From Alcaligenaceae bacterium (lineage in GTDB: Bacteria > Pseudomonadota > Gammaproteobacteria > Burkholderiales > Burkholderiaceae_B), in NCBI GenBank assembly GCA_013416395.1, contig JACCEP010000006.1, positions 62,001 to 126,000 of the forward strand: DNA of 64,000 nucleotides, read 5' to 3'. Positions 1 through 64,000 of the stretch are shown here, piece by piece (position 1 is the stretch's first letter; every line of letters begins with the position of its first letter). The notes beneath the pieces were generated by a model, which was given only the letters and a program-made list of their open reading frames with translations, made no database searches and was not told where the DNA came from. Both the position numbers and the translations under genes were made by a program.

Positions 1-1038
1 TTCTTCGCCCATGGCACCCAGCGCATACAGAAAAGCCCGCCCGATCATGGTGCCTTTGGCGCCCAGTGCAACCGCCTTGAGCACGTCTTGGCCCGAGCGT
101 ATGCCGCCGTCCATCCACACCTCGATATCGTTGCCAGCTGCTTGCGCGATGGCGGGCAGTGCCGAGATGGAGGAAGGGGCGCCATCGAGCTGCCTGCCGC
201 CGTGGTTGGATACGATCAGGGCATCTGCGCCTGAGTCGACCGCCAGACGGGCGTCTTCAGCATCCATGACACCTTTGAGTATTAGCTTGCCGCCCCAGCG
301 GTTTTTGATCCACTCGATATCTTCCCAGCACAACGAAGGATCAAACTGCTCTGCCGTCCAGGAGGAAAGCGAGGAGAGGTCAGAAACCCCTTTTGCGTGG
401 CCCACGATATTGCCGAACGAACGACGTTTGGTGCCCAGCATGTTAAGACACCAGCGCGGTTTGGTGGCAAGGTTGATGAGGTTGATGAGGGTAGGCTTGG
501 GTGGTGTGGAGAGGCCGTTTTTAATGTCTTTGTGTCGCTGGCCAAGCACTTGTAGGTCGAGCGTAAGTACAAGCGCTGAACATCGGGCTGCTTTGGCGCG
601 ATCAATGAGGCGCTCCATGAAATCGCGGTCGCGCATGACATACAGCTGGAACCAGAACGGCCGGCTGGTATGGGCGGCGATATCTTCTATGGAACAGACG
701 CTCATGGTAGAGAGCGTAAACGGTATGCCGAATTTTTCAGCGGCTTTTGCGGCCAGAATTTCGCCATCGGCGTGTTGCATACCGGTTAGGCCGGTAGGCG
801 CCAGCGCAACCGGCATGGATACATCGATACCGATCATTTTGGAGTGCAGGCTGCGCTTTTCTATGTCGCAGGCGACGCGCTGGCGAAACTTGAGCTTGTG
901 AAAGTCAGTTTCGTTAGAGCGGTAGGTGCTTTCCGTCCAGGAGCCGGAATCGGCATAGTCGTAGAACATTCTTGGAACCCGGCGTTCAGCGAGACGACGG
1001 AAATCTTCGACGCAAGTCATTTTGGATAGTGTGGGCAC
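1..1038 (-). CDS. FMN-dependent alpha-hydroxy-acid dehydrogenase (L-lactate dehydrogenase-like), 3' end missing
   Basis: Reading leftward, 346 codons are present before the window edge. The family (LldD, glycolate oxidase) is usually about 380 residues, so roughly 35-45 C-terminal residues are missing. Family motifs are clear: FYDYADSG near the N terminus, a PVALAPTG stretch, an LTLDLQV strand, LKGVM with the FMN-contacting lysine, and SNHGGRQLDG around residue 277 carrying the catalytic His and substrate-binding Arg. The visible end is the usual GRAFLYALGAMGEE. The chosen start is GTG at 1038, because AGGAG lies 8 bases upstream; an in-frame ATG six codons later has no such site. The expected reaction is oxidation of an L-2-hydroxy acid to the 2-keto acid, with electrons passed to the respiratory chain. 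The substrate cannot be told from sequence. It appears to be transcribed alone in what is visible. Confidence 0.9.
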   Translation of the reverse strand, partial: MPTLSKMTCVEDFRRLAERRVPRMFYDYADSGSWTESTYRSNETDFHKLKFRQRVACDIEKRSLHSKMIGIDVSMPVALAPTGLTGMQHADGEILAAKAAEKFGIPFTLSTMSVCSIEDIAAHTSRPFWFQLYVMRDRDFMERLIDRAKAARCSALVLTLDLQVLGQRHKDIKNGLSTPPKPTLINLINLATKPRWCLNMLGTKRRSFGNIVGHAKGVSDLSSLSSWTAEQFDPSLCWEDIEWIKNRWGGKLILKGVMDAEDARLAVDSGADALIVSNHGGRQLDGAPSSISALPAIAQAAGNDIEVWMDGGIRSGQDVLKAVALGAKGTMIGRAFLYALGAMGEE

Positions 1039-1199
1039 GTCGGTTAGCTCCTGGCGAGAAAAAATGATCAGCACCAATGTGGTGCAGGTTAAGCGATTAG
1101 CGTCGGCGCTACGTGCGACGAACCGTTTTTGAATGGGCTGTATTATGCCTGTGGTCGGCCGGTCTGACCATAGGGGTCATCGCGTAGTTAGGGGGGTTA

Positions 1200-2132
1200 T
1201 TAAATAAGATGTAGGTGAGTTGCTGCACTGGCCTGCACCAGCATGGCTTGCCCGCCATTCCACCAGATGATTTTTGCCACCGTAGCCAGTTGTGCAATTT
1301 CAATAGCCTGCGCCGCGTCGCTTTCAATGAAATGTGTGTGACAACGTGCCAAAATGGCTTCTGCCTTGTGTTGCGAAGTTTGAGGTGCGCTGTGGCGCAA
1401 CTCGTCACGCATGACAAGTGGGCCATGAAACCCATGTTGGTTCAGCCATGCGGCAGTGCGTACACGATCTTGTTCTGGGCGGCCGGTAATAATGCTGATC
1501 TGAGAAAGATCCAACCCTGGCAGCAATGTATTGGGCACGAGTTTGTCACGCTGCGCCAGCGTTTCTTGCAGCGCCCGTGCATACTGCTCTTCGGGTAAGT
1601 CCATCAACAGCACCCCGTCCAGATCAATAGCCCATGATGCGTACTCGTATTCGGCTCGGTCGGGCTGGTTGTGGATGGCATCAAACTGCGGCGTAACAGA
1701 GGTGCGTTCCCACGGAAACCAGGCTCTGTAGCCATCGGGTATCAACATGCCAAAGTCAGGGCGTATGCGAGATTGGTCATCGTAGGCCAGCGTGAAGACA
1801 GACACCCTGAACCCCAGGTTTTTCAAAAACTCGATGCTGTCTGAAAGGGTGGTGCCGCGCCCGGCGACATCCTCGACGAGCAGTACATGTGTTCCTGGCT
1901 CCGGACGGGCGGCCGTAAACCAGGACACTTTGCGGTCTGGGCGCGAATAGCCAACGGCGTATAAAGGCAGGGAGAGCTCGGTTGATGCCATCATCCCGGC
2001 CACAAGCCCGCCACGGGCTATAGCCACCACAGCGTCGAAACCGGCCTGCCTCCATTGGCTTATATAACTGGCAACAATCGATTCAACGCGGGTGTAGTCG
2101 TAGCTGTAAGCTCGACGAAGAGGGAGTGTCAT
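1200..2132 (-). CDS. Phosphoribosyltransferase fused to a HAD-like domain
   Basis: The N-terminal half is a type I phosphoribosyltransferase: VVAIARGGLVAG, then the PRPP-binding loop LLVEDVAGRGTTL. The C-terminal half, from about residue 185, looks like a HAD-superfamily fold: AIDLDGVLL (motif I, DxD), IITGRPEQDR (motif II Thr), a lysine in SQHKAEAI, and an acidic FIESDAAQA motif IV. Purine or orotate PRTases are normally 150-220 residues and lack such a tail, so this is a two-domain fusion. The start is uncertain: ATG at 2132 is used, but an in-frame GTG at 2162 would add ten residues and neither has a convincing ribosome site. It lies 120-150 bases downstream of an NCS2 nucleobase permease on the same strand, which suggests nucleobase salvage with a linked phosphatase or nucleotidase activity. 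That function is inference; the domains are seen. Confidence 0.85.
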   Translation of the reverse strand: MTLPLRRAYSYDYTRVESIVASYISQWRQAGFDAVVAIARGGLVAGMMASTELSLPLYAVGYSRPDRKVSWFTAARPEPGTHVLLVEDVAGRGTTLSDSIEFLKNLGFRVSVFTLAYDDQSRIRPDFGMLIPDGYRAWFPWERTSVTPQFDAIHNQPDRAEYEYASWAIDLDGVLLMDLPEEQYARALQETLAQRDKLVPNTLLPGLDLSQISIITGRPEQDRVRTAAWLNQHGFHGPLVMRDELRHSAPQTSQHKAEAILARCHTHFIESDAAQAIEIAQLATVAKIIWWNGGQAMLVQASAATHLHLI

Positions 2133-2221
2133 GGCAAGCTCGGGCAACAAGGCAAGGGCCACCGTGAAAATCGGTGGCCTGATACAAACATATAAGCATC
2201 AAGTTTACCGGGGTTTTCGTG

Positions 2222-2244
2222 AGGCGGGCCTTCTTTGCCCGCCT
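2222..2244. terminator. Possible hairpin terminator between permease and PRTase genes
   Basis: An 8-bp perfect stem (AGGCGGGC / GCCCGCCT) with a 7-base loop lies 40 bases past the permease stop. There is no U tract on either strand, so it may be an attenuating hairpin or mRNA-stabilising structure and not a classical intrinsic terminator. Confidence 0.4.
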
Positions 2245-2283
2245 GACTGCATGCAAGGAGCCCAAACCATGCATTACTCGTAT

Positions 2284-3684
2284 TTAGTCTTCGAGCTCTT
2301 TCACAATGCGGTTGGTGCCCGCCACGAATACCGATTGCTGGTCTGAGTTACCGAGCTTTATATGGTTGAAAACCAGGTTCAGGACGACGGCCATGAGCGC
2401 TGTTGAGCTGATGCCGGAGTGAAAAATAGTAGAAAACCACGCGGGAAAGTGATCGTAAAACTCTGGCTTGACGATGGGTATCATGCCAAAACCCACTGAG
2501 GTTGCCACAATAATCATGTTCATATTGTTTTCATACTTAACCTTGGCGAGCGTACGTATACCACTGGCGGCTACAGTACCAAACAAGACCAGACCTGCAC
2601 CACCCAATACGGCGGGTGGTACGGCGGCGATAATGCGCCCCACGCCAGGTAGTAGCCCCAGTACAAGCATAATCATGCCGCTGGTGGCCACGGCATAGCG
2701 GCTTTTTATACCAGTTACGGCGACCAGGCCGACATTTTGCGCGAATGCACTCTGCGTAAATGACCCAAATATCGGCGCAAGCGCGCTCGAAAGCATATCG
2801 GCGCGCAGGCCATCGCCCAGTCGTTTCTCATCGACACGGGTGCCGACGATGTCGCTGACGGCGAGAATGTCTGCCGACGTTTCCACCATAACGACCAGAA
2901 TGACAATCACCATGGATGCAATGGCGGCAAGTTTGAAAGTGGGTAGCCCAAAATGAAATAACGTTGGCAATGCAATAAGGCTACTTCCAGCTGAGCCTGA
3001 AAAATCTGTCATGCCAGTAAGCAGGGCGATGAGGGTGCCCAACACCATGGCCAGCAAAATAGAGAGCCGCGATATTGCCGCATTGCCCAGTTTGCTCAGC
3101 AGCAGCACAATAAATAGTGTTACGGCGGCCAGGCCGATATTGCTCAGGCTGCCATAGTCGTTTGCTTTAGGATGACCACCCATGGCCCACTGCGCGGCCA
3201 CAGGAATAAGCGACAGCCCAATTATCGTAATGACCGAGCCCGTGACCAGTGGCGGAAAATATTTAATAACGCGGGAAAACACGGGAGTGATCAACAGGCC
3301 TATTACCGAAGCCACCATGACGGCACCAAATACCGTCTGAATGTCTCCGCCTCCCTTAAGAATGGCAATAATGGTCGCGACACTGGCAAACGAAACCCCC
3401 TGCACCAAGGGCAGACGGCAGCCCAGAAAAGGCAGACCCAAGGTCTGCAGCATGGTTGCAAGGCCACCCATAAACAGGCACGCTGCGATGAGAATACCGG
3501 TTTCGGCGCCCGACATACCAGCCGCCTGCCCAACAATTAGGGGTACGGCAATAATGCCGCCATACACGGTCAAGACATGCTGCAGCCCGTACAAGAAGTT
3601 GGCACTAACACTGAGGCGCTCATCTTCAGGGCGTGTCGCTAGGGCGCGGTCTGGCGCTAGCGTGGGGTGTGTCTTACTCGTCAA
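2284..3684 (-). CDS. NCS2 family nucleobase permease (xanthine/uracil type)
   Basis: This 466-residue integral membrane protein belongs to the nucleobase:cation symporter-2 family (XanP/PbuX/UraA). A hydrophilic N terminus of about 25 residues precedes 12-14 hydrophobic segments. The family signature SAFAQNVGLVAVTGIKSRY is present, as are an early GLQHVLTVYGG helix and a VMVETSADILAVSD segment with the conserved acidic substrate-site region. Start codon is TTG at 3684, chosen because AGGAG sits 8 bases before it. It should import xanthine, uric acid or uracil with a cation. The downstream same-strand gene is a phosphoribosyltransferase fusion, consistent with uptake followed by salvage. Sequence alone does not separate xanthine from urate specificity. 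Confidence 0.93.
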   Translation of the reverse strand: MTSKTHPTLAPDRALATRPEDERLSVSANFLYGLQHVLTVYGGIIAVPLIVGQAAGMSGAETGILIAACLFMGGLATMLQTLGLPFLGCRLPLVQGVSFASVATIIAILKGGGDIQTVFGAVMVASVIGLLITPVFSRVIKYFPPLVTGSVITIIGLSLIPVAAQWAMGGHPKANDYGSLSNIGLAAVTLFIVLLLSKLGNAAISRLSILLAMVLGTLIALLTGMTDFSGSAGSSLIALPTLFHFGLPTFKLAAIASMVIVILVVMVETSADILAVSDIVGTRVDEKRLGDGLRADMLSSALAPIFGSFTQSAFAQNVGLVAVTGIKSRYAVATSGMIMLVLGLLPGVGRIIAAVPPAVLGGAGLVLFGTVAASGIRTLAKVKYENNMNMIIVATSVGFGMIPIVKPEFYDHFPAWFSTIFHSGISSTALMAVVLNLVFNHIKLGNSDQQSVFVAGTNRIVKELED

Positions 3685-3987
3685 AATCGTCTCCTGCCGA
3701 CTTTCATTTCAGGGAGCGGCCAGGCACAGCGTCTTCATTTGTGGGATCGCCGACTGTGCCAGGGCAGTCGTGGTCGGTTGCCACGTTGATTCTGCAAGCC
3801 TGCGTTGTATTTTGGCGTAGTTGAGGGCGCTGCGGTACTGCTCAACGCAATACCCCGTATGGCCAAACAAAAATGACGAGAGCCGTCTATTGGTGTTTGT
3901 ACTGGCCCGACGATGCCTATGAGTTTTGGGACCTGATGGGGGGGAAGGATGGCTGTTTCGGGTAATCGACATAGCGCCGAGAGAGAG
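3685..3987. other. Intergenic region upstream of permease
   Basis: This gap separates the leftward permease and the rightward toxin-antitoxin pair. A leftward open frame of 87 codons covers 3709-3972, but it is rich in Ser, Pro, Thr and Arg and lacks a ribosome site, so I do not call it. The permease leader probably lies here. I could not recognise a purine or xanthine riboswitch by eye. Confidence 0.5.
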
Positions 3988-4003
3988 TTATCATATATGA
4001 TAA
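3988..4003. promoter_or_regulatory. Perfect 16-bp palindrome, likely toxin-antitoxin operator
   Basis: TTATCATATATGATAA is its own reverse complement and ends 26 bases before the toxin start codon, within an AT-rich promoter region. An XRE-type antitoxin is encoded by the second gene, and such proteins typically bind a palindrome over their own promoter. The assignment as operator is inferred from position and symmetry. Confidence 0.65.
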
Positions 4004-4029
4004 TTTGTGTATAGATTCATTCTGGGCAT

Positions 4030-4353
4030 ATGAAATGGCAAATTGATTTTTACTCTGGGGTGGAAGATCAAATCCTTGAGATGCCACCTAATATTCAAGC
4101 CCGCATGATTAAACTGCTTGAGCTGATGGCGAAACATGGGCCTCATTTAGGAGCGCCTCACACCGAGGCTATCGGCGATGGTTTGTTCGAAATACGCGCC
4201 AAAGCCAGTGAAGGAATAGGCCGAGGGTTGTTTTGTTATTTGAAAGGTCAGCGCATTTATGTGCTGCATGCTTTCGTAAAGAAATCTCAGAAGGCGCCAA
4301 GAAAAGATTTGAATCTGGCCCGACAGCGTAAGAAGGAGGTAAGTCAACAATGA
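4030..4353 (+). CDS. higB: RelE/HigB-type toxin (phage-derived Gp49-like)
   Basis: A 107-residue basic protein with the fold pattern of HigB/Gp49-like (RelE superfamily) mRNA interferases. The N-terminal strand-helix (MKWQIDFYSGVEDQILEMP), a helix with LLELMAKHGPHLGAPHTEAI, a GLFEIRAK strand, a strand ending in RIYVLHAFVKKSQKAP and a Lys/Arg-rich tail match the family. Expected action is ribosome-dependent mRNA cleavage, blocked by the antitoxin encoded directly downstream. The toxin-first gene order and the four-base ATGA overlap with the antitoxin are typical of HigBA modules. The upstream 16-bp palindrome is a probable autoregulatory site. Confidence 0.88.
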   Translation: MKWQIDFYSGVEDQILEMPPNIQARMIKLLELMAKHGPHLGAPHTEAIGDGLFEIRAKASEGIGRGLFCYLKGQRIYVLHAFVKKSQKAPRKDLNLARQRKKEVSQQ

Positions 4354-4625
4354 CTCTGCAATCTCTGAAAGAGCGCGCTTTGCGCAATCCCGAAGTCAAT
4401 ACCGAATATGAAAGGTTGCACGATGAGTTTGCCCTGATCGACCAGTTGATTGCGATGCGCAGCCAGGCGGGTTTAACCCAAGAGCAGGTTGCGGTGCGTA
4501 TGAATACGCAAAAAAGCAATATTAGTCGTCTGGAGCGTGGTAACGGCAACCCCAGTTGGGCCACCTTGGTCAAATACGCGCATGCTTGTGGCTTTAGCTT
4601 GTCGCTGCAAGCACTGAAAGAATAG
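4350..4625 (+). CDS. higA: XRE-family antitoxin (HigA-like)
   Basis: A 91-residue protein with a central helix-turn-helix: LIAMRSQAGLTQEQVAVRMN then TQKSNISRLERG, where recognition-helix residues follow the XRE pattern. The N-terminal region (about residues 1-30) resembles the toxin-contacting extension of HigA antitoxins. Its start overlaps the toxin stop (ATGA), implying translational coupling. It should neutralise the toxin and repress the operon through the palindrome at 3988-4003. Confidence 0.9.
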   Translation: MTLQSLKERALRNPEVNTEYERLHDEFALIDQLIAMRSQAGLTQEQVAVRMNTQKSNISRLERGNGNPSWATLVKYAHACGFSLSLQALKE

Positions 4626-4778
4626 CGACCCGTTTTCTTGATAGGGCAAAAACCATAATTAAGCGCCACCTAGGGGGGGTGTGGGTTGCTCTCAGTTGCG
4701 CCACAACATGACTCCTAACCAAAAACCACCCACCGCCGTTTGCCGAAAAGTCCTTAAACCCGGCTAGCTGCGTGTGCA

Positions 4779-4854
4779 GCAGCTGTAGCTCAGTTGGATA
4801 AAGTGCTTGGCTACGAACCAAGGGGTCATGGGTTCGAACTATGAGTGTCCACCA
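4779..4854 (+). pseudogene. Degenerate tRNA-Arg copy
   Basis: This 76-base stretch follows the intact tRNA-Arg of this window (15670-15746, opposite strand) almost base for base from the acceptor 5' arm through the D arm, the anticodon arm (loop CTACGAA, anticodon ACG) and into the T loop (GGGTTCGAA). It then diverges in the last 16-17 bases, although CCA is kept at the end. The acceptor arm no longer pairs and the T arm pairs only if shifted by one base. I read it as a decayed or partially replaced tRNA copy. The 150 bases upstream show no other feature. Confidence 0.6.
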
Positions 4855-5285
4855 ACAATAGCTCATGCGCGTGTTCGGGTTTGCTGAAGACTCACTTTAT
4901 GAGACTAAAAGTGCCATTTATTATATTTAAATGACATGCAGTTATGTAGTGAGATCAAATCCGGGTTAAACCCCATGTTCTTCTATATCTTATTGTTTAA
5001 TAAGAAAAAATTATAGATTTATAGTCTTGTTGTTCTCAGTAAATAAATAATTATTCATATAAATCTGAGTTCAATCTATAAGATCAATACAAAAAATCGA
5101 GACGAAACGATCCATTTTCAAGGGTAATCACGTATATAGTCTCGCGCCCTATCAATGCGATGATGAACCTACGTTTTGAATCGTCAGCATTTATGTGGTT
5201 TTTCGTCTCAGAAAAGCCGTTATTGCTGGGTGTTTCGTGTTCGAGCATAGGCTTGTGAACGACCGAAAGGTCAGGTACTCAATTT
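4855..5285 (+). promoter_or_regulatory. AT-rich leader of the peptide-transport operon
   Basis: About 430 bases with markedly lower GC than the neighbours, including runs such as ATTATATTTAAATGAC and TAATAAGAAAAAATTATAG. No gene is visible. An inverted pair GAGACGAAA (5099-5107) and TTTCGTCTC (5201-5209) could base-pair over about 90 bases. The promoter of the rightward dpp-like operon probably lies here, but I cannot assign -35 and -10 boxes with confidence. AT-richness may reflect transfer or a bent-DNA regulatory region. Confidence 0.4.
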
Positions 5286-6263
5286 ATGAATTCAGCAGGT
5301 TTTGTTTTCCGTCGTGCGCGAGACGGTGTGCTTTTAATTATCGCGGTTGTCGTGCTCAATTTCTTCTTGCTCAGCGCGGCCCCCGGTGATATCGCTGACG
5401 TGCTGGCTATGCAGGCAGGTGGTGCAACCAGCGAGCAGGTTGAAGGCATTCGCAAGGAACTCGGCCTGGATAAAGGCGTATTTAGCCAGATGATTACTTA
5501 CGTTACCAGGGTGGCACAGGGAGACCTCGGTCAATCGCTTTTTTACAATGATTCGGTTGCCGGGTTGATCGCAGAGCGTCTGCCAAACACATTGCTTCTG
5601 GTCTTGCCTGCCATGACGATTGCCGTCGTGCTGGGAACGCTACTGGGCGTTCTGTCGGCCTACCGTCCTCGTGGCCTGTTCAACATGGGCGTTACTTTAT
5701 TTTCTCTGGTGGGTTTTGCGGCGCCTGTGTTCTGGAGCGGCATGGTCTTGCTTATTGTTTTTGCTTATTGGTATCCAATTTTTCCAGCGTCGGGCATGTA
5801 TGACATCGGTGCATACCCCAGCGGGTTTGACGCGGTCTTGCAAGTCGCCCACCACCTCGTTTTGCCGGTTATTTCATTAAGTATGGTGTATCTGGCTCAA
5901 TACAGTCGCCAGGCACGAGCCACCATGCTTGATGTGCTCGGTTCCGACTATGTGCGTACCGCTCGCGCAAAGGGTTTGCGCGAAAAGGCGGTGGTTTACA
6001 AACACGCGCTCAAAAATGCAGTGTTGCCGGTCGTGACGCTTGCTGGCTTGCAGTTTTCGCATGCGGTAGCAGGGGCTGTGCTGGTCGAAACCGTATTTAA
6101 CTGGCCAGGACTGGGTCGGTTGGCATTCGATGCCGTGTTGAATCGCGATTTTCCTCTCATGCTGGGCTTGCTGCTCGTTTCGAGTGTGCTTGTGGTGATC
6201 GTAAACATTCTTGTGGACTGGCTCTATAGCGTTCTCGATCCACGTATCAAGATGGAAGGGTAA
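5286..6263 (+). CDS. Peptide/nickel-type ABC transporter permease (DppB-like)
   Basis: A 325-residue inner-membrane protein of the DppB/OppB class. It has a first hydrophobic helix at about residues 13-32, a periplasmic domain with the DIADVLAMQAGGATSEQVEGIR-like region and the LGLDKG element, then five further membrane segments. The EAA loop that docks to the ATPase is in the DYVRTARAKGLREKAVVYKH region (about residues 222-241). It is first in a tight operon: DppC-like follows 4 bases later. Together with the next gene it forms the membrane channel of an oligopeptide-type importer. The initiator ATG has only a weak ribosome site (AGGT). Confidence 0.94.
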   Translation: MNSAGFVFRRARDGVLLIIAVVVLNFFLLSAAPGDIADVLAMQAGGATSEQVEGIRKELGLDKGVFSQMITYVTRVAQGDLGQSLFYNDSVAGLIAERLPNTLLLVLPAMTIAVVLGTLLGVLSAYRPRGLFNMGVTLFSLVGFAAPVFWSGMVLLIVFAYWYPIFPASGMYDIGAYPSGFDAVLQVAHHLVLPVISLSMVYLAQYSRQARATMLDVLGSDYVRTARAKGLREKAVVYKHALKNAVLPVVTLAGLQFSHAVAGAVLVETVFNWPGLGRLAFDAVLNRDFPLMLGLLLVSSVLVVIVNILVDWLYSVLDPRIKMEG

Positions 6264-6267
6264 GACC

Positions 6268-7098
6268 GTGAATTCAGGATGGAAACTATTTTTAGCCAAC
6301 AAGGGCGCGGTTGCCGGTGCAATACTGCTCGCAATCATTGCCTTTGCGGGAATATTCGGCCACTGGCTCTACCCCGTAAGTGCAACAGAAATTGTTGCTG
6401 CTCCGCTGGAAGCGCCAAGCATAGCGCTGCCCATGGGTGCTGACTATTTAGGCCGAGATGTTTTTGCGGGGATCATGCATGGCGCAGGGACGACGCTGTT
6501 GATCAGCCTGGCCGCAACGCTCACCACCGTCATCATCGGGCTGTTTCTCGTCGGCGCGACATCTGGCTTTTTCGGAGGAAAAGTCGACAACATACTGATG
6601 CGCATCACCGAGTTTTTTCAGGTCTTGCCTCCCATATTGCTGGCCATGGTGTTGGTTGCGGTGTTCGGCACAGACATCTGGATCGTAATTTTGGTCATTG
6701 GCCTGGTTAGCTGGCCGCCGCTGGCGCGACTGACGCGGGCTGAGTTTCTCAAGCTCAAGCAACGCGAGTTTATACGTGCTGAATACTCTATAGGCTCGAG
6801 CAATCTGAACATTATGTTTAGGGTGTTGTTGCCCAACGCCTCGCCACCACTGATTGTGGCAACCGCATTAACGGTGGGCACAGCCCTTCTGTTTGAGTCA
6901 GGCTTGTCGTTTCTCGGCCTTTCGGATCCAGACGTAATCAGCTGGGGCTACATGATCGGCTCGTCACGCGACTACATATTTGATGCGTGGTGGTCGGTTA
7001 TTTATCCCGGCACAGCCATATTTCTGACTGTATTGTCCATTAGTTTGCTTGGCGATGGTCTGAACGACGCGCTTAACCCAAATCTTCGAGAGCGATAA
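6268..7098 (+). CDS. Peptide/nickel-type ABC transporter permease (DppC-like)
   Basis: A 276-residue DppC/OppC-class permease. The start is GTG at 6268, preceded by GGAAGGG; longer in-frame starts lie inside the previous gene. The N-terminal helix (about residues 11-33) is followed by a periplasmic stretch with the family signature LGADYLGRDVF-like (here MGADYLGRDVFAGIMHGA). The EAA loop is at REFIRAEYSIGSSNLNIMFR. It pairs with the DppB-like subunit, and the next gene begins 7 bases after its stop. Confidence 0.94.
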   Translation: MNSGWKLFLANKGAVAGAILLAIIAFAGIFGHWLYPVSATEIVAAPLEAPSIALPMGADYLGRDVFAGIMHGAGTTLLISLAATLTTVIIGLFLVGATSGFFGGKVDNILMRITEFFQVLPPILLAMVLVAVFGTDIWIVILVIGLVSWPPLARLTRAEFLKLKQREFIRAEYSIGSSNLNIMFRVLLPNASPPLIVATALTVGTALLFESGLSFLGLSDPDVISWGYMIGSSRDYIFDAWWSVIYPGTAIFLTVLSISLLGDGLNDALNPNLRER

Positions 7099-7105
7099 GC
7101 GCATC

Positions 7106-8134
7106 ATGACTGAAAACCTTTTAGAAGTTAAAGATCTGTGCGTGGAGTTTGGTAGCAAAAAAAAACCCGTACGTGTCCTTGATCATGTAAATCTTCACGT
7201 GGCGCCGGGCGAGGTGCTGGGTATTGTGGGCGAATCGGGCTGTGGCAAAAGCATGACCAGCCTGGCCATTTTGCGCCTTATCCCTCAGCCGCCCGGACGG
7301 ATTACCAAAGGCACCATTACCTTAAACGGAACCAACCTTCTCGACCTGTCACAGTCCAAAATGCAGGATGTCAGAGGCAAAGATATTGCCATGATCTTTC
7401 AGGAGCCTATGACGGCACTGAACCCTGTGTTTACGATTGGGCAGCAAATTATCGAGACGGTTCGCAGGCACGAGCGAGTCAGTGCGAAACAGGCCCGGGA
7501 ACAGGCTTTTGAGCTACTTAAGTCTGTACGCATTCCAGAGCCAGAAAGACGCCTGGATCAGTACCCGCATGAGTTATCAGGCGGTATGCGGCAACGCGCC
7601 ATGATAGCCATGGCGCTGGCCTGTCGCCCAAAGGTGTTAATTGCCGATGAACCCACCACCGCACTTGACGTTACGGTGCAGGCACAGATTTTTGATCTGC
7701 TGCTCGACCTGCGAAAACAGTACAACACAGCCATCATTTTAATTACCCACAACATGGGAGCGGTGGCCGAACTCGCTGACCGTGTGATGGTGATGTATGC
7801 AGGTCGAAAAATTGAAGATGGATCCGTCGAACGTGTTTTGCTCAATCCAATTCATCCGTATACCAAAGGCTTGCTCGGTTGTGTTCTTAATGTGGAGCAT
7901 GACCCCGACAAGTTTTCGGAAACCGACCTGCTGCCTGAGATCCCCGGCGTTGTTCCTCCTTTGAGCGAGCTTGGGCCTGGCTGTGCGTTTGCACCACGCT
8001 GCAGCTACGTCATGGAAAAATGCCGCCACGAGCGCCCGCCGATGTTGGGGCGCAAAAACTGGGAAGCCGCCTGTTGGCTAAACGTTGAAACTGCGGAGCA
8101 AGAAGTTTCAGAGAACGAGAAGAGTCCAGTATGA
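7106..8134 (+). CDS. Peptide ABC transporter ATPase (DppD-like)
   Basis: A 342-residue ATPase with Walker A GESGCGKS (residues about 43-50), Q-loop IFQEPMTALNP, signature LSGGMRQR, Walker B VLIADEPTTALDV and switch His in LITHNMG. The C-terminal extension has the oligopeptide/dipeptide transporter cysteine cluster (CAFAPRCSYVMEKC), a feature of DppD/OppD proteins. Its last four bases overlap the start of the partner ATPase (ATGA). The two ATPases form the heterodimeric motor of the importer. Confidence 0.95.
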   Translation: MTENLLEVKDLCVEFGSKKKPVRVLDHVNLHVAPGEVLGIVGESGCGKSMTSLAILRLIPQPPGRITKGTITLNGTNLLDLSQSKMQDVRGKDIAMIFQEPMTALNPVFTIGQQIIETVRRHERVSAKQAREQAFELLKSVRIPEPERRLDQYPHELSGGMRQRAMIAMALACRPKVLIADEPTTALDVTVQAQIFDLLLDLRKQYNTAIILITHNMGAVAELADRVMVMYAGRKIEDGSVERVLLNPIHPYTKGLLGCVLNVEHDPDKFSETDLLPEIPGVVPPLSELGPGCAFAPRCSYVMEKCRHERPPMLGRKNWEAACWLNVETAEQEVSENEKSPV

Positions 8135-9147
8135 CGCAGTCAACAACGATGTTAGAAGTTCGTGACCTGAAGGTGCACTTTGCTTTGAAGAAGGCAGGAC
8201 TGCTTTCTGAGCCTGCGCATGTGTATGCAGTTGATGGTGTGTCGTTCGATGTGAAGCAGGGCAGTGCGTACGGCATTGTTGGCGAGTCTGGATGCGGAAA
8301 ATCCACAACCGCTTTGGCCCTGGCTAACCTTATCGTGCCGACCGGCGGTGAGATCATTCTGAACGGCCAATCGTTAACCGCCCGTACCAGAAAGGAAATG
8401 AAAGAGATCCATAAAAATCTGCAAATGATTTTTCAAGACCCTTATTCATCGCTGGACCCAAGGCAACGCGTCGAAAATATTATTGCAAAGCCCATGCGTC
8501 AATTGACCAACATGGACGAAGCGGCGATCAGTCGCCGTGTTGACGAGTTGATTACGAAAGTGGGCTTGAGGCCTGAACAGAAAAAACTGTTTCCCCATCA
8601 GTTTTCGGGCGGACAGCGTCAACGTATTGGAATTGCTCGCGCACTGGCCGTTAACCCAAAGCTGATCATCTGTGATGAGCCGGTTTCGGCCCTGGACGTG
8701 GCCATACAGGCGCAGGTGATTAACCTGCTAAAGCTGCTGCAAAAAGAGCTGGGGCTTACCTACGTTTTTATATCGCATGATTTGGCGGTGGTGCAACGCC
8801 TGTGTGACGCGTTAAGTGTGATGTACCTGGGGCGTGTGGTAGAGCAGGGTGATCGTCGGGAGATTTTTTCCAGACCTTTGCACCCATACACGCACGCATT
8901 GCTAACTGCGGACCCGGTGAAAGACCCGACGCAACGCGGTCAAGTTAAGCGTTTACGCATTGAGGGCGATCCACCGAGCCCGATCAACCCCCCGTCGGGT
9001 TGTCATTTTCATACACGTTGCCCTTATGCCCAAGAAATCTGTAAGCAGGAAATGCCGATTTTGCGCGATGTGGGCGAGGGGCAGCGCGTGGCCTGTCATC
9101 TTGTGGAAATCGTAAATAACAAGCCGGTTAGCCCCGTTTCGTTGTAA
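8131..9147 (+). CDS. Peptide ABC transporter ATPase (DppF-like)
   Basis: A 338-residue partner ATPase. Walker A GESGCGKST, Q-loop IFQDPYSSLDPRQRV, signature FSGGQRQRIGIARAL, Walker B LIICDEPVSALDV and H-loop FISHDLAVV are complete. The C-terminal CHFHTRCPYAQEIC cysteine motif marks the DppF/OppF group. Translation is coupled to the upstream ATPase by the ATGA overlap. A 37-base gap separates it from the amidohydrolase, so the whole set is likely one transcript. Confidence 0.95.
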   Translation: MTQSTTMLEVRDLKVHFALKKAGLLSEPAHVYAVDGVSFDVKQGSAYGIVGESGCGKSTTALALANLIVPTGGEIILNGQSLTARTRKEMKEIHKNLQMIFQDPYSSLDPRQRVENIIAKPMRQLTNMDEAAISRRVDELITKVGLRPEQKKLFPHQFSGGQRQRIGIARALAVNPKLIICDEPVSALDVAIQAQVINLLKLLQKELGLTYVFISHDLAVVQRLCDALSVMYLGRVVEQGDRREIFSRPLHPYTHALLTADPVKDPTQRGQVKRLRIEGDPPSPINPPSGCHFHTRCPYAQEICKQEMPILRDVGEGQRVACHLVEIVNNKPVSPVSL

Positions 9148-9184
9148 CCGTACCGGGTTTAGTTTGAGTTTTATTGGAAGCACT

Positions 9185-10849
9185 ATGCAACAGTCTAACG
9201 ACATTACCATCTTTAAAGCGCGCAGCATCATTACCATGAACCCCATGCAGCCCCGGGCAACGCATGTGGCTGTTCGTGAAGGCCGTATTCTTGGCGTAGG
9301 CGATGAGGCCTCGCTAAAAGGCTGGGGAACAGCAACGCTTGACGAAACATTCGCCGATAAGGTGCTGATGCCCGGTTTGGTCGAAGGGCACTGTCATTTG
9401 CTTGAAGGTGGCATGTGGAGTTATGTCTATGTCGGGTTTTACGATCGTCGTGGTCCTGACGGCAAATTGTGGACGGGGCTTAAAAGCTTTGACGAGGTTA
9501 TTGGACGGCTGAAAGAAGCGCGCGCCGCCGCCGATGACGCTGCACCCGTCTATGCGTGGGGCTTTGACCCTATTTATTTTGATAACCAACGCATGACGAC
9601 GGAGCATCTGGATCAGGTCTCTGATACGCAGCGTGTCGTCCTGCTGCATGCCAGCGCGCACTTGATGAATGTGAATAGCGCAATGTTGCGCGAAGCGAAC
9701 ATTACTAAAGAGACGGCGATTGAAGGCGTTGTGCTGGACGAAAACGGTAAGCCTTCGGGTGAGCTTCAAGAGTTCGCTGCCATGTATTTGGTTTATCGCA
9801 AGATCGGAAACATCTTTTTTGATGCCGGCCAGACAGAAGAAGGTATCTGGAATTTTGCAAGGGTGGCGCATCTGGCCGGGGTAACAACCGCCACAGACCT
9901 GGTTAATGATTTAAGCGATACCACAATAGCGAATCTGTCTAAGGTAACGCTGCTGGACGATTACCCGTTGCGCATTGTGCCAGCCTACGCGCCGTCACGT
10001 GATGCAGAGAACAAGGCCTTGCAGCGAGTGCTTCCTGCCATGGATAACAATAACGACAAGCTGCATTTTGGTATTGTAAAACTGGTTATTGACGGCTCTA
10101 TTCAGGGTTTTACCGCACGTGTCAGATGGCCTGGTTATTACAACCCGCCAAACGGCGTGCAAAAAAACGGTATCTGGATTGTGCCGCCGCATCAACTCAA
10201 AGATCTGATCAAAACGTATCATGATGCCCGGCTAACCGTTCACATCCATACCAATGGCGATGAGGCAACAGAGGTTGCTCTCGATGCGATAGAGCAACTG
10301 CTTGAGGAAAGCCCGCGCTGGGATCACCGCCACACGCTGCAGCATTGCCAAATGGCAGATGCGTATCAGTTCAGGCGCATGGCGAACATGGGTGTATGTG
10401 CAAATCTGTTTTCTAACCATTTGTACTACTGGGGTGATGCACACTACGCACTGACCATGGGGCCAGATCGCGCGAACCGCATGAATGCAACGGCCACGGC
10501 AAAAGCGACAGGCGTTCGTTTTTCCTTGCACTCAGATGCACCAATTACGCCGCTGGCACCGTTGTTTACCGCGTGGTGTGCGGTAAACCGTCAGACGGCG
10601 TCAGGTCGTGTGCTTGGCGATAGCGAAAAAATCTCCGTGCAAGATGCGCTTTCTGCCATGACGCTGGGTGCCGCCTACACGCTGAAACTGGATGAAAAAA
10701 TCGGCAGTATCGAGGTGGGCAAGCTGGCTGACTTTGCCGTGCTCGACGATGACCCATTGGAAGTCGCACCAGAAGCGTTAAAAGACGTTCGTGTCTGGGG
10801 GACGGTTTTGGGCGGCAGAGTATTTCCGTGTGCCACTAAAAATGCTTGA
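9185..10849 (+). CDS. YtcJ-like metal-dependent amidohydrolase
   Basis: A 554-residue amidohydrolase-superfamily protein of the YtcJ/AepA (amidohydrolase_3) group. The metal-binding HxH is in LVEGHCHLLEGG (about residues 65-76); further ligands are expected in VHIHTNGDEA and LQHCQMA; the catalytic Asp is in FSLHSDAPITPL. The C-terminal sheet ends with the typical GKLADFAVLDDDPL. The start is ATG at 9185 behind GGAAG; an in-frame TTG at 9164 is less likely. It sits inside a peptide-type importer operon, so it probably hydrolyses an imported amide, N-acyl or cyclic amide substrate in the cytoplasm. No signal peptide is seen. Substrate is unknown. Confidence 0.9.
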   Translation: MQQSNDITIFKARSIITMNPMQPRATHVAVREGRILGVGDEASLKGWGTATLDETFADKVLMPGLVEGHCHLLEGGMWSYVYVGFYDRRGPDGKLWTGLKSFDEVIGRLKEARAAADDAAPVYAWGFDPIYFDNQRMTTEHLDQVSDTQRVVLLHASAHLMNVNSAMLREANITKETAIEGVVLDENGKPSGELQEFAAMYLVYRKIGNIFFDAGQTEEGIWNFARVAHLAGVTTATDLVNDLSDTTIANLSKVTLLDDYPLRIVPAYAPSRDAENKALQRVLPAMDNNNDKLHFGIVKLVIDGSIQGFTARVRWPGYYNPPNGVQKNGIWIVPPHQLKDLIKTYHDARLTVHIHTNGDEATEVALDAIEQLLEESPRWDHRHTLQHCQMADAYQFRRMANMGVCANLFSNHLYYWGDAHYALTMGPDRANRMNATATAKATGVRFSLHSDAPITPLAPLFTAWCAVNRQTASGRVLGDSEKISVQDALSAMTLGAAYTLKLDEKIGSIEVGKLADFAVLDDDPLEVAPEALKDVRVWGTVLGGRVFPCATKNA

Positions 10850-11816
10850 ATCCAAAAAGCTTCCCATGACGGTGCTTGGGGGGTTTCTTGGGTCTGGAAA
10901 AACCTCTCTGCTAAACCACATTTTGCGATCCCCGCATGGGATGCGCATCTTGGTGATGGTTAACGATTTTGGTAGCCTGAATGTTGATGCGTCACTGATC
11001 GAATCGACGAATGAAACTGAAGGCGTCATCAACCTGACCAATGGCTGTGTCTGTTGCTCTATGGGCAGTGAGTTGGTCAGGGCTTTGCTGCAAATTGAAG
11101 CAATGGTGCCTGAGCTTGATTGGCTAATTATTGAAGGCAGCGGCGTCAGCGACCCAAAAAGCATTGCCCGGATTGGACAGGCAGGTGGTGCTTTCGAGCT
11201 GAGGTCTATCGTTACCCTAGCTGATGTAAGCACGATTCAAAAAATGGCCAAAGATCGTTATGTAGGCGATGTCGTATTGCAGCAGCTGATTTCAGCAGAT
11301 CTGATCTTATTGAATAAGACGGATCTGGTTGATGATAAGCAGCGCCACAGTGTGATGGACTGGTTACGTGAAAAGGCACCCACGACGCCGTTGCTTGAGT
11401 CTGTGCACGCTGAAATTGCCTGGCAGCATATATTGAACACCGCACAGCCCGGGCAGGTTGCCGGGTCGGACACGAGCGAGGATAGGTTTCGCTTGTTGCA
11501 TGGGTTTAATGACGAAGAGACGCATAGCGCGCGTAATTTTTCGACGCTAACGGTTACCCAGGGCGCTGCGTATGACGAGGAAAAGCTGAGGGCGATTTTG
11601 GATAACTTGCCCGACGAGGTTTTTCGAATTAAGGGCTTGATTTATGTGGGGCCTGACGCTGCACTCACTTGGTTGCAGTATTCCCCTAATAAAAAGCATG
11701 AGCTGGTGGCGAGTTCGGGCGACGATGCAGAGCTGGCAGGCAACGTCATAGTTATTGCATCCAAGGCCCTGAATACAGAGCCACTGGAACAGCTTTTTCG
11801 CTCGGCAGAGTTGTAG
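10842..11816 (+). CDS. COG0523 (G3E) metallochaperone GTPase, CobW/YjiA-like
   Basis: A 324-residue G3E-family GTPase. Walker A is GFLGSGKTS (about residues 14-22), the metal-binding CxCC motif is GCVCC (about residue 65), Walker B-like IIEGSGVSDP follows and the guanine-specificity motif NKTD is present. The C-terminal CobW domain includes the RIKGLIYV strand. The start is ATG at 10842, overlapping the amidohydrolase stop by eight bases; a longer in-frame form would lie within that gene. Family members deliver or insert zinc, cobalt or iron into client enzymes. Overlap with a metal-dependent hydrolase makes that enzyme the obvious candidate client. I see no Zur-like site, so zinc regulation is unsupported. 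Confidence 0.92.
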   Translation: MLESKKLPMTVLGGFLGSGKTSLLNHILRSPHGMRILVMVNDFGSLNVDASLIESTNETEGVINLTNGCVCCSMGSELVRALLQIEAMVPELDWLIIEGSGVSDPKSIARIGQAGGAFELRSIVTLADVSTIQKMAKDRYVGDVVLQQLISADLILLNKTDLVDDKQRHSVMDWLREKAPTTPLLESVHAEIAWQHILNTAQPGQVAGSDTSEDRFRLLHGFNDEETHSARNFSTLTVTQGAAYDEEKLRAILDNLPDEVFRIKGLIYVGPDAALTWLQYSPNKKHELVASSGDDAELAGNVIVIASKALNTEPLEQLFRSAEL

Positions 11817-11861
11817 CGAAACAAATCATTATTATCAATACCTATTATTTAAAGGGAAATT

Positions 11862-13469
11862 ATGTCAAACCCCAGACGTCTGATTAAGTTGGCTTTGGCC
11901 GGCCTGTTTTCGATGTCGGCCGTTCTTGCAAGCGGTGCTCATGCCGAGCAAACCGCCAACGTCAAGAAGGGCGGCACGTTGACGGTGTTGTCAAACTCGG
12001 CCATCAACTCACTGAACCCGGCAATACAGTCAGGTGCAGCCACGGCTGTGCCCGGCTCCCAACTATTTGCCAGCCTGGTCATCGCTGACGATAAGTGGCA
12101 GTTTCAACCTTATCTTGCAGACTCCTGGGAAGCTTCAGAGGATGGCAAGACATATACGTTTCATCTGAACAAAGATGCAATCTTTCATGATGACAAGCCA
12201 ATTACCTCCGAAGATGTCGCCTTTTCTGTGAAGACGGTTGCAGAAAATCACCCATTCGGCAAAGCGATGTATGCCAATCTTGAAAGTGTAGAAACACCGG
12301 ATGCACATACGGTTGTTGTGAAATTTGCAAAGCCCAACCCAGCCTTTCTGCTAGAGGTGTCAACACCCGCTTTGCTGCCAATTTTGCCCAAGCATATTTA
12401 TGCTGAAGGCTCGATTCGCACAAACCCGTATAACAATAAGCCGATTGGGTCAGGCCCTTTCAAGTTTGCCGATTACAAGGCCGGGGAATATTTGACGCTA
12501 GAAAGGTTTGACAAGTTTTTCAAAGGGCCTGCCAACCTGGATAAGATCACCGTTGTGATCATAGCCGACCGTAATGCCGCCACTTTGGCACTGCAGCGCG
12601 GCAATATCCAGTACGCTGCATATCCGCCCTTACGTTTGGCTGATATTGATCGTTTGGGCAAAAATCCTAATTTGATCGTCTCTCAGAAAGGCTACGAGGG
12701 TGCTGGCGCGTTGGTCTGGATGGAGTACAACCTGGTCAAAGAAGGGCCGTTGCAAAACGTGAAGGTAAGGCAGGCAATTTCGTATGCCATTGACCGTAAG
12801 TTCGTTACCGAGAAGCTTCAATCTAACCACACCAAGCCTATTTTCGGGCCTCTCCATCCATCCAGCCCCTTTTACGATAAAGATCTGAACGAGTACGGTC
12901 TGGATCTGGATAAGGCCAATAAGCTCTTGGACGAGGCTGGCTATCCGAAAAAAGACGACGGAACTCGATTTGATATTACGCTGGACTATATCCCGACTGG
13001 TCCTGATACGAGCAAAACCGTGGCCGAATATTTGCGCCCTCAGTTGGCAAAAATAGGCGTAAAGGTAGAGCTACGTCCATCACCTGATTTCCCCACTTGG
13101 GCTCGTCGTATCTCTAATTTTGATTACGATATGAACATAGATGTTGTCTTTAATTGGGGAGACCCGATTATTGGTGTCGAGCGCAGTTACATGAGTACCA
13201 ACATCAGGAAAGGGGTGATTTGGGCCAACATGAGCGGCTATGACAACCCCAAGGTTGACGAAATTCTAACGCAAGCAGCCGTCGAAAATAACCCTGAAAA
13301 GCGTAAAGCGCTTTATCAAGAATTTCAGAAAATCGTTAACGAAGAACTACCCGTTGCGTGGTTGACAACGTACCCCGGAAATACTGTTTACTCCAAAAAA
13401 CTGGTAAATGTGCCAGAGGGTATTTGGGGTGCATTTGCACCATTTAATGAGATGGGCTGGGCTAAGTAA
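11862..13469 (+). CDS. Peptide ABC transporter periplasmic binding protein, copy 1
   Basis: A 535-residue family 5 extracellular solute-binding protein (DppA/OppA class). The signal peptide covers about residues 1-28, ending in an AHA-EQ cleavage site. The mature N terminus KKGGTLTVLSNSAINSLNPA and the YTFHLNKDAIFHDDKPITSED segment are typical of the family. It should capture the substrate in the periplasm for the permease pair encoded upstream. AAAGGGAAA precedes the ATG. A closely similar paralogue follows 137 bases later. Confidence 0.95.
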   Translation: MSNPRRLIKLALAGLFSMSAVLASGAHAEQTANVKKGGTLTVLSNSAINSLNPAIQSGAATAVPGSQLFASLVIADDKWQFQPYLADSWEASEDGKTYTFHLNKDAIFHDDKPITSEDVAFSVKTVAENHPFGKAMYANLESVETPDAHTVVVKFAKPNPAFLLEVSTPALLPILPKHIYAEGSIRTNPYNNKPIGSGPFKFADYKAGEYLTLERFDKFFKGPANLDKITVVIIADRNAATLALQRGNIQYAAYPPLRLADIDRLGKNPNLIVSQKGYEGAGALVWMEYNLVKEGPLQNVKVRQAISYAIDRKFVTEKLQSNHTKPIFGPLHPSSPFYDKDLNEYGLDLDKANKLLDEAGYPKKDDGTRFDITLDYIPTGPDTSKTVAEYLRPQLAKIGVKVELRPSPDFPTWARRISNFDYDMNIDVVFNWGDPIIGVERSYMSTNIRKGVIWANMSGYDNPKVDEILTQAAVENNPEKRKALYQEFQKIVNEELPVAWLTTYPGNTVYSKKLVNVPEGIWGAFAPFNEMGWAK

Positions 13470-13606
13470 GCTAAGGTTGTAACAGGGGCGGCATATTCTG
13501 ATTTCACGCTAATTTTGATGTGTTAACAGAATGTGCCCAGCAGGGTGGTTTTCCAACTGAGCGATAGCAAAGTTGATTACTAATACTCATCTATAGAGGG
13601 GAATTT

Positions 13607-15214
13607 ATGTCACAACCCAAACGTCTGTTTAAGTTGGTGTTGGCGGGTCTATTTTCGATGTCGGCTGTTCTTGCGAATGGTGCGCATGCCGAACAGGCTG
13701 CCAGCGTCAAGAAGGGTGGCTCCCTGACTGTACTTTCAAACTCGGCAATTAACTCACTGAACCCGGCTATACAGTCAGGCGTGGCAACCGCTGTTCCAGG
13801 CTCTCAGTTGTTCGCCAGTTTGGTAACTGCTGATGATAAGTGGCAGTTTCAACCCTATCTTGCAGACTCTTGGGAAGCCTCTGAAGATGGAATGACGTTT
13901 ACGTTTCATCTGAATAAAGCTGCCGTTTTTCACGACGATACGCCGATTACTTCTGAGGACGTTGCGTTCTCGATCAATACCGTCGCAGAAAACCACCCGT
14001 TTGGGAAGTCAATGTATGCCAATCTTGAAAAAATAGAAACACCTGATAAGCATACGGTTATTGTTAAATTCTCAAAGCCAAACGCTGCCTTTTTACTTGA
14101 AGTGTCGACACCCGCTTTGTTGCCGATCTTGCCAAAACATATTTATAGCGAAGGGTCGATTCGTACGAACCCGTACAATAACAAGCCGGTTGGTTCGGGC
14201 CCCTTCAAGTTTGCTGACTACAAACCTGGGCAGTATTTAACGCTAGAAAGATTCGATAAGTTTTTCATGCCGGTCGCCAATCTGGATAAGATTACGATCG
14301 TTATTATGGCTGATCGTAATGCCGCCACGTTAGCGTTGCAGAGAGGTAGTATTCAATACGCGCCTTATCCCCCTCTTCGTCTGAACGACATTGATCGACT
14401 GGCAGAAGACGCAAACTTAGTGGTCTCTCAAAAAGGCTATGAAGGTGTGGGGGCGTTGTACTGGATGGAGTACAACTTGACTAAAGAAGGGCCGTTGAAA
14501 AATGTAAAGGTCAGGCAGGCAATTTCTTACGCCATTGATCGAAAGTTTATTACTGAAAAACTCCACAAGGGCTATACAAAGCCTGTTTCCGGGCCTATCC
14601 ATCCGTCGAGCCCGCTTTATAATAAAGACCTGAATGATTACGCGATGAACCTTGAAAAGGCAAACGCGCTACTGGATGAGGCGGGGTTTCCCAGAAAGGA
14701 TGATGATTCGCGATTTAGTCTGACGTTAGATTATCTGCCGGCGGGTGTTGATATGACCAAAACAGTTGCAGAATATCTACGCCCTCAGCTCGATAAAATC
14801 GGTATAAGGGTTGAGCTGCGGCCATCGCCCGACTTCCCCACTTGGGCTCGTCGAATTTCAAACTACGATTACGACTTAAATATCGACGCAGTTTTTAATT
14901 GGGGCGATCCAACGATTGGGGTTGCACGATCTTACATGAGTTCAAATATCAGGAAGGGTATCGTGTGGGCCAACATGAGTGGCTACGAAAATGCACGCGT
15001 TGACGAGCTTTTAACGCAAGCGGCAACCGAGAGTAACCCTGATAATCGTAAAGAACTTTACGGTGAGTTCCAGAAAATCGTTAACGAAGAGCTTCCGATT
15101 GCCTGGTTGAATACGTATCCTGGAAATACTATTTACTCCAAAAAACTGGTAAATGTTCCAGAGGGTATTTGGGGTGCTTTTGCACCGCTCAATAAAATGG
15201 GATGGGCTAAATAG
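13607..15214 (+). CDS. Peptide ABC transporter periplasmic binding protein, copy 2 (tandem paralogue)
   Basis: Exactly the same length (535 residues) as the preceding gene and identical at roughly four of five positions by eye, including the signal peptide and both ends, so this is a tandem duplication. AGAGGGGAA precedes the ATG. Many synonymous differences show that the duplication is not recent, yet both frames are intact. This suggests selection to keep both, perhaps for different ligands or affinities. A strong hairpin follows 70 bases after the stop and probably ends the operon. Confidence 0.95.
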   Translation: MSQPKRLFKLVLAGLFSMSAVLANGAHAEQAASVKKGGSLTVLSNSAINSLNPAIQSGVATAVPGSQLFASLVTADDKWQFQPYLADSWEASEDGMTFTFHLNKAAVFHDDTPITSEDVAFSINTVAENHPFGKSMYANLEKIETPDKHTVIVKFSKPNAAFLLEVSTPALLPILPKHIYSEGSIRTNPYNNKPVGSGPFKFADYKPGQYLTLERFDKFFMPVANLDKITIVIMADRNAATLALQRGSIQYAPYPPLRLNDIDRLAEDANLVVSQKGYEGVGALYWMEYNLTKEGPLKNVKVRQAISYAIDRKFITEKLHKGYTKPVSGPIHPSSPLYNKDLNDYAMNLEKANALLDEAGFPRKDDDSRFSLTLDYLPAGVDMTKTVAEYLRPQLDKIGIRVELRPSPDFPTWARRISNYDYDLNIDAVFNWGDPTIGVARSYMSSNIRKGIVWANMSGYENARVDELLTQAATESNPDNRKELYGEFQKIVNEELPIAWLNTYPGNTIYSKKLVNVPEGIWGAFAPLNKMGWAK

Positions 15215-15286
15215 GGCCAGTTTGAGTCAAGGTAAGCAACGTTCCAGTTTCGCTTGTTGCCCGTAGCCCATTTCAGAAAGTAGCGG

Positions 15287-15323
15287 GTGGCCTTCATGCC
15301 GATAGGGTGTGAAGGCCACTTTT
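15287..15323 (+). terminator. Intrinsic terminator of the peptide-transport operon
   Basis: A perfect 10-bp stem (GTGGCCTTCA / TGAAGGCCAC) with a 13-base loop is followed by TTTTA on the + strand, 72 bases after the second binding-protein gene. Confidence 0.8.
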
Positions 15324-15599
15324 ACATGACTTGCCGGGCTTCAGCCATCTTGGCTGACGCCAAGTTAATTGTTTCTGAACAAACGCTACAGATATAAAGA
15401 GAAAGAAGGGTATAGGTCGTACGCTACGATTTAGCGCTTTAATTCACGCTCGCACCGTTAAGTGGTTCGCCTGTCAGGGTGAGAGCGCCTTGAAATTGAG
15501 CGCCCATCCCTCGTTAGTAAGGATGAACCCCGTGATTACGCGTGCGCGATGAGTGCCTACCGCGCTTTATTGGGGAAGAGCCTGCACTCATGAGAATTA
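15324..15599. other. Intergenic region without a recognised gene
   Basis: Between the operon terminator and the tRNA terminator I see no reading frame with a ribosome site and no known RNA family. Short stems occur (for example CATCC...GGATG around 15506-15527), but none is convincing. Confidence 0.4.
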
Positions 15600-15639
15600 G
15601 AAAAAAGAAAACCCCGTAAAGCAGTTAAGCTTTACGGGG
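15600..15639 (-). terminator. Intrinsic terminator of tRNA-Arg
   Basis: Read on the minus strand, an 11-bp stem (CCCCGTAAAGC / GCTTTACGGGG, loop of six) is followed by TTTTCTTTTTT. It lies 30 bases beyond the tRNA 3' end. A second palindrome (CTAGTTAA / TTAACTAG, 15646-15662) lies between the two. Confidence 0.85.
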
Positions 15640-15669
15640 CTTCAACTAGTTAAATTAACTAGCTTGTTC

Positions 15670-15746
15670 TGGCGCGGCTGGCAGGATTCGAACCCACGAC
15701 CCCTTGGTTCGTAGCCAAGTACTCTATCCAACTGAGCTACAGCCGC
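15670..15746 (-). tRNA. tRNA-Arg (anticodon ACG)
   Basis: Read on the minus strand: acceptor GCGGCTG pairs with CAGCCGC, followed by discriminator G and an encoded CCA. The D arm is GCTCAGTTGGATAGAGT-like, the anticodon stem CTTGG/CCAAG frames loop CTACGAA (anticodon ACG), and the T loop is TTCGAAT with a stem containing G-T pairs. All cloverleaf parts are present in 77 bases. A terminator follows it. A degenerate copy in the opposite orientation is at 4779-4854. Confidence 0.95.
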
Positions 15747-15929
15747 TGCAAGTGAGGCGTAACTATAACATAGAATTTGAACTTGTCCAGTCTAACCCAA
15801 GAAAACCTTTTCTGGAAGTCAGGGATTGGACGTTTTTCCGACACAGGGCCGGCTTTTACCCAGATACGGGACAGAGTGGGGCAAGTGTGCCAGAGTGTCT
15901 GTCCTTTTAATGGGACAGCAGCTATAGAC

Positions 15930-16511
15930 TTAGCGCCTGGATACATAGGGGTTGCCCTCTATATAGAAGCGTAAGGGCTTGGCTGCCCATTCCCCAGCGT
16001 AATCGACGCCAATACGTGGTCGTTCGATGATAGTGAATGCTGGCTGCTCGTCTGGTGCGTTCGCAATATAGAGTGTGTCGCTGCAGAAGTCATGGCCGTA
16101 GAGGGTAAGGTCGATACCCAAGGCTTTACATAGCCGCCCCGGTCCGCGGGTGTTGTCCGAAAGGTTTGCTATAGGCTCGACGGCACGCAGCAGCACGCCT
16201 GTGCCCGAGCCCTCAGGCTCGGTTACTACATTCATGCAGTGGTGCATGCCGTAGATTAGGTATATATAGGCATGTCCAGGCGGCCCGAACATGGCACGTG
16301 TGCGTTTGGTTAGGCCTTTTGACGCGTGTGCGGCAAGGTCTATAGGCCCCAGGTAAGCCTCGTTTTCGACAATACGCCCTATGCGGGCCTGGCCGTCTAC
16401 GACATGCACCAAATACTTCCCCAGCAGTGCTTTAGCCACAGTAATTGTGTCACGCGCGTAAAACTGGCGGGGCAGTGCACAAAGTGATAAAAATTTGTTG
16501 ACTGGCTGCAT
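15930..16511 (-). CDS. 3-methyladenine (alkyladenine) DNA glycosylase, AAG/MPG family
   Basis: A 193-residue protein of the AAG/MPG fold. Diagnostic segments are LLGKYLVH, GRIVENEAYLGPIDLAAHASKGLTKRT-like catalytic region with the active-site Glu in ENEAY, MFGPPGHAYIYLIYGMHHCMNVVTEP and GPGRLCKALGI. It removes alkylated purines from DNA by hydrolysing the glycosidic bond. The length is normal for bacterial members. It appears monocistronic. About 180 bases separate its 3' end from tRNA-Arg. Confidence 0.93.
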   Translation of the reverse strand: MQPVNKFLSLCALPRQFYARDTITVAKALLGKYLVHVVDGQARIGRIVENEAYLGPIDLAAHASKGLTKRTRAMFGPPGHAYIYLIYGMHHCMNVVTEPEGSGTGVLLRAVEPIANLSDNTRGPGRLCKALGIDLTLYGHDFCSDTLYIANAPDEQPAFTIIERPRIGVDYAGEWAAKPLRFYIEGNPYVSRR

Positions 16512-16659
16512 TATTATCCTTACTATACATGGCTAGATTTTCAAGTTCGTCGAAGTTAGTTCAATCAGTACCCGTTACAGTACCGTTTTGCTCAATCTCT
16601 ACACCTTGACAGTCTTCCTTCCAGGGCATGTCGCTCGTTTATCTTAGGGATTGCAAAAA

Positions 16660-16869
16660 ATGCAAACAGAATTCGGTATTGTAAAGTGGTTCAACAACGA
16701 AAAAGGCTACGGTTTCATCAAGCCTGAGTCGGGTGGTAAAGATTTGTTCGCTCATCACAGCGACATCATCGGCACCGGCTTCAAGTCGCTCGAAGAAAAC
16801 CAACGCGTTTCTTTCGTTGCAGCTGAAGGCCAAAAAGGCCCACAAGCTAAAAATATCGAAGCTGCCTAA
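16660..16869 (+). CDS. Cold-shock domain protein (CspA family)
   Basis: A 69-residue single cold-shock domain. RNP1 is KGYGFI and RNP2 is [28 protein letters not shown] is the standard opening strand. It should bind single-stranded nucleic acid as an RNA chaperone. The start is ATG at 16660; an in-frame TTG nine bases earlier is ignored. The leader between 16512 and 16659 is about 150 bases, long enough for the structured 5' region usual for this family. An intrinsic terminator follows. Confidence 0.95.
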
Positions 16870-16896
16870 TTAATTAGTCAGTCAGGTATTAAAAAG

Positions 16897-16923
16897 AGCC
16901 CACTTTAATCGGTGGGCTTTTTT
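16897..16923 (+). terminator. Intrinsic terminator of the cold-shock gene
   Basis: The stem AGCCCAC / GTGGGCT with an 8-base loop is followed by TTTTTC. It begins 28 bases after the stop codon. Confidence 0.88.
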
Positions 16924-17114
16924 CTGGGCGTTCGATGTCCAGTGTTCAAGACAGATTTCGTCGGCGTCCACCCGTATCGTCTCGCGAGCTGCTGCGTATA
17001 CTGCACAACGACGCATTGCAGTGCCGCCATTTAGTGACGGACACGGCGCGCTATATAAAAAACTGTCTCCGTGACTCACTGCTTACAGTCGCAACCGCTG
17101 TGACCTCGAACTAC

Positions 17115-18173
<1,059 letters not shown>

Positions 18174-18854
18174 TTACGAAAACCGTTTTTGACAAATATG
18201 CTCGAAGGCGCTGCGTATGTCACTTTGAAGTGCATCGCGCGCTGAACTGGCGTCGCCGGCCTCAAGTGCGTCTATCATTTTTTCATGATGGACCACAGCG
18301 ATTTTGTTTTCTGTTCTCTCTGAACCGATATGCAAATCGTAGTTGAGGATAGGGCCTATTCTAAGCCACAGGCTTTCAATAATTTTGACCAGCATGGGCA
18401 TGCCTGCGGCTTCATAAATCGCAAAGTGCAGTTTTTTGTTTAATTGCACGACGTTGGCCATGTCTTTGCCCGGCGGGCCCATTTCATCAGCGAGTGCGTT
18501 GCTCAGCCTGCGTAGCTCACTTAGCAAGTCGGGCGTTACATGTTGCGTCGCCTGTTCCACCGCGTAACCCTCAACCTGCAGGCGTATTTCTGTAATTTCA
18601 CGGAACTGCTGTGCATTGAGGGTGGGCACGCGCACTGAGCGATTGGGCGCCACCTCAAGTGCCTGGTCGGCCACCAGTTGATAAACCGCTTCGCGCACGG
18701 GCATCACGCTTACACCAAGTGCTTCTGCCGTTGAGCGCAAAGAAAGTTGCTCACCGGGCATGACGCGTCCTGTCAGCAAAAGCTCTTTAATTTGTGCGAG
18801 CGCATTGGAGCCCAGTGTCTCTCTTCGCGGAGGTGGTTTAAGTGCGAAAGTCAT
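18174..18854 (-). CDS. GntR-family regulator with FCD domain
   Basis: A 226-residue regulator. The N-terminal winged helix (about residues 10-75) contains GEQLSLRSTAEALGVSVMPVREAVYQLVADQAL. The C-terminal part is a helical FCD ligand-binding domain with metal-binding positions in REITEIRLQVEGYAVE and a HHEKMIDALEAGDASSARDA segment. It lies upstream of an adenine deaminase gene on the same strand and diverges from an SDR/BKACE catabolic cluster. A TGTGATC-rich palindromic site stands in the divergent gap, so it probably controls one or both transcripts. Confidence 0.92.
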   Translation of the reverse strand: MTFALKPPPRRETLGSNALAQIKELLLTGRVMPGEQLSLRSTAEALGVSVMPVREAVYQLVADQALEVAPNRSVRVPTLNAQQFREITEIRLQVEGYAVEQATQHVTPDLLSELRRLSNALADEMGPPGKDMANVVQLNKKLHFAIYEAAGMPMLVKIIESLWLRIGPILNYDLHIGSERTENKIAVVHHEKMIDALEAGDASSARDALQSDIRSAFEHICQKRFS

Positions 18855-18880
18855 GCTTTTGGCCCTAGGGTAATTACTGA

Positions 18881-18899
18881 CTGTGATCTGTGATCACAG
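18881..18899. promoter_or_regulatory. Probable GntR operator
   Basis: CTGTGATCACAG (18888-18899) is a perfect 12-bp palindrome, and CTGTGATC at 18881-18888 repeats its left half. It lies 27 bases from the regulator start in the divergent intergenic region. FadR-subfamily GntR proteins commonly bind short TGTnnnACA-like palindromes. Confidence 0.6.
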
Positions 18900-19048
18900 T
18901 TGGATAGTATAACGAGGATATTTACGCTGTAGTGTGAAACGTGAAGAACGTAACAGCTAACGAAAACGCGCAACGCATAGTGATAGTGTGCGGGCTGCTG
19001 GTAAATCTTGATTTCCGTAAACAACAACTCTGGGTATGAGGAACAGCA

Positions 19049-19831
19049 ATGTTTGAAGACGTAAGTATGAAGGGCAAAAAGGTACTGATCACTGCAGGGG
19101 CAGGCGGTTTGGGCTTGGAGATGGCGCGGGTATTTGTGTCGGCTGGTTCCGACGTGTTTATCTGTGATATTAATGAAGAGCTGCTAGCTCACGCCCGCAA
19201 AGAACTGCCTCATGTTCATACGTGCGTGGCAGACGTGTCAGATGAGAAAAACGTCGCCGCATTGTTTGAGGCGGTGCAAACCAGTCTCGGTGGGCTAGAT
19301 GTACTGGTGAACAATGCCGGTATTGCCGGGCCGACAGGGTATGTCGAAACCCTTAGCCTCAGCGATTGGGAACGTACTCTCGCCGTCAATATCACGGGCC
19401 AGTTTCTTTGTGCACGTTTGGCCGTGCCCATGCTCAGAAAGTCAGATGCAGGGGTAATGATTAATCTTTCTTCGGCGGCAGGGCATCTTGGCTTTGCAGG
19501 GCGGTCGGCCTATTCAGCCTCCAAGTGGGCTGTCGTGGGCTTTACCAAAACCCTGGCCATTGAACTGGGGAAAGATGGCATACGCGTCAATGCGATTTTG
19601 CCGGGTGCGGTTGAGGGGCCGCGCATACGCGCCGTTATTGCGGCCAAAGCCAAAACGCTCGGGCGTCCGGAGCAAGAGGTTGCGGACCAGTACGAGCAGC
19701 AAGCTTCGCTGGGTCGTATGGTGTCGGCACGCGATATTGCCAATATGGTCTTGTTTACGGCCAGTGGTGCGGCCGCTAGCGTAAGTGGTCAGGCTCTGGT
19801 GGTCGATGGCCATACGCAGTCTTTGGTCTGA
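19049..19831 (+). CDS. SDR-family dehydrogenase
   Basis: A 260-residue classical short-chain dehydrogenase. The cofactor loop is TAGAGGLGLEMA, the NNAG motif is VNNAGIAG, the catalytic Ser is in INLSSAAG and the YxxxK is AYSASKWAVVGF. The aspartate in FICDINEE suggests NAD(H) preference. It starts the rightward cluster and is followed 17 bases later by a 3-hydroxyacyl-CoA dehydrogenase-like gene. Substrate unknown; a hydroxy acid or polyol related to the BKACE substrate is likely. Confidence 0.92.
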   Translation: MFEDVSMKGKKVLITAGAGGLGLEMARVFVSAGSDVFICDINEELLAHARKELPHVHTCVADVSDEKNVAALFEAVQTSLGGLDVLVNNAGIAGPTGYVETLSLSDWERTLAVNITGQFLCARLAVPMLRKSDAGVMINLSSAAGHLGFAGRSAYSASKWAVVGFTKTLAIELGKDGIRVNAILPGAVEGPRIRAVIAAKAKTLGRPEQEVADQYEQQASLGRMVSARDIANMVLFTASGAAASVSGQALVVDGHTQSLV

Positions 19832-19848
19832 TTCCGGAGAAACCTACC

Positions 19849-20787
19849 ATGCAAATTGCTGTTATTGGTGCTGGCCTTATTGGTCAAGCGTGGGCCATCG
19901 TCTTTGCGCGAGGCGGGTGTGAGGTCAAGCTGTGGGATGGTAACCCTGCCGCCCTGGCTCAGGCCGTAAAGCTTATTGATCAACTTGCCCATACGCTGCA
20001 GGAGCGCGGTCTGCTGGGTGATGCATCAACAGTCGTCAACCGAATTGTTGCGGCGAGCTCGCTCGAGCAGGCGCTGGAGGGTGTCGATTATGTACAAGAA
20101 AACCTGCCCGAAAAAGTAGAGATAAAGAAAGAAATTTACCGTCGCATGGATGCACTGGTGGGGCCTGAAGTCATACTGGCCAGTTCTACGTCAAGCATAC
20201 CTGCGTCAGCGTTTACGCAAGACTTGCCAGGGCGTGGCAGGTGTCTGGTCGCGCATCCGGTCAACCCGCCTTATCTGATTCCTGTGGTTGAATTGTGCGG
20301 GGCGCCATGGACGCAGGCAGACGTCATCGACCGCGCGTCCCAGATCATGACTGAGGTCGGCCAGAAACCCGTGCGCGTCAATCACGAGGTGGAAGGGTTT
20401 GTGTTGAACCGCCTTCAGGGCGCGCTGTTGCGTGAGGCCTTCAAGCTGGTGCAAAGCGGTTGCGTCAGCGTCGAAGACCTTGATGTAACTGTCAAAGAAG
20501 GCCTTGGGCTGCGCTGGTCGTTTATGGGCCCGTTTGAAACCATTGATCTGAACGCTCCGGAGGGGGTTCGCGATTACTGCGCCCGCTACGGTGATATGTA
20601 CACGTCAATCGGACAGCAGCAAACCTCAACCGACGCGTGGAGCGAAGAAACCATAGCCGTCATCGACACCCAGCGCCGCGAACTGCTGGCGAAAGAGCGC
20701 TTGCTCGATAGACGCGTTTGGCGCGATGAACGCTTGATGGCGCTGATGCAACACAAAAAAACCATGAATGAGTCTGAACGCACGTGA
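19849..20787 (+). CDS. Lambda-crystallin-type 3-hydroxyacyl-CoA dehydrogenase family protein
   Basis: A 312-residue NAD-dependent dehydrogenase. The N terminus has GAGLIGQAWAIVFARGG (Rossmann loop); a catalytic-region Ser is in SSTSSIPAS and the His in AHPVNPPYLIPVVELCG. The HPVNPPYLIP form marks the lambda-crystallin / L-gulonate 3-dehydrogenase / carnitine dehydrogenase branch, which acts on free beta-hydroxy acids and not on fatty acyl-CoA. The product would be a beta-keto acid, exactly the class of substrate taken by the BKACE enzyme encoded next. GGAG precedes the ATG. Confidence 0.92.
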   Translation: MQIAVIGAGLIGQAWAIVFARGGCEVKLWDGNPAALAQAVKLIDQLAHTLQERGLLGDASTVVNRIVAASSLEQALEGVDYVQENLPEKVEIKKEIYRRMDALVGPEVILASSTSSIPASAFTQDLPGRGRCLVAHPVNPPYLIPVVELCGAPWTQADVIDRASQIMTEVGQKPVRVNHEVEGFVLNRLQGALLREAFKLVQSGCVSVEDLDVTVKEGLGLRWSFMGPFETIDLNAPEGVRDYCARYGDMYTSIGQQQTSTDAWSEETIAVIDTQRRELLAKERLLDRRVWRDERLMALMQHKKTMNESERT

Positions 20788-20913
20788 TCGTGCGCCGGGC
20801 TCATCCGAGTTCGAGGATCGTATCAGCGACGACATATCACCCCGGGCGGTTACACAGAATTTTTTACACCCTCGGCTCATCACATTCTATTTAGCTTCTG
20901 ATTAGGACCTACC

Positions 20914-21846
20914 ATGGCCAGCAAACGTAAAGTAATCATTACCTGCGCCGTAACCGGCGCAATTCACACCCCAAGCATGTCGCCAAACCTGCCTGTTACG
21001 GCGGATGAGATCGCCGAAGCTGCCATTGCTGCCGCCGAGGCGGGTGCGGCTATTTTGCATCTGCATGCGCGTGATCCCAAAGATGGCAAGCCCACTCAAG
21101 ATCCCGAAGCGTTCAGACCATTTTTAAACAAAATCAAAGCTGCCACCACCGCCGTGGTCAATATCACGACAGGTGGCAGCCCGCACATGACGGTTGAAGA
21201 GCGCATGCGACCGGCCATGGAGTTCAAACCCGAAGTGGCGTCACTGAACATGGGGTCGATGAACTTTGGCCTTTTCCCCATGCTTGAGCGTTTCAAGACG
21301 TTTGAGCATGATTGGGAGCGTCAACACCTTGAAAACAGCCGTGACCTGATCTTCAAGAATACATACAAAGACATCGAAACCATTTTGCGTAAAGGTGCTG
21401 ACAACGGCACGCGTTTCGAGTTTGAGTGTTACGACATCAGCCACCTCTACAATCTTGCACACTTCATGGATCGCGGGCTTGTCCAGAGCCCACCGTTTAT
21501 CCAATCTGTGTTTGGTATTTTGGGCGGCATAGGGCCCGACCCTGAAGACCTCATGCACATGCGTCGCACGGCAGACAGGCTGTTTGGTGACAACTACCTG
21601 TGGTCAATACTTGGTGCTGGCCGTAACCAGATCCCCCTGGCCACCATGGGTGCGGCCATGGGCTCCAACGTACGAGTGGGGCTTGAAGACTCATTGTGGA
21701 TCGGCCCCGGGCAGCTTGCCTCATCCAATGCCGAGCAGGTAAAGCGCATTCGCATTATTCTTGAAGCGCTCAATCTTGACATCGCCACGCCCGATGATGC
21801 ACGCGCCATGCTGCAGCTTAAAGGCGGCGACAAGGTTAACTTCTGA
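20914..21846 (+). CDS. Beta-keto acid cleavage enzyme (BKACE, DUF849)
   Basis: A 310-residue TIM-barrel protein of the BKACE family (founder: 3-keto-5-aminohexanoate cleavage enzyme). The zinc-binding pair is in ILHLHARDPKDG (His about 49 and 51), with the family segments ITCAVTGAIHTPSMSPNLPV, NITTGGSP and FEFECYDISHLYNL. Members condense a beta-keto acid with acetyl-CoA and split it to acetoacetate and a CoA ester. It lies 126 bases after the dehydrogenase and 9 bases before another SDR gene. The specific keto acid cannot be read from the sequence; carnitine-, gulonate- or amino-acid-like substrates are possible. Confidence 0.93.
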   Translation: MASKRKVIITCAVTGAIHTPSMSPNLPVTADEIAEAAIAAAEAGAAILHLHARDPKDGKPTQDPEAFRPFLNKIKAATTAVVNITTGGSPHMTVEERMRPAMEFKPEVASLNMGSMNFGLFPMLERFKTFEHDWERQHLENSRDLIFKNTYKDIETILRKGADNGTRFEFECYDISHLYNLAHFMDRGLVQSPPFIQSVFGILGGIGPDPEDLMHMRRTADRLFGDNYLWSILGAGRNQIPLATMGAAMGSNVRVGLEDSLWIGPGQLASSNAEQVKRIRIILEALNLDIATPDDARAMLQLKGGDKVNF

Positions 21847-21855
21847 GGACGGTGT

Positions 21856-22611
21856 ATGTTTGATTTCAGCGGGCAGGTCGCCCTGATTACGGGCTCATCG
21901 CGTGGCATAGGTTTAGCGGCGGCCCGCGCGCTGGGACAGCAGGGTGCTGAAGTGGTGCTCAATGGGCGCGATGCTGCACAACTGGACGCGGCTGCCGCCA
22001 GTTTGCGCGATGAGGGTATTGCCGCACATGTGGCGTGTTTCGATATCGCGGAAGTTGACAAGGCCATTGAAGCTGTGGAGCGCGTCAGAGATAAGCTCGG
22101 AAAGATAGACGTGTTTTTTGCCAATGCGGGCATACAGCATCGCGAACCACTGCTGTCTTTTCCGCTGCACGACTTTGAACGCGTTGTCTTTACCAACCTT
22201 ACTGCGCAGTGGGCCTTGGCACGGCATATCGCTGCGGCTATGGTGGCACAAGAATACGGCCGCATTGTGTTCACAGGTTCAATTACCGCGATATTGGGGC
22301 GTAAAGATATCACCGCCTATACGGCAGCCAAGGCAGCCATGCATGGTTTGGTGCGGCAGTGGTCTGCAGAGTTTGCCGACTCGGGTGTCACCGTCAACGC
22401 GATAGCGCCGGGGTATATCAAGACTGAGCTGACTAAAAAGTTGTGGGACGATCAGTCATTTAATACGTGGTTGCAAGGCCGTACTCCTCAGGAACGCTGG
22501 GGCGACCCTGAGGATATTGCGTCGGCGGTTGTGTTTCTGGCTGCTCGTGAGTCGCGCTTTGTGACGGGGCAGATACTTGCAGTGGACGGGGGGCTGTCTT
22601 CGACGATGTAA
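21856..22611 (+). CDS. SDR-family dehydrogenase (gluconate 5-dehydrogenase-like)
   Basis: A 251-residue SDR with TGSSRGIGLAAAR, the NAG motif (FANAGIQHREPL), FTGSITAILG and YTAAKAAMHGLV. The basic NGRD segment after strand 2 suggests NADP(H). The C terminus GQILAVDGGLSSTM is standard. It is the last gene of the GntR-flanked cluster, 9 bases after BKACE, and ends convergently with glk. Overall pattern is closest to gluconate 5-dehydrogenases, which is only a similarity judgement. Confidence 0.92.
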   Translation: MFDFSGQVALITGSSRGIGLAAARALGQQGAEVVLNGRDAAQLDAAAASLRDEGIAAHVACFDIAEVDKAIEAVERVRDKLGKIDVFFANAGIQHREPLLSFPLHDFERVVFTNLTAQWALARHIAAAMVAQEYGRIVFTGSITAILGRKDITAYTAAKAAMHGLVRQWSAEFADSGVTVNAIAPGYIKTELTKKLWDDQSFNTWLQGRTPQERWGDPEDIASAVVFLAARESRFVTGQILAVDGGLSSTM

Positions 22612-22638
22612 GCGGTAGTCGTTGAACAGTTTGCAAGC

Positions 22639-23613
22639 TTAGCCGCCAGCGCTCTCATACGCGGCGGCGCCCAGCAGTGCGGGTTGTTTGCTTTGAATGA
22701 CGTATACCGGGATGGCAGCCAGGTAAGATGAAAATCGGCCCTTGTTTTCAAACCGGGCACGAAAGGGCGACTGCGCAAAATAGCTGCCCAGTCGCTTGAT
22801 GATGCCGCCACCAATGTATACACCGGCGCGTGCGCCCAGGGTAACGGCGAGGTTGCTGGCAACCGTACCCAGTATGGCGCACAGTGTGTCCAGTGCTTCG
22901 CGGCACAGGGGGTCTGTGTTGGCAATGGCGTGTTCACTGATATCAGACGGCGTGTATTTTTCTGGTGATTGCCCTTGTGCACGGCACAATGATTCATAAA
23001 TGAAAACCAGGCCGGGCCCCGAAACCAGGCGCTCAACCGATACGTGACCGTATTCGTCACGCGCCTCACGCCAGAGTATGAGCTCTTGCTCGTTTTCTGG
23101 CGAAAAGCTGACATGACCACCTTCAGCCGCCAGTGGCACAAAGCTGCCTTGTGGCGTGGGTATTAGGGCAGATACCCCCAGGCCGGTGCCAGGCCCCAGT
23201 ACGGCCATGGGTGTGTTTTTAGCGCCCGGGCCACCACCAACCTGCGTTAGCTCGTTGCTGGGTAGATGGGGCAAAGAAAGGGCGAGTGCGGTGAAGTCAT
23301 TGATGACGTGCATATGCTTCAGGCCGAGTGCCTTGCGCGTTTGTTCGATGGAAAATGACCATGGGTGATTCGTCATTTTGATCTGATCGCCAAGTACTGG
23401 GTTGGCAATGCCAATGACGGCCGTTTCTACCCCTGGGTTGCCGTGTTGGCTGAGGTAGTGGTGTATGGCAGCGTCGATGGATGGGAAATCGTCACTTGCC
23501 AGCACACTGATGTGTTTAATATCGTTTACCGACGAACACAAGGCAAAGCGGGCATGGGTGCCGCCAATATCAGCCACAAGGCGTAGGGGTTTAGTTGTGC
23601 CAGTAGATATCAC
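22639..23613 (-). CDS. glk: Glucokinase
   Basis: A 324-residue ROK-distinct, E. coli-type glucokinase. ATP-binding segments VADIGGTHARFALC and VLGPGTGLGVSALI, the glucose-contact stretch VINDFTALA and ISFSPENEQE-like GHVSFSPENEQELILW are present. It phosphorylates glucose to glucose 6-phosphate. The start is GTG at 23613, with CGGAG six bases upstream, so it overlaps the end of pgl by 23 bases. Third gene of the leftward zwf-pgl-glk operon, feeding glucose into the oxidative pentose phosphate and Entner-Doudoroff routes. Confidence 0.94.
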   Translation of the reverse strand: MISTGTTKPLRLVADIGGTHARFALCSSVNDIKHISVLASDDFPSIDAAIHHYLSQHGNPGVETAVIGIANPVLGDQIKMTNHPWSFSIEQTRKALGLKHMHVINDFTALALSLPHLPSNELTQVGGGPGAKNTPMAVLGPGTGLGVSALIPTPQGSFVPLAAEGGHVSFSPENEQELILWREARDEYGHVSVERLVSGPGLVFIYESLCRAQGQSPEKYTPSDISEHAIANTDPLCREALDTLCAILGTVASNLAVTLGARAGVYIGGGIIKRLGSYFAQSPFRARFENKGRFSSYLAAIPVYVIQSKQPALLGAAAYESAGG

Positions 23614-24265
23614 AGGGGACTCCGGTTTGGGTCACTACGTAGCTGATAGGCAGGGCGGGTGTTGGCTTGATGCTGGCCTTTTCGAGTACCTGGCGTTTGA
23701 CCGGGCCATTGATGGCAATCACGATTTTCTGGGCTGAAAGTATGGCAGGCAATGTCATGCTGATGCGTTCGTGTGGCGCACTGGGCGGGGTAACGTGCAG
23801 ATAGCGCTGTGTGGTGTCGGGGGCAAGGCCCTCATGCAGTTGTGCGGCCTCCGGAAACAGCGAGGCAGTATGGCCATCGTCGCCCATGCCCAGTATGGCC
23901 AGCGTAATGTTTTCATGCCGCTGGCTGTTGGCCAGGTTTACACACTCCGCCAGGTTTGTACTGGTGACCAGACCATAAAACCGCGCATTGGCCGCTTTGT
24001 CACGTAATAGGTGCAATTGCACCAGGTTTTCATTGCTGTCGGGGTCGTCTACCGGCACAAAACGCTCATCGACCAGCATTATGTCAACAGCGGGCCAGGG
24101 CAGGTCTATGGTGCTTAATGCCTCAAAGAGGGGGATGGGCGATTTGCCGCCTGAAACGGCCAGCCCGGCGCGCCCCGTTTTCTCGATGTCTGCTTCCAAA
24201 GAATTGGCAACATAACGAGCAAGCGCATTAATGTAGTCGGACGCTGAGGCAAATTCATGCCACAT
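23591..24265 (-). CDS. pgl: 6-phosphogluconolactonase
   Basis: A 224-residue DevB/SOL-type lactonase. Key motifs: LAVSGGKSPIPLFEAL, DIMLVDERFVPVDDPDSN and LAILGMGDDGHTASLFP. It hydrolyses 6-phosphogluconolactone to 6-phosphogluconate. The ATG at 24265 is preceded by GGAGACC and lies one base after the zwf stop; longer in-frame starts would lie within zwf. Confidence 0.95.
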   Translation of the reverse strand: MWHEFASASDYINALARYVANSLEADIEKTGRAGLAVSGGKSPIPLFEALSTIDLPWPAVDIMLVDERFVPVDDPDSNENLVQLHLLRDKAANARFYGLVTSTNLAECVNLANSQRHENITLAILGMGDDGHTASLFPEAAQLHEGLAPDTTQRYLHVTPPSAPHERISMTLPAILSAQKIVIAINGPVKRQVLEKASIKPTPALPISYVVTQTGVPCDIYWHN

Positions 24266-24266
24266 T

Positions 24267-25727
24267 TTAGGTCTCCTCTTGCCAGGTTGCGCCTGCGCGC
24301 GACAGCAGCCCGCTGGAGGCTGCGGGCCCCCAACTGCCGGCAGTATAGGTTTTGGGGGCAATAGAATGCCTGTCCCAGCAGGCCAGTATAGGCTCTACCC
24401 AGCTCCATGCCTGGGCCTGTTCGTCGCCGCGCATGAACAGGGCGAGACGGCCGCGGATGACATCAAGCAGAAGACGTTCGTACGCGTCGGCGCGCGGCGC
24501 CTTGAACATAGTCTGAAAATCAAGATTCAGATAGGTAGATTGCAGGCTCATGGTGTCGCCCGGCTTTTTGGTCATGAAATGCAGCCGTACGCTTTCGGTG
24601 GGCTGCAGCCTGATCACCAGCTTGTTGCCGGCTTGCTGGTCTACAGGAGCCGGAAACAATGCATGCGGTACATGGCGAAAATTGATCACAATCTCGGCCA
24701 CTCTTTCTTGCATGCGCTTTCCGGTGCGCAAGAAAAACGGCACGCCAGCCCAGCGCCAGTTGCTGATTTCGGCCTGCAGCGCTACAAAGGTTTCGGTGTT
24801 GCTGTCTGAAGCCACGTGGGGCTCGTCAAGGTATCCGGTTACGGCTTGACCACGAATGGCGCCGCTGCGGTATTGTCCGCGCACGGTCTTGGTTAAAACA
24901 TCTTCTGTACTGAAAGGTTTAAGCGACTTGAGCACCTTGAGCTTTTCATCGCGCACGGCATCTTCTGACATACTGGCTGGTGGCTCCATGGCCACCATGC
25001 ACAGCAACTGCAACAAGTGGCTTTGCAGCATGTCGCGCAGGGCCCCGGTGCGGTCATAAAACTCACCGCGTTCTTCAACGCCAAGCTCTTCGGCAATGGT
25101 AATTTGTACGTTGTCTATCCATTCGCGTCGCCACAGCGGCTCGAATAGCGTGTTGCCAAAACGTATGGCCAGCAGGTTTTGTACTGACTCTTTGCCCAGA
25201 TAATGATCAATGCGGTAGATTTGGCTTTCAGTAAACCACTGGCCGACAGCCTGATTAATGGCCGTCGATGACGCCAGATCATGGCCCAGAGGTTTTTCGA
25301 GCACTAGCCGTGTACCGGGGTGGTTAAGCCCGGCCTTGGCAAGATGCCCGCAGATCCCGGTAAATAAGTGCGGTGCGGTTGCCAGATAGTGCACGGTGAC
25401 GCGGTTGCTGTCGTGGCCCAAAATACCTGCCAGATGCGTGTAGTCTTCAGCGCGGTCGGCATCCAGCTTCAGGAAGTGGATACGGTCGGTAAAGCCTTGC
25501 CAGGTGCTTTCGTCGACGCCGTCTCCAAGCCTGGGCTTGACGCGCTCTTCAAGCAATGCCAGGTACGCTTCGTTGTTGACGGCTTTGCGACCAAGGGCAT
25601 AAATACGCCCGTCTTTATTAAGCGTGCCCGATTGATGGGCGTGAAAGAGCGCAGGGATCAACTTGCGTAGGGCCAAGTCGCCGGTACCCCCGAAAAAAAT
25701 GATGTCAAAGGCGGGTGTAGTGGCCAT
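24267..25727 (-). CDS. zwf: Glucose-6-phosphate 1-dehydrogenase
   Basis: A 486-residue enzyme. The cofactor site is FFGGTGDLALRKLIPALFH, the substrate site is RIDHYLGKESVQNLL with its conserved His and Lys, and NKLVIRLQP and DAYERLLLDV are family segments. Start ATG at 25727 has AGGAG five bases before it. It oxidises glucose 6-phosphate to the lactone. First gene of zwf-pgl-glk, divergent from a LacI regulator; the palindrome at 25878-25895 sits 150 bases upstream and may control it. Confidence 0.96.
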   Translation of the reverse strand: MATTPAFDIIFFGGTGDLALRKLIPALFHAHQSGTLNKDGRIYALGRKAVNNEAYLALLEERVKPRLGDGVDESTWQGFTDRIHFLKLDADRAEDYTHLAGILGHDSNRVTVHYLATAPHLFTGICGHLAKAGLNHPGTRLVLEKPLGHDLASSTAINQAVGQWFTESQIYRIDHYLGKESVQNLLAIRFGNTLFEPLWRREWIDNVQITIAEELGVEERGEFYDRTGALRDMLQSHLLQLLCMVAMEPPASMSEDAVRDEKLKVLKSLKPFSTEDVLTKTVRGQYRSGAIRGQAVTGYLDEPHVASDSNTETFVALQAEISNWRWAGVPFFLRTGKRMQERVAEIVINFRHVPHALFPAPVDQQAGNKLVIRLQPTESVRLHFMTKKPGDTMSLQSTYLNLDFQTMFKAPRADAYERLLLDVIRGRLALFMRGDEQAQAWSWVEPILACWDRHSIAPKTYTAGSWGPAASSGLLSRAGATWQEET

Positions 25728-25877
25728 GAGTCTCCTTTTTAGGCGGCGTGACGCTTTGCAGCGTACTAATGCAAACGCACCTACTGTCTGATTGTAATTT
25801 GATGACAGCCATAGAACCAGTCGGGTTCGATGTTTCAGGGTAAGTCCGCATGGGTGAGCGGCTCAACCCGATGTAAT

Positions 25878-25895
25878 AATGTAATCGATTACATT
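25878..25895. promoter_or_regulatory. Perfect 18-bp palindrome, probable LacI-family operator
   Basis: AATGTAATCGATTACATT is fully symmetric about a central CG, the usual layout of LacI/GalR operators. It lies in the gap between zwf (-) and a LacI-family gene (+), 64 bases before the latter's start. It could serve autoregulation, control of the sugar ABC operon and control of zwf-pgl-glk. Confidence 0.75.
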
Positions 25896-25958
25896 TTCAT
25901 GGGACAAGAGGGTGATAACCCCTTGCCATAGAAAAACTGCAGGAGATAATTTCTCGCC

Positions 25959-26996
25959 ATGGCAAAGCCATACTCCCGATCTGATCCGCGTGGCCGACAC
26001 GATCGCAGCGTATCGATAGCGCAAGTCGCTCAGCACGCCGGTGTTTCGGTGGCGACGGTTTCGCGTGTGCTAAATAGCAGTGAGGCCGTTCGCGAACATA
26101 CCCGTCAACACGTTATGGAGTCAGTACAGGTGCTGGGGTATAGGGTCAACCAGCTGGCACGCAGCCTGCGCACTGACGAAAGCCGTTTATTACTTGCATT
26201 GGTGCCTGATATCGACAATCCGTTTTATGCGCCTATCGTCCATGGTTTTAACGCGATTGTGCAAGAAAAGGGGTATTCAGTACTTTTGTGCGAGACGGGT
26301 GGCGACGCGCTGCGCGAGCGTCGTTACCTTGACCTGTTGTATTCGCGGCGTGCTGATGGTGCTGTCTGCCTTGACCCCGACACAGTGCAGAAGGCCATGG
26401 GTGGAGCCGCCATGCATTTTCCCTGGGTGGCGTGCTGTGAATATGATGAAAGCGTGGCTGTGCCCTATGTTGGCATTGATAATTGCACTGCGGCGCATGA
26501 CGCCGTGTCTTACCTGGTAGGGCAGGGGCATACACGTATAGCCTTCGTCAATTCTGATACCCGATTTATGTATGCGCGCGAACGTTTAAAGGGCTACCAA
26601 GACGCCCTGCAGCAAGTTAATATTGCCTGTCGGCCTGACTACTGTGTTCAGGTGCAGAGCCTGGATTTTGCTGCGGGTCGGCAAGCTGCCGCCAGCTTGT
26701 TGGCCCTTGATCAGCGGCCAACGGCTGTTTTTGCCGTGTCAGACACCTTGGCCATAGGGGTTATGCGCGGGCTTTACGATGCAGGCCTGCGTGTGCCAGA
26801 CGACATGGCCGTCATGGGCTTTGACGATATTGCCCTGGCACAGCAAACATGGCCGGCCCTGACAACAGTGGCCCAACCCATGCGTACGCTGGGCGAGCAA
26901 GCCGCATGGTTGCTGCTAAAACGGTTGGATGACGGCACGGGCACCCAGGGTGGTGTTGTGCTGCCGCATCGTCTTGTTATACGGGAGAGCGCGTAA
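25959..26996 (+). CDS. LacI-family transcriptional regulator of the sugar-uptake operon
   Basis: A 345-residue regulator. A basic N-terminal tail of about 17 residues precedes the helix-turn-helix SIAQVAQHAGVSVATVSRVL and hinge YRVNQLARSL. The periplasmic-binding-protein-like core includes LVPDIDNPFYAPIVHGF and MAVMGFDDIALAQQTWPALTTV. The next gene, a sugar ABC ATPase, begins in its stop codon (TAATG), so the regulator heads the operon it probably controls. The effector is likely the transported sugar or a phosphorylated product. Confidence 0.94.
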   Translation: MAKPYSRSDPRGRHDRSVSIAQVAQHAGVSVATVSRVLNSSEAVREHTRQHVMESVQVLGYRVNQLARSLRTDESRLLLALVPDIDNPFYAPIVHGFNAIVQEKGYSVLLCETGGDALRERRYLDLLYSRRADGAVCLDPDTVQKAMGGAAMHFPWVACCEYDESVAVPYVGIDNCTAAHDAVSYLVGQGHTRIAFVNSDTRFMYARERLKGYQDALQQVNIACRPDYCVQVQSLDFAAGRQAAASLLALDQRPTAVFAVSDTLAIGVMRGLYDAGLRVPDDMAVMGFDDIALAQQTWPALTTVAQPMRTLGEQAAWLLLKRLDDGTGTQGGVVLPHRLVIRESA

Positions 26997-28489
26997 TGAG
27001 CCTGTCCGCCAGCTTCAACTCGGTAAGCAAAGACTTTGGCCCTGTACGGGTGCTGCATGACGTCGATATAAGCTTTGAACGTGGCCATGTCTATGGCCTG
27101 CTCGGCGAAAATGGCGCGGGCAAGTCTACGCTTATGAAAATACTGTGTGGCTACGAGCAGCCCAGCCAGGGTAGCCTGCTTATTGATGGGCACCCCTGCC
27201 ACTTTGCCTCATCAGGTGAGGCCGAGAGCCTGGGCATAGTCCTCATCCACCAAGAAATCAACCTGGCTGATGACCTTACCATTGCGCAAAATATTTTCCT
27301 GGGCCGTGAAAAAAAGCGTGGCCTGTTTCTTGACAGCGCATGGATGCGCCGCGAAACCACCGCGCTGCTGGACCAGGTCGGGCTGCGTGCAGACCCTGAT
27401 ACCAAGGTAAGCCAGCTTATCGTTGCTGAAAAGCAATTGGTGGAAATTGCCAAGGCGCTGTCCAAAAATACGCGGTTGCTGGTTATGGATGAGCCTACGG
27501 CGACACTGACCCCAACAGAAACCGAAAGGCTGTTCGGGTTAATCAGCCGGTTTCACGAGGCGGGCACGACGGTTATTTATATATCGCACAAACTTGACGA
27601 GGTCGAGCGAATTACCGATCGTATTGTCGTCATGCGTGACGGTCGCTTTATCACCGCGCGACCCACTGCAGGTACCTCGCGACGTGAAATGGCCAACTTA
27701 ATGGTAGGCCGAGAACTCGAAGACCTGTTCCCTGAAAAAATACCTGCACCCTCAGGTGTGGCCCCTGCGTTAGAGGTAAAAAACTTCAGCGTGCCAGGTT
27801 GGGCTCATGACATCAGCTTCTGTGTGCGTCCGGGTGAAATTCTGGGCTTTGCAGGGCTGGTGGGAGCGGGTCGTACCGAATTGTTTGAAGGTCTGCTGGG
27901 CTTGCGGCCCAGTGAGTCCGGCCAAGTGTTTATGCGAGGGGTGCCTCATCGCTTTCGCAACCCCCGTGATGCCGCGCGGTTTGGGCTTACTTATTTGAGT
28001 GAAGACCGTAAAGGCAAAGGCATATTGTTGTCCTTCGGGCTGCGACAGAACCTCACCCTGATGGCGCTGGAGCGTTACGCAAAGCCCTTTATCGACGCTG
28101 CGGGCGAGCGTGAGGCCCTCAAGACGGCTGTTAGCGAGTTTGGCATACGCACGGGCAGTCTGGACGTGCCCGCTTCAGCGTTATCGGGCGGCAATCAGCA
28201 AAAGCTGGCGCTTGCCAAGGTGTTGCACCCCCACCCGGGTGTTGTCATTCTTGACGAACCGACACGCGGCGTCGATATCGGTGCCAAGCGCGATATTTAT
28301 TTTCTGATCCAGAAACTGGCCAGCAATGGGCTGGCGGTGGTTGTGATTTCTTCTGAACTGGCCGAGCTCATCGGGCTTTGCCACAGAGTGCTTGTGATGC
28401 GTACGGGGCACCAGCAGGGTGTGCTGGAACAAGATCAACTGAACGAAAAGGAGCTGATTGCGCATGCAACCGGAACACAAACAGCCTGA
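26996..28489 (+). CDS. Sugar ABC transporter ATPase (RbsA/MglA-like, two ABC domains)
   Basis: A 497-residue double ATPase. Domain 1 has Walker [10 protein letters not shown], a signature-like [10 protein letters not shown] and Walker [13 protein letters not shown]. Domain 2 has a degenerate Walker [11 protein letters not shown], a full signature [15 protein letters not shown] and Walker [13 protein letters not shown]. The degenerate second P-loop is normal for this CUT2 class. It energises uptake of a monosaccharide through the permease encoded next, with which it overlaps. Confidence 0.95.
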
Positions 28490-29495
28490 TATGCCGCCCG
28501 GTGCTGAGGGTGGAGTGGGTCAACGACATCAGAACGGCGGTTGGGCCAGGCATTTGCATGGGCTTGGGCCTATTGCTGGCCTGGTGCTGCTGTGTATTGC
28601 GGGCACCATGCTCAACAGCAATTTTGCGGACATCGACAACATTCTGAATGTGCTGACGCGTACCTCGTTCATAGGCATTATCTCGGTGGGTATGTGTTTC
28701 GTAATTATTTCGGGAGGCATAGACCTCTCGGTTGGATCAATGGCAGCCTTGATTGCCGGCAGCATGATTCTGGTCATGAACGCGCTCACTGGCATGGTCG
28801 ACTCCATGATGCTCATTATTGTGCTGGGCATGGTGTTCGCCATCGTGATGGGAGGGCTGTTAGGCCTGGCGCATGGGTTGCTGATTACGCGCGGGCGCAT
28901 TGAACCGTTTATTGTCACGCTGGGCACGCTGGGTATTTTCAGGGCTTACCTTACTTACCTTTCGGATGGCGGCGCGATCACGCTCGACATGAACGTGTCA
29001 GATGCCTACAGCCCTGTGTATTACGGCAGTCTATTGGGCATGCCAGTGCCAGTATGGGTGTTTCTGGCCATTGCGATCATGGGTGGCATCGTGCTTAACC
29101 GTACTGCATTCGGGCGCTATGTTCAGGCCATAGGCTCCAATGAGCAAGTGGCACGTTATGCCGCCGTAAACGTTGACCGATGCAAAACGCTTACCTATGT
29201 ATTGCTTGGCATGTGTGTGGGTATTGCGACGGTGCTGTACGTGCCCAGACTGGGGTCAGCCAGCCCCACCACCGGGTTGCTCTGGGAGCTCGAGGCCATT
29301 GCAGCCGTCATTGTGGGAGGTACCGCCTTAAAGGGGGGCTCCGGGTCCATGACTGGCACGGTAGTCGGTGCCATTTTGCTTTCGGTTATTGGCAATATTC
29401 TCAATCTGACCAGCATTATCAGTGTGTATCTGAACGCGGCGGTGCAAGGCTTTGTAATCATTATCGTGGCCTTTATGCAGCGCAGGCGTTCGTGA
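28464..29495 (+). CDS. Sugar ABC transporter permease (RbsC-like)
   Basis: A 343-residue CUT2 permease. A 35-residue hydrophilic N terminus precedes about eight to ten membrane segments. The family signature [19 protein letters not shown] and [20 protein letters not shown] coupling loop are present. Start ATG at 28464 lies inside the end of the ATPase gene (26-base overlap); a TTG six bases earlier is possible. The rare length of the hydrophilic N terminus is unremarkable otherwise. Confidence 0.93.
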
Positions 29496-29624
29496 GTACA
29501 GCAGGGTGGGCGGGCATTTTGGCCCGCAAAGGTTGTAGCAACGTGGCACAGTCGTTGGTGACATCAACGGCCATCAATCTGGCCGAGCTTGGGTTCGGCA
29601 TTTATGAAAATATGGAGACACAGC

Positions 29625-30590
29625 ATGCAATTCTCTTTACGTAAACTCGCTGTCGGGCTCTCCGCCGTGGCGGCCTTTGGTTTTTCGGCAAGCACACTGG
29701 CTCAGGAGAAGGTGACTCTCGGCGTATCCATACCGGCCGCCACGCATAGTTTTACGGCAGGTATTGTGTGGTGGTCGAACGAAGCCAAGAAAGAACTCGA
29801 AGCGGCACACCCCAACCTGAAAGTCATCGTCAAGACGTCCAGTGGTGCGCCTGAGCAAGCAAACCAGCTTCAAGATTTACTTACCGTCAACAAGATCAAT
29901 GCTCTGGTCATTATGCCGTTTGAGTCTGCTTCGCTGACACAACCCGTCATGCAACTGAAAAAGAAAGGTGTGTATATCACCGTGGTCGACCGGGGCCTTA
30001 CAGACACCAGCGCACAAGACGCCTACGTGTCGGGTGACAACACGGCGTTTGGCAAGCTGGCAGCCGAGTATCTGGTGAAACAGCTGGATGGCAAGGGCGA
30101 TATTGTGGCCTTGCGCGGCATACCTACTACGCTTGATAACGAACGCATGGATGCGTTCAAGTCGGTTATTGATAAGCATCCTGACATCAAGCTGCTGGAC
30201 GCACGGTATGGCAACTGGAATCGCGATGATGCGTTCAAGGTCATGCAAGACTACCTCACCCGATTTCCACATATCGATGCGGTCTGGGCTGCGGACGACG
30301 ACATGGCAGTGGGCGTATTGAAGGCAATCGAACAGGCCAAGCGAAGCGACATCAAGATAGTATTTGGCGGTGCTGGTGCCAAGGATATGGTCAAGTCCAT
30401 TCTTGAGGGCACTAATCCCCTGCTTCAGGCCGATGTGTCCTATTCGCCCAAGTTTATTTACGAGGCCATCAAGCTTACAGCTGAGGCCAGGCTGAAAAAC
30501 GAGAAATTGCCTGACATGACGATAGTGCCTTCGGTACTCATCACCAAAGAAAACGCCAAAGACTTTTACTTCCCTGACTCTCCGTTCTGA
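29625..30590 (+). CDS. Sugar-binding periplasmic protein (RbsB-like)
   Basis: A 321-residue family 2 (peripla_BP_4) binding protein. The signal peptide spans about residues 1-24 and ends [27 protein letters not shown] opens the mature domain and [20 protein letters not shown] is near the C terminus, both typical of ribose-type binding proteins. ATG at 29625 has GGAG at a normal distance; upstream in-frame starts would disrupt the signal peptide. It completes the importer. Confidence 0.94.
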
Positions 30591-30800
30591 TCAGGCGTGC
30601 CGGTTTGCAGCTTCCCATGCAGATGGGTGTTACGTCTGCAAACCGGCATAATGTATTTAAAGCCCGACGCATATGCAGGCCTTTCATAAGAGGCGTGCAG
30701 GTTGCGGGCGCACTTTGCCTGGCCTCCGTAAGTTCGCCAAACATGCGCGTACAAGCATGGGCGTGCCACTGCCGGGAACACCAGCTCAAGCGAGTGGATC

Positions 30801-31862
30801 ATGAAGACAATTAAAGGGCCGGGTATTTTCCTGGCACAGTTTATCGGCGAGAAAGCGCCGTTCAATACGCTGGAAGGCTTGGCGGGCTGGGCAGCTGGGT
30901 TGGGCTACAAGGGTGTACAAATACCGACGAGCAATACCGCACTGTTTGATCTGGAGCTGGCCGCAAACAGCCAGACATACTGTGATGATGTCGCCGGTAT
31001 GCTGCAGGCGCACGGGCTTGCCGTTACCGAGCTCTCTACCCATTTGCAAGGCCAGTTGCTGGCGGTGCATCCTGCCTACGATACCTTGTTTGACGGGTTT
31101 GCGGCACCTGAGGTGCGAGGTAATCGCGCAGCGCGCCAGCAATGGGCGCATGATCAGTTAATACTTGCAGCAAAGGCCTCGCAGCGTCTGGGGCTGTCGG
31201 CGCATGCGACGTTTTCGGGTGCACTGGCCTGGCCCTATATGTATCCGTGGCCGCAACGTCCTGCTGGCCTGGTAGAGGAAGCGTTTGCTGAACTGGCACG
31301 ACGCTGGCGCCCGGTGCTCAATGCGTTTGACGAGGCGGGTGTTGATGTGTGCTACGAGCTGCACCCTGGTGAAGACCTGCACGATGGCACCAGTTTTGAG
31401 CGCTTTCTCGAAGAGGTAGGTGGGCATAGTCGTGCCGCGATTTTGTATGACCCCAGCCATTTTGTGCTGCAGCAACTCGACTACCTTGCCTTCATTGATA
31501 TTTACCATGAACGCATTCGCGCCTTTCACGTTAAGGACGCCGAATTTCGATCTTCGGGTCGCCAGGGTGTATACGGTGGCTTCGCGAACTGGGTAGAACG
31601 GGCCGGCCGTTTCCGGTCGCTGGGCGACGGGCAGGTTGATTTTCGTGCCATTTTTTCCAGTATGGCCCAGTATGATTTTGCGGGCTGGGCCGTGCTGGAA
31701 TGGGAGTGTGCTCTGAAGCACCCTGAGCAAGGTGCTGCCGAAGGCGCGGCCTTTATTACAGACCATATCATTCAGGTTGCCGAGCATGCGTTTGATGATT
31801 TTGTCAAAAGCGGCACTACGCAAGCGCAGAACCGGGCTTTGCTCGGGCTCACGAGCACGTAA
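30801..31862 (+). CDS. Sugar phosphate isomerase/epimerase-like TIM barrel (AP endonuclease 2 family)
   Basis: A 353-residue protein of the xylose isomerase-like/AP_endonuc_2 family. Metal-binding positions are expected in CYELHPGEDLHDG, ILYDPSHFVLQ, RAFHVKDAEF and VLEWECALKHPEQGA. It follows the sugar importer by 210 bases and precedes a Gfo/Idh/MocA dehydrogenase. That pairing occurs in inositol-like and in 3-keto-glycoside pathways, so it could be an isomerase, epimerase, dehydratase or glycoside-cleaving lyase. No signal peptide: cytoplasmic. Confidence 0.9.
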   Translation: MKTIKGPGIFLAQFIGEKAPFNTLEGLAGWAAGLGYKGVQIPTSNTALFDLELAANSQTYCDDVAGMLQAHGLAVTELSTHLQGQLLAVHPAYDTLFDGFAAPEVRGNRAARQQWAHDQLILAAKASQRLGLSAHATFSGALAWPYMYPWPQRPAGLVEEAFAELARRWRPVLNAFDEAGVDVCYELHPGEDLHDGTSFERFLEEVGGHSRAAILYDPSHFVLQQLDYLAFIDIYHERIRAFHVKDAEFRSSGRQGVYGGFANWVERAGRFRSLGDGQVDFRAIFSSMAQYDFAGWAVLEWECALKHPEQGAAEGAAFITDHIIQVAEHAFDDFVKSGTTQAQNRALLGLTST

Positions 31863-31892
31863 CCAGGCATTTTGGATAAGCGGAGAGAATTG

Positions 31893-33038
31893 GTGCGATC
31901 ACGATTAAAGCTAGGCATGGTTGGGGGTGGAAAGGGAGCCTTTATTGGCGCGGTACATCGCATGGCAGCGCGACTCGATGACCGCTATGAGCTGGTCGCT
32001 GGTGCGCTTTCTGCTGATGCCGCGCGGGCGGCGCAAGGGGCTGCCGACGCGGGTATTGCACCTGAGCGCAGTTATGCAGACTGGCGCGAAATGGCGCGTT
32101 GCGAAGGAAACATGCGCCGTGCCGGTCAAGGAGGCATTGACGTGGTTTCCGTTGTTACGCCCAACTATCTGCATGGACCCGTTGTCAGGGCGTTTCTGGC
32201 CGAAGGCATTCACGTCATCTGCGATAAGCCGCTCACGACTACGCTGGCTGACGCACTTGCCCTGCAAAAGCTCGCCGAGCAAACTGGCCTGGTCTGTGTG
32301 CTGACACATACGTACACCGGTTATCCCATGGTGCGACACGCACGGGCACTGGTTGAGCAGGGCTTAATTGGCGATTTGCGTCTGGTGCAGGTTGAGTATT
32401 CGCAAGACTGGTGGGCCGAGGGTCAGGCGTTGACGGGCGAGGGTGGCTGGCGTGAAGATCCGGCACTGGCTGGGCCTGCCGGCACATTGGGAGATGTTGG
32501 TATCCACGCTTACCAGCTTGCCAGCTATGTTACGGGCCGCGAGCCTGAAGAGATCGCCGCCGAGCTTCATACTTTTGGCCCCGGTCGTCTGCTGGATGAT
32601 CATGTTCAGGTCATGATGCGGTACGCCAACGGAGCGCGCGGAACACTGTGGGCAAGTCAGGTGGCGACGGGGTGTGAAAATGCCCTAACCTTGAGGGTGT
32701 ACGGCACGAAAGCGCAGTTGCGCTTTGAGCAGGAACACCCCGACGTGCTCTGGCTAACGCCACAGGGCGGTGCGGCGCAGCGCCTTACCCGAGGGCGAGT
32801 GAGTAACGATGAGGCTCAGCATGCTACGCGCATTCCGGCGGGGCATCCTGAGGGCTATATTGAGGCGTTTGCTCAGCTTTATCGCGATGCGGCAGATCTG
32901 ATCGAAGGCCAGCAGGTTATAGGCCGCCTGCCCGATTTTACCGATGGTGTGATGGGCAGTCGCTTTATCGAAGCGGTATTGCAAAGTCATCGCAGTAACA
33001 CAGCATGGGTCAGCCTCGCGAGGCAGCCAAGGTCCTGA
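31893..33038 (+). CDS. Gfo/Idh/MocA family oxidoreductase
   Basis: A 381-residue NAD(P)-dependent sugar dehydrogenase. The Rossmann loop is LGMVGGGKGAFIGAVHR, and ICDKPLTTTLADAL holds the catalytic EKP-like motif (here DKP). GTLGDVGIHAYQLASYVTG supplies the downstream conserved Asp and His. Start is GTG at 31893 behind CGGAGAGA; a TTG one codon earlier is also possible. The gene follows the TIM-barrel gene by 30 bases. Members oxidise a sugar or polyol hydroxyl to the ketone, often at C3 or C2. Confidence 0.92.
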   Translation: MRSRLKLGMVGGGKGAFIGAVHRMAARLDDRYELVAGALSADAARAAQGAADAGIAPERSYADWREMARCEGNMRRAGQGGIDVVSVVTPNYLHGPVVRAFLAEGIHVICDKPLTTTLADALALQKLAEQTGLVCVLTHTYTGYPMVRHARALVEQGLIGDLRLVQVEYSQDWWAEGQALTGEGGWREDPALAGPAGTLGDVGIHAYQLASYVTGREPEEIAAELHTFGPGRLLDDHVQVMMRYANGARGTLWASQVATGCENALTLRVYGTKAQLRFEQEHPDVLWLTPQGGAAQRLTRGRVSNDEAQHATRIPAGHPEGYIEAFAQLYRDAADLIEGQQVIGRLPDFTDGVMGSRFIEAVLQSHRSNTAWVSLARQPRS

Positions 33039-33191
33039 GCGCTGCTTGGCCTTACAAATACAGATGATTGCCTGGCCCGGTTTCGCATGCTCCGATAGGT
33101 TTTTTTAATGTGCTTTGCCCCAGACGAGGGTGATGGCTAAAATGACCTCGAGACAGCACACCTACGATGCTCACGTTATTGGCCCGACTAA

Positions 33192-34256
33192 ATGAAAAAA
33201 AATACACCGCGCAATACGATTGCAGACGTTGCGCGTCACGCTGGGGTATCAAAAGCCACCGTATCGCGGTTTCTTAATCATCGCGAGAAACTGCTGTCAC
33301 CGCAGATCGCCGAGCGCGTCGATGCCGCCATCAACGAGCTGCGCTATGTACCCAGTCCAATGGCCCAGGCGCTCAAATGGGGCCGATCCAAGCTAATTGG
33401 CCTTGTGGTGGCCGATATCACCAATCCTTTTTCCGTGGCCGTGCTGCGCGGGGCTGAAGAAGCGCTCCGCAAAGCGGGGTATCTGGTCATGTTGTTCAAC
33501 CTCGGCAATGAAAGCGAACGGGAAAGCGCTGCACTGCAGGCGTTGTCGTCTTACAAGGTTGAAGGCTTCGTCCTGAACGCTATGGGGCACGATACTGGCG
33601 CATTGCTCGAGGCAGCAAGCCAGGGTAAGCCCGTTGTGTTGATTGATCGCTTGCACCCGGGCCTGGACGTTGACATTGTGGCGCTCGACAATCGGCATGC
33701 CATAGAAGAATGCTGTCGACACCTGATTGACGCGGGGTATGGCGAGTTGATGCTGGTTACTGAGCCAGTTGGCAAGGTCAGTTCACGCATGGAGCGTAAA
33801 CAGGCCTTTACTCAAATGATGGCAGACGCAGCGATTCCTGGCGTCTGTATAGAGCAGCCGCAAAACGACGCCCAGGCACTTATACAAAATTTACGCCAAT
33901 TTAAAGACAAGGCGCGCGCGGCACCCGCAATTATCTGTGCCAATGCGGTGATAACACTGCAGGTAGTGGAAGCCGCAGCATCGCTGGGTTGGCGGCTGGG
34001 TATTGATGTGGGCCTGGTCGGCATCGATGACACTCCTTGGGCCCCCTATGTCGGCCCAGGCATTACCGCGCTGGCGCAGCCCACTGACCAGATCGGCCAG
34101 TTGGCGGCAAATTGCCTGCTGCAACGCCTTGGCGGTCTTGACTCGCCGGGCAGAAATTTCCGCCCCCAGGGCACACTCATGATAAGAGGGTCTACAAGAG
34201 GCCCCGGCATATCTGCCGACAATTTACGTAAACGTGAAAATAGTGAGAATGGTTGA
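33192..34256 (+). CDS. Second LacI-family transcriptional regulator
   Basis: A 354-residue LacI protein: helix-turn-helix TIADVARHAGVSKATVSRFL, hinge YVPSPMAQALK and core GLVVADITNPFSVAVLRGAE. The C-terminal segment VGLVGIDDTPWAPYVGPGITAL is typical; after it the tail RKRENSENG is unusual. The stop TGA at 34254-34256 lies inside a periodic sequence that continues in the same frame for 60 more codons (see repeat 34266-34436). It stands between the sugar-catabolic genes and the amino-acid-type importer with kdgK, so it may regulate the latter. The ATG has only a weak ribosome site. Confidence 0.93.
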   Translation: MKKNTPRNTIADVARHAGVSKATVSRFLNHREKLLSPQIAERVDAAINELRYVPSPMAQALKWGRSKLIGLVVADITNPFSVAVLRGAEEALRKAGYLVMLFNLGNESERESAALQALSSYKVEGFVLNAMGHDTGALLEAASQGKPVVLIDRLHPGLDVDIVALDNRHAIEECCRHLIDAGYGELMLVTEPVGKVSSRMERKQAFTQMMADAAIPGVCIEQPQNDAQALIQNLRQFKDKARAAPAIICANAVITLQVVEAAASLGWRLGIDVGLVGIDDTPWAPYVGPGITALAQPTDQIGQLAANCLLQRLGGLDSPGRNFRPQGTLMIRGSTRGPGISADNLRKRENSENG

Positions 34257-34436
34257 GCTGCCGATGATCGCCAAGGCCGCGCGGGCTATCAGACTGCGAC
34301 TAATCGTCGAGGTGATGCGGGCTATCAGTCTGTCGATAGTCGTCAAAGCGACGCGAACTGTCAGGCTGCCGGTAACCATCAAGGCGATGCAGGCGGTCAG
34401 GCTGTCAATAGTCTTGAAGGTGAGATCGACAAATAG
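34230..34436 (+). repeat. 36-bp imperfect tandem repeat in the LacI reading frame
   Basis: Four 36-bp units run from 34266 to 34409, with a partial fifth to the TAG at 34434. They are in phase with the lacI gene after its TGA. Translated, each unit is 12 residues on the pattern xRQGDAGYQxVx (for example NRRGDAGYQSVD, NHQGDAGGQAVN). A weaker unit at 34230-34265 covers the lacI 3' end and contains the TGA where the others have CAG. Substitutions are mostly third-base or conservative within the unit. Confidence 0.7.
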
Positions 34437-34449
34437 GAAGAGAATATCG

Positions 34450-34693
34450 ATGAACACACCAGCTGATATACTTTGTGCACAGCTCACTGAAACCGGTTTC
34501 ATGTTGGGTTTTCAACCAGAAAGGCGATGTTGGCGCGTGATGGCTAGTTTTCCTCGACGCATACCAATTCAACATCTATGCTTTCGGTAGAGGTGTCTGT
34601 AAGCTGTGCCATAAATGGCCAGACGGCAATATCTATTCTGACAGTTGGTATGCACAGCGTGCCGGCATTGACTGGGTTCAAGTAATCGCGTGA
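34450..34693 (+). pseudogene. Decayed gene remnant before the amino-acid-type importer
   Basis: A good ribosome site (GGAAGAG) precedes ATG at 34450, but that frame (MNTPADILCAQLTETGF...) stops after 46 codons at 34588-34590. In the +1 frame a coding-like stretch with CKLCHKWPDGNIYSD and YAQRAGIDWVQVIA continues to TGA at 34691-34693, which overlaps the permease GTG start by GTGA. The same frame holds a TGA near 34540. The start signal, the coupled stop and the frame change together suggest a short gene broken by a frameshift and a nonsense codon. I do not recognise the family. Confidence 0.4.
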
Positions 34694-35361
34694 ACTATAC
34701 ATTTCAATTCGGTCCGGTTTTTGAAGCCTGGCCCTTGTTGCTCCGAGGCACCTGGATGACCATTCAGCTGTCATTTCTTGCGATGGTGCTTGGGCTCCTG
34801 ATTGCAGTGGTTTGCGCTTGGGGCAAAACAGCTGGCCCCAGACCACTGCGCTGGGTTATCAATATTTACATTGAACTCATTCGCAACACCCCTTTTCTGG
34901 TGCAGCTGTTTTTTTTCTTTTTTGCCTTGCCCGCCATTGGTGTGCGTTGGTCGCCCTACACGGCAGCGCTCGTCGCCATGACGGTAAACCTTGGCGCCTA
35001 TGCGACCGAAATTGTTCGGGCTGGCATAGAGTCCATACCCAAGGGCCAGATTGAGGCAGGTTTGGCCCTTAATCTTTCGCGCGCAGAAACGTTCAGGTTT
35101 ATTGTGCTCAAGCCCGCTTTGCGGGCTATTTACCCGGCCCTGACCAGCCAGTTTATTTTGCTTATGCTGGCATCCAGTGTTGTTTCGGTTATCTCGGCCA
35201 ATGACCTTACTTCGGTCGCCGCCAACCTGCAGTCTGAAACCTTTCGCAGTTTTGAAATCTATATCGTGGTCACGGGTATATACCTGTTGCTGACCTTGCT
35301 GTTTTCCTATGCCTTCCGGGTCATCTTTCAGCGCACCCTCAATTACCCGGGGGGAAGATAA
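34690..35361 (+). CDS. Polar amino acid-type ABC transporter permease (HisQ/GlnP family), first
   Basis: A 223-residue permease with five membrane segments. The coupling loop is in EIVRAGIESIPKGQIEAGLA, and ELIRNTPFLVQLFFFFFALP is the typical HisMQ helix. Start is GTG at 34690. The second permease starts at the stop codon of this one (TAATG). With the following genes it forms a complete HAAT/PAAT importer. Near a sugar kinase, the substrate could be an amino sugar acid and not a plain amino acid. Confidence 0.93.
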   Translation: MNYTFQFGPVFEAWPLLLRGTWMTIQLSFLAMVLGLLIAVVCAWGKTAGPRPLRWVINIYIELIRNTPFLVQLFFFFFALPAIGVRWSPYTAALVAMTVNLGAYATEIVRAGIESIPKGQIEAGLALNLSRAETFRFIVLKPALRAIYPALTSQFILLMLASSVVSVISANDLTSVAANLQSETFRSFEIYIVVTGIYLLLTLLFSYAFRVIFQRTLNYPGGR

Positions 35362-36014
35362 TGCGTACGTTCGGTTATTCAGATTTCTGGTTTATTCTTC
35401 AGGCGGCACAGTGGACGATTGCCCTGTCGTTAATGGCATTTATAGGTGGGGGTGTGGTGGGGCTGATTGTGGCGCTTTCTCGCAGCTCCAGAAACCGGGT
35501 GGCGTTGGCTTTGTCCATGGGCTTTATACAAATTTTCCGCGGCACACCACTGTTATTGCAGTTATTTCTTGTGTTCTTTGGTGCTCCGGTGCTGGGTCTT
35601 GATATCAATCTCTGGGTGGCCGCTGCGCTTGCGCTTACCTTGAACAGCGGCGCGTTCCTGGGTGAAATATGGCGTGGCTGCGTACAAGCCATACCGCAAG
35701 GCCAATGGGAGGCTGCCGATGCACTGGGCCTGTCGTATCGCAGCAAAATGCGCGACGTCGTCTTGCCACAGGCCCTTAAAATTGCCGTGCCGCCAACAGT
35801 GGGTTACCTGGTACAGATCATCAAAGGCACATCGCTGGCGGCCATTATTGGCTTCACCGAGCTTACGCGCGCTGGCCAAATTATTAACAATGCAACGTTT
35901 CAGCCTATGCTGGTGTTTTCGATTGTGGCCACTATTTATTTTTGTATTTGCTGGCCTCTTTCGCTTCTGGCTGGGCATATGGAGCGGCGCCTGGCGGCGT
36001 CGCTGTCAAGGTAA
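35361..36014 (+). CDS. Polar amino acid-type ABC transporter permease, second
   Basis: A 217-residue partner permease. IFRGTPLLLQLFLVFFGAPV and EIWRGCVQAIPQGQWEAADALGL-like (helix plus EAA loop) are present. Start ATG at 35361 overlaps the preceding stop, so translation is coupled. Length and topology match HisM/GlnP proteins. Confidence 0.93.
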   Translation: MRTFGYSDFWFILQAAQWTIALSLMAFIGGGVVGLIVALSRSSRNRVALALSMGFIQIFRGTPLLLQLFLVFFGAPVLGLDINLWVAAALALTLNSGAFLGEIWRGCVQAIPQGQWEAADALGLSYRSKMRDVVLPQALKIAVPPTVGYLVQIIKGTSLAAIIGFTELTRAGQIINNATFQPMLVFSIVATIYFCICWPLSLLAGHMERRLAASLSR

Positions 36015-36082
36015 CCGAGATGCGGTCGTATTAATTAGTGCGCGACAACATTCGGGTTTTATTTTCAACGGGGAGACATAGT

Positions 36083-36886
36083 ATGTTTTTAACAACAAAA
36101 TTGAAGCAGCTGGCGCGTATTTCGCTTGTGGCAGGGTGTGTGTCGATGGCGCTTGGCGTTGGTACTGCAACGGCAGAAACCATAGACAAGATCAAAGAAA
36201 AGGGCGAAGTCGTTATCGGCATGCTGGTTGATTTTCCACCCTATGGCATTTTGAACACTGACAACAAACCCGATGGCTATGATGCCGACGTAGCTCGCCA
36301 GCTGGCAAAAGACATGGGCGTCAAGCTGCAAATTATGCCGGTGACGGGGCCTAATCGCATACCATTTCTGCTAACTGGCAAGGTCGATCTGCTGGTTGCG
36401 TCGCTGGCCATTACGCCCGAACGCGCCAAGCAAGTGCAGTTTTCACATCCATACTCTGCCGCGCAAATTGTGCTGTTTGGCGGTAAAGATGAAAAAATTA
36501 CCGATGCCAAAGACCTTGCGGGCAAACGCGTGGGCGTGGCGCGAGCCAGCACTCAAGATATCGCCGTCACCAAGATTGCACCTAAAGATGCTGAAATCAG
36601 GCGTTTTGATGACGATGCTTCAGCCATGCAGGCCTTGCTTTCCGGCCAGGTTGATGCCATTGGCTGCTCGACAACGGTGGCGGCACAGATAGCCAAGCGC
36701 GAGCCTGGACGCTACGAGAACAAGTTTGTGTTGCTGCAGCAGGAAATGGCTGTGGCCATGCGCCCGGGTGAGCCTGAAACACTCAAGGCCGTTAATGCTC
36801 TTATCGACCAGAATATCGACAATGGCAACTTCAGCAAACTGTACGAAAAATGGCTGGGCTCCCCATTGCCCAAACTTTCCAAGTAG
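36083..36886 (+). CDS. Family 3 solute-binding protein of the amino-acid-type importer
   Basis: A 267-residue periplasmic binding protein. The signal peptide (about residues 1-30, ending ATA-ET) precedes IDKIKEKGEVVIGMLVDFPP. DLLVASLAITPERAKQVQFS and GKRVGVARASTQD are canonical SBP_bac_3 segments. GGGGAG precedes ATG at 36083; an upstream in-frame start would give an abnormal signal. It supplies substrate to the two permeases upstream. Confidence 0.94.
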   Translation: MFLTTKLKQLARISLVAGCVSMALGVGTATAETIDKIKEKGEVVIGMLVDFPPYGILNTDNKPDGYDADVARQLAKDMGVKLQIMPVTGPNRIPFLLTGKVDLLVASLAITPERAKQVQFSHPYSAAQIVLFGGKDEKITDAKDLAGKRVGVARASTQDIAVTKIAPKDAEIRRFDDDASAMQALLSGQVDAIGCSTTVAAQIAKREPGRYENKFVLLQQEMAVAMRPGEPETLKAVNALIDQNIDNGNFSKLYEKWLGSPLPKLSK

Positions 36887-36910
36887 TGACAACAATAGCC
36901 TTTGGTGAAC

Positions 36911-37702
36911 ATGTCTGACGTTAACAGCAATCATACAGCGCCCGGGGCCCGGGCGCTTCCTGAGGGCCAGCCAATTATCGAGATCGAAAAACTCAATAAA
37001 TGGTATGGCGATTTTCATGCACTCACCGACATCGACCTCACGGTTGCTTCCGGTGAACGTATTGTCATCTGTGGCCCTTCAGGGTCAGGCAAGTCGACGC
37101 TAATCCGGTGCATCAATGCCCTTGAAGCAATACAGAAGGGCCGTATTGTGGTTAATGGCATTGATTTAACCGCCAATGCACGCAATGTCGAGGCAGTGCG
37201 TCAAGAAGTGGGTATGGTGTTTCAGCAGTTCAACCTGTTTCCTCACATGACGGTGCTGCAAAACTGCATGCTGGCGCCCATGCGTTCACGCAAGATCAGC
37301 AAGGCAGCCGCCAAAGAGATTGCCATGCAGTATCTGACGCGTGTGCGTATTGCGGATCAGGCAGAAAAATATCCCAGCCAGCTTTCAGGTGGCCAGCAAC
37401 AGCGGGTCGCTATTGCGCGCGCTTTGTGCATGACGCCCAAGATCATGCTGTTTGATGAGCCCACGTCGGCACTTGACCCCGAAATGGTCAAAGAAGTGCT
37501 GGACACCATGATAGGCCTGGCGCAAGACGGCATGACCATGCTGTGCGTCACCCATGAAATGGGGTTTGCTCGCAGTGTGGCCGACCGGGTTATTTTCATG
37601 GCAGACGGGCAGGTTGTAGAACAGGCCCCGCCGACCCAGTTTTTCAGCAACCCTCAGCACGACAAGACGCGCAGCTTTCTGGGTCAGATACTTAATCATT
37701 AA
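36911..37702 (+). CDS. Amino-acid-type ABC transporter ATPase (GlnQ/HisP-like)
   Basis: A 263-residue ATPase with Walker A GPSGSGKST, Q-loop FQQFNLFPHMTV, signature LSGGQQQRVAIARAL, Walker B IMLFDEPTSALDP and H-loop CVTHEMGFA. The ATG at 36911 is favoured over TTG 36902 and GTG 36905, but no start has a strong ribosome site. It is the last gene of the importer; the sugar kinase gene begins 195 bases later. Confidence 0.94.
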   Translation: MSDVNSNHTAPGARALPEGQPIIEIEKLNKWYGDFHALTDIDLTVASGERIVICGPSGSGKSTLIRCINALEAIQKGRIVVNGIDLTANARNVEAVRQEVGMVFQQFNLFPHMTVLQNCMLAPMRSRKISKAAAKEIAMQYLTRVRIADQAEKYPSQLSGGQQQRVAIARALCMTPKIMLFDEPTSALDPEMVKEVLDTMIGLAQDGMTMLCVTHEMGFARSVADRVIFMADGQVVEQAPPTQFFSNPQHDKTRSFLGQILNH

Positions 37703-37768
37703 TCATCGGATGGTAGCGGCGGCCCCGGTTTGTGGTGCGACCTGGTGCCGTGCTTGATGAGGTGTGGA

Positions 37769-37847
37769 CTTATGACTGCCATGTCTTGTCACGTGCCTGG
37801 CAAGGTGCGGCTTATGGCTGCAGTGCCTTGTTACGTGCCTGGCGAAG
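37769..37847. repeat. Imperfect direct repeat (two 37-bp copies, 42-bp period)
   Basis: Positions 37769-37805 and 37811-37847 match at about 30 of 37 bases; both include the core ACGTGCCTGG. The repeat occupies the gap between the ABC ATPase and the sugar kinase and could hold paired regulatory sites or be a local duplication. Confidence 0.6.
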
Positions 37848-37897
37848 TTTGGCCTTGAGCCTGCCATGCCTCGTCCCTGAACAAATCGGAGAGTAGT

Positions 37898-38839
37898 TTG
37901 AATAACAAGCTAGATGTGGTCACGTTTGGTGAAGCCATGATGCTGTTGGTGGCTAATGAGCCAGGGCCGCTTGAAGATGTCGACGTATTTCACAAGCGTA
38001 CGGCAGGGGCAGAAACCAATGTTGCCATAGGCCTTGCCAGGCTAGGGCTTAGCGTAGGCTGGGCTTCCAGATTGGGCCAGGACTCCATGGCGCGCTATCT
38101 GCTGCAGACCATGCAGTCTGAGGGCATTGACTGCTCTCACGTTGTTTGCGATCCCACGCAGCGCACTGGCTTTCAGTTTAAAGGGCGGGTTCATGACGGC
38201 AGTGACCCTCCCTATGAATATCATCGTAAGGGTTCGGCAGCCAGCCTCATGCGCGTGTCAGACATCGACAGGCAATGGCTGTGCTCGGCGCGCCACTTGC
38301 ATGCGACAGGTGTGTTTTCGGCCATATCCGAAAATTGCTTTGAGCTTCAGCGCGCTGCCATGATGCTCATGCGGGAGGCCGGCCGTACGGTTTCCTTTGA
38401 TCCCAATCTTCGCCCTGGCCTGTGGGCATCCACTGAAGCCATGCGCGATGGCATTAATCAGCTGGCGTCCATGGCGCATTGGGTGTTTCCAGGCCTTGAC
38501 GAAGGAAGGCTGCTTACCGGGCATAGCCGTCCTGAAGACATTGCCGCGTTTTATCATGCACTCGGCGCAAAGGTGGTAGTTATCAAGCTTGGCGCTGAGG
38601 GTGCATTTTATTCCGCAGGCGACGATAGTGGCTATGTGCCCGGGGTCCGGGTTGAGCGCGTTGTCGATACCGTGGGAGCGGGAGACGGTTTTGCGGTGGG
38701 CGTGATCAGCGCTCTGCTTGAAGAGCTGCCCTTGCGCCGCGCGGTAGAGCGGGGTACCTGGATTGGCGCCAGGGCGGTGCAGGTGCTTGGCGATACTGAA
38801 GGGCTACCTACGCGAGCAGAACTGCTGACAGCGCTTTGA
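37898..38839 (+). CDS. kdgK: 2-keto-3-deoxygluconate kinase (PfkB/ribokinase family)
   Basis: A 313-residue ribokinase-family kinase. DVVTFGEAMMLLVANEPGPL opens the fold, TAGAETNVAIGLARLG carries the first signature, and DTVGAGDGFAVGV near residue 262 holds the catalytic Asp. The opening and MMLLV pattern match KdgK proteins. It starts with TTG at 37898, chosen for the GGAGAG site seven bases upstream. KdgK makes 2-keto-3-deoxy-6-phosphogluconate, the substrate of the aldolase encoded convergently next to it. Fructokinase remains an alternative. Confidence 0.88.
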   Translation: MNNKLDVVTFGEAMMLLVANEPGPLEDVDVFHKRTAGAETNVAIGLARLGLSVGWASRLGQDSMARYLLQTMQSEGIDCSHVVCDPTQRTGFQFKGRVHDGSDPPYEYHRKGSAASLMRVSDIDRQWLCSARHLHATGVFSAISENCFELQRAAMMLMREAGRTVSFDPNLRPGLWASTEAMRDGINQLASMAHWVFPGLDEGRLLTGHSRPEDIAAFYHALGAKVVVIKLGAEGAFYSAGDDSGYVPGVRVERVVDTVGAGDGFAVGVISALLEELPLRRAVERGTWIGARAVQVLGDTEGLPTRAELLTAL

Positions 38840-38847
38840 TAGGTAGT

Positions 38848-38881
38848 TCTCCTCAACGGTTGATAGGCCGTTGAGGAGAAA
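38848..38881. terminator. Long hairpin between kdgK and eda
   Basis: A perfect 13-bp stem (TTCTCCTCAACGG / CCGTTGAGGAGAA, 8-base loop) begins nine bases after the kdgK stop. There is no downstream U tract on the + strand, so termination efficiency is uncertain. It may act for both convergent genes. Confidence 0.6.
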
Positions 38882-38921
38882 AACCGAGACCGACTATGAC
38901 ATCGCGCGCCGGTTATTATGG

Positions 38922-38979
38922 CCGCATACACCGCATACACCGCATACACCGCATACACCGCATACACCGCATACACCGC
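38922..38979. repeat. 9-bp tandem repeat (CCGCATACA) x 6
   Basis: Six identical units of CCGCATACA plus a partial seventh end two bases before the eda stop codon. Perfect identity implies recent slippage. The period is a multiple of three but the array is outside the coding frames. Confidence 0.95.
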
Positions 38980-38980
38980 G

Positions 38981-39595
38981 TTATGCGCAGGCTTCGCGGG
39001 CCAGTGCGGTAATGGCGTCCCAACTTCTTTCAGCAACGGCTGCCTCGGGCGTTAACCATGAGCCGCCCACACATTTAACATTGGGTAGCGCCAGATACTG
39101 GCGGGCATTTGCGGCATTGATGCCGCCAGTGGGGCAGAACACGATTTCTGGCAAGGGGCCGTACAGGGCTTTTAGCAGCCCGACGCCGCCAACTGCTTCG
39201 GCCGGAAACAGCTTTTGTACGCTAAACCCCTGGTCTGCGGCAAACATAGACTCTGAGGCCGTGGCGATGCCGGGCAAAAAAGGTACTTTAAACTGATGTG
39301 CGGATCTGGCCAGCGATGGCGTCAGCCCCGGACTGACACAAAAGGCAGCCCCCGCCTCAATGGCTGCTTCAAACTGAGCCGGTGTGCGAACGGTGCCGGC
39401 ACCCACCAACGCGTCGGGCACTTCCTGGCTGATCAGCCGTATTGCGTCCAGCGCGTGCTCTGAACGTAGGGTAATTTCAAGTGTGCGCACACCACCTTGG
39501 ATTAATGCGCGCGCAAGATCGACGGCAGTTGTTATGTCTTGGATCACCATAACTGGCATGACCTGGCTTTGTTCAAGCAGTTCTAGGGCGTTCAT
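38981..39595 (-). CDS. eda: 2-dehydro-3-deoxy-phosphogluconate (KDPG) aldolase
   Basis: A 204-residue class I aldolase. VMPVMVIQDITTAVDLARAL, GGVRTLEITLRSEHALDAIR (catalytic Glu), GAGTVRTPAQFEAAIEAGA, and the Schiff-base Lys in VQKLFPAEAVGG are all present. It splits KDPG to pyruvate and glyceraldehyde 3-phosphate. Start ATG at 39595; a longer frame to 39745 would run into the LysR gene. Convergent with kdgK, so the pair converts 2-keto-3-deoxygluconate to central metabolites. Confidence 0.95.
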   Translation of the reverse strand: MNALELLEQSQVMPVMVIQDITTAVDLARALIQGGVRTLEITLRSEHALDAIRLISQEVPDALVGAGTVRTPAQFEAAIEAGAAFCVSPGLTPSLARSAHQFKVPFLPGIATASESMFAADQGFSVQKLFPAEAVGGVGLLKALYGPLPEIVFCPTGGINAANARQYLALPNVKCVGGSWLTPEAAVAERSWDAITALAREACA

Positions 39596-39725
39596 TGAAA
39601 GGTTCTCGCTACGTGGGAAGGCCCACGGCCGTGAAAGCCTGGGCAACTGGATATACATGCCGGGTTGAGCAGTGTCGTCAGCGTGTGCCTTATATTGTAG
39701 ACGGGACGCGCGACATCGTCGGCGA

Positions 39726-40658
39726 CTACTGGGCGTCGCCATCAAGATACAGCAATTGTCCCGAGTTACCCTGAAGTAATGCTTTGTTTAATTGCACGGA
39801 TTTTTTCAGATAGTCCCATAAGGCCATGACTCGTGTGGAGTGCCTGAGGTCTTCGTGGCAGTACATCCAGAAGCTGCGGGTAATGGTGATTTCGTCATGC
39901 AGCACCGGTGCGAGCCTGGGGTCTTGCTCGGCCATAAAACAGGGCAAAATCGCCAAGGATCGGCCTTGCAGTAAGGCGTGATATTGAGCGATGACACTGG
40001 TGCTTTTGAAGATGACGCGGTCAGTGGGTACGATGTCTTCCAGATAGCGCAGCCTGTCACTGAAAAGCAGTTCTTCAACGTAACCGATAAAGTCGTGCGC
40101 GGCCAGATGTGCCTTGGTGCGTATAGGAGCGCATTGCGACAAGTAGGTTTTGCTGCCGTAAAGCTTTAACGAATAATCCAACAGTTTGGTGCAGAGATAA
40201 GGCCCGCGTTGAGGGCGCTCTAGTGAAATGGCGATGTCAGCCTCTCGCTTGGAAAGGCTGATAAAGCGTGGCACAGGCATGATGTCTAGGGTAAGAGCAG
40301 GGTAGCGACGCTGAAAATCCATCATAAGTGGGGCCAGTACATAGCTGCCAAAACCTTCGGTAGACCCTACCCGCAAGTGGCCTGACAGGGTCTGCGATTG
40401 GCCTGACACCTCTTCACGAGCCTTGAGCACAGTGCCTTCTATCTGTTCTGCGTAGGCAAAAAAACGTGTGCCCTCCTCAGTAAGTGTGAAGCCGGTAGCC
40501 TTAGACTTGTCAAAAAGACGCGTGTTAAGTTCGCGCTCAAGCGTCTGTATGCGGCGCGATACGGTGGTGTGTTGCACCCCCAACCGCAGCGCCGCCGCGC
40601 TGACTCGCTGTGTGCGGGCAACTTCGAGAAAATACCGCAGACCATCCCAGTCAAGCAT
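39726..40658 (-). CDS. LysR-family transcriptional regulator
   Basis: A 310-residue LysR regulator. The winged helix is LRYFLEVARTQRVSAAALRL then GVQHTTVSRRIQTLE, and the effector domain follows from about residue 90. Start ATG at 40658 (MLDWDGL) is favoured by CGGAAC upstream; an ATG six codons earlier is possible. It diverges from a binding-protein gene and mmsA, with an inverted repeat between, so it probably regulates them. Confidence 0.92.
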   Translation of the reverse strand: MLDWDGLRYFLEVARTQRVSAAALRLGVQHTTVSRRIQTLERELNTRLFDKSKATGFTLTEEGTRFFAYAEQIEGTVLKAREEVSGQSQTLSGHLRVGSTEGFGSYVLAPLMMDFQRRYPALTLDIMPVPRFISLSKREADIAISLERPQRGPYLCTKLLDYSLKLYGSKTYLSQCAPIRTKAHLAAHDFIGYVEELLFSDRLRYLEDIVPTDRVIFKSTSVIAQYHALLQGRSLAILPCFMAEQDPRLAPVLHDEITITRSFWMYCHEDLRHSTRVMALWDYLKKSVQLNKALLQGNSGQLLYLDGDAQ

Positions 40659-40812
40659 GTGTGTTCCGTTGTGCAAAAATTAGCATTGAATGTGCAAATA
40701 TTGTGATGGTAAATACTTTTTTACACAACTACACTGGTTACATCGGCCTAGAACAGGCTGAGTCGCTCCGGCAATATGCCAATGCAATGCCACACGGTTG
40801 AGCATGCGCATC

Positions 40813-40855
40813 ATGGCTCACGCCGGTACGGCATAACGCATGGCGTGAGTGCCAT
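40813..40855. promoter_or_regulatory. Inverted repeat in the LysR divergent region
   Basis: ATGGCTCACGCC pairs with GGCGTGAGTGCCAT across a 17-base loop with a two-base bulge. It lies between the LysR gene and the orphan binding-protein gene, 60 bases before the latter's start. It could be an operator or an mRNA leader hairpin. Confidence 0.5.
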
Positions 40856-40915
40856 GTCTGAATACAACGAGAAAGCGCAAAATAAATACATAGCGCAAAG
40901 CAAACAGGAGACAAC

Positions 40916-42130
40916 ATGAATAAGTTCACTGTGTCAGCAACAGCTGCTCTTTGCATGGGCCTGGGCGGTATCGCCCACGGGGCCGATAAGCCACCCGTCA
41001 CAATAGGCGTGCTCACCGATATGTCAGGCACCTATGCCTCAATGGGTGGGCCGGGGTCGGTGGTCGCTGCTCAGCTCGCCATTGACGATTGTCTGGCTGC
41101 CGAATGCAAAGGCATGAAAATCGATCTGGTATCGGCTGACAACCAGAACAAGGCTGACGTGGGAGCCGCCAAGGCGCGCGAATGGTTTGACAGAGATGGC
41201 GTGGATGCCATTGCCGATCTGACCAATTCTGCCGTGGCACTTGCCGTTCAGGCAATTGCCAAAGAGAAGGATAAAGTAGTGATGTTTTCAGGCCCAGCGA
41301 CGACTGGCCTGACCAACGATCAATGTTCGCCGGTCGGCTTTCACTGGATGTTCGACGTGTACTCACAGTCGGTGGGTGGCGTCAAAGCCATGATCGACAA
41401 GGGTGGTAAGTCGTGGTATTTCATTACTGTTGACTATGCATTTGGCCACTCGCTTGAAAAGGGTGCGGCCGGTATGGTCAAAAAGCTGGGCGGTACTGTT
41501 GTAGGTTCCGTGCTTCATCCGCTCAATACATCTGACTTTGCGTCGTACCTGCTGCAGGCACAGAGCTCAAAGGCTGATGTGGTGGCACTGGCTGACGGCG
41601 GCGGCGACGTTGTCAACGCCATCAAGCAGGCCCGCGAGTTTGGCATCGTAGCCGGCGGTCAGCGACTGGCAGCGCTGCTTGTGTTTTTGTCCGACCTTCG
41701 CGCATTGGGGCTTCAAACCGCGCAAGGCCTGAGCTATGTTGATGGGTTCTACTGGGATTTTGACGACGCGTCACGAAAATGGTCTGCCCGTTTCGCTGAA
41801 AAATTTGAAAACAAAAAGCCGACCATGACCCAGGCTGGTGTGTATTCCAGTGTGCTGCATTACCTGAAGTCTGTTGCCGCGAGCGGTTCGGTTGAGGGCA
41901 AAGTGGTGGCTGACCAAATGCGCCAAATACCCATTAAAGACCCAATTATGCATAACGCCTCCATTCGAGCCGACGGTCGCGTCATACACGATATGTATTT
42001 GTATGAAGTAAAAACACCGGAAGAGTCTAAGGGAGAATGGGATATGTCCAAACTGCTGGCAACCATACCCGCCGCAGACGCGTTCCAGCCTTTATCTGAG
42101 TCAACTTGCCCACTGGTCAAGAAGAGCTGA
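40916..42130 (+). CDS. Branched-chain amino acid-type (Leu/Ile/Val-BP) periplasmic binding protein
   Basis: A 404-residue family 6 binding protein. Signal peptide about residues 1-23 (GIAHG-AD), then VTIGVLTDMSGTYASMGGPG. The protein is complete, but no permease or ATPase of the Liv class is encoded anywhere in this window, so it must use subunits encoded elsewhere or act as a sensor partner. AGGAGACAAC precedes the ATG. mmsA follows 35 bases later, hinting at a branched, beta-alanine- or inositol-related substrate. Confidence 0.92.
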   Translation: MNKFTVSATAALCMGLGGIAHGADKPPVTIGVLTDMSGTYASMGGPGSVVAAQLAIDDCLAAECKGMKIDLVSADNQNKADVGAAKAREWFDRDGVDAIADLTNSAVALAVQAIAKEKDKVVMFSGPATTGLTNDQCSPVGFHWMFDVYSQSVGGVKAMIDKGGKSWYFITVDYAFGHSLEKGAAGMVKKLGGTVVGSVLHPLNTSDFASYLLQAQSSKADVVALADGGGDVVNAIKQAREFGIVAGGQRLAALLVFLSDLRALGLQTAQGLSYVDGFYWDFDDASRKWSARFAEKFENKKPTMTQAGVYSSVLHYLKSVAASGSVEGKVVADQMRQIPIKDPIMHNASIRADGRVIHDMYLYEVKTPEESKGEWDMSKLLATIPAADAFQPLSESTCPLVKKS

Positions 42131-42165
42131 TTGTTTAAATACATAATTTGTCCAAGGAGACAACA

Positions 42166-43659
42166 ATGAGTGCAGTTCCCCGTATCCCATTATTGATCGG
42201 CGGCAAGCTGATGCAGTCGAAAACAACTGAATGGAGGGATGTGCTCAATCCCGCTACCCAAGAAGTTGTTGCGCAAGTGCCGTTTGCCACCCAAGAAGAG
42301 CTGGACCATGCAGTCGCGAATGCCAAGGAGGCCTTCAAAGCCTGGCGCGAGACCAGCCAGTCTAAACGCACCCAGATCATGATGAACCTGGCGCGTTTGG
42401 TTCGTGACAACATCAAGCCTCTGGCCAAGTCAATCTCGCTTGAACACGGAAAAACCTTGCCTGATGCTGAAGGCGAAGTTGGGCGTGGTCTTGAAGTTAT
42501 TGAGCACGCCTGCGCCATGACCTCGCTGCAGCTGGGCGAATACGCCGAGAATGCTGCTACCGGTATCGACGTTTATACGCTGATTCAGCCACTTGGCGTG
42601 TGTGCGGGCATCACCGCATTTAACTTTCCCATCATGCTGCCGTGCTTTATGTTCCCCATGGCGATTACGGCAGGCAATACCTTCATACTGAAGCCCTCTG
42701 AGCAAGACCCCAGCTCGTCATTGATGCTGGCTCAGCTAGCCCTCGAGGCCGGCCTGCCACCGGGCGTACTCAACGTCATTCATGGTGGCCCCGACACCGC
42801 CAACGGGCTGTGCGATCACCCTGACATCAAGGCCATCTCATTTATCGGCTCGACCCATGTTGGCACGCACATTTATGAGCGCGCCTCAAAAGGGGGTAAA
42901 CGCTGCCAGTCCATGATGGGCGCCAAGAACCACTGCGTCATTTTGCCCGATGCTGACAAAGAGGTTGCCCTGAACCAGTTGGTAGGAGCAGCCTTTGGTG
43001 CCGCAGGTCAGCGCTGCATGGCAACCTCCGTGGCCGTACTGGTGGGCGAGGCCCGCGACTGGTTGCCTGACTTTGTCGAGCGCGCCAAAAAGCTCAAGGT
43101 AAACATTGGGTCCGATAGCAGTGCAGACCTCGGCCCGCTGGTGTCACCCACGGCCCTGAAGCGGGTAGAAGGGCTGATCCAGAAGGGCGTAGACGAAGGT
43201 GCCGAGCTTCTGCTTGATGGGCGAAACCTGACGGTGAAGGGTTACGAAAAGGGTAACTTTGTCGGGCCGACGATATTCAATGGTGTCACGGCTGACATGA
43301 CGATATATCGCGAAGAAGTATTCGGGCCGGTTTTGTGTGTGGCGGGTGTAGATACGCTTGAAGAGGCGGTCGACTACATCAACCAGAACCCCAACGGCAA
43401 CGGCGTGGCTATATTTACGCAGGATGGCGGTGCAGCCCGTTATTTTCAGCACAATATAGATGTCGGCCAGATCGGCATCAATATCCCCATCCCCGTGCCA
43501 GTCGCATGGTTTAGTTTCACGGGCTCGCGCGCTTCCAAGTTGGGCGACCTTGGCCCCAATGGCAAACAGGCTGTTCATTTTTGGACACAAACAAAAACCG
43601 TGACGGCACGCTGGCAGGCACACGCGCAAGGCGTAAATACCACCATTGCCATGAAGTAA
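42166..43659 (+). CDS. mmsA: CoA-acylating methylmalonate-semialdehyde dehydrogenase
   Basis: A 497-residue aldehyde dehydrogenase. ITAFNFPIMLPCFMFPMAIT, the NAD site FIGSTHVG, the distinctive KNHCVILPDAD and the catalytic Cys in GAAGQRCMATSVAVLVG are features of MmsA/IolA, as are GQIGINIPIPVPVAWFSFTG and its lack of the general-base Glu motif found in other ALDHs. It converts (methyl)malonate semialdehyde to propionyl- or acetyl-CoA in valine, beta-alanine or inositol breakdown. ATG at 42166 has AAGGAG seven bases ahead. Confidence 0.95.
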   Translation: MSAVPRIPLLIGGKLMQSKTTEWRDVLNPATQEVVAQVPFATQEELDHAVANAKEAFKAWRETSQSKRTQIMMNLARLVRDNIKPLAKSISLEHGKTLPDAEGEVGRGLEVIEHACAMTSLQLGEYAENAATGIDVYTLIQPLGVCAGITAFNFPIMLPCFMFPMAITAGNTFILKPSEQDPSSSLMLAQLALEAGLPPGVLNVIHGGPDTANGLCDHPDIKAISFIGSTHVGTHIYERASKGGKRCQSMMGAKNHCVILPDADKEVALNQLVGAAFGAAGQRCMATSVAVLVGEARDWLPDFVERAKKLKVNIGSDSSADLGPLVSPTALKRVEGLIQKGVDEGAELLLDGRNLTVKGYEKGNFVGPTIFNGVTADMTIYREEVFGPVLCVAGVDTLEEAVDYINQNPNGNGVAIFTQDGGAARYFQHNIDVGQIGINIPIPVPVAWFSFTGSRASKLGDLGPNGKQAVHFWTQTKTVTARWQAHAQGVNTTIAMK

Positions 43660-43703
43660 GCTTATAACCAATAACTATATATTATTCTTTCTATATTACA
43701 TAT

Positions 43704-43732
43704 AATAGCCCTTCCTAAAGGGCTATTTTTTT
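43704..43732 (+). terminator. Intrinsic terminator abutting the CysB-like start codon
   Basis: A 10-bp stem (AATAGCCCTT / AAGGGCTATT, loop CCTA) is followed by six T residues, and ATG of the LysR gene begins directly after. It ends the mmsA transcript, or acts as an attenuator for the regulator. Confidence 0.85.
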
Positions 43733-44683
43733 ATGAATCTCCAGCAATTTCGCTTCGTACGCGAAACAATACGACGTAATTTCAATCTTACCGATGCGGC
43801 GCGTGCGCTTTTTACCTCTCAACCGGGTGTATCCAAGTCTATTATTGAGTTCGAAGACGAGCTGGGCATCAAGATATTTGAGCGTCATGGCAAGCGCATT
43901 AAAGGCTTGACCAAACCTGGTCAGTCAGTCGCCATGGTTATAGACCGTATCATGCGCGAGGTCGATAACCTCAAAAAAGTAAGCGATGAGTTTGCCCGGC
44001 GCGACGAGGGAAGCCTGGTTATAGGCTGTACCCACGCACAGGCGCGCTACATACTGCCAAAGGTTATTCCACAGTTTCGCAAGCGCTTTCCGAAAGTGCA
44101 CGTTTCGCTCGCCGAGGGCAACCCACCTCATTTGGCCAAGCTGGTGCTGCACGAGCATGCCGACGTAGCAATAGCCACAGAAACCCTGGCACATACCCCG
44201 GGCTTGGCCGCCATGCCCGTGTACTCATGGGAACACACCATTGTTGTCTTGCCTGACCACCCGTTGGCTCAGCTTAAATCCAGCGAAGCCAAAAACATCA
44301 CGCTTGAGGCCATTGCCAAATACCCCATTGTTACGTATGACCATGCCTTTTCCGGTCGCAACTCCATAGATCAGGCATTCTCGGCCGTCGGGCTCCAGCC
44401 TGACATCGTTCTTGAGGCCATTGACGCAGACGTCATTAAAACCTATGTCGACGTGGGGCTGGGCATCGGTATTATTGCTGGCATGGCGTATGACCCGCGC
44501 CGTGACAAGGGCCTGGTTGGTCTTCCGGTGGGGCATCTGTTTGGCACGCATACCACCCGCGTAGCGGTCAAGTCTGGCGTGTTTCTACGTGATTACGTGT
44601 ACGTGCTGCTCGAAATGCTGGCGCCGGCGCTCACACGCGAAGTGGTGCAGGAAGCCATAGATCGCAGCCCCAAGGCTGAATAG
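43733..44683 (+). CDS. CysB-like LysR-family regulator
   Basis: A 316-residue LysR protein of the CysB/Cbl type: MNLQQFRFVRETIRRNFNLT, helix-turn-helix ALFTSQPGVSKSIIEFEDEL, then HGKRIKGLTKPGQ. CysB proteins control sulfur assimilation genes with O-acetylserine as inducer. None of those genes is visible here. The start agrees with family N termini, but no ribosome site lies at normal distance: a terminator-like hairpin and T run abut the ATG, and GGG in the hairpin's 3' arm is 11-13 bases upstream. Confidence 0.93.
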   Translation: MNLQQFRFVRETIRRNFNLTDAARALFTSQPGVSKSIIEFEDELGIKIFERHGKRIKGLTKPGQSVAMVIDRIMREVDNLKKVSDEFARRDEGSLVIGCTHAQARYILPKVIPQFRKRFPKVHVSLAEGNPPHLAKLVLHEHADVAIATETLAHTPGLAAMPVYSWEHTIVVLPDHPLAQLKSSEAKNITLEAIAKYPIVTYDHAFSGRNSIDQAFSAVGLQPDIVLEAIDADVIKTYVDVGLGIGIIAGMAYDPRRDKGLVGLPVGHLFGTHTTRVAVKSGVFLRDYVYVLLEMLAPALTREVVQEAIDRSPKAE

Positions 44684-44979
44684 CAGCCCTGGCGTTGGCG
44701 CTTCGCCGCCCTGACGTCACCTTCTCGCCGCCGCCATGCTCTTCTTAAGCGTGGCGTGGTGCTGTGCTGCCGCGCAGCACCTCTGCTGCAATGCATAAGC
44801 CATATCGAATACTTACCCCGCGTTGTTCCACGGCACGCTAATAGCGGGGCTGTCAGCCGTCGCGAGCAGGCAGCTTCCCGGCAGTATCTGTATCTTTAAT
44901 GTCACGTTGCCGTACCTAGCCGCCGTAGCTCCCAAATTGGCACCGGCAAAACAACCAAAAAACACATCTTACAGCCACC
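44684..44979. other. Intergenic region without a recognised gene
   Basis: About 300 bases after the CysB-like gene contain several GC-rich short palindromes (for example TGCTGCCGCGCAGCA near 44766) but no credible reading frame on either strand. Confidence 0.4.
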
Positions 44980-45031
44980 CCAAATAGACACTCCAAATAG
45001 ACGCACCGAATAGACGCACCGAATAGACGCA
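44980..45031. repeat. 13-bp tandem repeat x 4
   Basis: Four units of CCGAATAGACGCA or a close variant (first two have CCAAATAG; the first also differs at the end), plus a partial fifth. It abuts the left end of the palindromic element at 45037. Confidence 0.9.
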
Positions 45032-45036
45032 CCGCA

Positions 45037-45264
45037 GCCTTCGTGCGAGCTGGGGCTGTTTGCCGGGATTAGGAATGCGCCGCGCGCACGTGCCTGAGCG
45101 GGGATGCAAGGCCGCAACTGTTCGAGCGGGACGCTTGTCTGGAGCCCAGTGGGCTCCAGACCCCGCGAGTTTTGCGGCCGCCCCGATCAGGTATGGGCGT
45201 GTGGGAAGTCGGGCACTGCCCGACCGCATGACGGCCGGCAAACAGCCCCAGCTCGCACGAAGGC
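45037..45264. mobile_element. MITE-like palindromic element, copy A
   Basis: A 228-bp element bounded by perfect 30-bp inverted repeats (45037-45066 and 45235-45264; outer end GCCTTCGTGCGAGCTGGGGC). Inside are two further strong palindromes, TCTGGAGCCC/GGGCTCCAGA around 45158 and GTCGGGCA/TGCCCGAC around 45216. A second copy lies inverted at 60808-61034. It holds no transposase; small open frames within are an effect of high GC. Homology between copies extends about 13 bases past the right end (GTCAGAAGAACCA). No target-site duplication is evident. Confidence 0.8.
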
Positions 45265-45400
45265 GTCAGAAGAACCAATCGCAGCAATAACCGGTTTGCG
45301 GCCACCCTAACCAAGCACGCGCGTTCGGGAAGTCAGACACCGCCCGGCCGAATCACAGTCATAAACCATCCCCCGCTCACCCGAAAGCGACCAACTTGTA
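45265..45400. repeat. Diverged relic of the MITE-like element
   Basis: The stretch GGGAAGTCAGACACCGCCCG at about 45328-45347 and the bases following (to about 45390, ending CGCTCACCCGAAAGCGA) align with the right third of copy A (GGGAAGTCGGGCACTGCCCG ... CTCGCACGAAGG) with many substitutions. I read it as an older partial copy. Confidence 0.5.
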
Positions 45401-45474
45401 GCTCGCCGCATCGTGACTTGGCGTCGATTTCTCAACTTTAACGCCCTCGATGTAGTTTTTTACAATCACACTGA

Positions 45475-45504
45475 TTGACAATCTTAATAAGAATGATTAT
45501 CGTT
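45475..45504 (+). promoter_or_regulatory. Promoter with overlapping Fur-like box
   Basis: TTGACA (45475-45480) is followed after 17 bases by TATCGT as a weak -10. Over and just before the -10, AATAAGAATGATTATCGTT (45486-45504) resembles the GATAATGATAATCATTATC Fur consensus. Iron-dependent repression of the DUF2325 gene is therefore plausible. Confidence 0.55.
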
Positions 45505-45533
45505 ACGTCACCTTCTTGTTTCGGAGCACATTT

Positions 45534-45935
45534 ATGTCTCAACCAGTCAGCGCAATCGTGGTCGGTGCAGACCGTCTAGGCAATATCCCCGAACTATTAA
45601 AAGGGCACAACATCGCTATTCGTCACCACATCAGTGGTCGTGATCCTTCACACCAGAAGAAAACCCTGCAACTTCCCTCTGGTACTGATCTACTCATTTT
45701 GCTTACCGATTTTCTCGGCCACAACGTCATGAAGACATTCCGGTCGGCAGCACAACGTGCAGGCATACGTGTATTGGCTTGTCGGCGTTCGGTTTGCAGC
45801 ATGAAACAGGCGCTTACCCAATGTGGTTACTGTGAGGCCTGCTCACTCGAACCGCGTGCAGAGCAGCCTGTGCAGTTTATCTCCAAGTCAGGCAACGCTG
45901 GCAGCAAACGCGCAAGATTACGGCAGGCCCATTAG
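45534..45935 (+). CDS. DUF2325 domain protein
   Basis: A 133-residue protein with AIVVGADRLGNIPELLKGHNI and HISGRDPSHQKKTLQLPSGT, the DUF2325 pattern (GxD.. followed by HxxGR). The C-terminal part is cysteine-rich: CRRSVCSMKQALTQCGYCEAC contains CxxxxC and CxxC-type spacing, suggesting a metal or Fe-S site. Start ATG at 45534 with CGGAG upstream. A Fur-like box overlaps its promoter. Function unknown; iron response is inferred from the site. Confidence 0.85.
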   Translation: MSQPVSAIVVGADRLGNIPELLKGHNIAIRHHISGRDPSHQKKTLQLPSGTDLLILLTDFLGHNVMKTFRSAAQRAGIRVLACRRSVCSMKQALTQCGYCEACSLEPRAEQPVQFISKSGNAGSKRARLRQAH

Positions 45936-45974
45936 TGCAGGCTAAATCTCGACATAATGCGAGCATCAGTTTTA

Positions 45975-46001
45975 AGGCGGCGTAAGCCGCCTCTTTTTTT
46001 T
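45975..46001 (+). terminator. Intrinsic terminator of the DUF2325 gene
   Basis: AGGCGGC / GCCGCCT with loop GTAA is followed by CTTTTTTTT, 40 bases after the stop. Confidence 0.9.
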
Positions 46002-46149
46002 GTGTGTTCAGCAGCGTGCTTTATTTCAAGAGCTCACGGGCTTGCAAGCGCAGGCAATGGCGCATGCCAGCTACCGGTTTGTATTGCGGCTGCGGCAAAG
46101 GCCTACGTTTTTCACAACCTACTCCTAGGCTTATGAGATACAGGCCTTA

Positions 46150-46193
46150 CAAAACGCAAAAAACGCCTGTTTGCACTGGGTGCTCGAGGCGTT
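46150..46193 (-). terminator. Possible terminator of the NlpC/P60 gene; rest of gap empty
   Basis: On the minus strand AACGCCT / AGGCGTT frames a loop with an inner GCAC/GTGC pairing and is followed by TTTTTTGCGTTTT. It lies about 100 bases past the lipoprotein gene. The remaining intergenic sequence from 46002 to 46290 shows no gene. Confidence 0.5.
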
Positions 46194-46290
46194 CTTTGAT
46201 TAGATACTACTTTTTAAAGACGTTTTCAGGCTATATAGGCTAATTACGCGAATTTTGCAGCGCCGTGTTTGTGTTTTAGCGTACGCTATG

Positions 46291-47043
46291 TCAAGGTTTA
46301 TGTAGACGTTTGCGGGTATGCACGCTTACCTGCGATGCCAGCTTATGATCGTTACTTGCATCAACTAACTTGTTGGCCTCCATGGCCAGGCGGTCGGCAT
46401 CGTTGTGGCGAATGGCAAGCCGGCGAGCACCGTTATAGCGTTTGCGCCAATAATTGATATCCATGCTTTCAATGCGTACTACAGCACCGGTACGTGGGGC
46501 GTGCAAAAACTTGGAGTTACCCAGGTAAATACCCACATGTGAAAAACGACGGCCAAGGGTGTTGAAGAACACCAGGTCACCGCGCTTGAGTTCATCGCGT
46601 TTCACGGATTCGCTCTGGCGAGCGATTTCGGCAGCCTGGCGAGGTAGCTTAAGACCAAGCGACTTTTCAGCTGCATAAATGACAAGACCGCTGCAGTCAA
46701 AACCTGTATTGGGGGTGTCGCCGCCATAGCGATATTTGATACCCAGCATTTTGAGGGCTGTGGCGACCATGGCCTCTTTCTGAGGTTTGTTTTGCGGTGT
46801 GGAGTACCGGCGCTCTTTGGAGGCCAGGTAGGCACCTAGTGGATCAGATTGGGTTTGCGACAGGTAGTTGTCGCGAATGAGGCGACTGGCGCTGAGGTCG
46901 GCCTCGGCTGTTTGCAGCGAGTTGTCAGTTGTGGCGCAGCCGGCAAGTGCCAGCGCGGACAGTACGAGCATCGCCCGAACACCGCGCAACAAGTAACTGG
47001 AGAAAATGTATGAGGATGGGCGATATAAGTATTGTGGCGGCAT
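46291..47043 (-). CDS. NlpC/P60 lipoprotein peptidase
   Basis: A 250-residue putative murein endopeptidase. An N-terminal lipobox ALAGC places the lipidated Cys at about residue 36, so it is likely an envelope lipoprotein. The NlpC/P60 domain has catalytic Cys in TGFDCSGLVIYA (about 117) and His in RFSHVGIYLG. It should cleave peptide cross-links or D-Glu-diaminopimelate bonds in peptidoglycan, as Spr/MepS does. The C-terminal 45 residues are basic and outside the domain. Monocistronic. Confidence 0.93.
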   Translation of the reverse strand: MPPQYLYRPSSYIFSSYLLRGVRAMLVLSALALAGCATTDNSLQTAEADLSASRLIRDNYLSQTQSDPLGAYLASKERRYSTPQNKPQKEAMVATALKMLGIKYRYGGDTPNTGFDCSGLVIYAAEKSLGLKLPRQAAEIARQSESVKRDELKRGDLVFFNTLGRRFSHVGIYLGNSKFLHAPRTGAVVRIESMDINYWRKRYNGARRLAIRHNDADRLAMEANKLVDASNDHKLASQVSVHTRKRLHKP

Positions 47044-47375
47044 GAGCTAACGGTTCGCACTTGGGCAATTGGGTGATTTTGCGTTGTGTTGCGCGAATTT
47101 AATGCTATTTAGCAGAAAAATGCTGCGAACTGCGTTTAAATCACCGTCTTTGCACAAATTAAACTTTAAGGAATCCGGCAAGTTTAACGAAACCTTTTGG
47201 CTGCGTAAAGGTCTTTTACCAGTTTCCTTGGAAAGTCCGGCCATTCGGGTGGTTGGCCATTGCAATTTTCTGCTGACTTTACTCAAGCCCAGAGGCGAGA
47301 TAGTCTATAGTCCAATTGTGGTGATGCATTGGGTGTCATCATGTAATAAGTCAATATTTTTCAGGAAGTTTGTTC
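47044..47375. other. Divergent intergenic region
   Basis: This 332-base gap carries the promoters of the NlpC lipoprotein (-) and the GlcG-like gene (+). Open frames in it are short and without ribosome sites. No palindrome or riboswitch stands out. Confidence 0.45.
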
Positions 47376-47783
47376 ATGAACACCAAACCCGTATTGTCCC
47401 TCTCCGATGTGCAATCCATGCTGGCCGCCGCTGAAAAACACGCAATTCAAAATAAATGGCCAGTTACCATCGCGGTCGTTGATGACGGTGGCCATATGTT
47501 GGGTTTGATCCGTCTTGACGGCGCTGCGCCTATATCCGTAAAGATCGCAACGGCCAAGGCACATATCGCTGCAGTAGGGCAGCGCGAATCGGGTGCTTAC
47601 GAGAAAGTCATCAATGATGGCCGCACTGCATTTCTGTCTGCACCGGGCATCGAAGGCATGCTCGAAGGCGGTGTGCCTATCGTGGTTGACGGTCAGGTTG
47701 TTGGCGCAGTGGGCGTATCGGGTGTCAAATCTAATGAAGATGCAGAAACTGCCCGTGCAGGTATCGCGGCGCTTAAGCATTAA
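47376..47783 (+). CDS. GlcG/HbpS-like protein
   Basis: A 135-residue protein of the GlcG/HbpS (DUF336) family: TIAVVDDGGHMLGLIRLDGA, then KIATAKAHIAAVGQRESGA and PGIEGMLEGGVPIVVDGQVVGAVGVSG. The family includes a haem-degrading or haem-binding HbpS and accessory proteins in glycolate and diol use; role here is not clear. Start ATG at 47376 behind AGGAAG. The transporter gene begins in its stop codon (TAATG), so the two are translationally coupled. Confidence 0.9.
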   Translation: MNTKPVLSLSDVQSMLAAAEKHAIQNKWPVTIAVVDDGGHMLGLIRLDGAAPISVKIATAKAHIAAVGQRESGAYEKVINDGRTAFLSAPGIEGMLEGGVPIVVDGQVVGAVGVSGVKSNEDAETARAGIAALKH

Positions 47784-49144
47784 TGGTTGACGGCACGCCG
47801 CCTGAACAGGGCGATGCCGAGTCGTGTAGCGGGGGCTTCGTGCCCCCGTCTGTGTTGCAGCAGGCACTAAAGCCGGGTGTTACACGGCGCGAAGTCTGGG
47901 CTTGGGCCATGTACGACTTTGCCAACTCTGGTTACACCACGGTTGTACTCACAACCGTATTTAGCGCTTATTTTGTAGGCGTGGTTGCCGAAGGCAAAAC
48001 ATGGGGCACATTGGCTTTTACTGCGGCGCTGTCTCTGTCGTATTTGTTGGTTATGTTAACCATGCCGGTGCTTGGCGCGCGGGCCGACGCCAGGGCAGGC
48101 AAGCGGCGCCTGCTGTTTACCAGCACGGTGGGCTGTGTCATCGCCACCGCGTTATTAAGCTTTTCCGGGCCGGGTAGCATAGCCTGGGGCCTTATTATTC
48201 TCGCCATATCAAATTACTGTTATTGCGTAGGCGAATCTATCGTGGCGGCATTTTTGCCGGAAATCGCTCAGCCGCAGGCTTTGGGGCGCGTATCGGGTTG
48301 GGGCTGGAGCTTCGGGTATTTTGGCGGCATGCTGACCCTGGGCTTATCGCTGGGCATTGTTTCGTGGGCGACTGCTGCCGGGTACCCGGCAAGCGAGTAT
48401 GTGGGCTATGTCATGCTGCTTACGGCTGCTGTATTTGCGGTGGCCGCAGTGCCGTCATTTTTGTTTCTGCGTGAACGCACTCCTGCAACACACAAGCCGG
48501 TCGAACCAGTGGCCGCACGATTGCGTGCTGCCTGGCGTGATACTAGCCAGAATTTTCCCGACTTTCGTTTGCTGCTGTTTTGCGGCGCATGCTATTACGC
48601 CGGCATCTCCGTCGTAATTACCTTATCGGCCGTCTATGCCACGCAAGCCATGGGCTTTACCATGGCGCAAACCATGCTGTTGGTATTCACTGTCAATATC
48701 GCGGCAGCAATCGGTGCCTTTTTGTTTGGTTACGTGCAAGACAAAATCGGTCACAAGGTCGCCTTATCCATCACGCTGGTGGGCTGGGTGGTCATGATAC
48801 TGATTGCCTTTCTTGCGATCCAAGTTTGGGTTTTCTGGATTGCGGCTGCGCTTGCCGGTTTGTGCATGGGAACCAGCCAGAGTGCGGGCAGGGCCATGGT
48901 GGGCGCGATGGCACCAGAGCGTCGTCTGGCGGAGTTTTATTCTTTATGGACATTTGCCACGCAGCTGGCGGCTGTGGTGGGGCCTTTGTGCTATGGCTTG
49001 GTTACGTGGAGCACAGGTGGCAACCACAGGCTGGCACTATTGTTTACGGGGCTTTTTTTTGTTGCTGGGCTAGCCGTGCTTTCGCGTCTGAATTTTGCGC
49101 GAGGGGCCGCCGCACGCGATATTATGGTTTATTCGTCCGACTAA
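47783..49144 (+). CDS. UMF1-type major facilitator (Atg22-like)
   Basis: A 453-residue membrane protein with about 12 segments. The UMF1/Atg22 signature WAMYDFANSGYTTVV stands at about residue 40. Central cytoplasmic loop and a second six-helix half follow. Bacterial members are of unknown substrate; yeast Atg22 exports vacuolar amino acids. Coupled to the GlcG-like gene. Reading frames from 48223 and 48580 in other phases are shadows. Confidence 0.92.
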   Translation: MVDGTPPEQGDAESCSGGFVPPSVLQQALKPGVTRREVWAWAMYDFANSGYTTVVLTTVFSAYFVGVVAEGKTWGTLAFTAALSLSYLLVMLTMPVLGARADARAGKRRLLFTSTVGCVIATALLSFSGPGSIAWGLIILAISNYCYCVGESIVAAFLPEIAQPQALGRVSGWGWSFGYFGGMLTLGLSLGIVSWATAAGYPASEYVGYVMLLTAAVFAVAAVPSFLFLRERTPATHKPVEPVAARLRAAWRDTSQNFPDFRLLLFCGACYYAGISVVITLSAVYATQAMGFTMAQTMLLVFTVNIAAAIGAFLFGYVQDKIGHKVALSITLVGWVVMILIAFLAIQVWVFWIAAALAGLCMGTSQSAGRAMVGAMAPERRLAEFYSLWTFATQLAAVVGPLCYGLVTWSTGGNHRLALLFTGLFFVAGLAVLSRLNFARGAAARDIMVYSSD

Positions 49145-49255
49145 AGGGCGGTCAGCTGCTCCCAAAATTTTTAGGCTGTCAGGCTGAAGTAAGTATTGCG
49201 CGCTAGGGTTAGTAACGAAGCAGATACCAGACTAAAAGAAACCAGGAGGCAGACC

Positions 49256-51241
49256 ATGTCCACAGAAATCCAAATTGAATCCGTGCTGACGGAAAACCGG
49301 GTGTTCCCGCCGTTTCCAGAACTTGTCAAAGACGCCACCATATCGGGTATGGACGCCTACCAGGCCCTGTGCGATGAGGCAGACGCTGACCCGGACGCCT
49401 TTTGGGCACGACTTGCGCGCGAGAATCTTGTCTGGGACAAGCCTTTTACAAAGGTGCTAGATGCCGGTGAGGCGCCGTTCTATCACTGGTACCCCGATGG
49501 CGAACTTAACGTGTCGGCCAATTGTCTTGACCGGCATCTTGGTACGCCCACCGCCGACAAACATGCCATTATTTTCGAGTCTGATGACGGGAAGGTGTCG
49601 CGACTTACCTATAAAGAACTCCACGCGCGCGTGTGCGAGTTTGCCAATGGTCTGACGGCATTGGGTCATGGGATGGGCGAGCGCGCCATTATCTACATGC
49701 CTATGTCGGTTGAGGCGGTTATTGCCATGCAGGCATGCGCACGCCTTGGCATTATTCACTCCGTAGTGTTTGGCGGGTTTTCATCCAAAAGCCTGCATGA
49801 GCGGGCGGTTGATGTTGGCGCAACGCTGGTCATTACGGCCGATGCACAGGTGCGCGCAGGCAAACATATACCGCTTAAAAGTGCAGTAGATGAAGCGTTG
49901 GCAATGGGTGGCTGCGAAGCCATACGCCATGTGGTGGTCTATCGCCGTACAGGCGGAGACGTGGCCTGGCAAGAAGGGCGCGACCTATGGATGCATGAGG
50001 TATGTGCCGACCAGCCCCAGACACATACGGCCGCACCGGTTAATGCTGAACATCCGCTGTTTATTCTGTACACATCAGGGTCAACGGGCAAGCCTAAAGG
50101 GGTTCAGCATGCCTCGGCCGGGTTTTTGTTGTGGGCGCTCATGACAGTTAAGTGGACGTTCGACGCCAAGGACAGCGATGTGTTCTGGTGCACGGCCGAT
50201 GTGGGCTGGGTTACTGGCCATACCTATGTAACGTATGGTCCTCTGGCAGCAGGGCTGACGCAAATTATTTTTGAAGGGGTGCCTACCTATCCCGACGCAG
50301 GCCGTTTCTGGGACATGATAGAGCGTCACAAAGTGACCGTGTTTTATACCGCGCCCACGGCCATACGTTCGCTGACCAAGGCGGCAGAGTCTACGCCAGC
50401 GGTGCACCCGCGCGAATATGATTTGTCCAGTCTGCGTATTTTGGGTTCTGTCGGTGAACCCATCAACCCGGAGGCCTGGGTCTGGTATTACAAGCAGGTT
50501 GGGGGTGAGCGCTGCCCTGTGCTCGATACCTGGTGGCAAACAGAAACTGGGGCCCACATGATTACGCCTTTGCCTGGCGTTACCCCTATGAAGCCAGGCT
50601 CATGCACACTGCCTTTGCCTGGCATAGATGCGGCGGTGGTCGATGAAATGGGCGAAGGCGTGGCACGGGGCACAGGTGGCTTTCTTGTTATCAAGCGCCC
50701 GTGGCCAGGCATGATTCGCACCATCTGGGGTGACCCCGAACGCTTCAAGAAGAGTTATTTTCCACCGGAACTCAAGGGTTATTATCTTGCGGGCGATGGC
50801 GCGCAGCGCGACAGCGACGGCTATTTCTGGATTATGGGGCGTATCGACGATGTGCTCAATATATCGGGACACAGGCTCGGCACCATGGAGATCGAATCGG
50901 CACTGGTGTCGCACGAAATGGTGGCTGAAGCGGCGGTGGTCGGGCGTGCCGATGCCACGACAGGCGAGGCGGTTGTGGCCTTTGTGGTGCTTAACCAGTC
51001 ATTGCCAGAAGGTGAGGAAGCGATCCGGATCGCAACTGAGCTGCGAAACTGGGTGGCCAAGGAAATTGGCCCCATCGCCAAACCTAAAGAAATACGCTTT
51101 GGCGAAAATCTGCCCAAGACGCGGTCCGGTAAAATCATGCGACGTCTGTTGCGTGTGGTAGCCAGCGGCGAAGCGGTAACGCAAGATGTCTCAACGCTTG
51201 AAAACCCCGCCATCCTCGACCAGCTCTCTCAGGCCAGGTAG
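49256..51241 (+). CDS. acs: Acetyl-coenzyme A synthetase
   Basis: A 661-residue AMP-forming ligase. P-loop-like [35 protein letters not shown], the hinge region [13 protein letters not shown] and the acetylatable Lys in [13 protein letters not shown] are all present. It activates acetate to acetyl-CoA; WWQTETG supports acetate over longer acids. ATG at 49256 follows AGGAGGCAGACC. It is transcribed alone and ends at a strong terminator. Confidence 0.95.
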
Positions 51242-51292
51242 TACTATTCAGCATGGAGCTATGGGGCTCGAGGCATGAAACATCATGTTGCG

Positions 51293-51320
51293 ATAGCCAG
51301 GCATGCGCCTGGCTATTTTT
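51293..51320 (+). terminator. Intrinsic terminator of acs
   Basis: A 10-bp stem (ATAGCCAGGC / GCCTGGCTAT, loop ATGC) is followed by TTTT. An ATG in the loop is in frame with the next gene but is not used as its start. Confidence 0.9.
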
Positions 51321-51338
51321 AATTCTTGGAGCAGTAAA

Positions 51339-52226
51339 TTGAACACTGGATCTGACCAGTCAGATCGCGGCGCGCTGTTGTTAATGGCTGTCACGGTTGT
51401 ATTGTGGAGTTTCAGCTGGATCGTCATGAAGTCTTTGACGACGTTGATTGGCCCGTTTGACCTGGTGATGGCCCGCTATATTATTGCGTTTGCTGTACTG
51501 TTTTTGATTGCGCTGGTGACCCGAAAACGGATCAAATTTACTGCTTTCTGGCTCACGCTGGGTGTGGCCGTGTTTCAAACTGTGGCGTTTCAGTGTCTCA
51601 GCCAGCTTGCCCTGATGTCGGGTGGCGCGGGCCATGTCGTTATGCTGGCCTATACCATGCCGTTCTGGCTGGTCTTGTTTGCCTGGCTCATTCTTGGCGA
51701 ACAACCATCACGAGGTCAGCTGGTGGGGTTTGTGTTTGCCGCTATGGGGTTAGTGGCCATTATCGAACCCTGGAAGGGGCTGGGGTCGTTGACGGGGTCT
51801 TTACTTGCCCTGGCTGGTGGTATGAGCTGGGGTCTGGGAGCGGCGCTGTCCAAGGTCATTTTCAAGCGCGACCGGCCTGATGTACTCAGTCTGGCGGTCT
51901 GGCAGATGTTGCTTGGCGCAGTGCTTACCTGGCCGCTTACCCAGTTGTTTCCGCAACCGGCGGTGGTGTGGGGTGCACCGCTGTTTTGGGGGCTGGCCTA
52001 TATGGGTGTTCTGGCCTCGGCCTTGGGCTGGTGGCTGTGGTTGTCAGTGGTCAAGCGTGTAAGCGCGTCGGTAGCGGGCATGTCCAGCCTGGGCGTCCCG
52101 GCTCTGGCGGTGGTCTTTGCGTGGCTTATTTTGGGTGAGCGCGCCACGCCCTGGGAGCTTAGCGGCATTGTGCTGATCATGGCTGGCCTGGTAACGGTTA
52201 CGCTTGCTGGCGTAAAACGCGCCTAA
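51339..52226 (+). CDS. EamA-family (DMT) transporter
   Basis: A 295-residue inner-membrane protein with ten helices in two EamA repeats: LMAVTVVLWSFSWIVMKSL in the first and LLALAGGMSWGLGAALSKVI in the second. Family members export amino acids or small metabolites. The start is TTG at 51339, seven bases after GGAG; the ATG at 51303 falls within the acs terminator loop. Confidence 0.92.
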   Translation: MNTGSDQSDRGALLLMAVTVVLWSFSWIVMKSLTTLIGPFDLVMARYIIAFAVLFLIALVTRKRIKFTAFWLTLGVAVFQTVAFQCLSQLALMSGGAGHVVMLAYTMPFWLVLFAWLILGEQPSRGQLVGFVFAAMGLVAIIEPWKGLGSLTGSLLALAGGMSWGLGAALSKVIFKRDRPDVLSLAVWQMLLGAVLTWPLTQLFPQPAVVWGAPLFWGLAYMGVLASALGWWLWLSVVKRVSASVAGMSSLGVPALAVVFAWLILGERATPWELSGIVLIMAGLVTVTLAGVKRA

Positions 52227-52334
52227 GTACCACGGCCCTTTGAGCAGTACCCAAACGCTCGTAATTTTGCTGCAGGCCATAGCTACGTACCGTGGGCGTC
52301 AAAGCGTTTTATAAGGCTATCGCACTTCATCATG

Positions 52335-52379
52335 AAAAACACCCCAGAGTCTGGATGCGTTTCCAAGCTCGGGGGTGTT
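52335..52379 (-). terminator. Terminator of the ETF-QO gene
   Basis: On the minus strand, AACACCCC / GGGGTGTT enclose about 26 bases with inner pairing, followed by TTTTCATG. It lies 34 bases past the stop. Confidence 0.7.
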
Positions 52380-52412
52380 GTCTTGAGTGGCGGAGCCACT
52401 CAGGCAGGTCAA

Positions 52413-54059
52413 TTACATACCGTTGTAAACGGGGCCTTCGCCGCCCTGCGGTGCCACCCACACGATGTTTTGCGTGGGGTCTTTGATGTCGCAAGTTTTA
52501 CAGTGCACGCAGTTTTGTGCGTTGATCTGCAAGCGGTCTTCGCCACTATCGGTTTTGATGAATTCATACACACCTGCCGGGCAGTAGCGCGCCTCGGGGC
52601 CAGCGTACTTGGCAAGGTTGACGGTCACCGGTACCGAGTCGTCTTTGAGCGTGAGGTGAATCGGCTCGTTTTCGTCGTGGTTGGTATTGGAGATAAAGAC
52701 GGAGCTTAGTCGGTCAAACGTTAACTTGCCGTCTGGCTTGGGGTAATCAATTTTGGCGCAATCGGCCGCCGGCTGCAGACAGGCATAGTCGGGTTTGGTG
52801 CGATGAATGGTCCAGGGCATGCGCCCTTTAAGCAGCCATTGTTCGATACCTGTCATGAGGGTACCGATTGTGCGGCCTTTTTTGAACCATTGCTTAAAGT
52901 TGCGAGACTTGTTCAGCTCGGCGTGCAACCACGACTGTTCGAATGCTGCAGGGTAAGCAGTTAGTTCGTCATGGCTGCGTCCCGCCGTTAGCGCTTCAAA
53001 CGCCGCGTCAGCCGCCATAGAGCCGGTCTTGATGGCGGAGTGGCTGCCCTTTATGCGGGAAGCATTAAGCACCCCCGCTTCGCAGCCCACCATGACGCCG
53101 CCAGGGAAGCACATTTTGGGCAGCGACAACAGGCCACCGGCAGTCAGTGAGCGTGCGCCGTATGCAATGCGCTTTGCACCTTCAAAGGTAGGGCGTATGG
53201 CCGGATGCGTTTTATAGCGCTGGAATTCTTCAAAAGGCGACAGCCAGGGGTTGGCGTAATCCAGGCCAACCACCAGGCCCACTGCCACCATGTTGTCGTT
53301 CAGATGGTAAAGAAAAGAGCCGCCGTAGGTGTCAGAATCTAACGGCCAGCCAGCGGTGTGCACAACCAGGCCGGGCTGTGCCTGAGACGGGTCGACTTCC
53401 CACATTTCTTTGATGCCAATGGCATAGCTCTGGGGGTCACGGCCGGCATCAAGCCGATAGCGTTCGATAAGCTGGCGGCCAAGCTGGCCACGTGAGCCTT
53501 CGGCAAAAATAGTGTAGCGCGCGTGCAGTTCCATGCCTGGCTGGTAGTGGTCGGTGTGCGTGCCGTCACGGGCTACACCCATGTCGCCGGTGGCGACGCC
53601 TTTCACAGCGCCGTCTTCGGTGAAAAGCAGCTCTGCCGCCGCAAACCCAGGGAATATATCAACGCCCATGGCTTCGGCCTGCTCGCCGAGCCAGCGGGTA
53701 ACATAACCCAGGCGTACCACGTAGTTACCATGGTTCTGAAAGCACGCAGGAAGCAGCCAGTTGGGCGTACTGCGTGATCCCTTTTCGGTCAGGAACAAGA
53801 ATTTGTCTTCAGTAACCTCGGTATCGAGCGGCGCACCTTTTTCTTTCCAGTCTGGAATCAACTCGGTCAGAGCGCGAGGGTCCATGACGGCGCCGGAAAG
53901 AATGTGGGCGCCAATTTCAGGGCCCTTTTCCAGTACACAGACGCTGATTTCTTGCCCGCGCTCGGTGGCCAACTGCTTAAGCCGTATGGCAGCAGAAAGG
54001 CCAGCAGGCCCTCCGCCTACCACTACGACGTCGTATTCCATTGATTCACGTTCAGACAT
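52413..54059 (-). CDS. Electron transfer flavoprotein-ubiquinone oxidoreductase
   Basis: A 548-residue flavo-iron-sulfur protein. FAD-binding DVVVVGGGPAGLSAAIRLKQ is at residues about 9-28. GCEAGVLNASRIKGSHSAIKTG-type segment follows, and the 4Fe-4S ligands lie near the C terminus (CPAGVYEF and CVHCKTCDIKDP). It passes electrons from ETF to ubiquinone at the membrane during fatty and amino acid oxidation. The etfAB genes are not in the window. Confidence 0.95.
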   Translation of the reverse strand: MSERESMEYDVVVVGGGPAGLSAAIRLKQLATERGQEISVCVLEKGPEIGAHILSGAVMDPRALTELIPDWKEKGAPLDTEVTEDKFLFLTEKGSRSTPNWLLPACFQNHGNYVVRLGYVTRWLGEQAEAMGVDIFPGFAAAELLFTEDGAVKGVATGDMGVARDGTHTDHYQPGMELHARYTIFAEGSRGQLGRQLIERYRLDAGRDPQSYAIGIKEMWEVDPSQAQPGLVVHTAGWPLDSDTYGGSFLYHLNDNMVAVGLVVGLDYANPWLSPFEEFQRYKTHPAIRPTFEGAKRIAYGARSLTAGGLLSLPKMCFPGGVMVGCEAGVLNASRIKGSHSAIKTGSMAADAAFEALTAGRSHDELTAYPAAFEQSWLHAELNKSRNFKQWFKKGRTIGTLMTGIEQWLLKGRMPWTIHRTKPDYACLQPAADCAKIDYPKPDGKLTFDRLSSVFISNTNHDENEPIHLTLKDDSVPVTVNLAKYAGPEARYCPAGVYEFIKTDSGEDRLQINAQNCVHCKTCDIKDPTQNIVWVAPQGGEGPVYNGM

Positions 54060-54237
54060 AATGTGAAGATCTCCCTTTAATGCTTGCCCCGACCCTAAGG
54101 GCCGACTAATTAGGCTCGATTGTATTGCAGTCTGCGGTTAGCGTCTGTGAAGGGGGGGGCCTTTGCAATAGGCCTGTTGCTGCACGGTATACTGACCCAC
54201 ACTTAGGGCTTAGCGTAAAAAACAAAGGATTTTGTCG

Positions 54238-54678
54238 ATGCAGTCAAACAAAGCGCCATCTCCGGTGCCTGCCACGGGCGCGCAATTTCGGTGCGTCATG
54301 CCTGTTCGATGGGGTGATCTGGATGCGCTCAATCATGTCAACAATACGGTGTATTTCAGGTTTGTTGAAGAGGCCAGGGTGCAAATGCTTGAAAGCATGG
54401 GCGCGTTTGGCAGCAGAAAGGTAGGCGTTTTGGCGCAAACTTCTTGCGATTTTCTCAAGCCCGTGCTGTATCCGGCGTCTGTGCAGGTGATTCTGACGCT
54501 GGCCCGGTTGGGGCGTACCAGCCTTCAAATGGATTTTGTCATTGAGCGCGAAGATGAGCCAGGCGTGGCTTATGCCAAGGGTAGTTATGTCGTCGTTGGC
54601 TGCGACCCTGAAACAGGGCGAGGGACGCCCTGGACGCCTGAAGAACTCGCCATGATGTCTAAGGTTTTGGCTGCATAG
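54238..54678 (+). CDS. Acyl-CoA thioesterase (4HBT/hotdog family)
   Basis: A 146-residue hotdog-fold protein: MPVRWGDLDALNHVNNTVYFRFVEEAR contains the catalytic Asp and N-terminal helix of the 4-hydroxybenzoyl-CoA thioesterase/YbgC type. The rest, ending in TPWTPEELAMM, fits the family. It hydrolyses an acyl-CoA to free acid. ATG at 54238 with AAAGGA upstream. Substrate not deducible. Confidence 0.9.
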   Translation: MQSNKAPSPVPATGAQFRCVMPVRWGDLDALNHVNNTVYFRFVEEARVQMLESMGAFGSRKVGVLAQTSCDFLKPVLYPASVQVILTLARLGRTSLQMDFVIEREDEPGVAYAKGSYVVVGCDPETGRGTPWTPEELAMMSKVLAA

Positions 54679-54799
54679 TATTACACTACAACAAGAATAA
54701 ATATTCGCCAAAGGTTCTCGTTCTTTCTCGTAGTTGAGTCACGGTGTGGGGCAGCCTGCACCGTCATGGCATGAAGTATTGGAAATAAGGATAGGATTA

Positions 54800-55507
54800 A
54801 TGGATAAAGTCTATGCAAGCGCCGCAGAAGCGCTAAAGGGCGTTGTCGCCGACGGCCAGACCATCGCCGTGGGCGGGTTTGGCCTTTGCGGTATCCCCGA
54901 AGCGCTTATTGCTGCGCTACGCGATTCTAAGGTTAAGGAGCTGACCTGCGTTAGCAATAATGCTGGCGTTGATGGCTTCGGTTTGGGCCAGTTGCTCGAA
55001 ACCCGGCAGATCAAAAAAATGATCGCTTCATACGTGGGCGAAAACAAAGAGTTTGAGCGCCAGTATCTTGCGGGAGAACTTGAGCTCGAGTTTACGCCGC
55101 AGGGTACGTTGGCTGAAAAACTGCGTGCCGGTGGTGCAGGCATTCCGGCCTTCTTCACGCGCACAGGTGTGGGCACCATCGTGGCCGATGGCAAAGAAAT
55201 ACGCGAATTCGATGGCGATCAATTCGTCATGGAGCGGTCTATTTCTCCCGATGTCTCGCTGGTCAAGGCATGGAAGGCCGATCGCAGCGGTAACCTGGTC
55301 TTTCGCAAAACGGCGCGCAACTTTAACCCCAATGTAGCGATGGCGGGCAAACTCACCATTGTCGAGGTTGAAGAAGTGGTTGATACGGGGGCGATTGATC
55401 CTGATCAGGTTCATCTGCCGGGTATTTATGTGCATCGGATAGTGGTAAATGCCAACCCCGAGAAACGCATTGAACAACGTACTGTCCGCAACGCGCAAGG
55501 AGCTTGA
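54800..55507 (+). CDS. 3-oxoacid CoA-transferase subunit A
   Basis: A 235-residue alpha subunit of a family I CoA-transferase. [13 protein letters not shown] and [22 protein letters not shown] are characteristic, as is FIRTGV-like [16 protein letters not shown]. It pairs with subunit B encoded directly after, transferring CoA from succinyl-CoA to acetoacetate. ATG at 54800 is behind GGAT; a longer frame lacks support. Confidence 0.93.
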
Positions 55508-55509
55508 AT

Positions 55510-56163
55510 ATGGCCTGGAATCGTGACCAAATGGCGGCGCGCGCGGCGCGCGAGCTGAAAGACGGTTATTACGTCAACCTGGGCATTGGTATGCCCACGC
55601 TTGTAGCCAACCATGTGCCTGAGGGCGTAGAGGTGTGGCTGCAATCAGAAAACGGCTTGCTGGGTATCGGCCCGTTTCCTACTGAAGACCAAATCGATGC
55701 TGACTTGATCAACGCTGGCAAGCAAACCGTTACCACGCTGCCGGGGTCGTCGTTTTTTGCATCGGCTGATTCTTTTGCCATGATCCGTGGCGGCAAAATA
55801 AATCTGGCCATTCTGGGTGCCATGCAGGTTTCCCAGAAGGGCGATCTGGCCAACTGGATGATCCCCGGCAAGATGATCAAGGGCATGGGCGGTGCCATGG
55901 ACTTGGTGGCAGGCGTTGGCAAGGTTGTTGTGCTTATGGATCACGTTGCACGCAAAAAAGACGGCACAGAAGACATTAAACTGTTGCCCGAGTGCACGTT
56001 GCCATTGACCGGTGTTGGTGTGGTTAATCTCATTATTACTGACCTGGGCGTCTTGGAGGTGACCGACGATGGTCTCAAGCTCCTCGAACTTGCCACTGAT
56101 GTGACGGTCGAAGAGATTCAATCCAAGACGCTGGCCAAACTAGATGTGTCTGCGGTCAGCTGA
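55510..56163 (+). CDS. 3-oxoacid CoA-transferase subunit B
   Basis: A 217-residue beta subunit. The catalytic Glu is in [10 protein letters not shown], preceded by [36 protein letters not shown] is the standard C-terminal part. AAGGAG precedes ATG at 55510, two bases after the subunit A stop. Completes SCOT, allowing acetoacetate use. Notably acetoacetate is a product of the BKACE enzyme in this window. Confidence 0.94.
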
Positions 56164-56218
56164 CCGCACAAAATGCAGCCTGGCGGGAGTGTTCCGCGCG
56201 GGTTGCTAATGCTCAGCA

Positions 56219-56251
56219 GGCGTCTGCCTTTCAGGTAGACGCCATTTTTTT
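56219..56251 (+). terminator. Intrinsic terminator of the CoA-transferase operon
   Basis: GGCGTCTGCCT / AGGTAGACGCC (one mismatch, loop TTC) followed by ATTTTTTT. It ends 13 bases before the next gene's GTG. Confidence 0.9.
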
Positions 56252-56264
56252 CCAGAGGCTACCC

Positions 56265-58058
56265 GTGAATCCCTCATCCAGTGTCGACCGCCTGCAGGCG
56301 TTGCGCGCAGCGATGGCAGTGCGCAATATTGATGCCTGCATTATTCTTACTTCTGATCCTCACCTGTCTGAGTATTTGCCTGATCACTGGCAGGGCAGAA
56401 AATGGCTGAGCGGGTTTGGCGGGTCTGCGGGAACGCTGGTCGTGTCGGCCGAGTTTGCGGGGTTGTGGACAGACAGTCGTTACTGGGAGCAGGCTGACGC
56501 CAGCCTTGACGGTACAGGCATACAAGTAATGCGCTCGGGTGCCCCCGATGTTGCCGAGCCGATTTCCTGGCTTGCCGAGCAATTGCCGCGCGGTGCTTGC
56601 GTCAGCGTTGACGGCCAGGTACTTGCGCTGCGCTCGCAGCAACAATGGCAGCGCGACCTAACCGCCCACGGCATAAAACTCTCGTGCGATGCTGATGTGC
56701 TTGACGATATCTGGGCCGATCGGCCGCAGCTGCCACACGAGCCCGTCTATGAGCACTTGCCACCCTTTGCCTGCCGCAGTAGGGCTGAAAACCTCGCAGC
56801 AGTGCGCGGTCAGATGAAAGAATACGTTGCAAGCTGGCACTTGGTGTCGACGCTGGATGATATCGCCTGGGTACTGAATTTGCGTGGCAATGATGTGCCG
56901 CATAACCCGGTTTTTCTGGCGCATTTACTCATCGGCATGGACACGGCGCGGCTGTTCGTTGCGCCAGACAAAATCAATTCGGCCTTGGCAGAGCGACTTG
57001 CCCTGGATGGTGTGCGTATCGAACCCTATGACGGCGTAGCGGGTGCGCTGGCTGGTTTGCCCGAGAAAGCAACCCTGCTTATTGATCCGGCCCGCGTAAC
57101 GTTTGGTACGGTGGCTGCTGCCGCCTATGTTGGCAAAACCGAAGGCGTCAACCCTTCGCATTTGTTCAAGTCGCAAAAAAACGCTGCCGAAGCCGATCAT
57201 GTGCGAGCAACGATGGAACAGGACGGCGCTGCGCTTTGCGAATTTTTTGCGTGGTTTGAATCAGCGCTGGGCACTGAGCGCATTACTGAAATTACTGTTG
57301 ACGAGAAGATCACCGATGCTCGCAGCCGTCGTCCGCATTTTGTGACTACAAGCTTTGGCACGATTGCAGCGTTCAATGCCAATGGCGCGATGCCACATTA
57401 TTCGGCCACACCCGAGTCTCACGCCGTGATTGAGGGCGATGGGTTGCTGCTAATTGATTCGGGCGGGCAGTATCTGGGCGGTACTACTGATATCACCCGG
57501 GTCGTACCAGTAGGGCAGCCTAGTGCAGAGCAACGGCACGATTACACCGCCGTGCTCAGGGGCATGATTGCCTTGTCGTGCGCCGTGTTTCCTAAAGGTA
57601 CGTCGTCATCGGTGCTCGACACCCTGGCGCGTACGCCCATATGGCAAACTGGCGCTGACTATGGGCACGGAACAGGACATGGCGTGGGGTATTTTCTGAA
57701 TGTGCACGAAGGCCCCCAAAGCATCTCCTATCGGGCACGACCCAGCCCTCACCTTGCCATGCTGCCGGGCATGATCACGTCTAACGAGCCGGGCCTTTAT
57801 CGCCCCGGAAAATGGGGCATACGCATTGAGAACCTGGTTATTGCCGTACCTGCACTGCAGACTGAGTTCGGCGAGTTTCTTAAATTCGAAACCTTAACAC
57901 TGTGCCCCATAGATACCCGTTGTATCGAAACTCAGCTGCTGTCCCCGAGTGAGCGAGCCTGGCTTAACGCGTATCACCAAGAGGTGCGCTTACGACTAAC
58001 CCCGCTGCTGCAAGGAGAGGCGCTTGACTGGTTGCAGAGGCGCACAGAGCCTGTTTGA
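56265..58058 (+). CDS. Xaa-Pro aminopeptidase (M24B family)
   Basis: A 597-residue three-domain creatinase-like peptidase, the long eukaryote-like form. Metal ligands lie in LLIDSGGQYLGGTTDITRV (two Asp), GHGTGHGVGYFLNVHEGP (His), TSNEPGLYRPGKW (Glu) and GIRIENLV (Glu). It removes N-terminal residues before proline. Start GTG at 56265 with AGAGG upstream. No signal peptide: cytoplasmic. Confidence 0.94.
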   Translation: MNPSSSVDRLQALRAAMAVRNIDACIILTSDPHLSEYLPDHWQGRKWLSGFGGSAGTLVVSAEFAGLWTDSRYWEQADASLDGTGIQVMRSGAPDVAEPISWLAEQLPRGACVSVDGQVLALRSQQQWQRDLTAHGIKLSCDADVLDDIWADRPQLPHEPVYEHLPPFACRSRAENLAAVRGQMKEYVASWHLVSTLDDIAWVLNLRGNDVPHNPVFLAHLLIGMDTARLFVAPDKINSALAERLALDGVRIEPYDGVAGALAGLPEKATLLIDPARVTFGTVAAAAYVGKTEGVNPSHLFKSQKNAAEADHVRATMEQDGAALCEFFAWFESALGTERITEITVDEKITDARSRRPHFVTTSFGTIAAFNANGAMPHYSATPESHAVIEGDGLLLIDSGGQYLGGTTDITRVVPVGQPSAEQRHDYTAVLRGMIALSCAVFPKGTSSSVLDTLARTPIWQTGADYGHGTGHGVGYFLNVHEGPQSISYRARPSPHLAMLPGMITSNEPGLYRPGKWGIRIENLVIAVPALQTEFGEFLKFETLTLCPIDTRCIETQLLSPSERAWLNAYHQEVRLRLTPLLQGEALDWLQRRTEPV

Positions 58059-58216
58059 GTCGCTACGCGGCAACGTTCCGCTTTAAGTGGCTCCGCAAGC
58101 CGTGTTCTGAAAATCAAAGCCTCCAGGCGCTGTGGCATGAAAATGCCGGTCAACGCGTCTGGATCTGCATACGGAAGAGTGCTTTGTCGTTTTGTAACGA
58201 CGGAACGTGTGCATGA

Positions 58217-59935
<1,719 letters not shown>

Positions 59936-59980
59936 GTGGGCGTAGCCTGATGGCTTAGAGGTAAACGTGGCGTGGTCCGT

Positions 59981-60679
59981 TTACCTCGCCACGGTTTCTG
60001 GCCGCCACTGGGCAAGCATATCGGGCAACTCAGCCATACTGGTAAATACATGCTGTACCCCGGCTTCACGTAGTGCCTCGGCGCTGTCGTGGCCTGTGCC
60101 GCCGGGGCTGTAGCCAAACACCACCGCACCCGCCGCCAAACCGGCACGGGCGCCGGTGGCAGTATCTTCTACTACTGCACATCGTGAAGCGTCTACCCCC
60201 AGCGCGTTTGCTGCCGCCAGATAAACGTCGGGGTAAGGTTTGCTGCGAGGCAGGTCTTGCCCACTGAATACGCGGTTTTCAAAGCAATCTGCCATCCCCG
60301 TCTTTTGCAGTTGTAGCTTAACTTTATGTAGATCGGCACCCGATGCCACGGCGATGCGACCATCGAGCAGCTTGTGCAGCTGTCGCACTGCTGCAGGCGC
60401 GCCGCTGATTTCAGTCAGCTCTTTTTCCAGCGCCGCGTTACGTCGTTGCCTGAATTCTTGCTGCCATGCGTCACCAATGCGAACGCCTGTTTTAGATTCA
60501 ATCAGCGCGATTTCGTCTCTTACCGCTTTACCGACAAAAATCTGCAGGCACTCTTCAAGGGTGAGGTGCCAGCCGAGCTCGCCGAGCATTTGTGTCAGTA
60601 TGCGGTTGGTGATGGGCTCGGAGTCTACGAGTACGCCATCGCAATCAAAGAGAACGGCATCGAAAGAAAGTGCGGTCAT
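59981..60679 (-). CDS. HAD-family sugar-phosphatase-like hydrolase
   Basis: A 232-residue HAD subfamily IA protein (beta-phosphoglucomutase/phosphoglycolate phosphatase-like). Motif I VLFDCDGVLVDSEP, motif II in IAVASGAD, motif III Lys in RSKPYPDVY and motif IV AVVEDTATGARAG are complete. Start ATG at 60679 with AGGAC upstream; a longer open frame to 60940 runs into the MITE-like element and is not real. Convergent with pyrG. Confidence 0.92.
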   Translation of the reverse strand: MTALSFDAVLFDCDGVLVDSEPITNRILTQMLGELGWHLTLEECLQIFVGKAVRDEIALIESKTGVRIGDAWQQEFRQRRNAALEKELTEISGAPAAVRQLHKLLDGRIAVASGADLHKVKLQLQKTGMADCFENRVFSGQDLPRSKPYPDVYLAAANALGVDASRCAVVEDTATGARAGLAAGAVVFGYSPGGTGHDSAEALREAGVQHVFTSMAELPDMLAQWRPETVAR

Positions 60680-60807
60680 TGCGCTGTCCTGGTTGTGTGA
60701 GTGAAATCGCGTCAAGCATACACGTTTCAGTCTCGAGCCCTCGGGTAGTACCTGACTTGGTACGCGCAGGTGTCTGATCGGGGCTACGTAACGTGGTTCT
60801 TCTGACG

Positions 60808-61034
60808 CCTTCGTGCGAGCTGGGGTTGTTTTCCGGCCGTCATGCGGTCGGGCGGTGCCCGACTTCCCACACGCCCATACCTGATCGGGGCGGCCGCAAA
60901 ACTCGCGGGGTCTGGAGCCCACTGGGCTCCAGACAAGCATCCCGCTCGAACAGTTGCGGCCTTGTATCCCCGCTCAGGCACGTGCGCGTGGCGCATTCCT
61001 AACCCCGTCAAACAACCTCAGCCCGCACGAACGC
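60808..61034. mobile_element. MITE-like palindromic element, copy B (inverted)
   Basis: About 227 bp, close to 90 percent identical by eye to the reverse complement of copy A at 45037-45264. Its terminal inverted repeats have decayed (GCCTTCGTGCGAGCTGGGGT left; a mismatched partner ending ACGC right), while the internal GTCTGGAGCCC/GGGCTCCAGAC palindrome is intact. The remaining parts of the 60680-61277 gap show no gene. Confidence 0.8.
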
Positions 61035-61277
61035 TGCAGTACGTATGCGCGGTGTGTTGTTTGGTAAGTCGTGTGTTTCTATCTTTTTCGAAATTCTTCA
61101 AGCGCTTGAGTCTGTGAACTCAGTGGCTTTGATCTACTTAGCCAGCGGGCTGCCGCGGGAAAAGCCTTGGCCGTCTACAAACAATAGTTAACCGCCGTAC
61201 CAGACTCCATAGACGCCTTGGATGAATTGTCTGGTTGCTTGTATGGATGGCATGATCTACGTTAGAATCGTTGACTT

Positions 61278-61290
61278 ATCAATCATTGAT
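61278..61290. promoter_or_regulatory. Possible MarR operator over the efflux gene start
   Basis: ATCAATCATTGAT is a 13-bp palindrome overlapping the presumed ATG of the efflux gene. A MarR-family regulator is the second gene of the operon, and such proteins bind short palindromes near their promoter. Purely positional inference. Confidence 0.4.
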
Positions 61291-62914
61291 GCAGTCAAAG
61301 GTTAACTTGACTTCGGATTCCGCCGAAAGCGCACAAACCGGCCGCGTGCTTAGTGTGCGCCAGTCGTTTCTGGCCATGCTGGGGCTTTGCTTCGTTACCA
61401 TGATGGTTGCCGTCGATCAAACCGTTGTGGGTACGGCTTTGCCTACCATCGTGGCGGAACTCAATGGCTTTGAACTCTATGCATGGGTCGCTACTGGCTA
61501 TTTGCTGGCATCGGTAATTACGGTGCCGATATTCGGGCGGCTGGGTGATTACTATGGTCGCAAGCCTTTTGTTGTGGCGTCGGTCATCGTGTTTATCAGT
61601 GCCTCGGTGCTGTGCGGTATGGCCAACTCCATGCTGCAACTGGTTATCGCCCGCATCATTCAAGGCATAGGCGGGGGTATGCTGGTCGGCACCGCATTCG
61701 CCTGTATTCCAGATATGTTTCCTGACTCTCATGTTCGGTTGCGCTGGCAAATGCTGATCAGTGCGGCGTTTGGCATCGCCAATGCATTCGGCCCCACCCT
61801 GGGTGGGGTGCTTACGCAGCATGCAGGGTGGCGGGCTGTGTTTTTTGTAAACCTGCCGCTGGGCCTTATCAGTCTCTTTTTTATCTGGCGATATCTTCCC
61901 CACATTCGACACATAAAGCGCGAGCATATCCAGCTCGACTGGCAGGGTGCCATTATTGTTGCGCTCGGCCTTGGAAGCCTGCAGTTTTTTGTTCAGCTCT
62001 TGCCGCAACAGGGCGCCAATTTGTATATGGTGTTGCTGGGTAGTGCGGCAGTTTTGCTTTTTGCAGGGTTGATCTGGTGGGAAAAGCGTTGCGCACAGCC
62101 GCTTATTCCACTGGAAATGTTCAGAAACAAGAGTCTGGCTGCGCTGTTCTGTCTGTCTTTTTTTCTTGGCTTTATTTTGTTTGCGCTCTTGATTTACATT
62201 CCATTGCTGCTGCAAGGCGGGTTGGGGCGGTCGCCACAAGAAGTGGGGCTGCTGATCACTCCTTTGGTGGTGTGTATTACCTTGGGCAGCTTGGTCAATG
62301 CTCGCATCATCATTCGCCTGCCGAGCCCAAATTACATGCTCTATGCCGGTTTCGCGCTGTTGGTGCTCTCGTGCTCGGGTATGTTGTATGTAGACAGTGA
62401 TACTTCGCGCTGGATGTTGCTGGTGTTCATGGTGCTTGGCGGGTTGGGCCTTGGGTTCACCATGCCAAACGTAACGGTATTTGCGCAAGAAACGGCGGGT
62501 AGGTCGCTTTTGGGCATATCTACGGCCATGCTGCAGTCGGTGCGCATGATAGGCGGCATGTTGGGTACGGCCATTGTGGGCACGCTGGTCGGGCACTATT
62601 ATGTCAGCGGTGTACGGGGTCTTGTGCCAGAAGGGCAAGGTGAAAGCTGGCTGGCACTGCTCGAAGATCCCCAGGTACTCGTGAACCACACGGTTCAAAG
62701 TGAGTTTGTTCGGCATCTTCAGCGTCTTGAGCTTCATGGCGAGTACTACATTGACCTGGCGCGCGAGTCACTGGTTACCGCCGTGCACTGGGGCTTGGCT
62801 TCCGCTTTGCTCATGGCCATATTGGGCTTTTTCTGGGTATATCGCGTGCCACCCATTCATTTCACCCGTACTGTTGGTGTGACGCCAACGCAGGCATCCG
62901 GAGACGAGGCATGA
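61289..62914 (+). CDS. DHA2-family multidrug efflux transporter (EmrB/QacA-like)
   Basis: A 541-residue major facilitator with about 14 segments. Motif D1 DQTVVGTALPTIVAEL, motif A GRLGDYYGRKP and motif C-like GPTLGGVLTQHAGWRAVFFVNLP are clear. It should export drugs by proton antiport. The start is uncertain: ATG 61289 has no ribosome site; TTG 61271 is an alternative. Its last four bases overlap the MarR gene. Confidence 0.92.
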   Translation: MQSKVNLTSDSAESAQTGRVLSVRQSFLAMLGLCFVTMMVAVDQTVVGTALPTIVAELNGFELYAWVATGYLLASVITVPIFGRLGDYYGRKPFVVASVIVFISASVLCGMANSMLQLVIARIIQGIGGGMLVGTAFACIPDMFPDSHVRLRWQMLISAAFGIANAFGPTLGGVLTQHAGWRAVFFVNLPLGLISLFFIWRYLPHIRHIKREHIQLDWQGAIIVALGLGSLQFFVQLLPQQGANLYMVLLGSAAVLLFAGLIWWEKRCAQPLIPLEMFRNKSLAALFCLSFFLGFILFALLIYIPLLLQGGLGRSPQEVGLLITPLVVCITLGSLVNARIIIRLPSPNYMLYAGFALLVLSCSGMLYVDSDTSRWMLLVFMVLGGLGLGFTMPNVTVFAQETAGRSLLGISTAMLQSVRMIGGMLGTAIVGTLVGHYYVSGVRGLVPEGQGESWLALLEDPQVLVNHTVQSEFVRHLQRLELHGEYYIDLARESLVTAVHWGLASALLMAILGFFWVYRVPPIHFTRTVGVTPTQASGDEA

Positions 62915-63399
62915 GTGACACAATGGCTCTGCGCGCCATACAACAATTGGGTCAAACCTATCGTGCGCTGATGGCGGGGTTTGAAACCAGTATTGGCTAC
63001 AGTGTGCCGCGCTGGCGTATTTTGCTAAGTCTGTACCATCAGGGCGAGATGTCTCAAAAACTGCTCGCTCAGCAGTTGCGGTTGGATCCGGGGGCACTAA
63101 CGCGACATATTAAGGCTATTGAGTGTGATGGTCTGGTTGCTCGCAACAATGACAGTACCGATAATCGCCTGACCAACGTTGTGCTGACAGACGAGGGGCG
63201 CAAAAGCGTGCAACATACGCTTCCTCGCCGCGCGGCCTTCTTCGAGAGTGCATTTGGTGATTTGTCCGAGGCACAGGCAGAAGAGCTTATTATCGTGTTG
63301 CGTAAGCTTGAAGTACGCATGCAGAGCGAAAGCAGTGAGCCGGTCGTTGATCAAGGGCAGATTGAGGTCGCCCAGTCTGGCGCTTCGCAACAGGGTTAA
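62911..63399 (+). CDS. MarR-family regulator
   Basis: A 162-residue winged-helix protein: YHQGEMSQKLLAQQLRLDPGALTRHIKAIE is the recognition part, and RNNDSTDNRLTNVVLTDEGR the wing. It is translated from an ATGA overlap with the efflux gene and probably represses that operon, with release by drugs. The C-terminal 20 residues are a variable tail. Confidence 0.92.
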   Translation: MSDTMALRAIQQLGQTYRALMAGFETSIGYSVPRWRILLSLYHQGEMSQKLLAQQLRLDPGALTRHIKAIECDGLVARNNDSTDNRLTNVVLTDEGRKSVQHTLPRRAAFFESAFGDLSEAQAEELIIVLRKLEVRMQSESSEPVVDQGQIEVAQSGASQQG

Positions 63400-63645
63400 C
63401 GCCCAGCCTGAGTGGGTATTGGTGTGTGCAAACGCCACCTTCAACCTGGGTTCTTAATGCTGAGCATAAATGGGCTGTTGGCCATTGCAGACAAGCAAAT
63501 AACTATTCGTTTAAACTCAGGCTGATATGCGGCCGGGCGACGAAGTACAATCACTCGTTTGCGTGGCATGCAAAGGTGGCTATTTTCCCCGGTCACATTG
63601 CTACACCCGTTATTTTTAGCCTAACCATTACATTCAGGCAGGTAG

Positions 63646-64000
<355 letters not shown>

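Follow-up and report, generated by a model that had tools for sequence, protein, structure and literature searches.

The operon at positions 5286–15214 of the window (the whole 64,000-nucleotide stretch of an Alcaligenaceae contig that was analyzed) most likely imports N-acetyltaurine or a close relative, cuts it to taurine and acetate, and probably metallates the enzyme that does the cutting. We put the probability of this explanation as a whole, an N-acetyltaurine (naa) utilization operon with a GTPase that loads its hydrolase, at roughly 0.6. Two near-duplicate periplasmic binding proteins would pass N-acetyltaurine, or a closely related short N-acyltaurine, to an ABC importer of Opp/Dpp type, and in the cytoplasm a metal-dependent, NaaS-like Amidohydro_3 enzyme would split the amide into taurine and acetate. 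Taurine would then be broken down via sulfoacetaldehyde with the help of Xsc, Pta, and a sulfite exporter, whose genes lie elsewhere in the genome, while the overlapping NaaT-like COG0523 GTPase would act as a dedicated metallochaperone filling the metal site of the hydrolase. Support at the sequence level came from the operon parts, the conserved pairing of hydrolase and GTPase, the separate grouping of the GTPase, and the xsc, pta, and TauE genes that this genome carries.

Organization of the operon

The operon comprised eight genes, all on the + strand and each belonging, by Pfam, to the family named in the first-pass annotation. The permeases of DppB type (NaaB-like; 5286–6263; BPD_transp_1, 144 bits) and DppC type (NaaB'-like; 6268–7098; BPD_transp_1 and OppC_N) were 52 and 53% identical to those of a Paracoccus aminovorans locus (L187), and the ATPases of DppD type (NaaC-like; 7106–8134) and DppF type (NaaC'-like; 8131–9147), both with ABC_tran and oligo_HPY domains, 58 and 55%. 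They were followed by the NaaS-like Amidohydro_3 hydrolase (9185–10849; 252 bits; 50% identity to L187), for which N-acetyltaurine is the presumed substrate, and by the NaaT-like COG0523 GTPase, a putative metallochaperone (10842–11816; cobW, 148 bits, and CobW_C; 33% identity to L187). The last two genes encoded NaaA-like periplasmic binding proteins of 535 residues each, the first (11862–13469; SBP_bac_5, 298 bits) having 46% identity to its L187 counterpart and the second (13607–15214; SBP_bac_5, 293 bits) being a tandem duplicate of the first. The two had 437 of 535 residues in common (dN 0.11, dS 1.8), which bore out the duplication noted earlier.

Since the family matches begin there, GTG 6268 (second permease), ATG 9185 (hydrolase), and ATG 10842 (GTPase) are the likelier starts. 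With these starts, two junctions overlapped (DppD/DppF by 4 nt and hydrolase/GTPase by 8 nt), and the remaining intergenic gaps measured 4, 7, 37, 45, and 137 nt. The genes, coordinates, and families of the first-pass annotation therefore stood, but the overlaps held at these two junctions only. Likewise, the GTPase start does fall inside the hydrolase gene, but the overlap of 8 nt is ordinary and short, and GTG 10791 is merely the mechanical start of the open reading frame. An RNA switch was considered as well and dropped, as Rfam found tRNA and one match of 17.2 bits, under the gathering score of 46.

The importer parts scored below every NCBIfam curated cut-off for named Opp, Dpp, Nik, and Gsi importers (for the two ATPases, among the best 25 matches); the nearest such model was PRK11308, with 407.1 bits against a cut-off of 408 for the ATPase at 8131–9147. 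A LysR gene was found neither among the operon genes nor in the ten flanking open reading frames scanned. The only regulator in those ten was a GntR/FCD gene at 18174–18854.

Comparison with known systems

Clusters of this kind are already known in other bacteria, and the proposal that the operon represents an undescribed system had to be given up: Ruegeria pomeroyi DSS-3 SPO0657-0664 is annotated as an N-acetyltaurine cluster with naaT (putative metallochaperone), naaS (N-acetyltaurine amidohydrolase), naaR, and the transporter naaABB'CC' (PMC4334477, Table 4). By that annotation, both clusters have a hydrolase adjoining a putative metallochaperone, two permeases, and two ATPases. The window operon differed in having two binding proteins instead of one, placed behind the GTPase, in carrying all genes on one strand, and in lacking an adjoining LysR gene, which is present as naaR in R. 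pomeroyi and also adjoins the naa genes in Paracoccus. The R. pomeroyi gene order was found in two naa-like Paracoccus loci, that of P. aminovorans and L198, which have homologs of every component of the window operon, with 33–58% identity. The best reading of the window operon is a new naa member in which the binding proteins have moved and one has been duplicated, and which has no LysR gene beside it.

Cupriavidus necator H16 reportedly degrades N-acetyltaurine with an amidohydrolase, NaaS, and a symporter, the latter standing where the window has an ABC importer. Loci of Burkholderia multivorans and Caballeronia contained an SSF symporter, a DUF3311 gene, the hydrolase, and the GTPase, and presumably resemble this C. 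necator type.

Conservation of the hydrolase–GTPase pair

Among the 80 named loci, which represent the best 80 of 526 confirmed relatives and are skewed to Burkholderiales, hydrolase and GTPase were adjacent in 79. They were also adjacent in 29/30 and 14/14 loci of two further sets. The sets overlap partly with one another and with the order and phylum samples, and the window itself is included. Because the pair was kept at these frequencies, its adjacency is far beyond chance. In the order and phylum samples, where about 1.5 kb per side was examined for the 54 loci having locus data, the pair was seen at 21 of 22 hydrolase-clade loci vs. 2 of 32 loci from outside the clade. The clade loci without the GTPase were L142 (clade count) and L057 (80 named loci). 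The first-pass annotation had staked its proposal against a GTPase with unrelated neighbors in all homologous loci; what was found instead was a conserved pair.

That the neighborhood reflects chance or history, without a functional link, is accordingly very improbable and already contradicted by these counts. Adjacent genes may co-travel on islands, and a segment spanning the operon (2232–15583) was missing from the sister genome G102, but the pair was retained while its other neighbors varied. Within about 9 kb, Xsc was found at 16, a DAO oxidoreductase at 49, and a SnoaL protein at 39 of the best 80 of 526 loci; these counts rest on identity thresholds set by the analyst, identity matching having been used because ORF calls were unreliable in high-GC loci. 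The importer type also changed between loci while the hydrolase–GTPase pair stayed. Conserved adjacency, the separate GTPase group, and the persistence of the pair through importer swaps together favored the earlier inference of one unit importing an amide compound that is cleaved in the cytoplasm, its GTPase being coupled to the hydrolase.

The COG0523 GTPase and its putative client

Matches of the GTPase to cobW (147.7 bits) and CobW_C (28.6 bits) both exceeded the Pfam cut-offs, and the cysteines of its GCxCC motif (C69, C71, and C72) were invariant in the alignment. CobW, Nha3, and YciC/ZigA are likewise GTPases with this motif, and Nha3 is described as clustered with one client enzyme, the Fe-type nitrile hydratase (Haas et al., 2009). 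Assignment to CobW of cobalamin synthesis (NCBIfam TIGR02475; 136.2 bits against a cut-off of 332.1) or to ZigA, of the Zur-regulated zinc-homeostasis type (subfamily 1; 131.5 bits against a model cut-off of 600), was not obtained with the NCBIfam models. In a tree of 108 rows, the 86 hydrolase-linked GTPases formed one group excluding the 22 sampled unlinked COG0523 proteins (support 100/97), with several long branches flagged by the tool. The named loci had first been thinned to alternate ones, and rows that were nearly identical, weak or short matches, and window copies had been removed. One row labeled as having another hydrolase (L011) in fact has a clade member in broken frames, and another (L228) lies at a contig end, its preceding hydrolase missing from the ORF list.

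On balance we favor metal loading of the hydrolase as the role of the GTPase. It is rather unlikely that the GTPase instead serves general metal homeostasis, or acts as a regulator or assembly factor, in an operon that could answer zinc scarcity. Such a role would fit a Zur-controlled cluster of Paracoccus denitrificans in which a COG0523 gene is combined with a Ni/dipeptide-type ABC transporter (PMC5387054), although the word amidohydrolase is absent from the main text of that paper. A Zur-like pattern matched the window 15 times with 3 mismatches, vs. a mean of 8.2 in shuffled sequence (2 of 100 shuffles gave as many), and two of these matches lay upstream of the operon at 4976–5002; however, the pattern never came below 3 mismatches. 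The metal ligands of the hydrolase are also ordinary, which fits a general role, but the GTPase stays with the hydrolase as the importer is swapped, and the linked GTPases form a group of their own.

Six expected metal ligands of the hydrolase (H69, H71, K299, H355, H387, and D451) were invariant in the alignment and identical in outgroup hydrolases, which mostly lack a COG0523 neighbor. An altered metal site was therefore discarded as the cause of a need for a chaperone. Thirteen other residues were almost fixed within the hydrolase clade but uncommon elsewhere, suggestive of a single reaction; an extra clade-specific histidine, suspected by eye, was absent among these 13 columns. The best PDB sequence matches, 3IGH and 3ICJ, are both uncharacterized metal-dependent hydrolases, and the neighborhoods lent no support to N-substituted formamide deformylase chemistry. 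Guanidine hydrolase, with its dedicated HypA/HypB-like nickel chaperones, offers a parallel for a hydrolase encoded together with a G3E-class GTPase of its own; both the hydrolase fold and the G3E branch differ from those of the window.

Substrate and sulfonate context

The substrate is quite probably N-acetyltaurine or a close, short N-acyltaurine, as the sulfonate genes of the host suggest. Its Xsc scored 1068.8 bits against a cut-off of 676.4, on a contig other than that of the operon, with genes for Pta (PTA_PTB) and a TauE-type exporter beside xsc. Within the family, xsc occurred in 27 of 29 paired genomes vs. 22 of 171 others, leaving out on the paired side G035, whose locus lacks the hydrolase, and G181, which has no locus; with all 31 paired genomes kept, the counts were 27/31 vs. 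22/169. Genomes were scored as unpaired when no GTPase matched at E 1e-30, so that this side includes G004 and G046, both with a distant pair and xsc, and one xsc match counted (G188) is partial. Fisher values were 8e-18 and 5e-16, and 4e-6 in the order sample, all overstating certainty because the genomes are related. In 17 of the 27 family genomes carrying both, xsc and the pair lay at most 14.1 kb apart.

The same architecture might serve another N-acyl amide, whether a longer N-acyltaurine, a different sulfonate amide, or an amide that contains no sulfonate, and the binding proteins may take two ligands. We consider this unlikely, though less so than a general metal role. It would accommodate the modest identity (just 50%) between the window hydrolase and that of Paracoccus, the variation of importers among loci, and the duplicated binding proteins. 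It would also fit the genomes that have a clade hydrolase but no xsc, which numbered 6 of 15 in the order sample and 2 of 29 in the family. Set against it are xsc, pta, and TauE in the host genome, the strong co-occurrence with xsc within the family, and the nearly clade-fixed hydrolase residues.

Implications

With N-acetyltaurine utilization as the preferred reading, an operon that seemed undescribed becomes a recognizable organosulfur (C2-sulfonate) utilization system, and its hydrolase–GTPase pair a very tightly conserved COG0523–client case for the metallochaperone idea. GTPases of the same group also adjoined hydrolases from two or more other clades, 29–35% identical to the window hydrolase, next to TctC receptors and LysR genes or to a branched-chain-type ABC importer. 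Tentatively, and at slightly less than even odds, NaaT may come from a COG0523 group whose clients are Amidohydro_3 hydrolases generally, beyond the N-acetyltaurine amidohydrolase. If so, the NaaT group would be a lineage of metallochaperones specific to one client family, with importers that can be exchanged.

Operon layout and genomic setting

Gene calls and Pfam matches recovered the eight forward-strand genes of the operon (5286–15214) where the first-pass annotation had placed them, and its architecture and likely logic, read from sequence alone, were correct. Starts inferred from where the family matches begin were GTG at 6268 for the second permease, ATG at 9185 for the hydrolase (9185–10849) and ATG at 10842 for the GTPase (10842–11816). 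With these starts the genes are tightly spaced, overlapping at two junctions (4 and 8 nt) and separated by 4 to 137 nt elsewhere. The two binding proteins differed by a dN of 0.11 and a dS of 1.8, and both are therefore under constraint. Two were also present in G127, the closest relative by GTPase, while one was detected in genome G033 and in Paralcaligenes.

The window corresponds to G000:C42:62001–126000 of a 5.08-Mb genome, and its G+C content was 0.47–0.53 at 4 to 16 kb vs. 0.52–0.58 in the rest. In a sister genome of the same genus (G102), a homologue of 2–2231 (86%) was followed 65 bases on by a homologue of 15584–15770 with its tRNA-Arg (96%). The intervening 2232–15583 was missing there, reflecting either an insertion in the window genome or a deletion in G102. 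Separately, upstream of the operon, 56 of the 60 bases at 4779–4838 matched the first 60 of tRNA-Arg(ACG) (15670–15746); this copy is inverted and has no proper 3′ end.

Conservation of the hydrolase–GTPase pair

With the GTPase as query, matches were found in 31 of 200 same-family genomes, and an Amidohydro_3 gene lay immediately upstream on the same strand in 29 of the 30 loci returned (one being the window's own). The hydrolase query gave 14 places in 12 genomes among 101 relatives, all 14 followed by the GTPase. Among the named loci, the best 80 of 526 confirmed relatives, the pair was present in 79; the exception (L057, Advenella sp. S44) belongs to a strain carrying the pair at its other locus, L056. 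The nearest named hydrolases in this set were those of Paralcaligenes ureilyticus (82%) and Advenella (70–71%), from which the host is probably a member of the Alcaligenaceae. Hydrolase scores in the order and phylum samples formed two widely separated sets, the GTPase standing beside the hydrolase at 21/22 loci scoring at least 677 bits vs. 2/32 at or below 393 bits. Fifteen of the genomes held 68 cobW-family matches in total, and the hydrolase partner is therefore one particular cobW member among several. Of the pair, the hydrolase is the better conserved (58–83% identity to the window, two at 47–48%, vs. 30–58% for the GTPase). Within the genus, the pair occurred in G000, G052 and G080, and not in G013 or G102. 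In G188 (locus L011), the hydrolase next to the GTPase matched only as separate fragments in differing frames, suggestive of a broken gene; xsc likewise gave only a partial match there.

Sulfonate context and relation to the naa system

The gene neighbourhoods of relatives point to the type of system. Sulfoacetaldehyde acetyltransferase (Xsc; the Advenella copy at L054 scored 1077 bits against a cut-off of 676), phosphate acetyltransferase (Pta), a DAO-type oxidoreductase accompanied by a small SnoaL protein, and a GMC oxidoreductase alongside an MFS transporter were found near the pair. Counts within ~9 kb in the best 80 of 526 relatives were Xsc 16, Pta 6, DAO 49, SnoaL 39, GMC 20 and TauE 0. 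We take the DAO and SnoaL genes, to which NCBIfam gave no name, to be reminiscent of taurine dehydrogenase TauY/TauX, and the GMC and MFS genes presumably recall those for isethionate. The importer at the 64 named loci with full flanks was Dpp-type at 29, an SSF symporter at 29, a TctC receptor at 4 and none at 2, under identity thresholds of our choosing, the last two (L076, L078) carrying Dpp-type genes in another neighbourhood listing. Since importer type varies at loci that keep the pair, the pair forms the core of the system, with importers being interchangeable.

In the window's genome a single Xsc match exceeded the curated cut-off (C11:618338–620092); near it were Pta, a TauE-type exporter, an OpuAC-type ABC importer and a MocR-like regulator. 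In the family sample, xsc was present in 27 of 29 paired genomes vs. 22 of 171 others; it lay at most 14.1 kb from the pair on one contig in 17 of the 27, and not in the other 10, the window's genome included. The order sample showed a weaker association (9/15 vs. 26/285). CobS-like AAA and CobT-like VWA gene pairs also occurred near xsc in this genome (L201:9327–12019), Advenella (L054:3194–5919) and Caballeronia (L189:9541–12257; there the annotation reads AAA family ATPase and cobalt chelatase), with CobT-like genes in 6 of the best 80 of 526 relatives.

The first-pass annotation had proposed the operon as a candidate for an undescribed system; it is instead of a known kind. An excerpt of PMC4334477, with Denger et al. 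(2011) among the sources cited, annotates in Ruegeria pomeroyi DSS-3 a putative metallochaperone (SPO0657, naaT), an N-acetyltaurine amidohydrolase (SPO0658, naaS), a LysR regulator (SPO0659, naaR) and an N-acetyltaurine ABC transporter (SPO0660–0664, naaA, B, B′, C, C′). Excerpts of two further papers place naaS among R. pomeroyi genes enriched on Micromonas exometabolites (PMC9870897) and tabulate naaABB′CC′ among uptake systems with diel expression (PMC9038784). The R. pomeroyi cluster was likened by gene list, and sequences were compared with Paracoccus aminovorans (L187) and Paracoccus sp. MA (L198), which have the published order, LysR lying between the divergent importer and the hydrolase–GTPase pair. 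Every part of the window operon had a homologue there (permeases 52–54%, ATPases 55–58%, binding proteins 44–46%, hydrolase 50%, GTPase 31–33%).

Metal site and proposed function

From superfamily knowledge, we assume the metal ligands of the fold to be H69, H71, K299, H355, H387 and D451. All six were invariant in 112/112 clade rows, a total in which the window protein appears twice, and in 29/29 outgroup rows, and the hydrolase is therefore a normal metalloenzyme. Judged from these residues, its metal site gives no explanation for needing a chaperone. The GTPase kept its P-loop and GCxCC motif. In the proposed working, N-acetyltaurine would be imported and hydrolysed in the cytoplasm to taurine and acetate by a hydrolase that the GTPase may load with metal.

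GTPase lineage and a possible wider partnership

A maximum-likelihood tree built from 108 GTPases had one branch (support 100/97) that parted the 86 GTPases adjoining an Amidohydro_3 gene from the 22 unlinked ones, a split found in 100% of 200 bootstrap trees. Five linked rows (L183, L185, L190, L227, L228) adjoin a hydrolase outside the main clade; that of L228, at a contig end, was not recovered as an ORF, and the other four were 29–35% identical to the window's. These four partner hydrolases formed two further groups, L238/L240 (pairs at 745–7608 and 6352–9969; hydrolases 44% identical to each other) and L190/L241 (6968–9744 and 5980–8828; 57%). Genes around these pairs included those for TctC receptors and LysR regulators, or for a branched-chain-type ABC importer; L238 ran hydrolase, GTPase, LysR gene, TctC receptor, second Amidohydro_3 gene. 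The window genome's other full-length Amidohydro_3 hydrolase (L035, G000:C44:134378–135850; 30% identical) had no COG0523 match within its fetched flanks.

These few loci and the sampled rows suggest that the GTPase–hydrolase partnership may be wider. No description of it was recognised in the literature searched, a search that missed key papers and so does not show absence from print; the main text of Haas et al. (2009) nowhere uses the word 'amidohydrolase'. For an operon of the naa kind, the points of worth that remain are the possible chaperone–client relationship and this putative wider partnership between GTPase and hydrolase.
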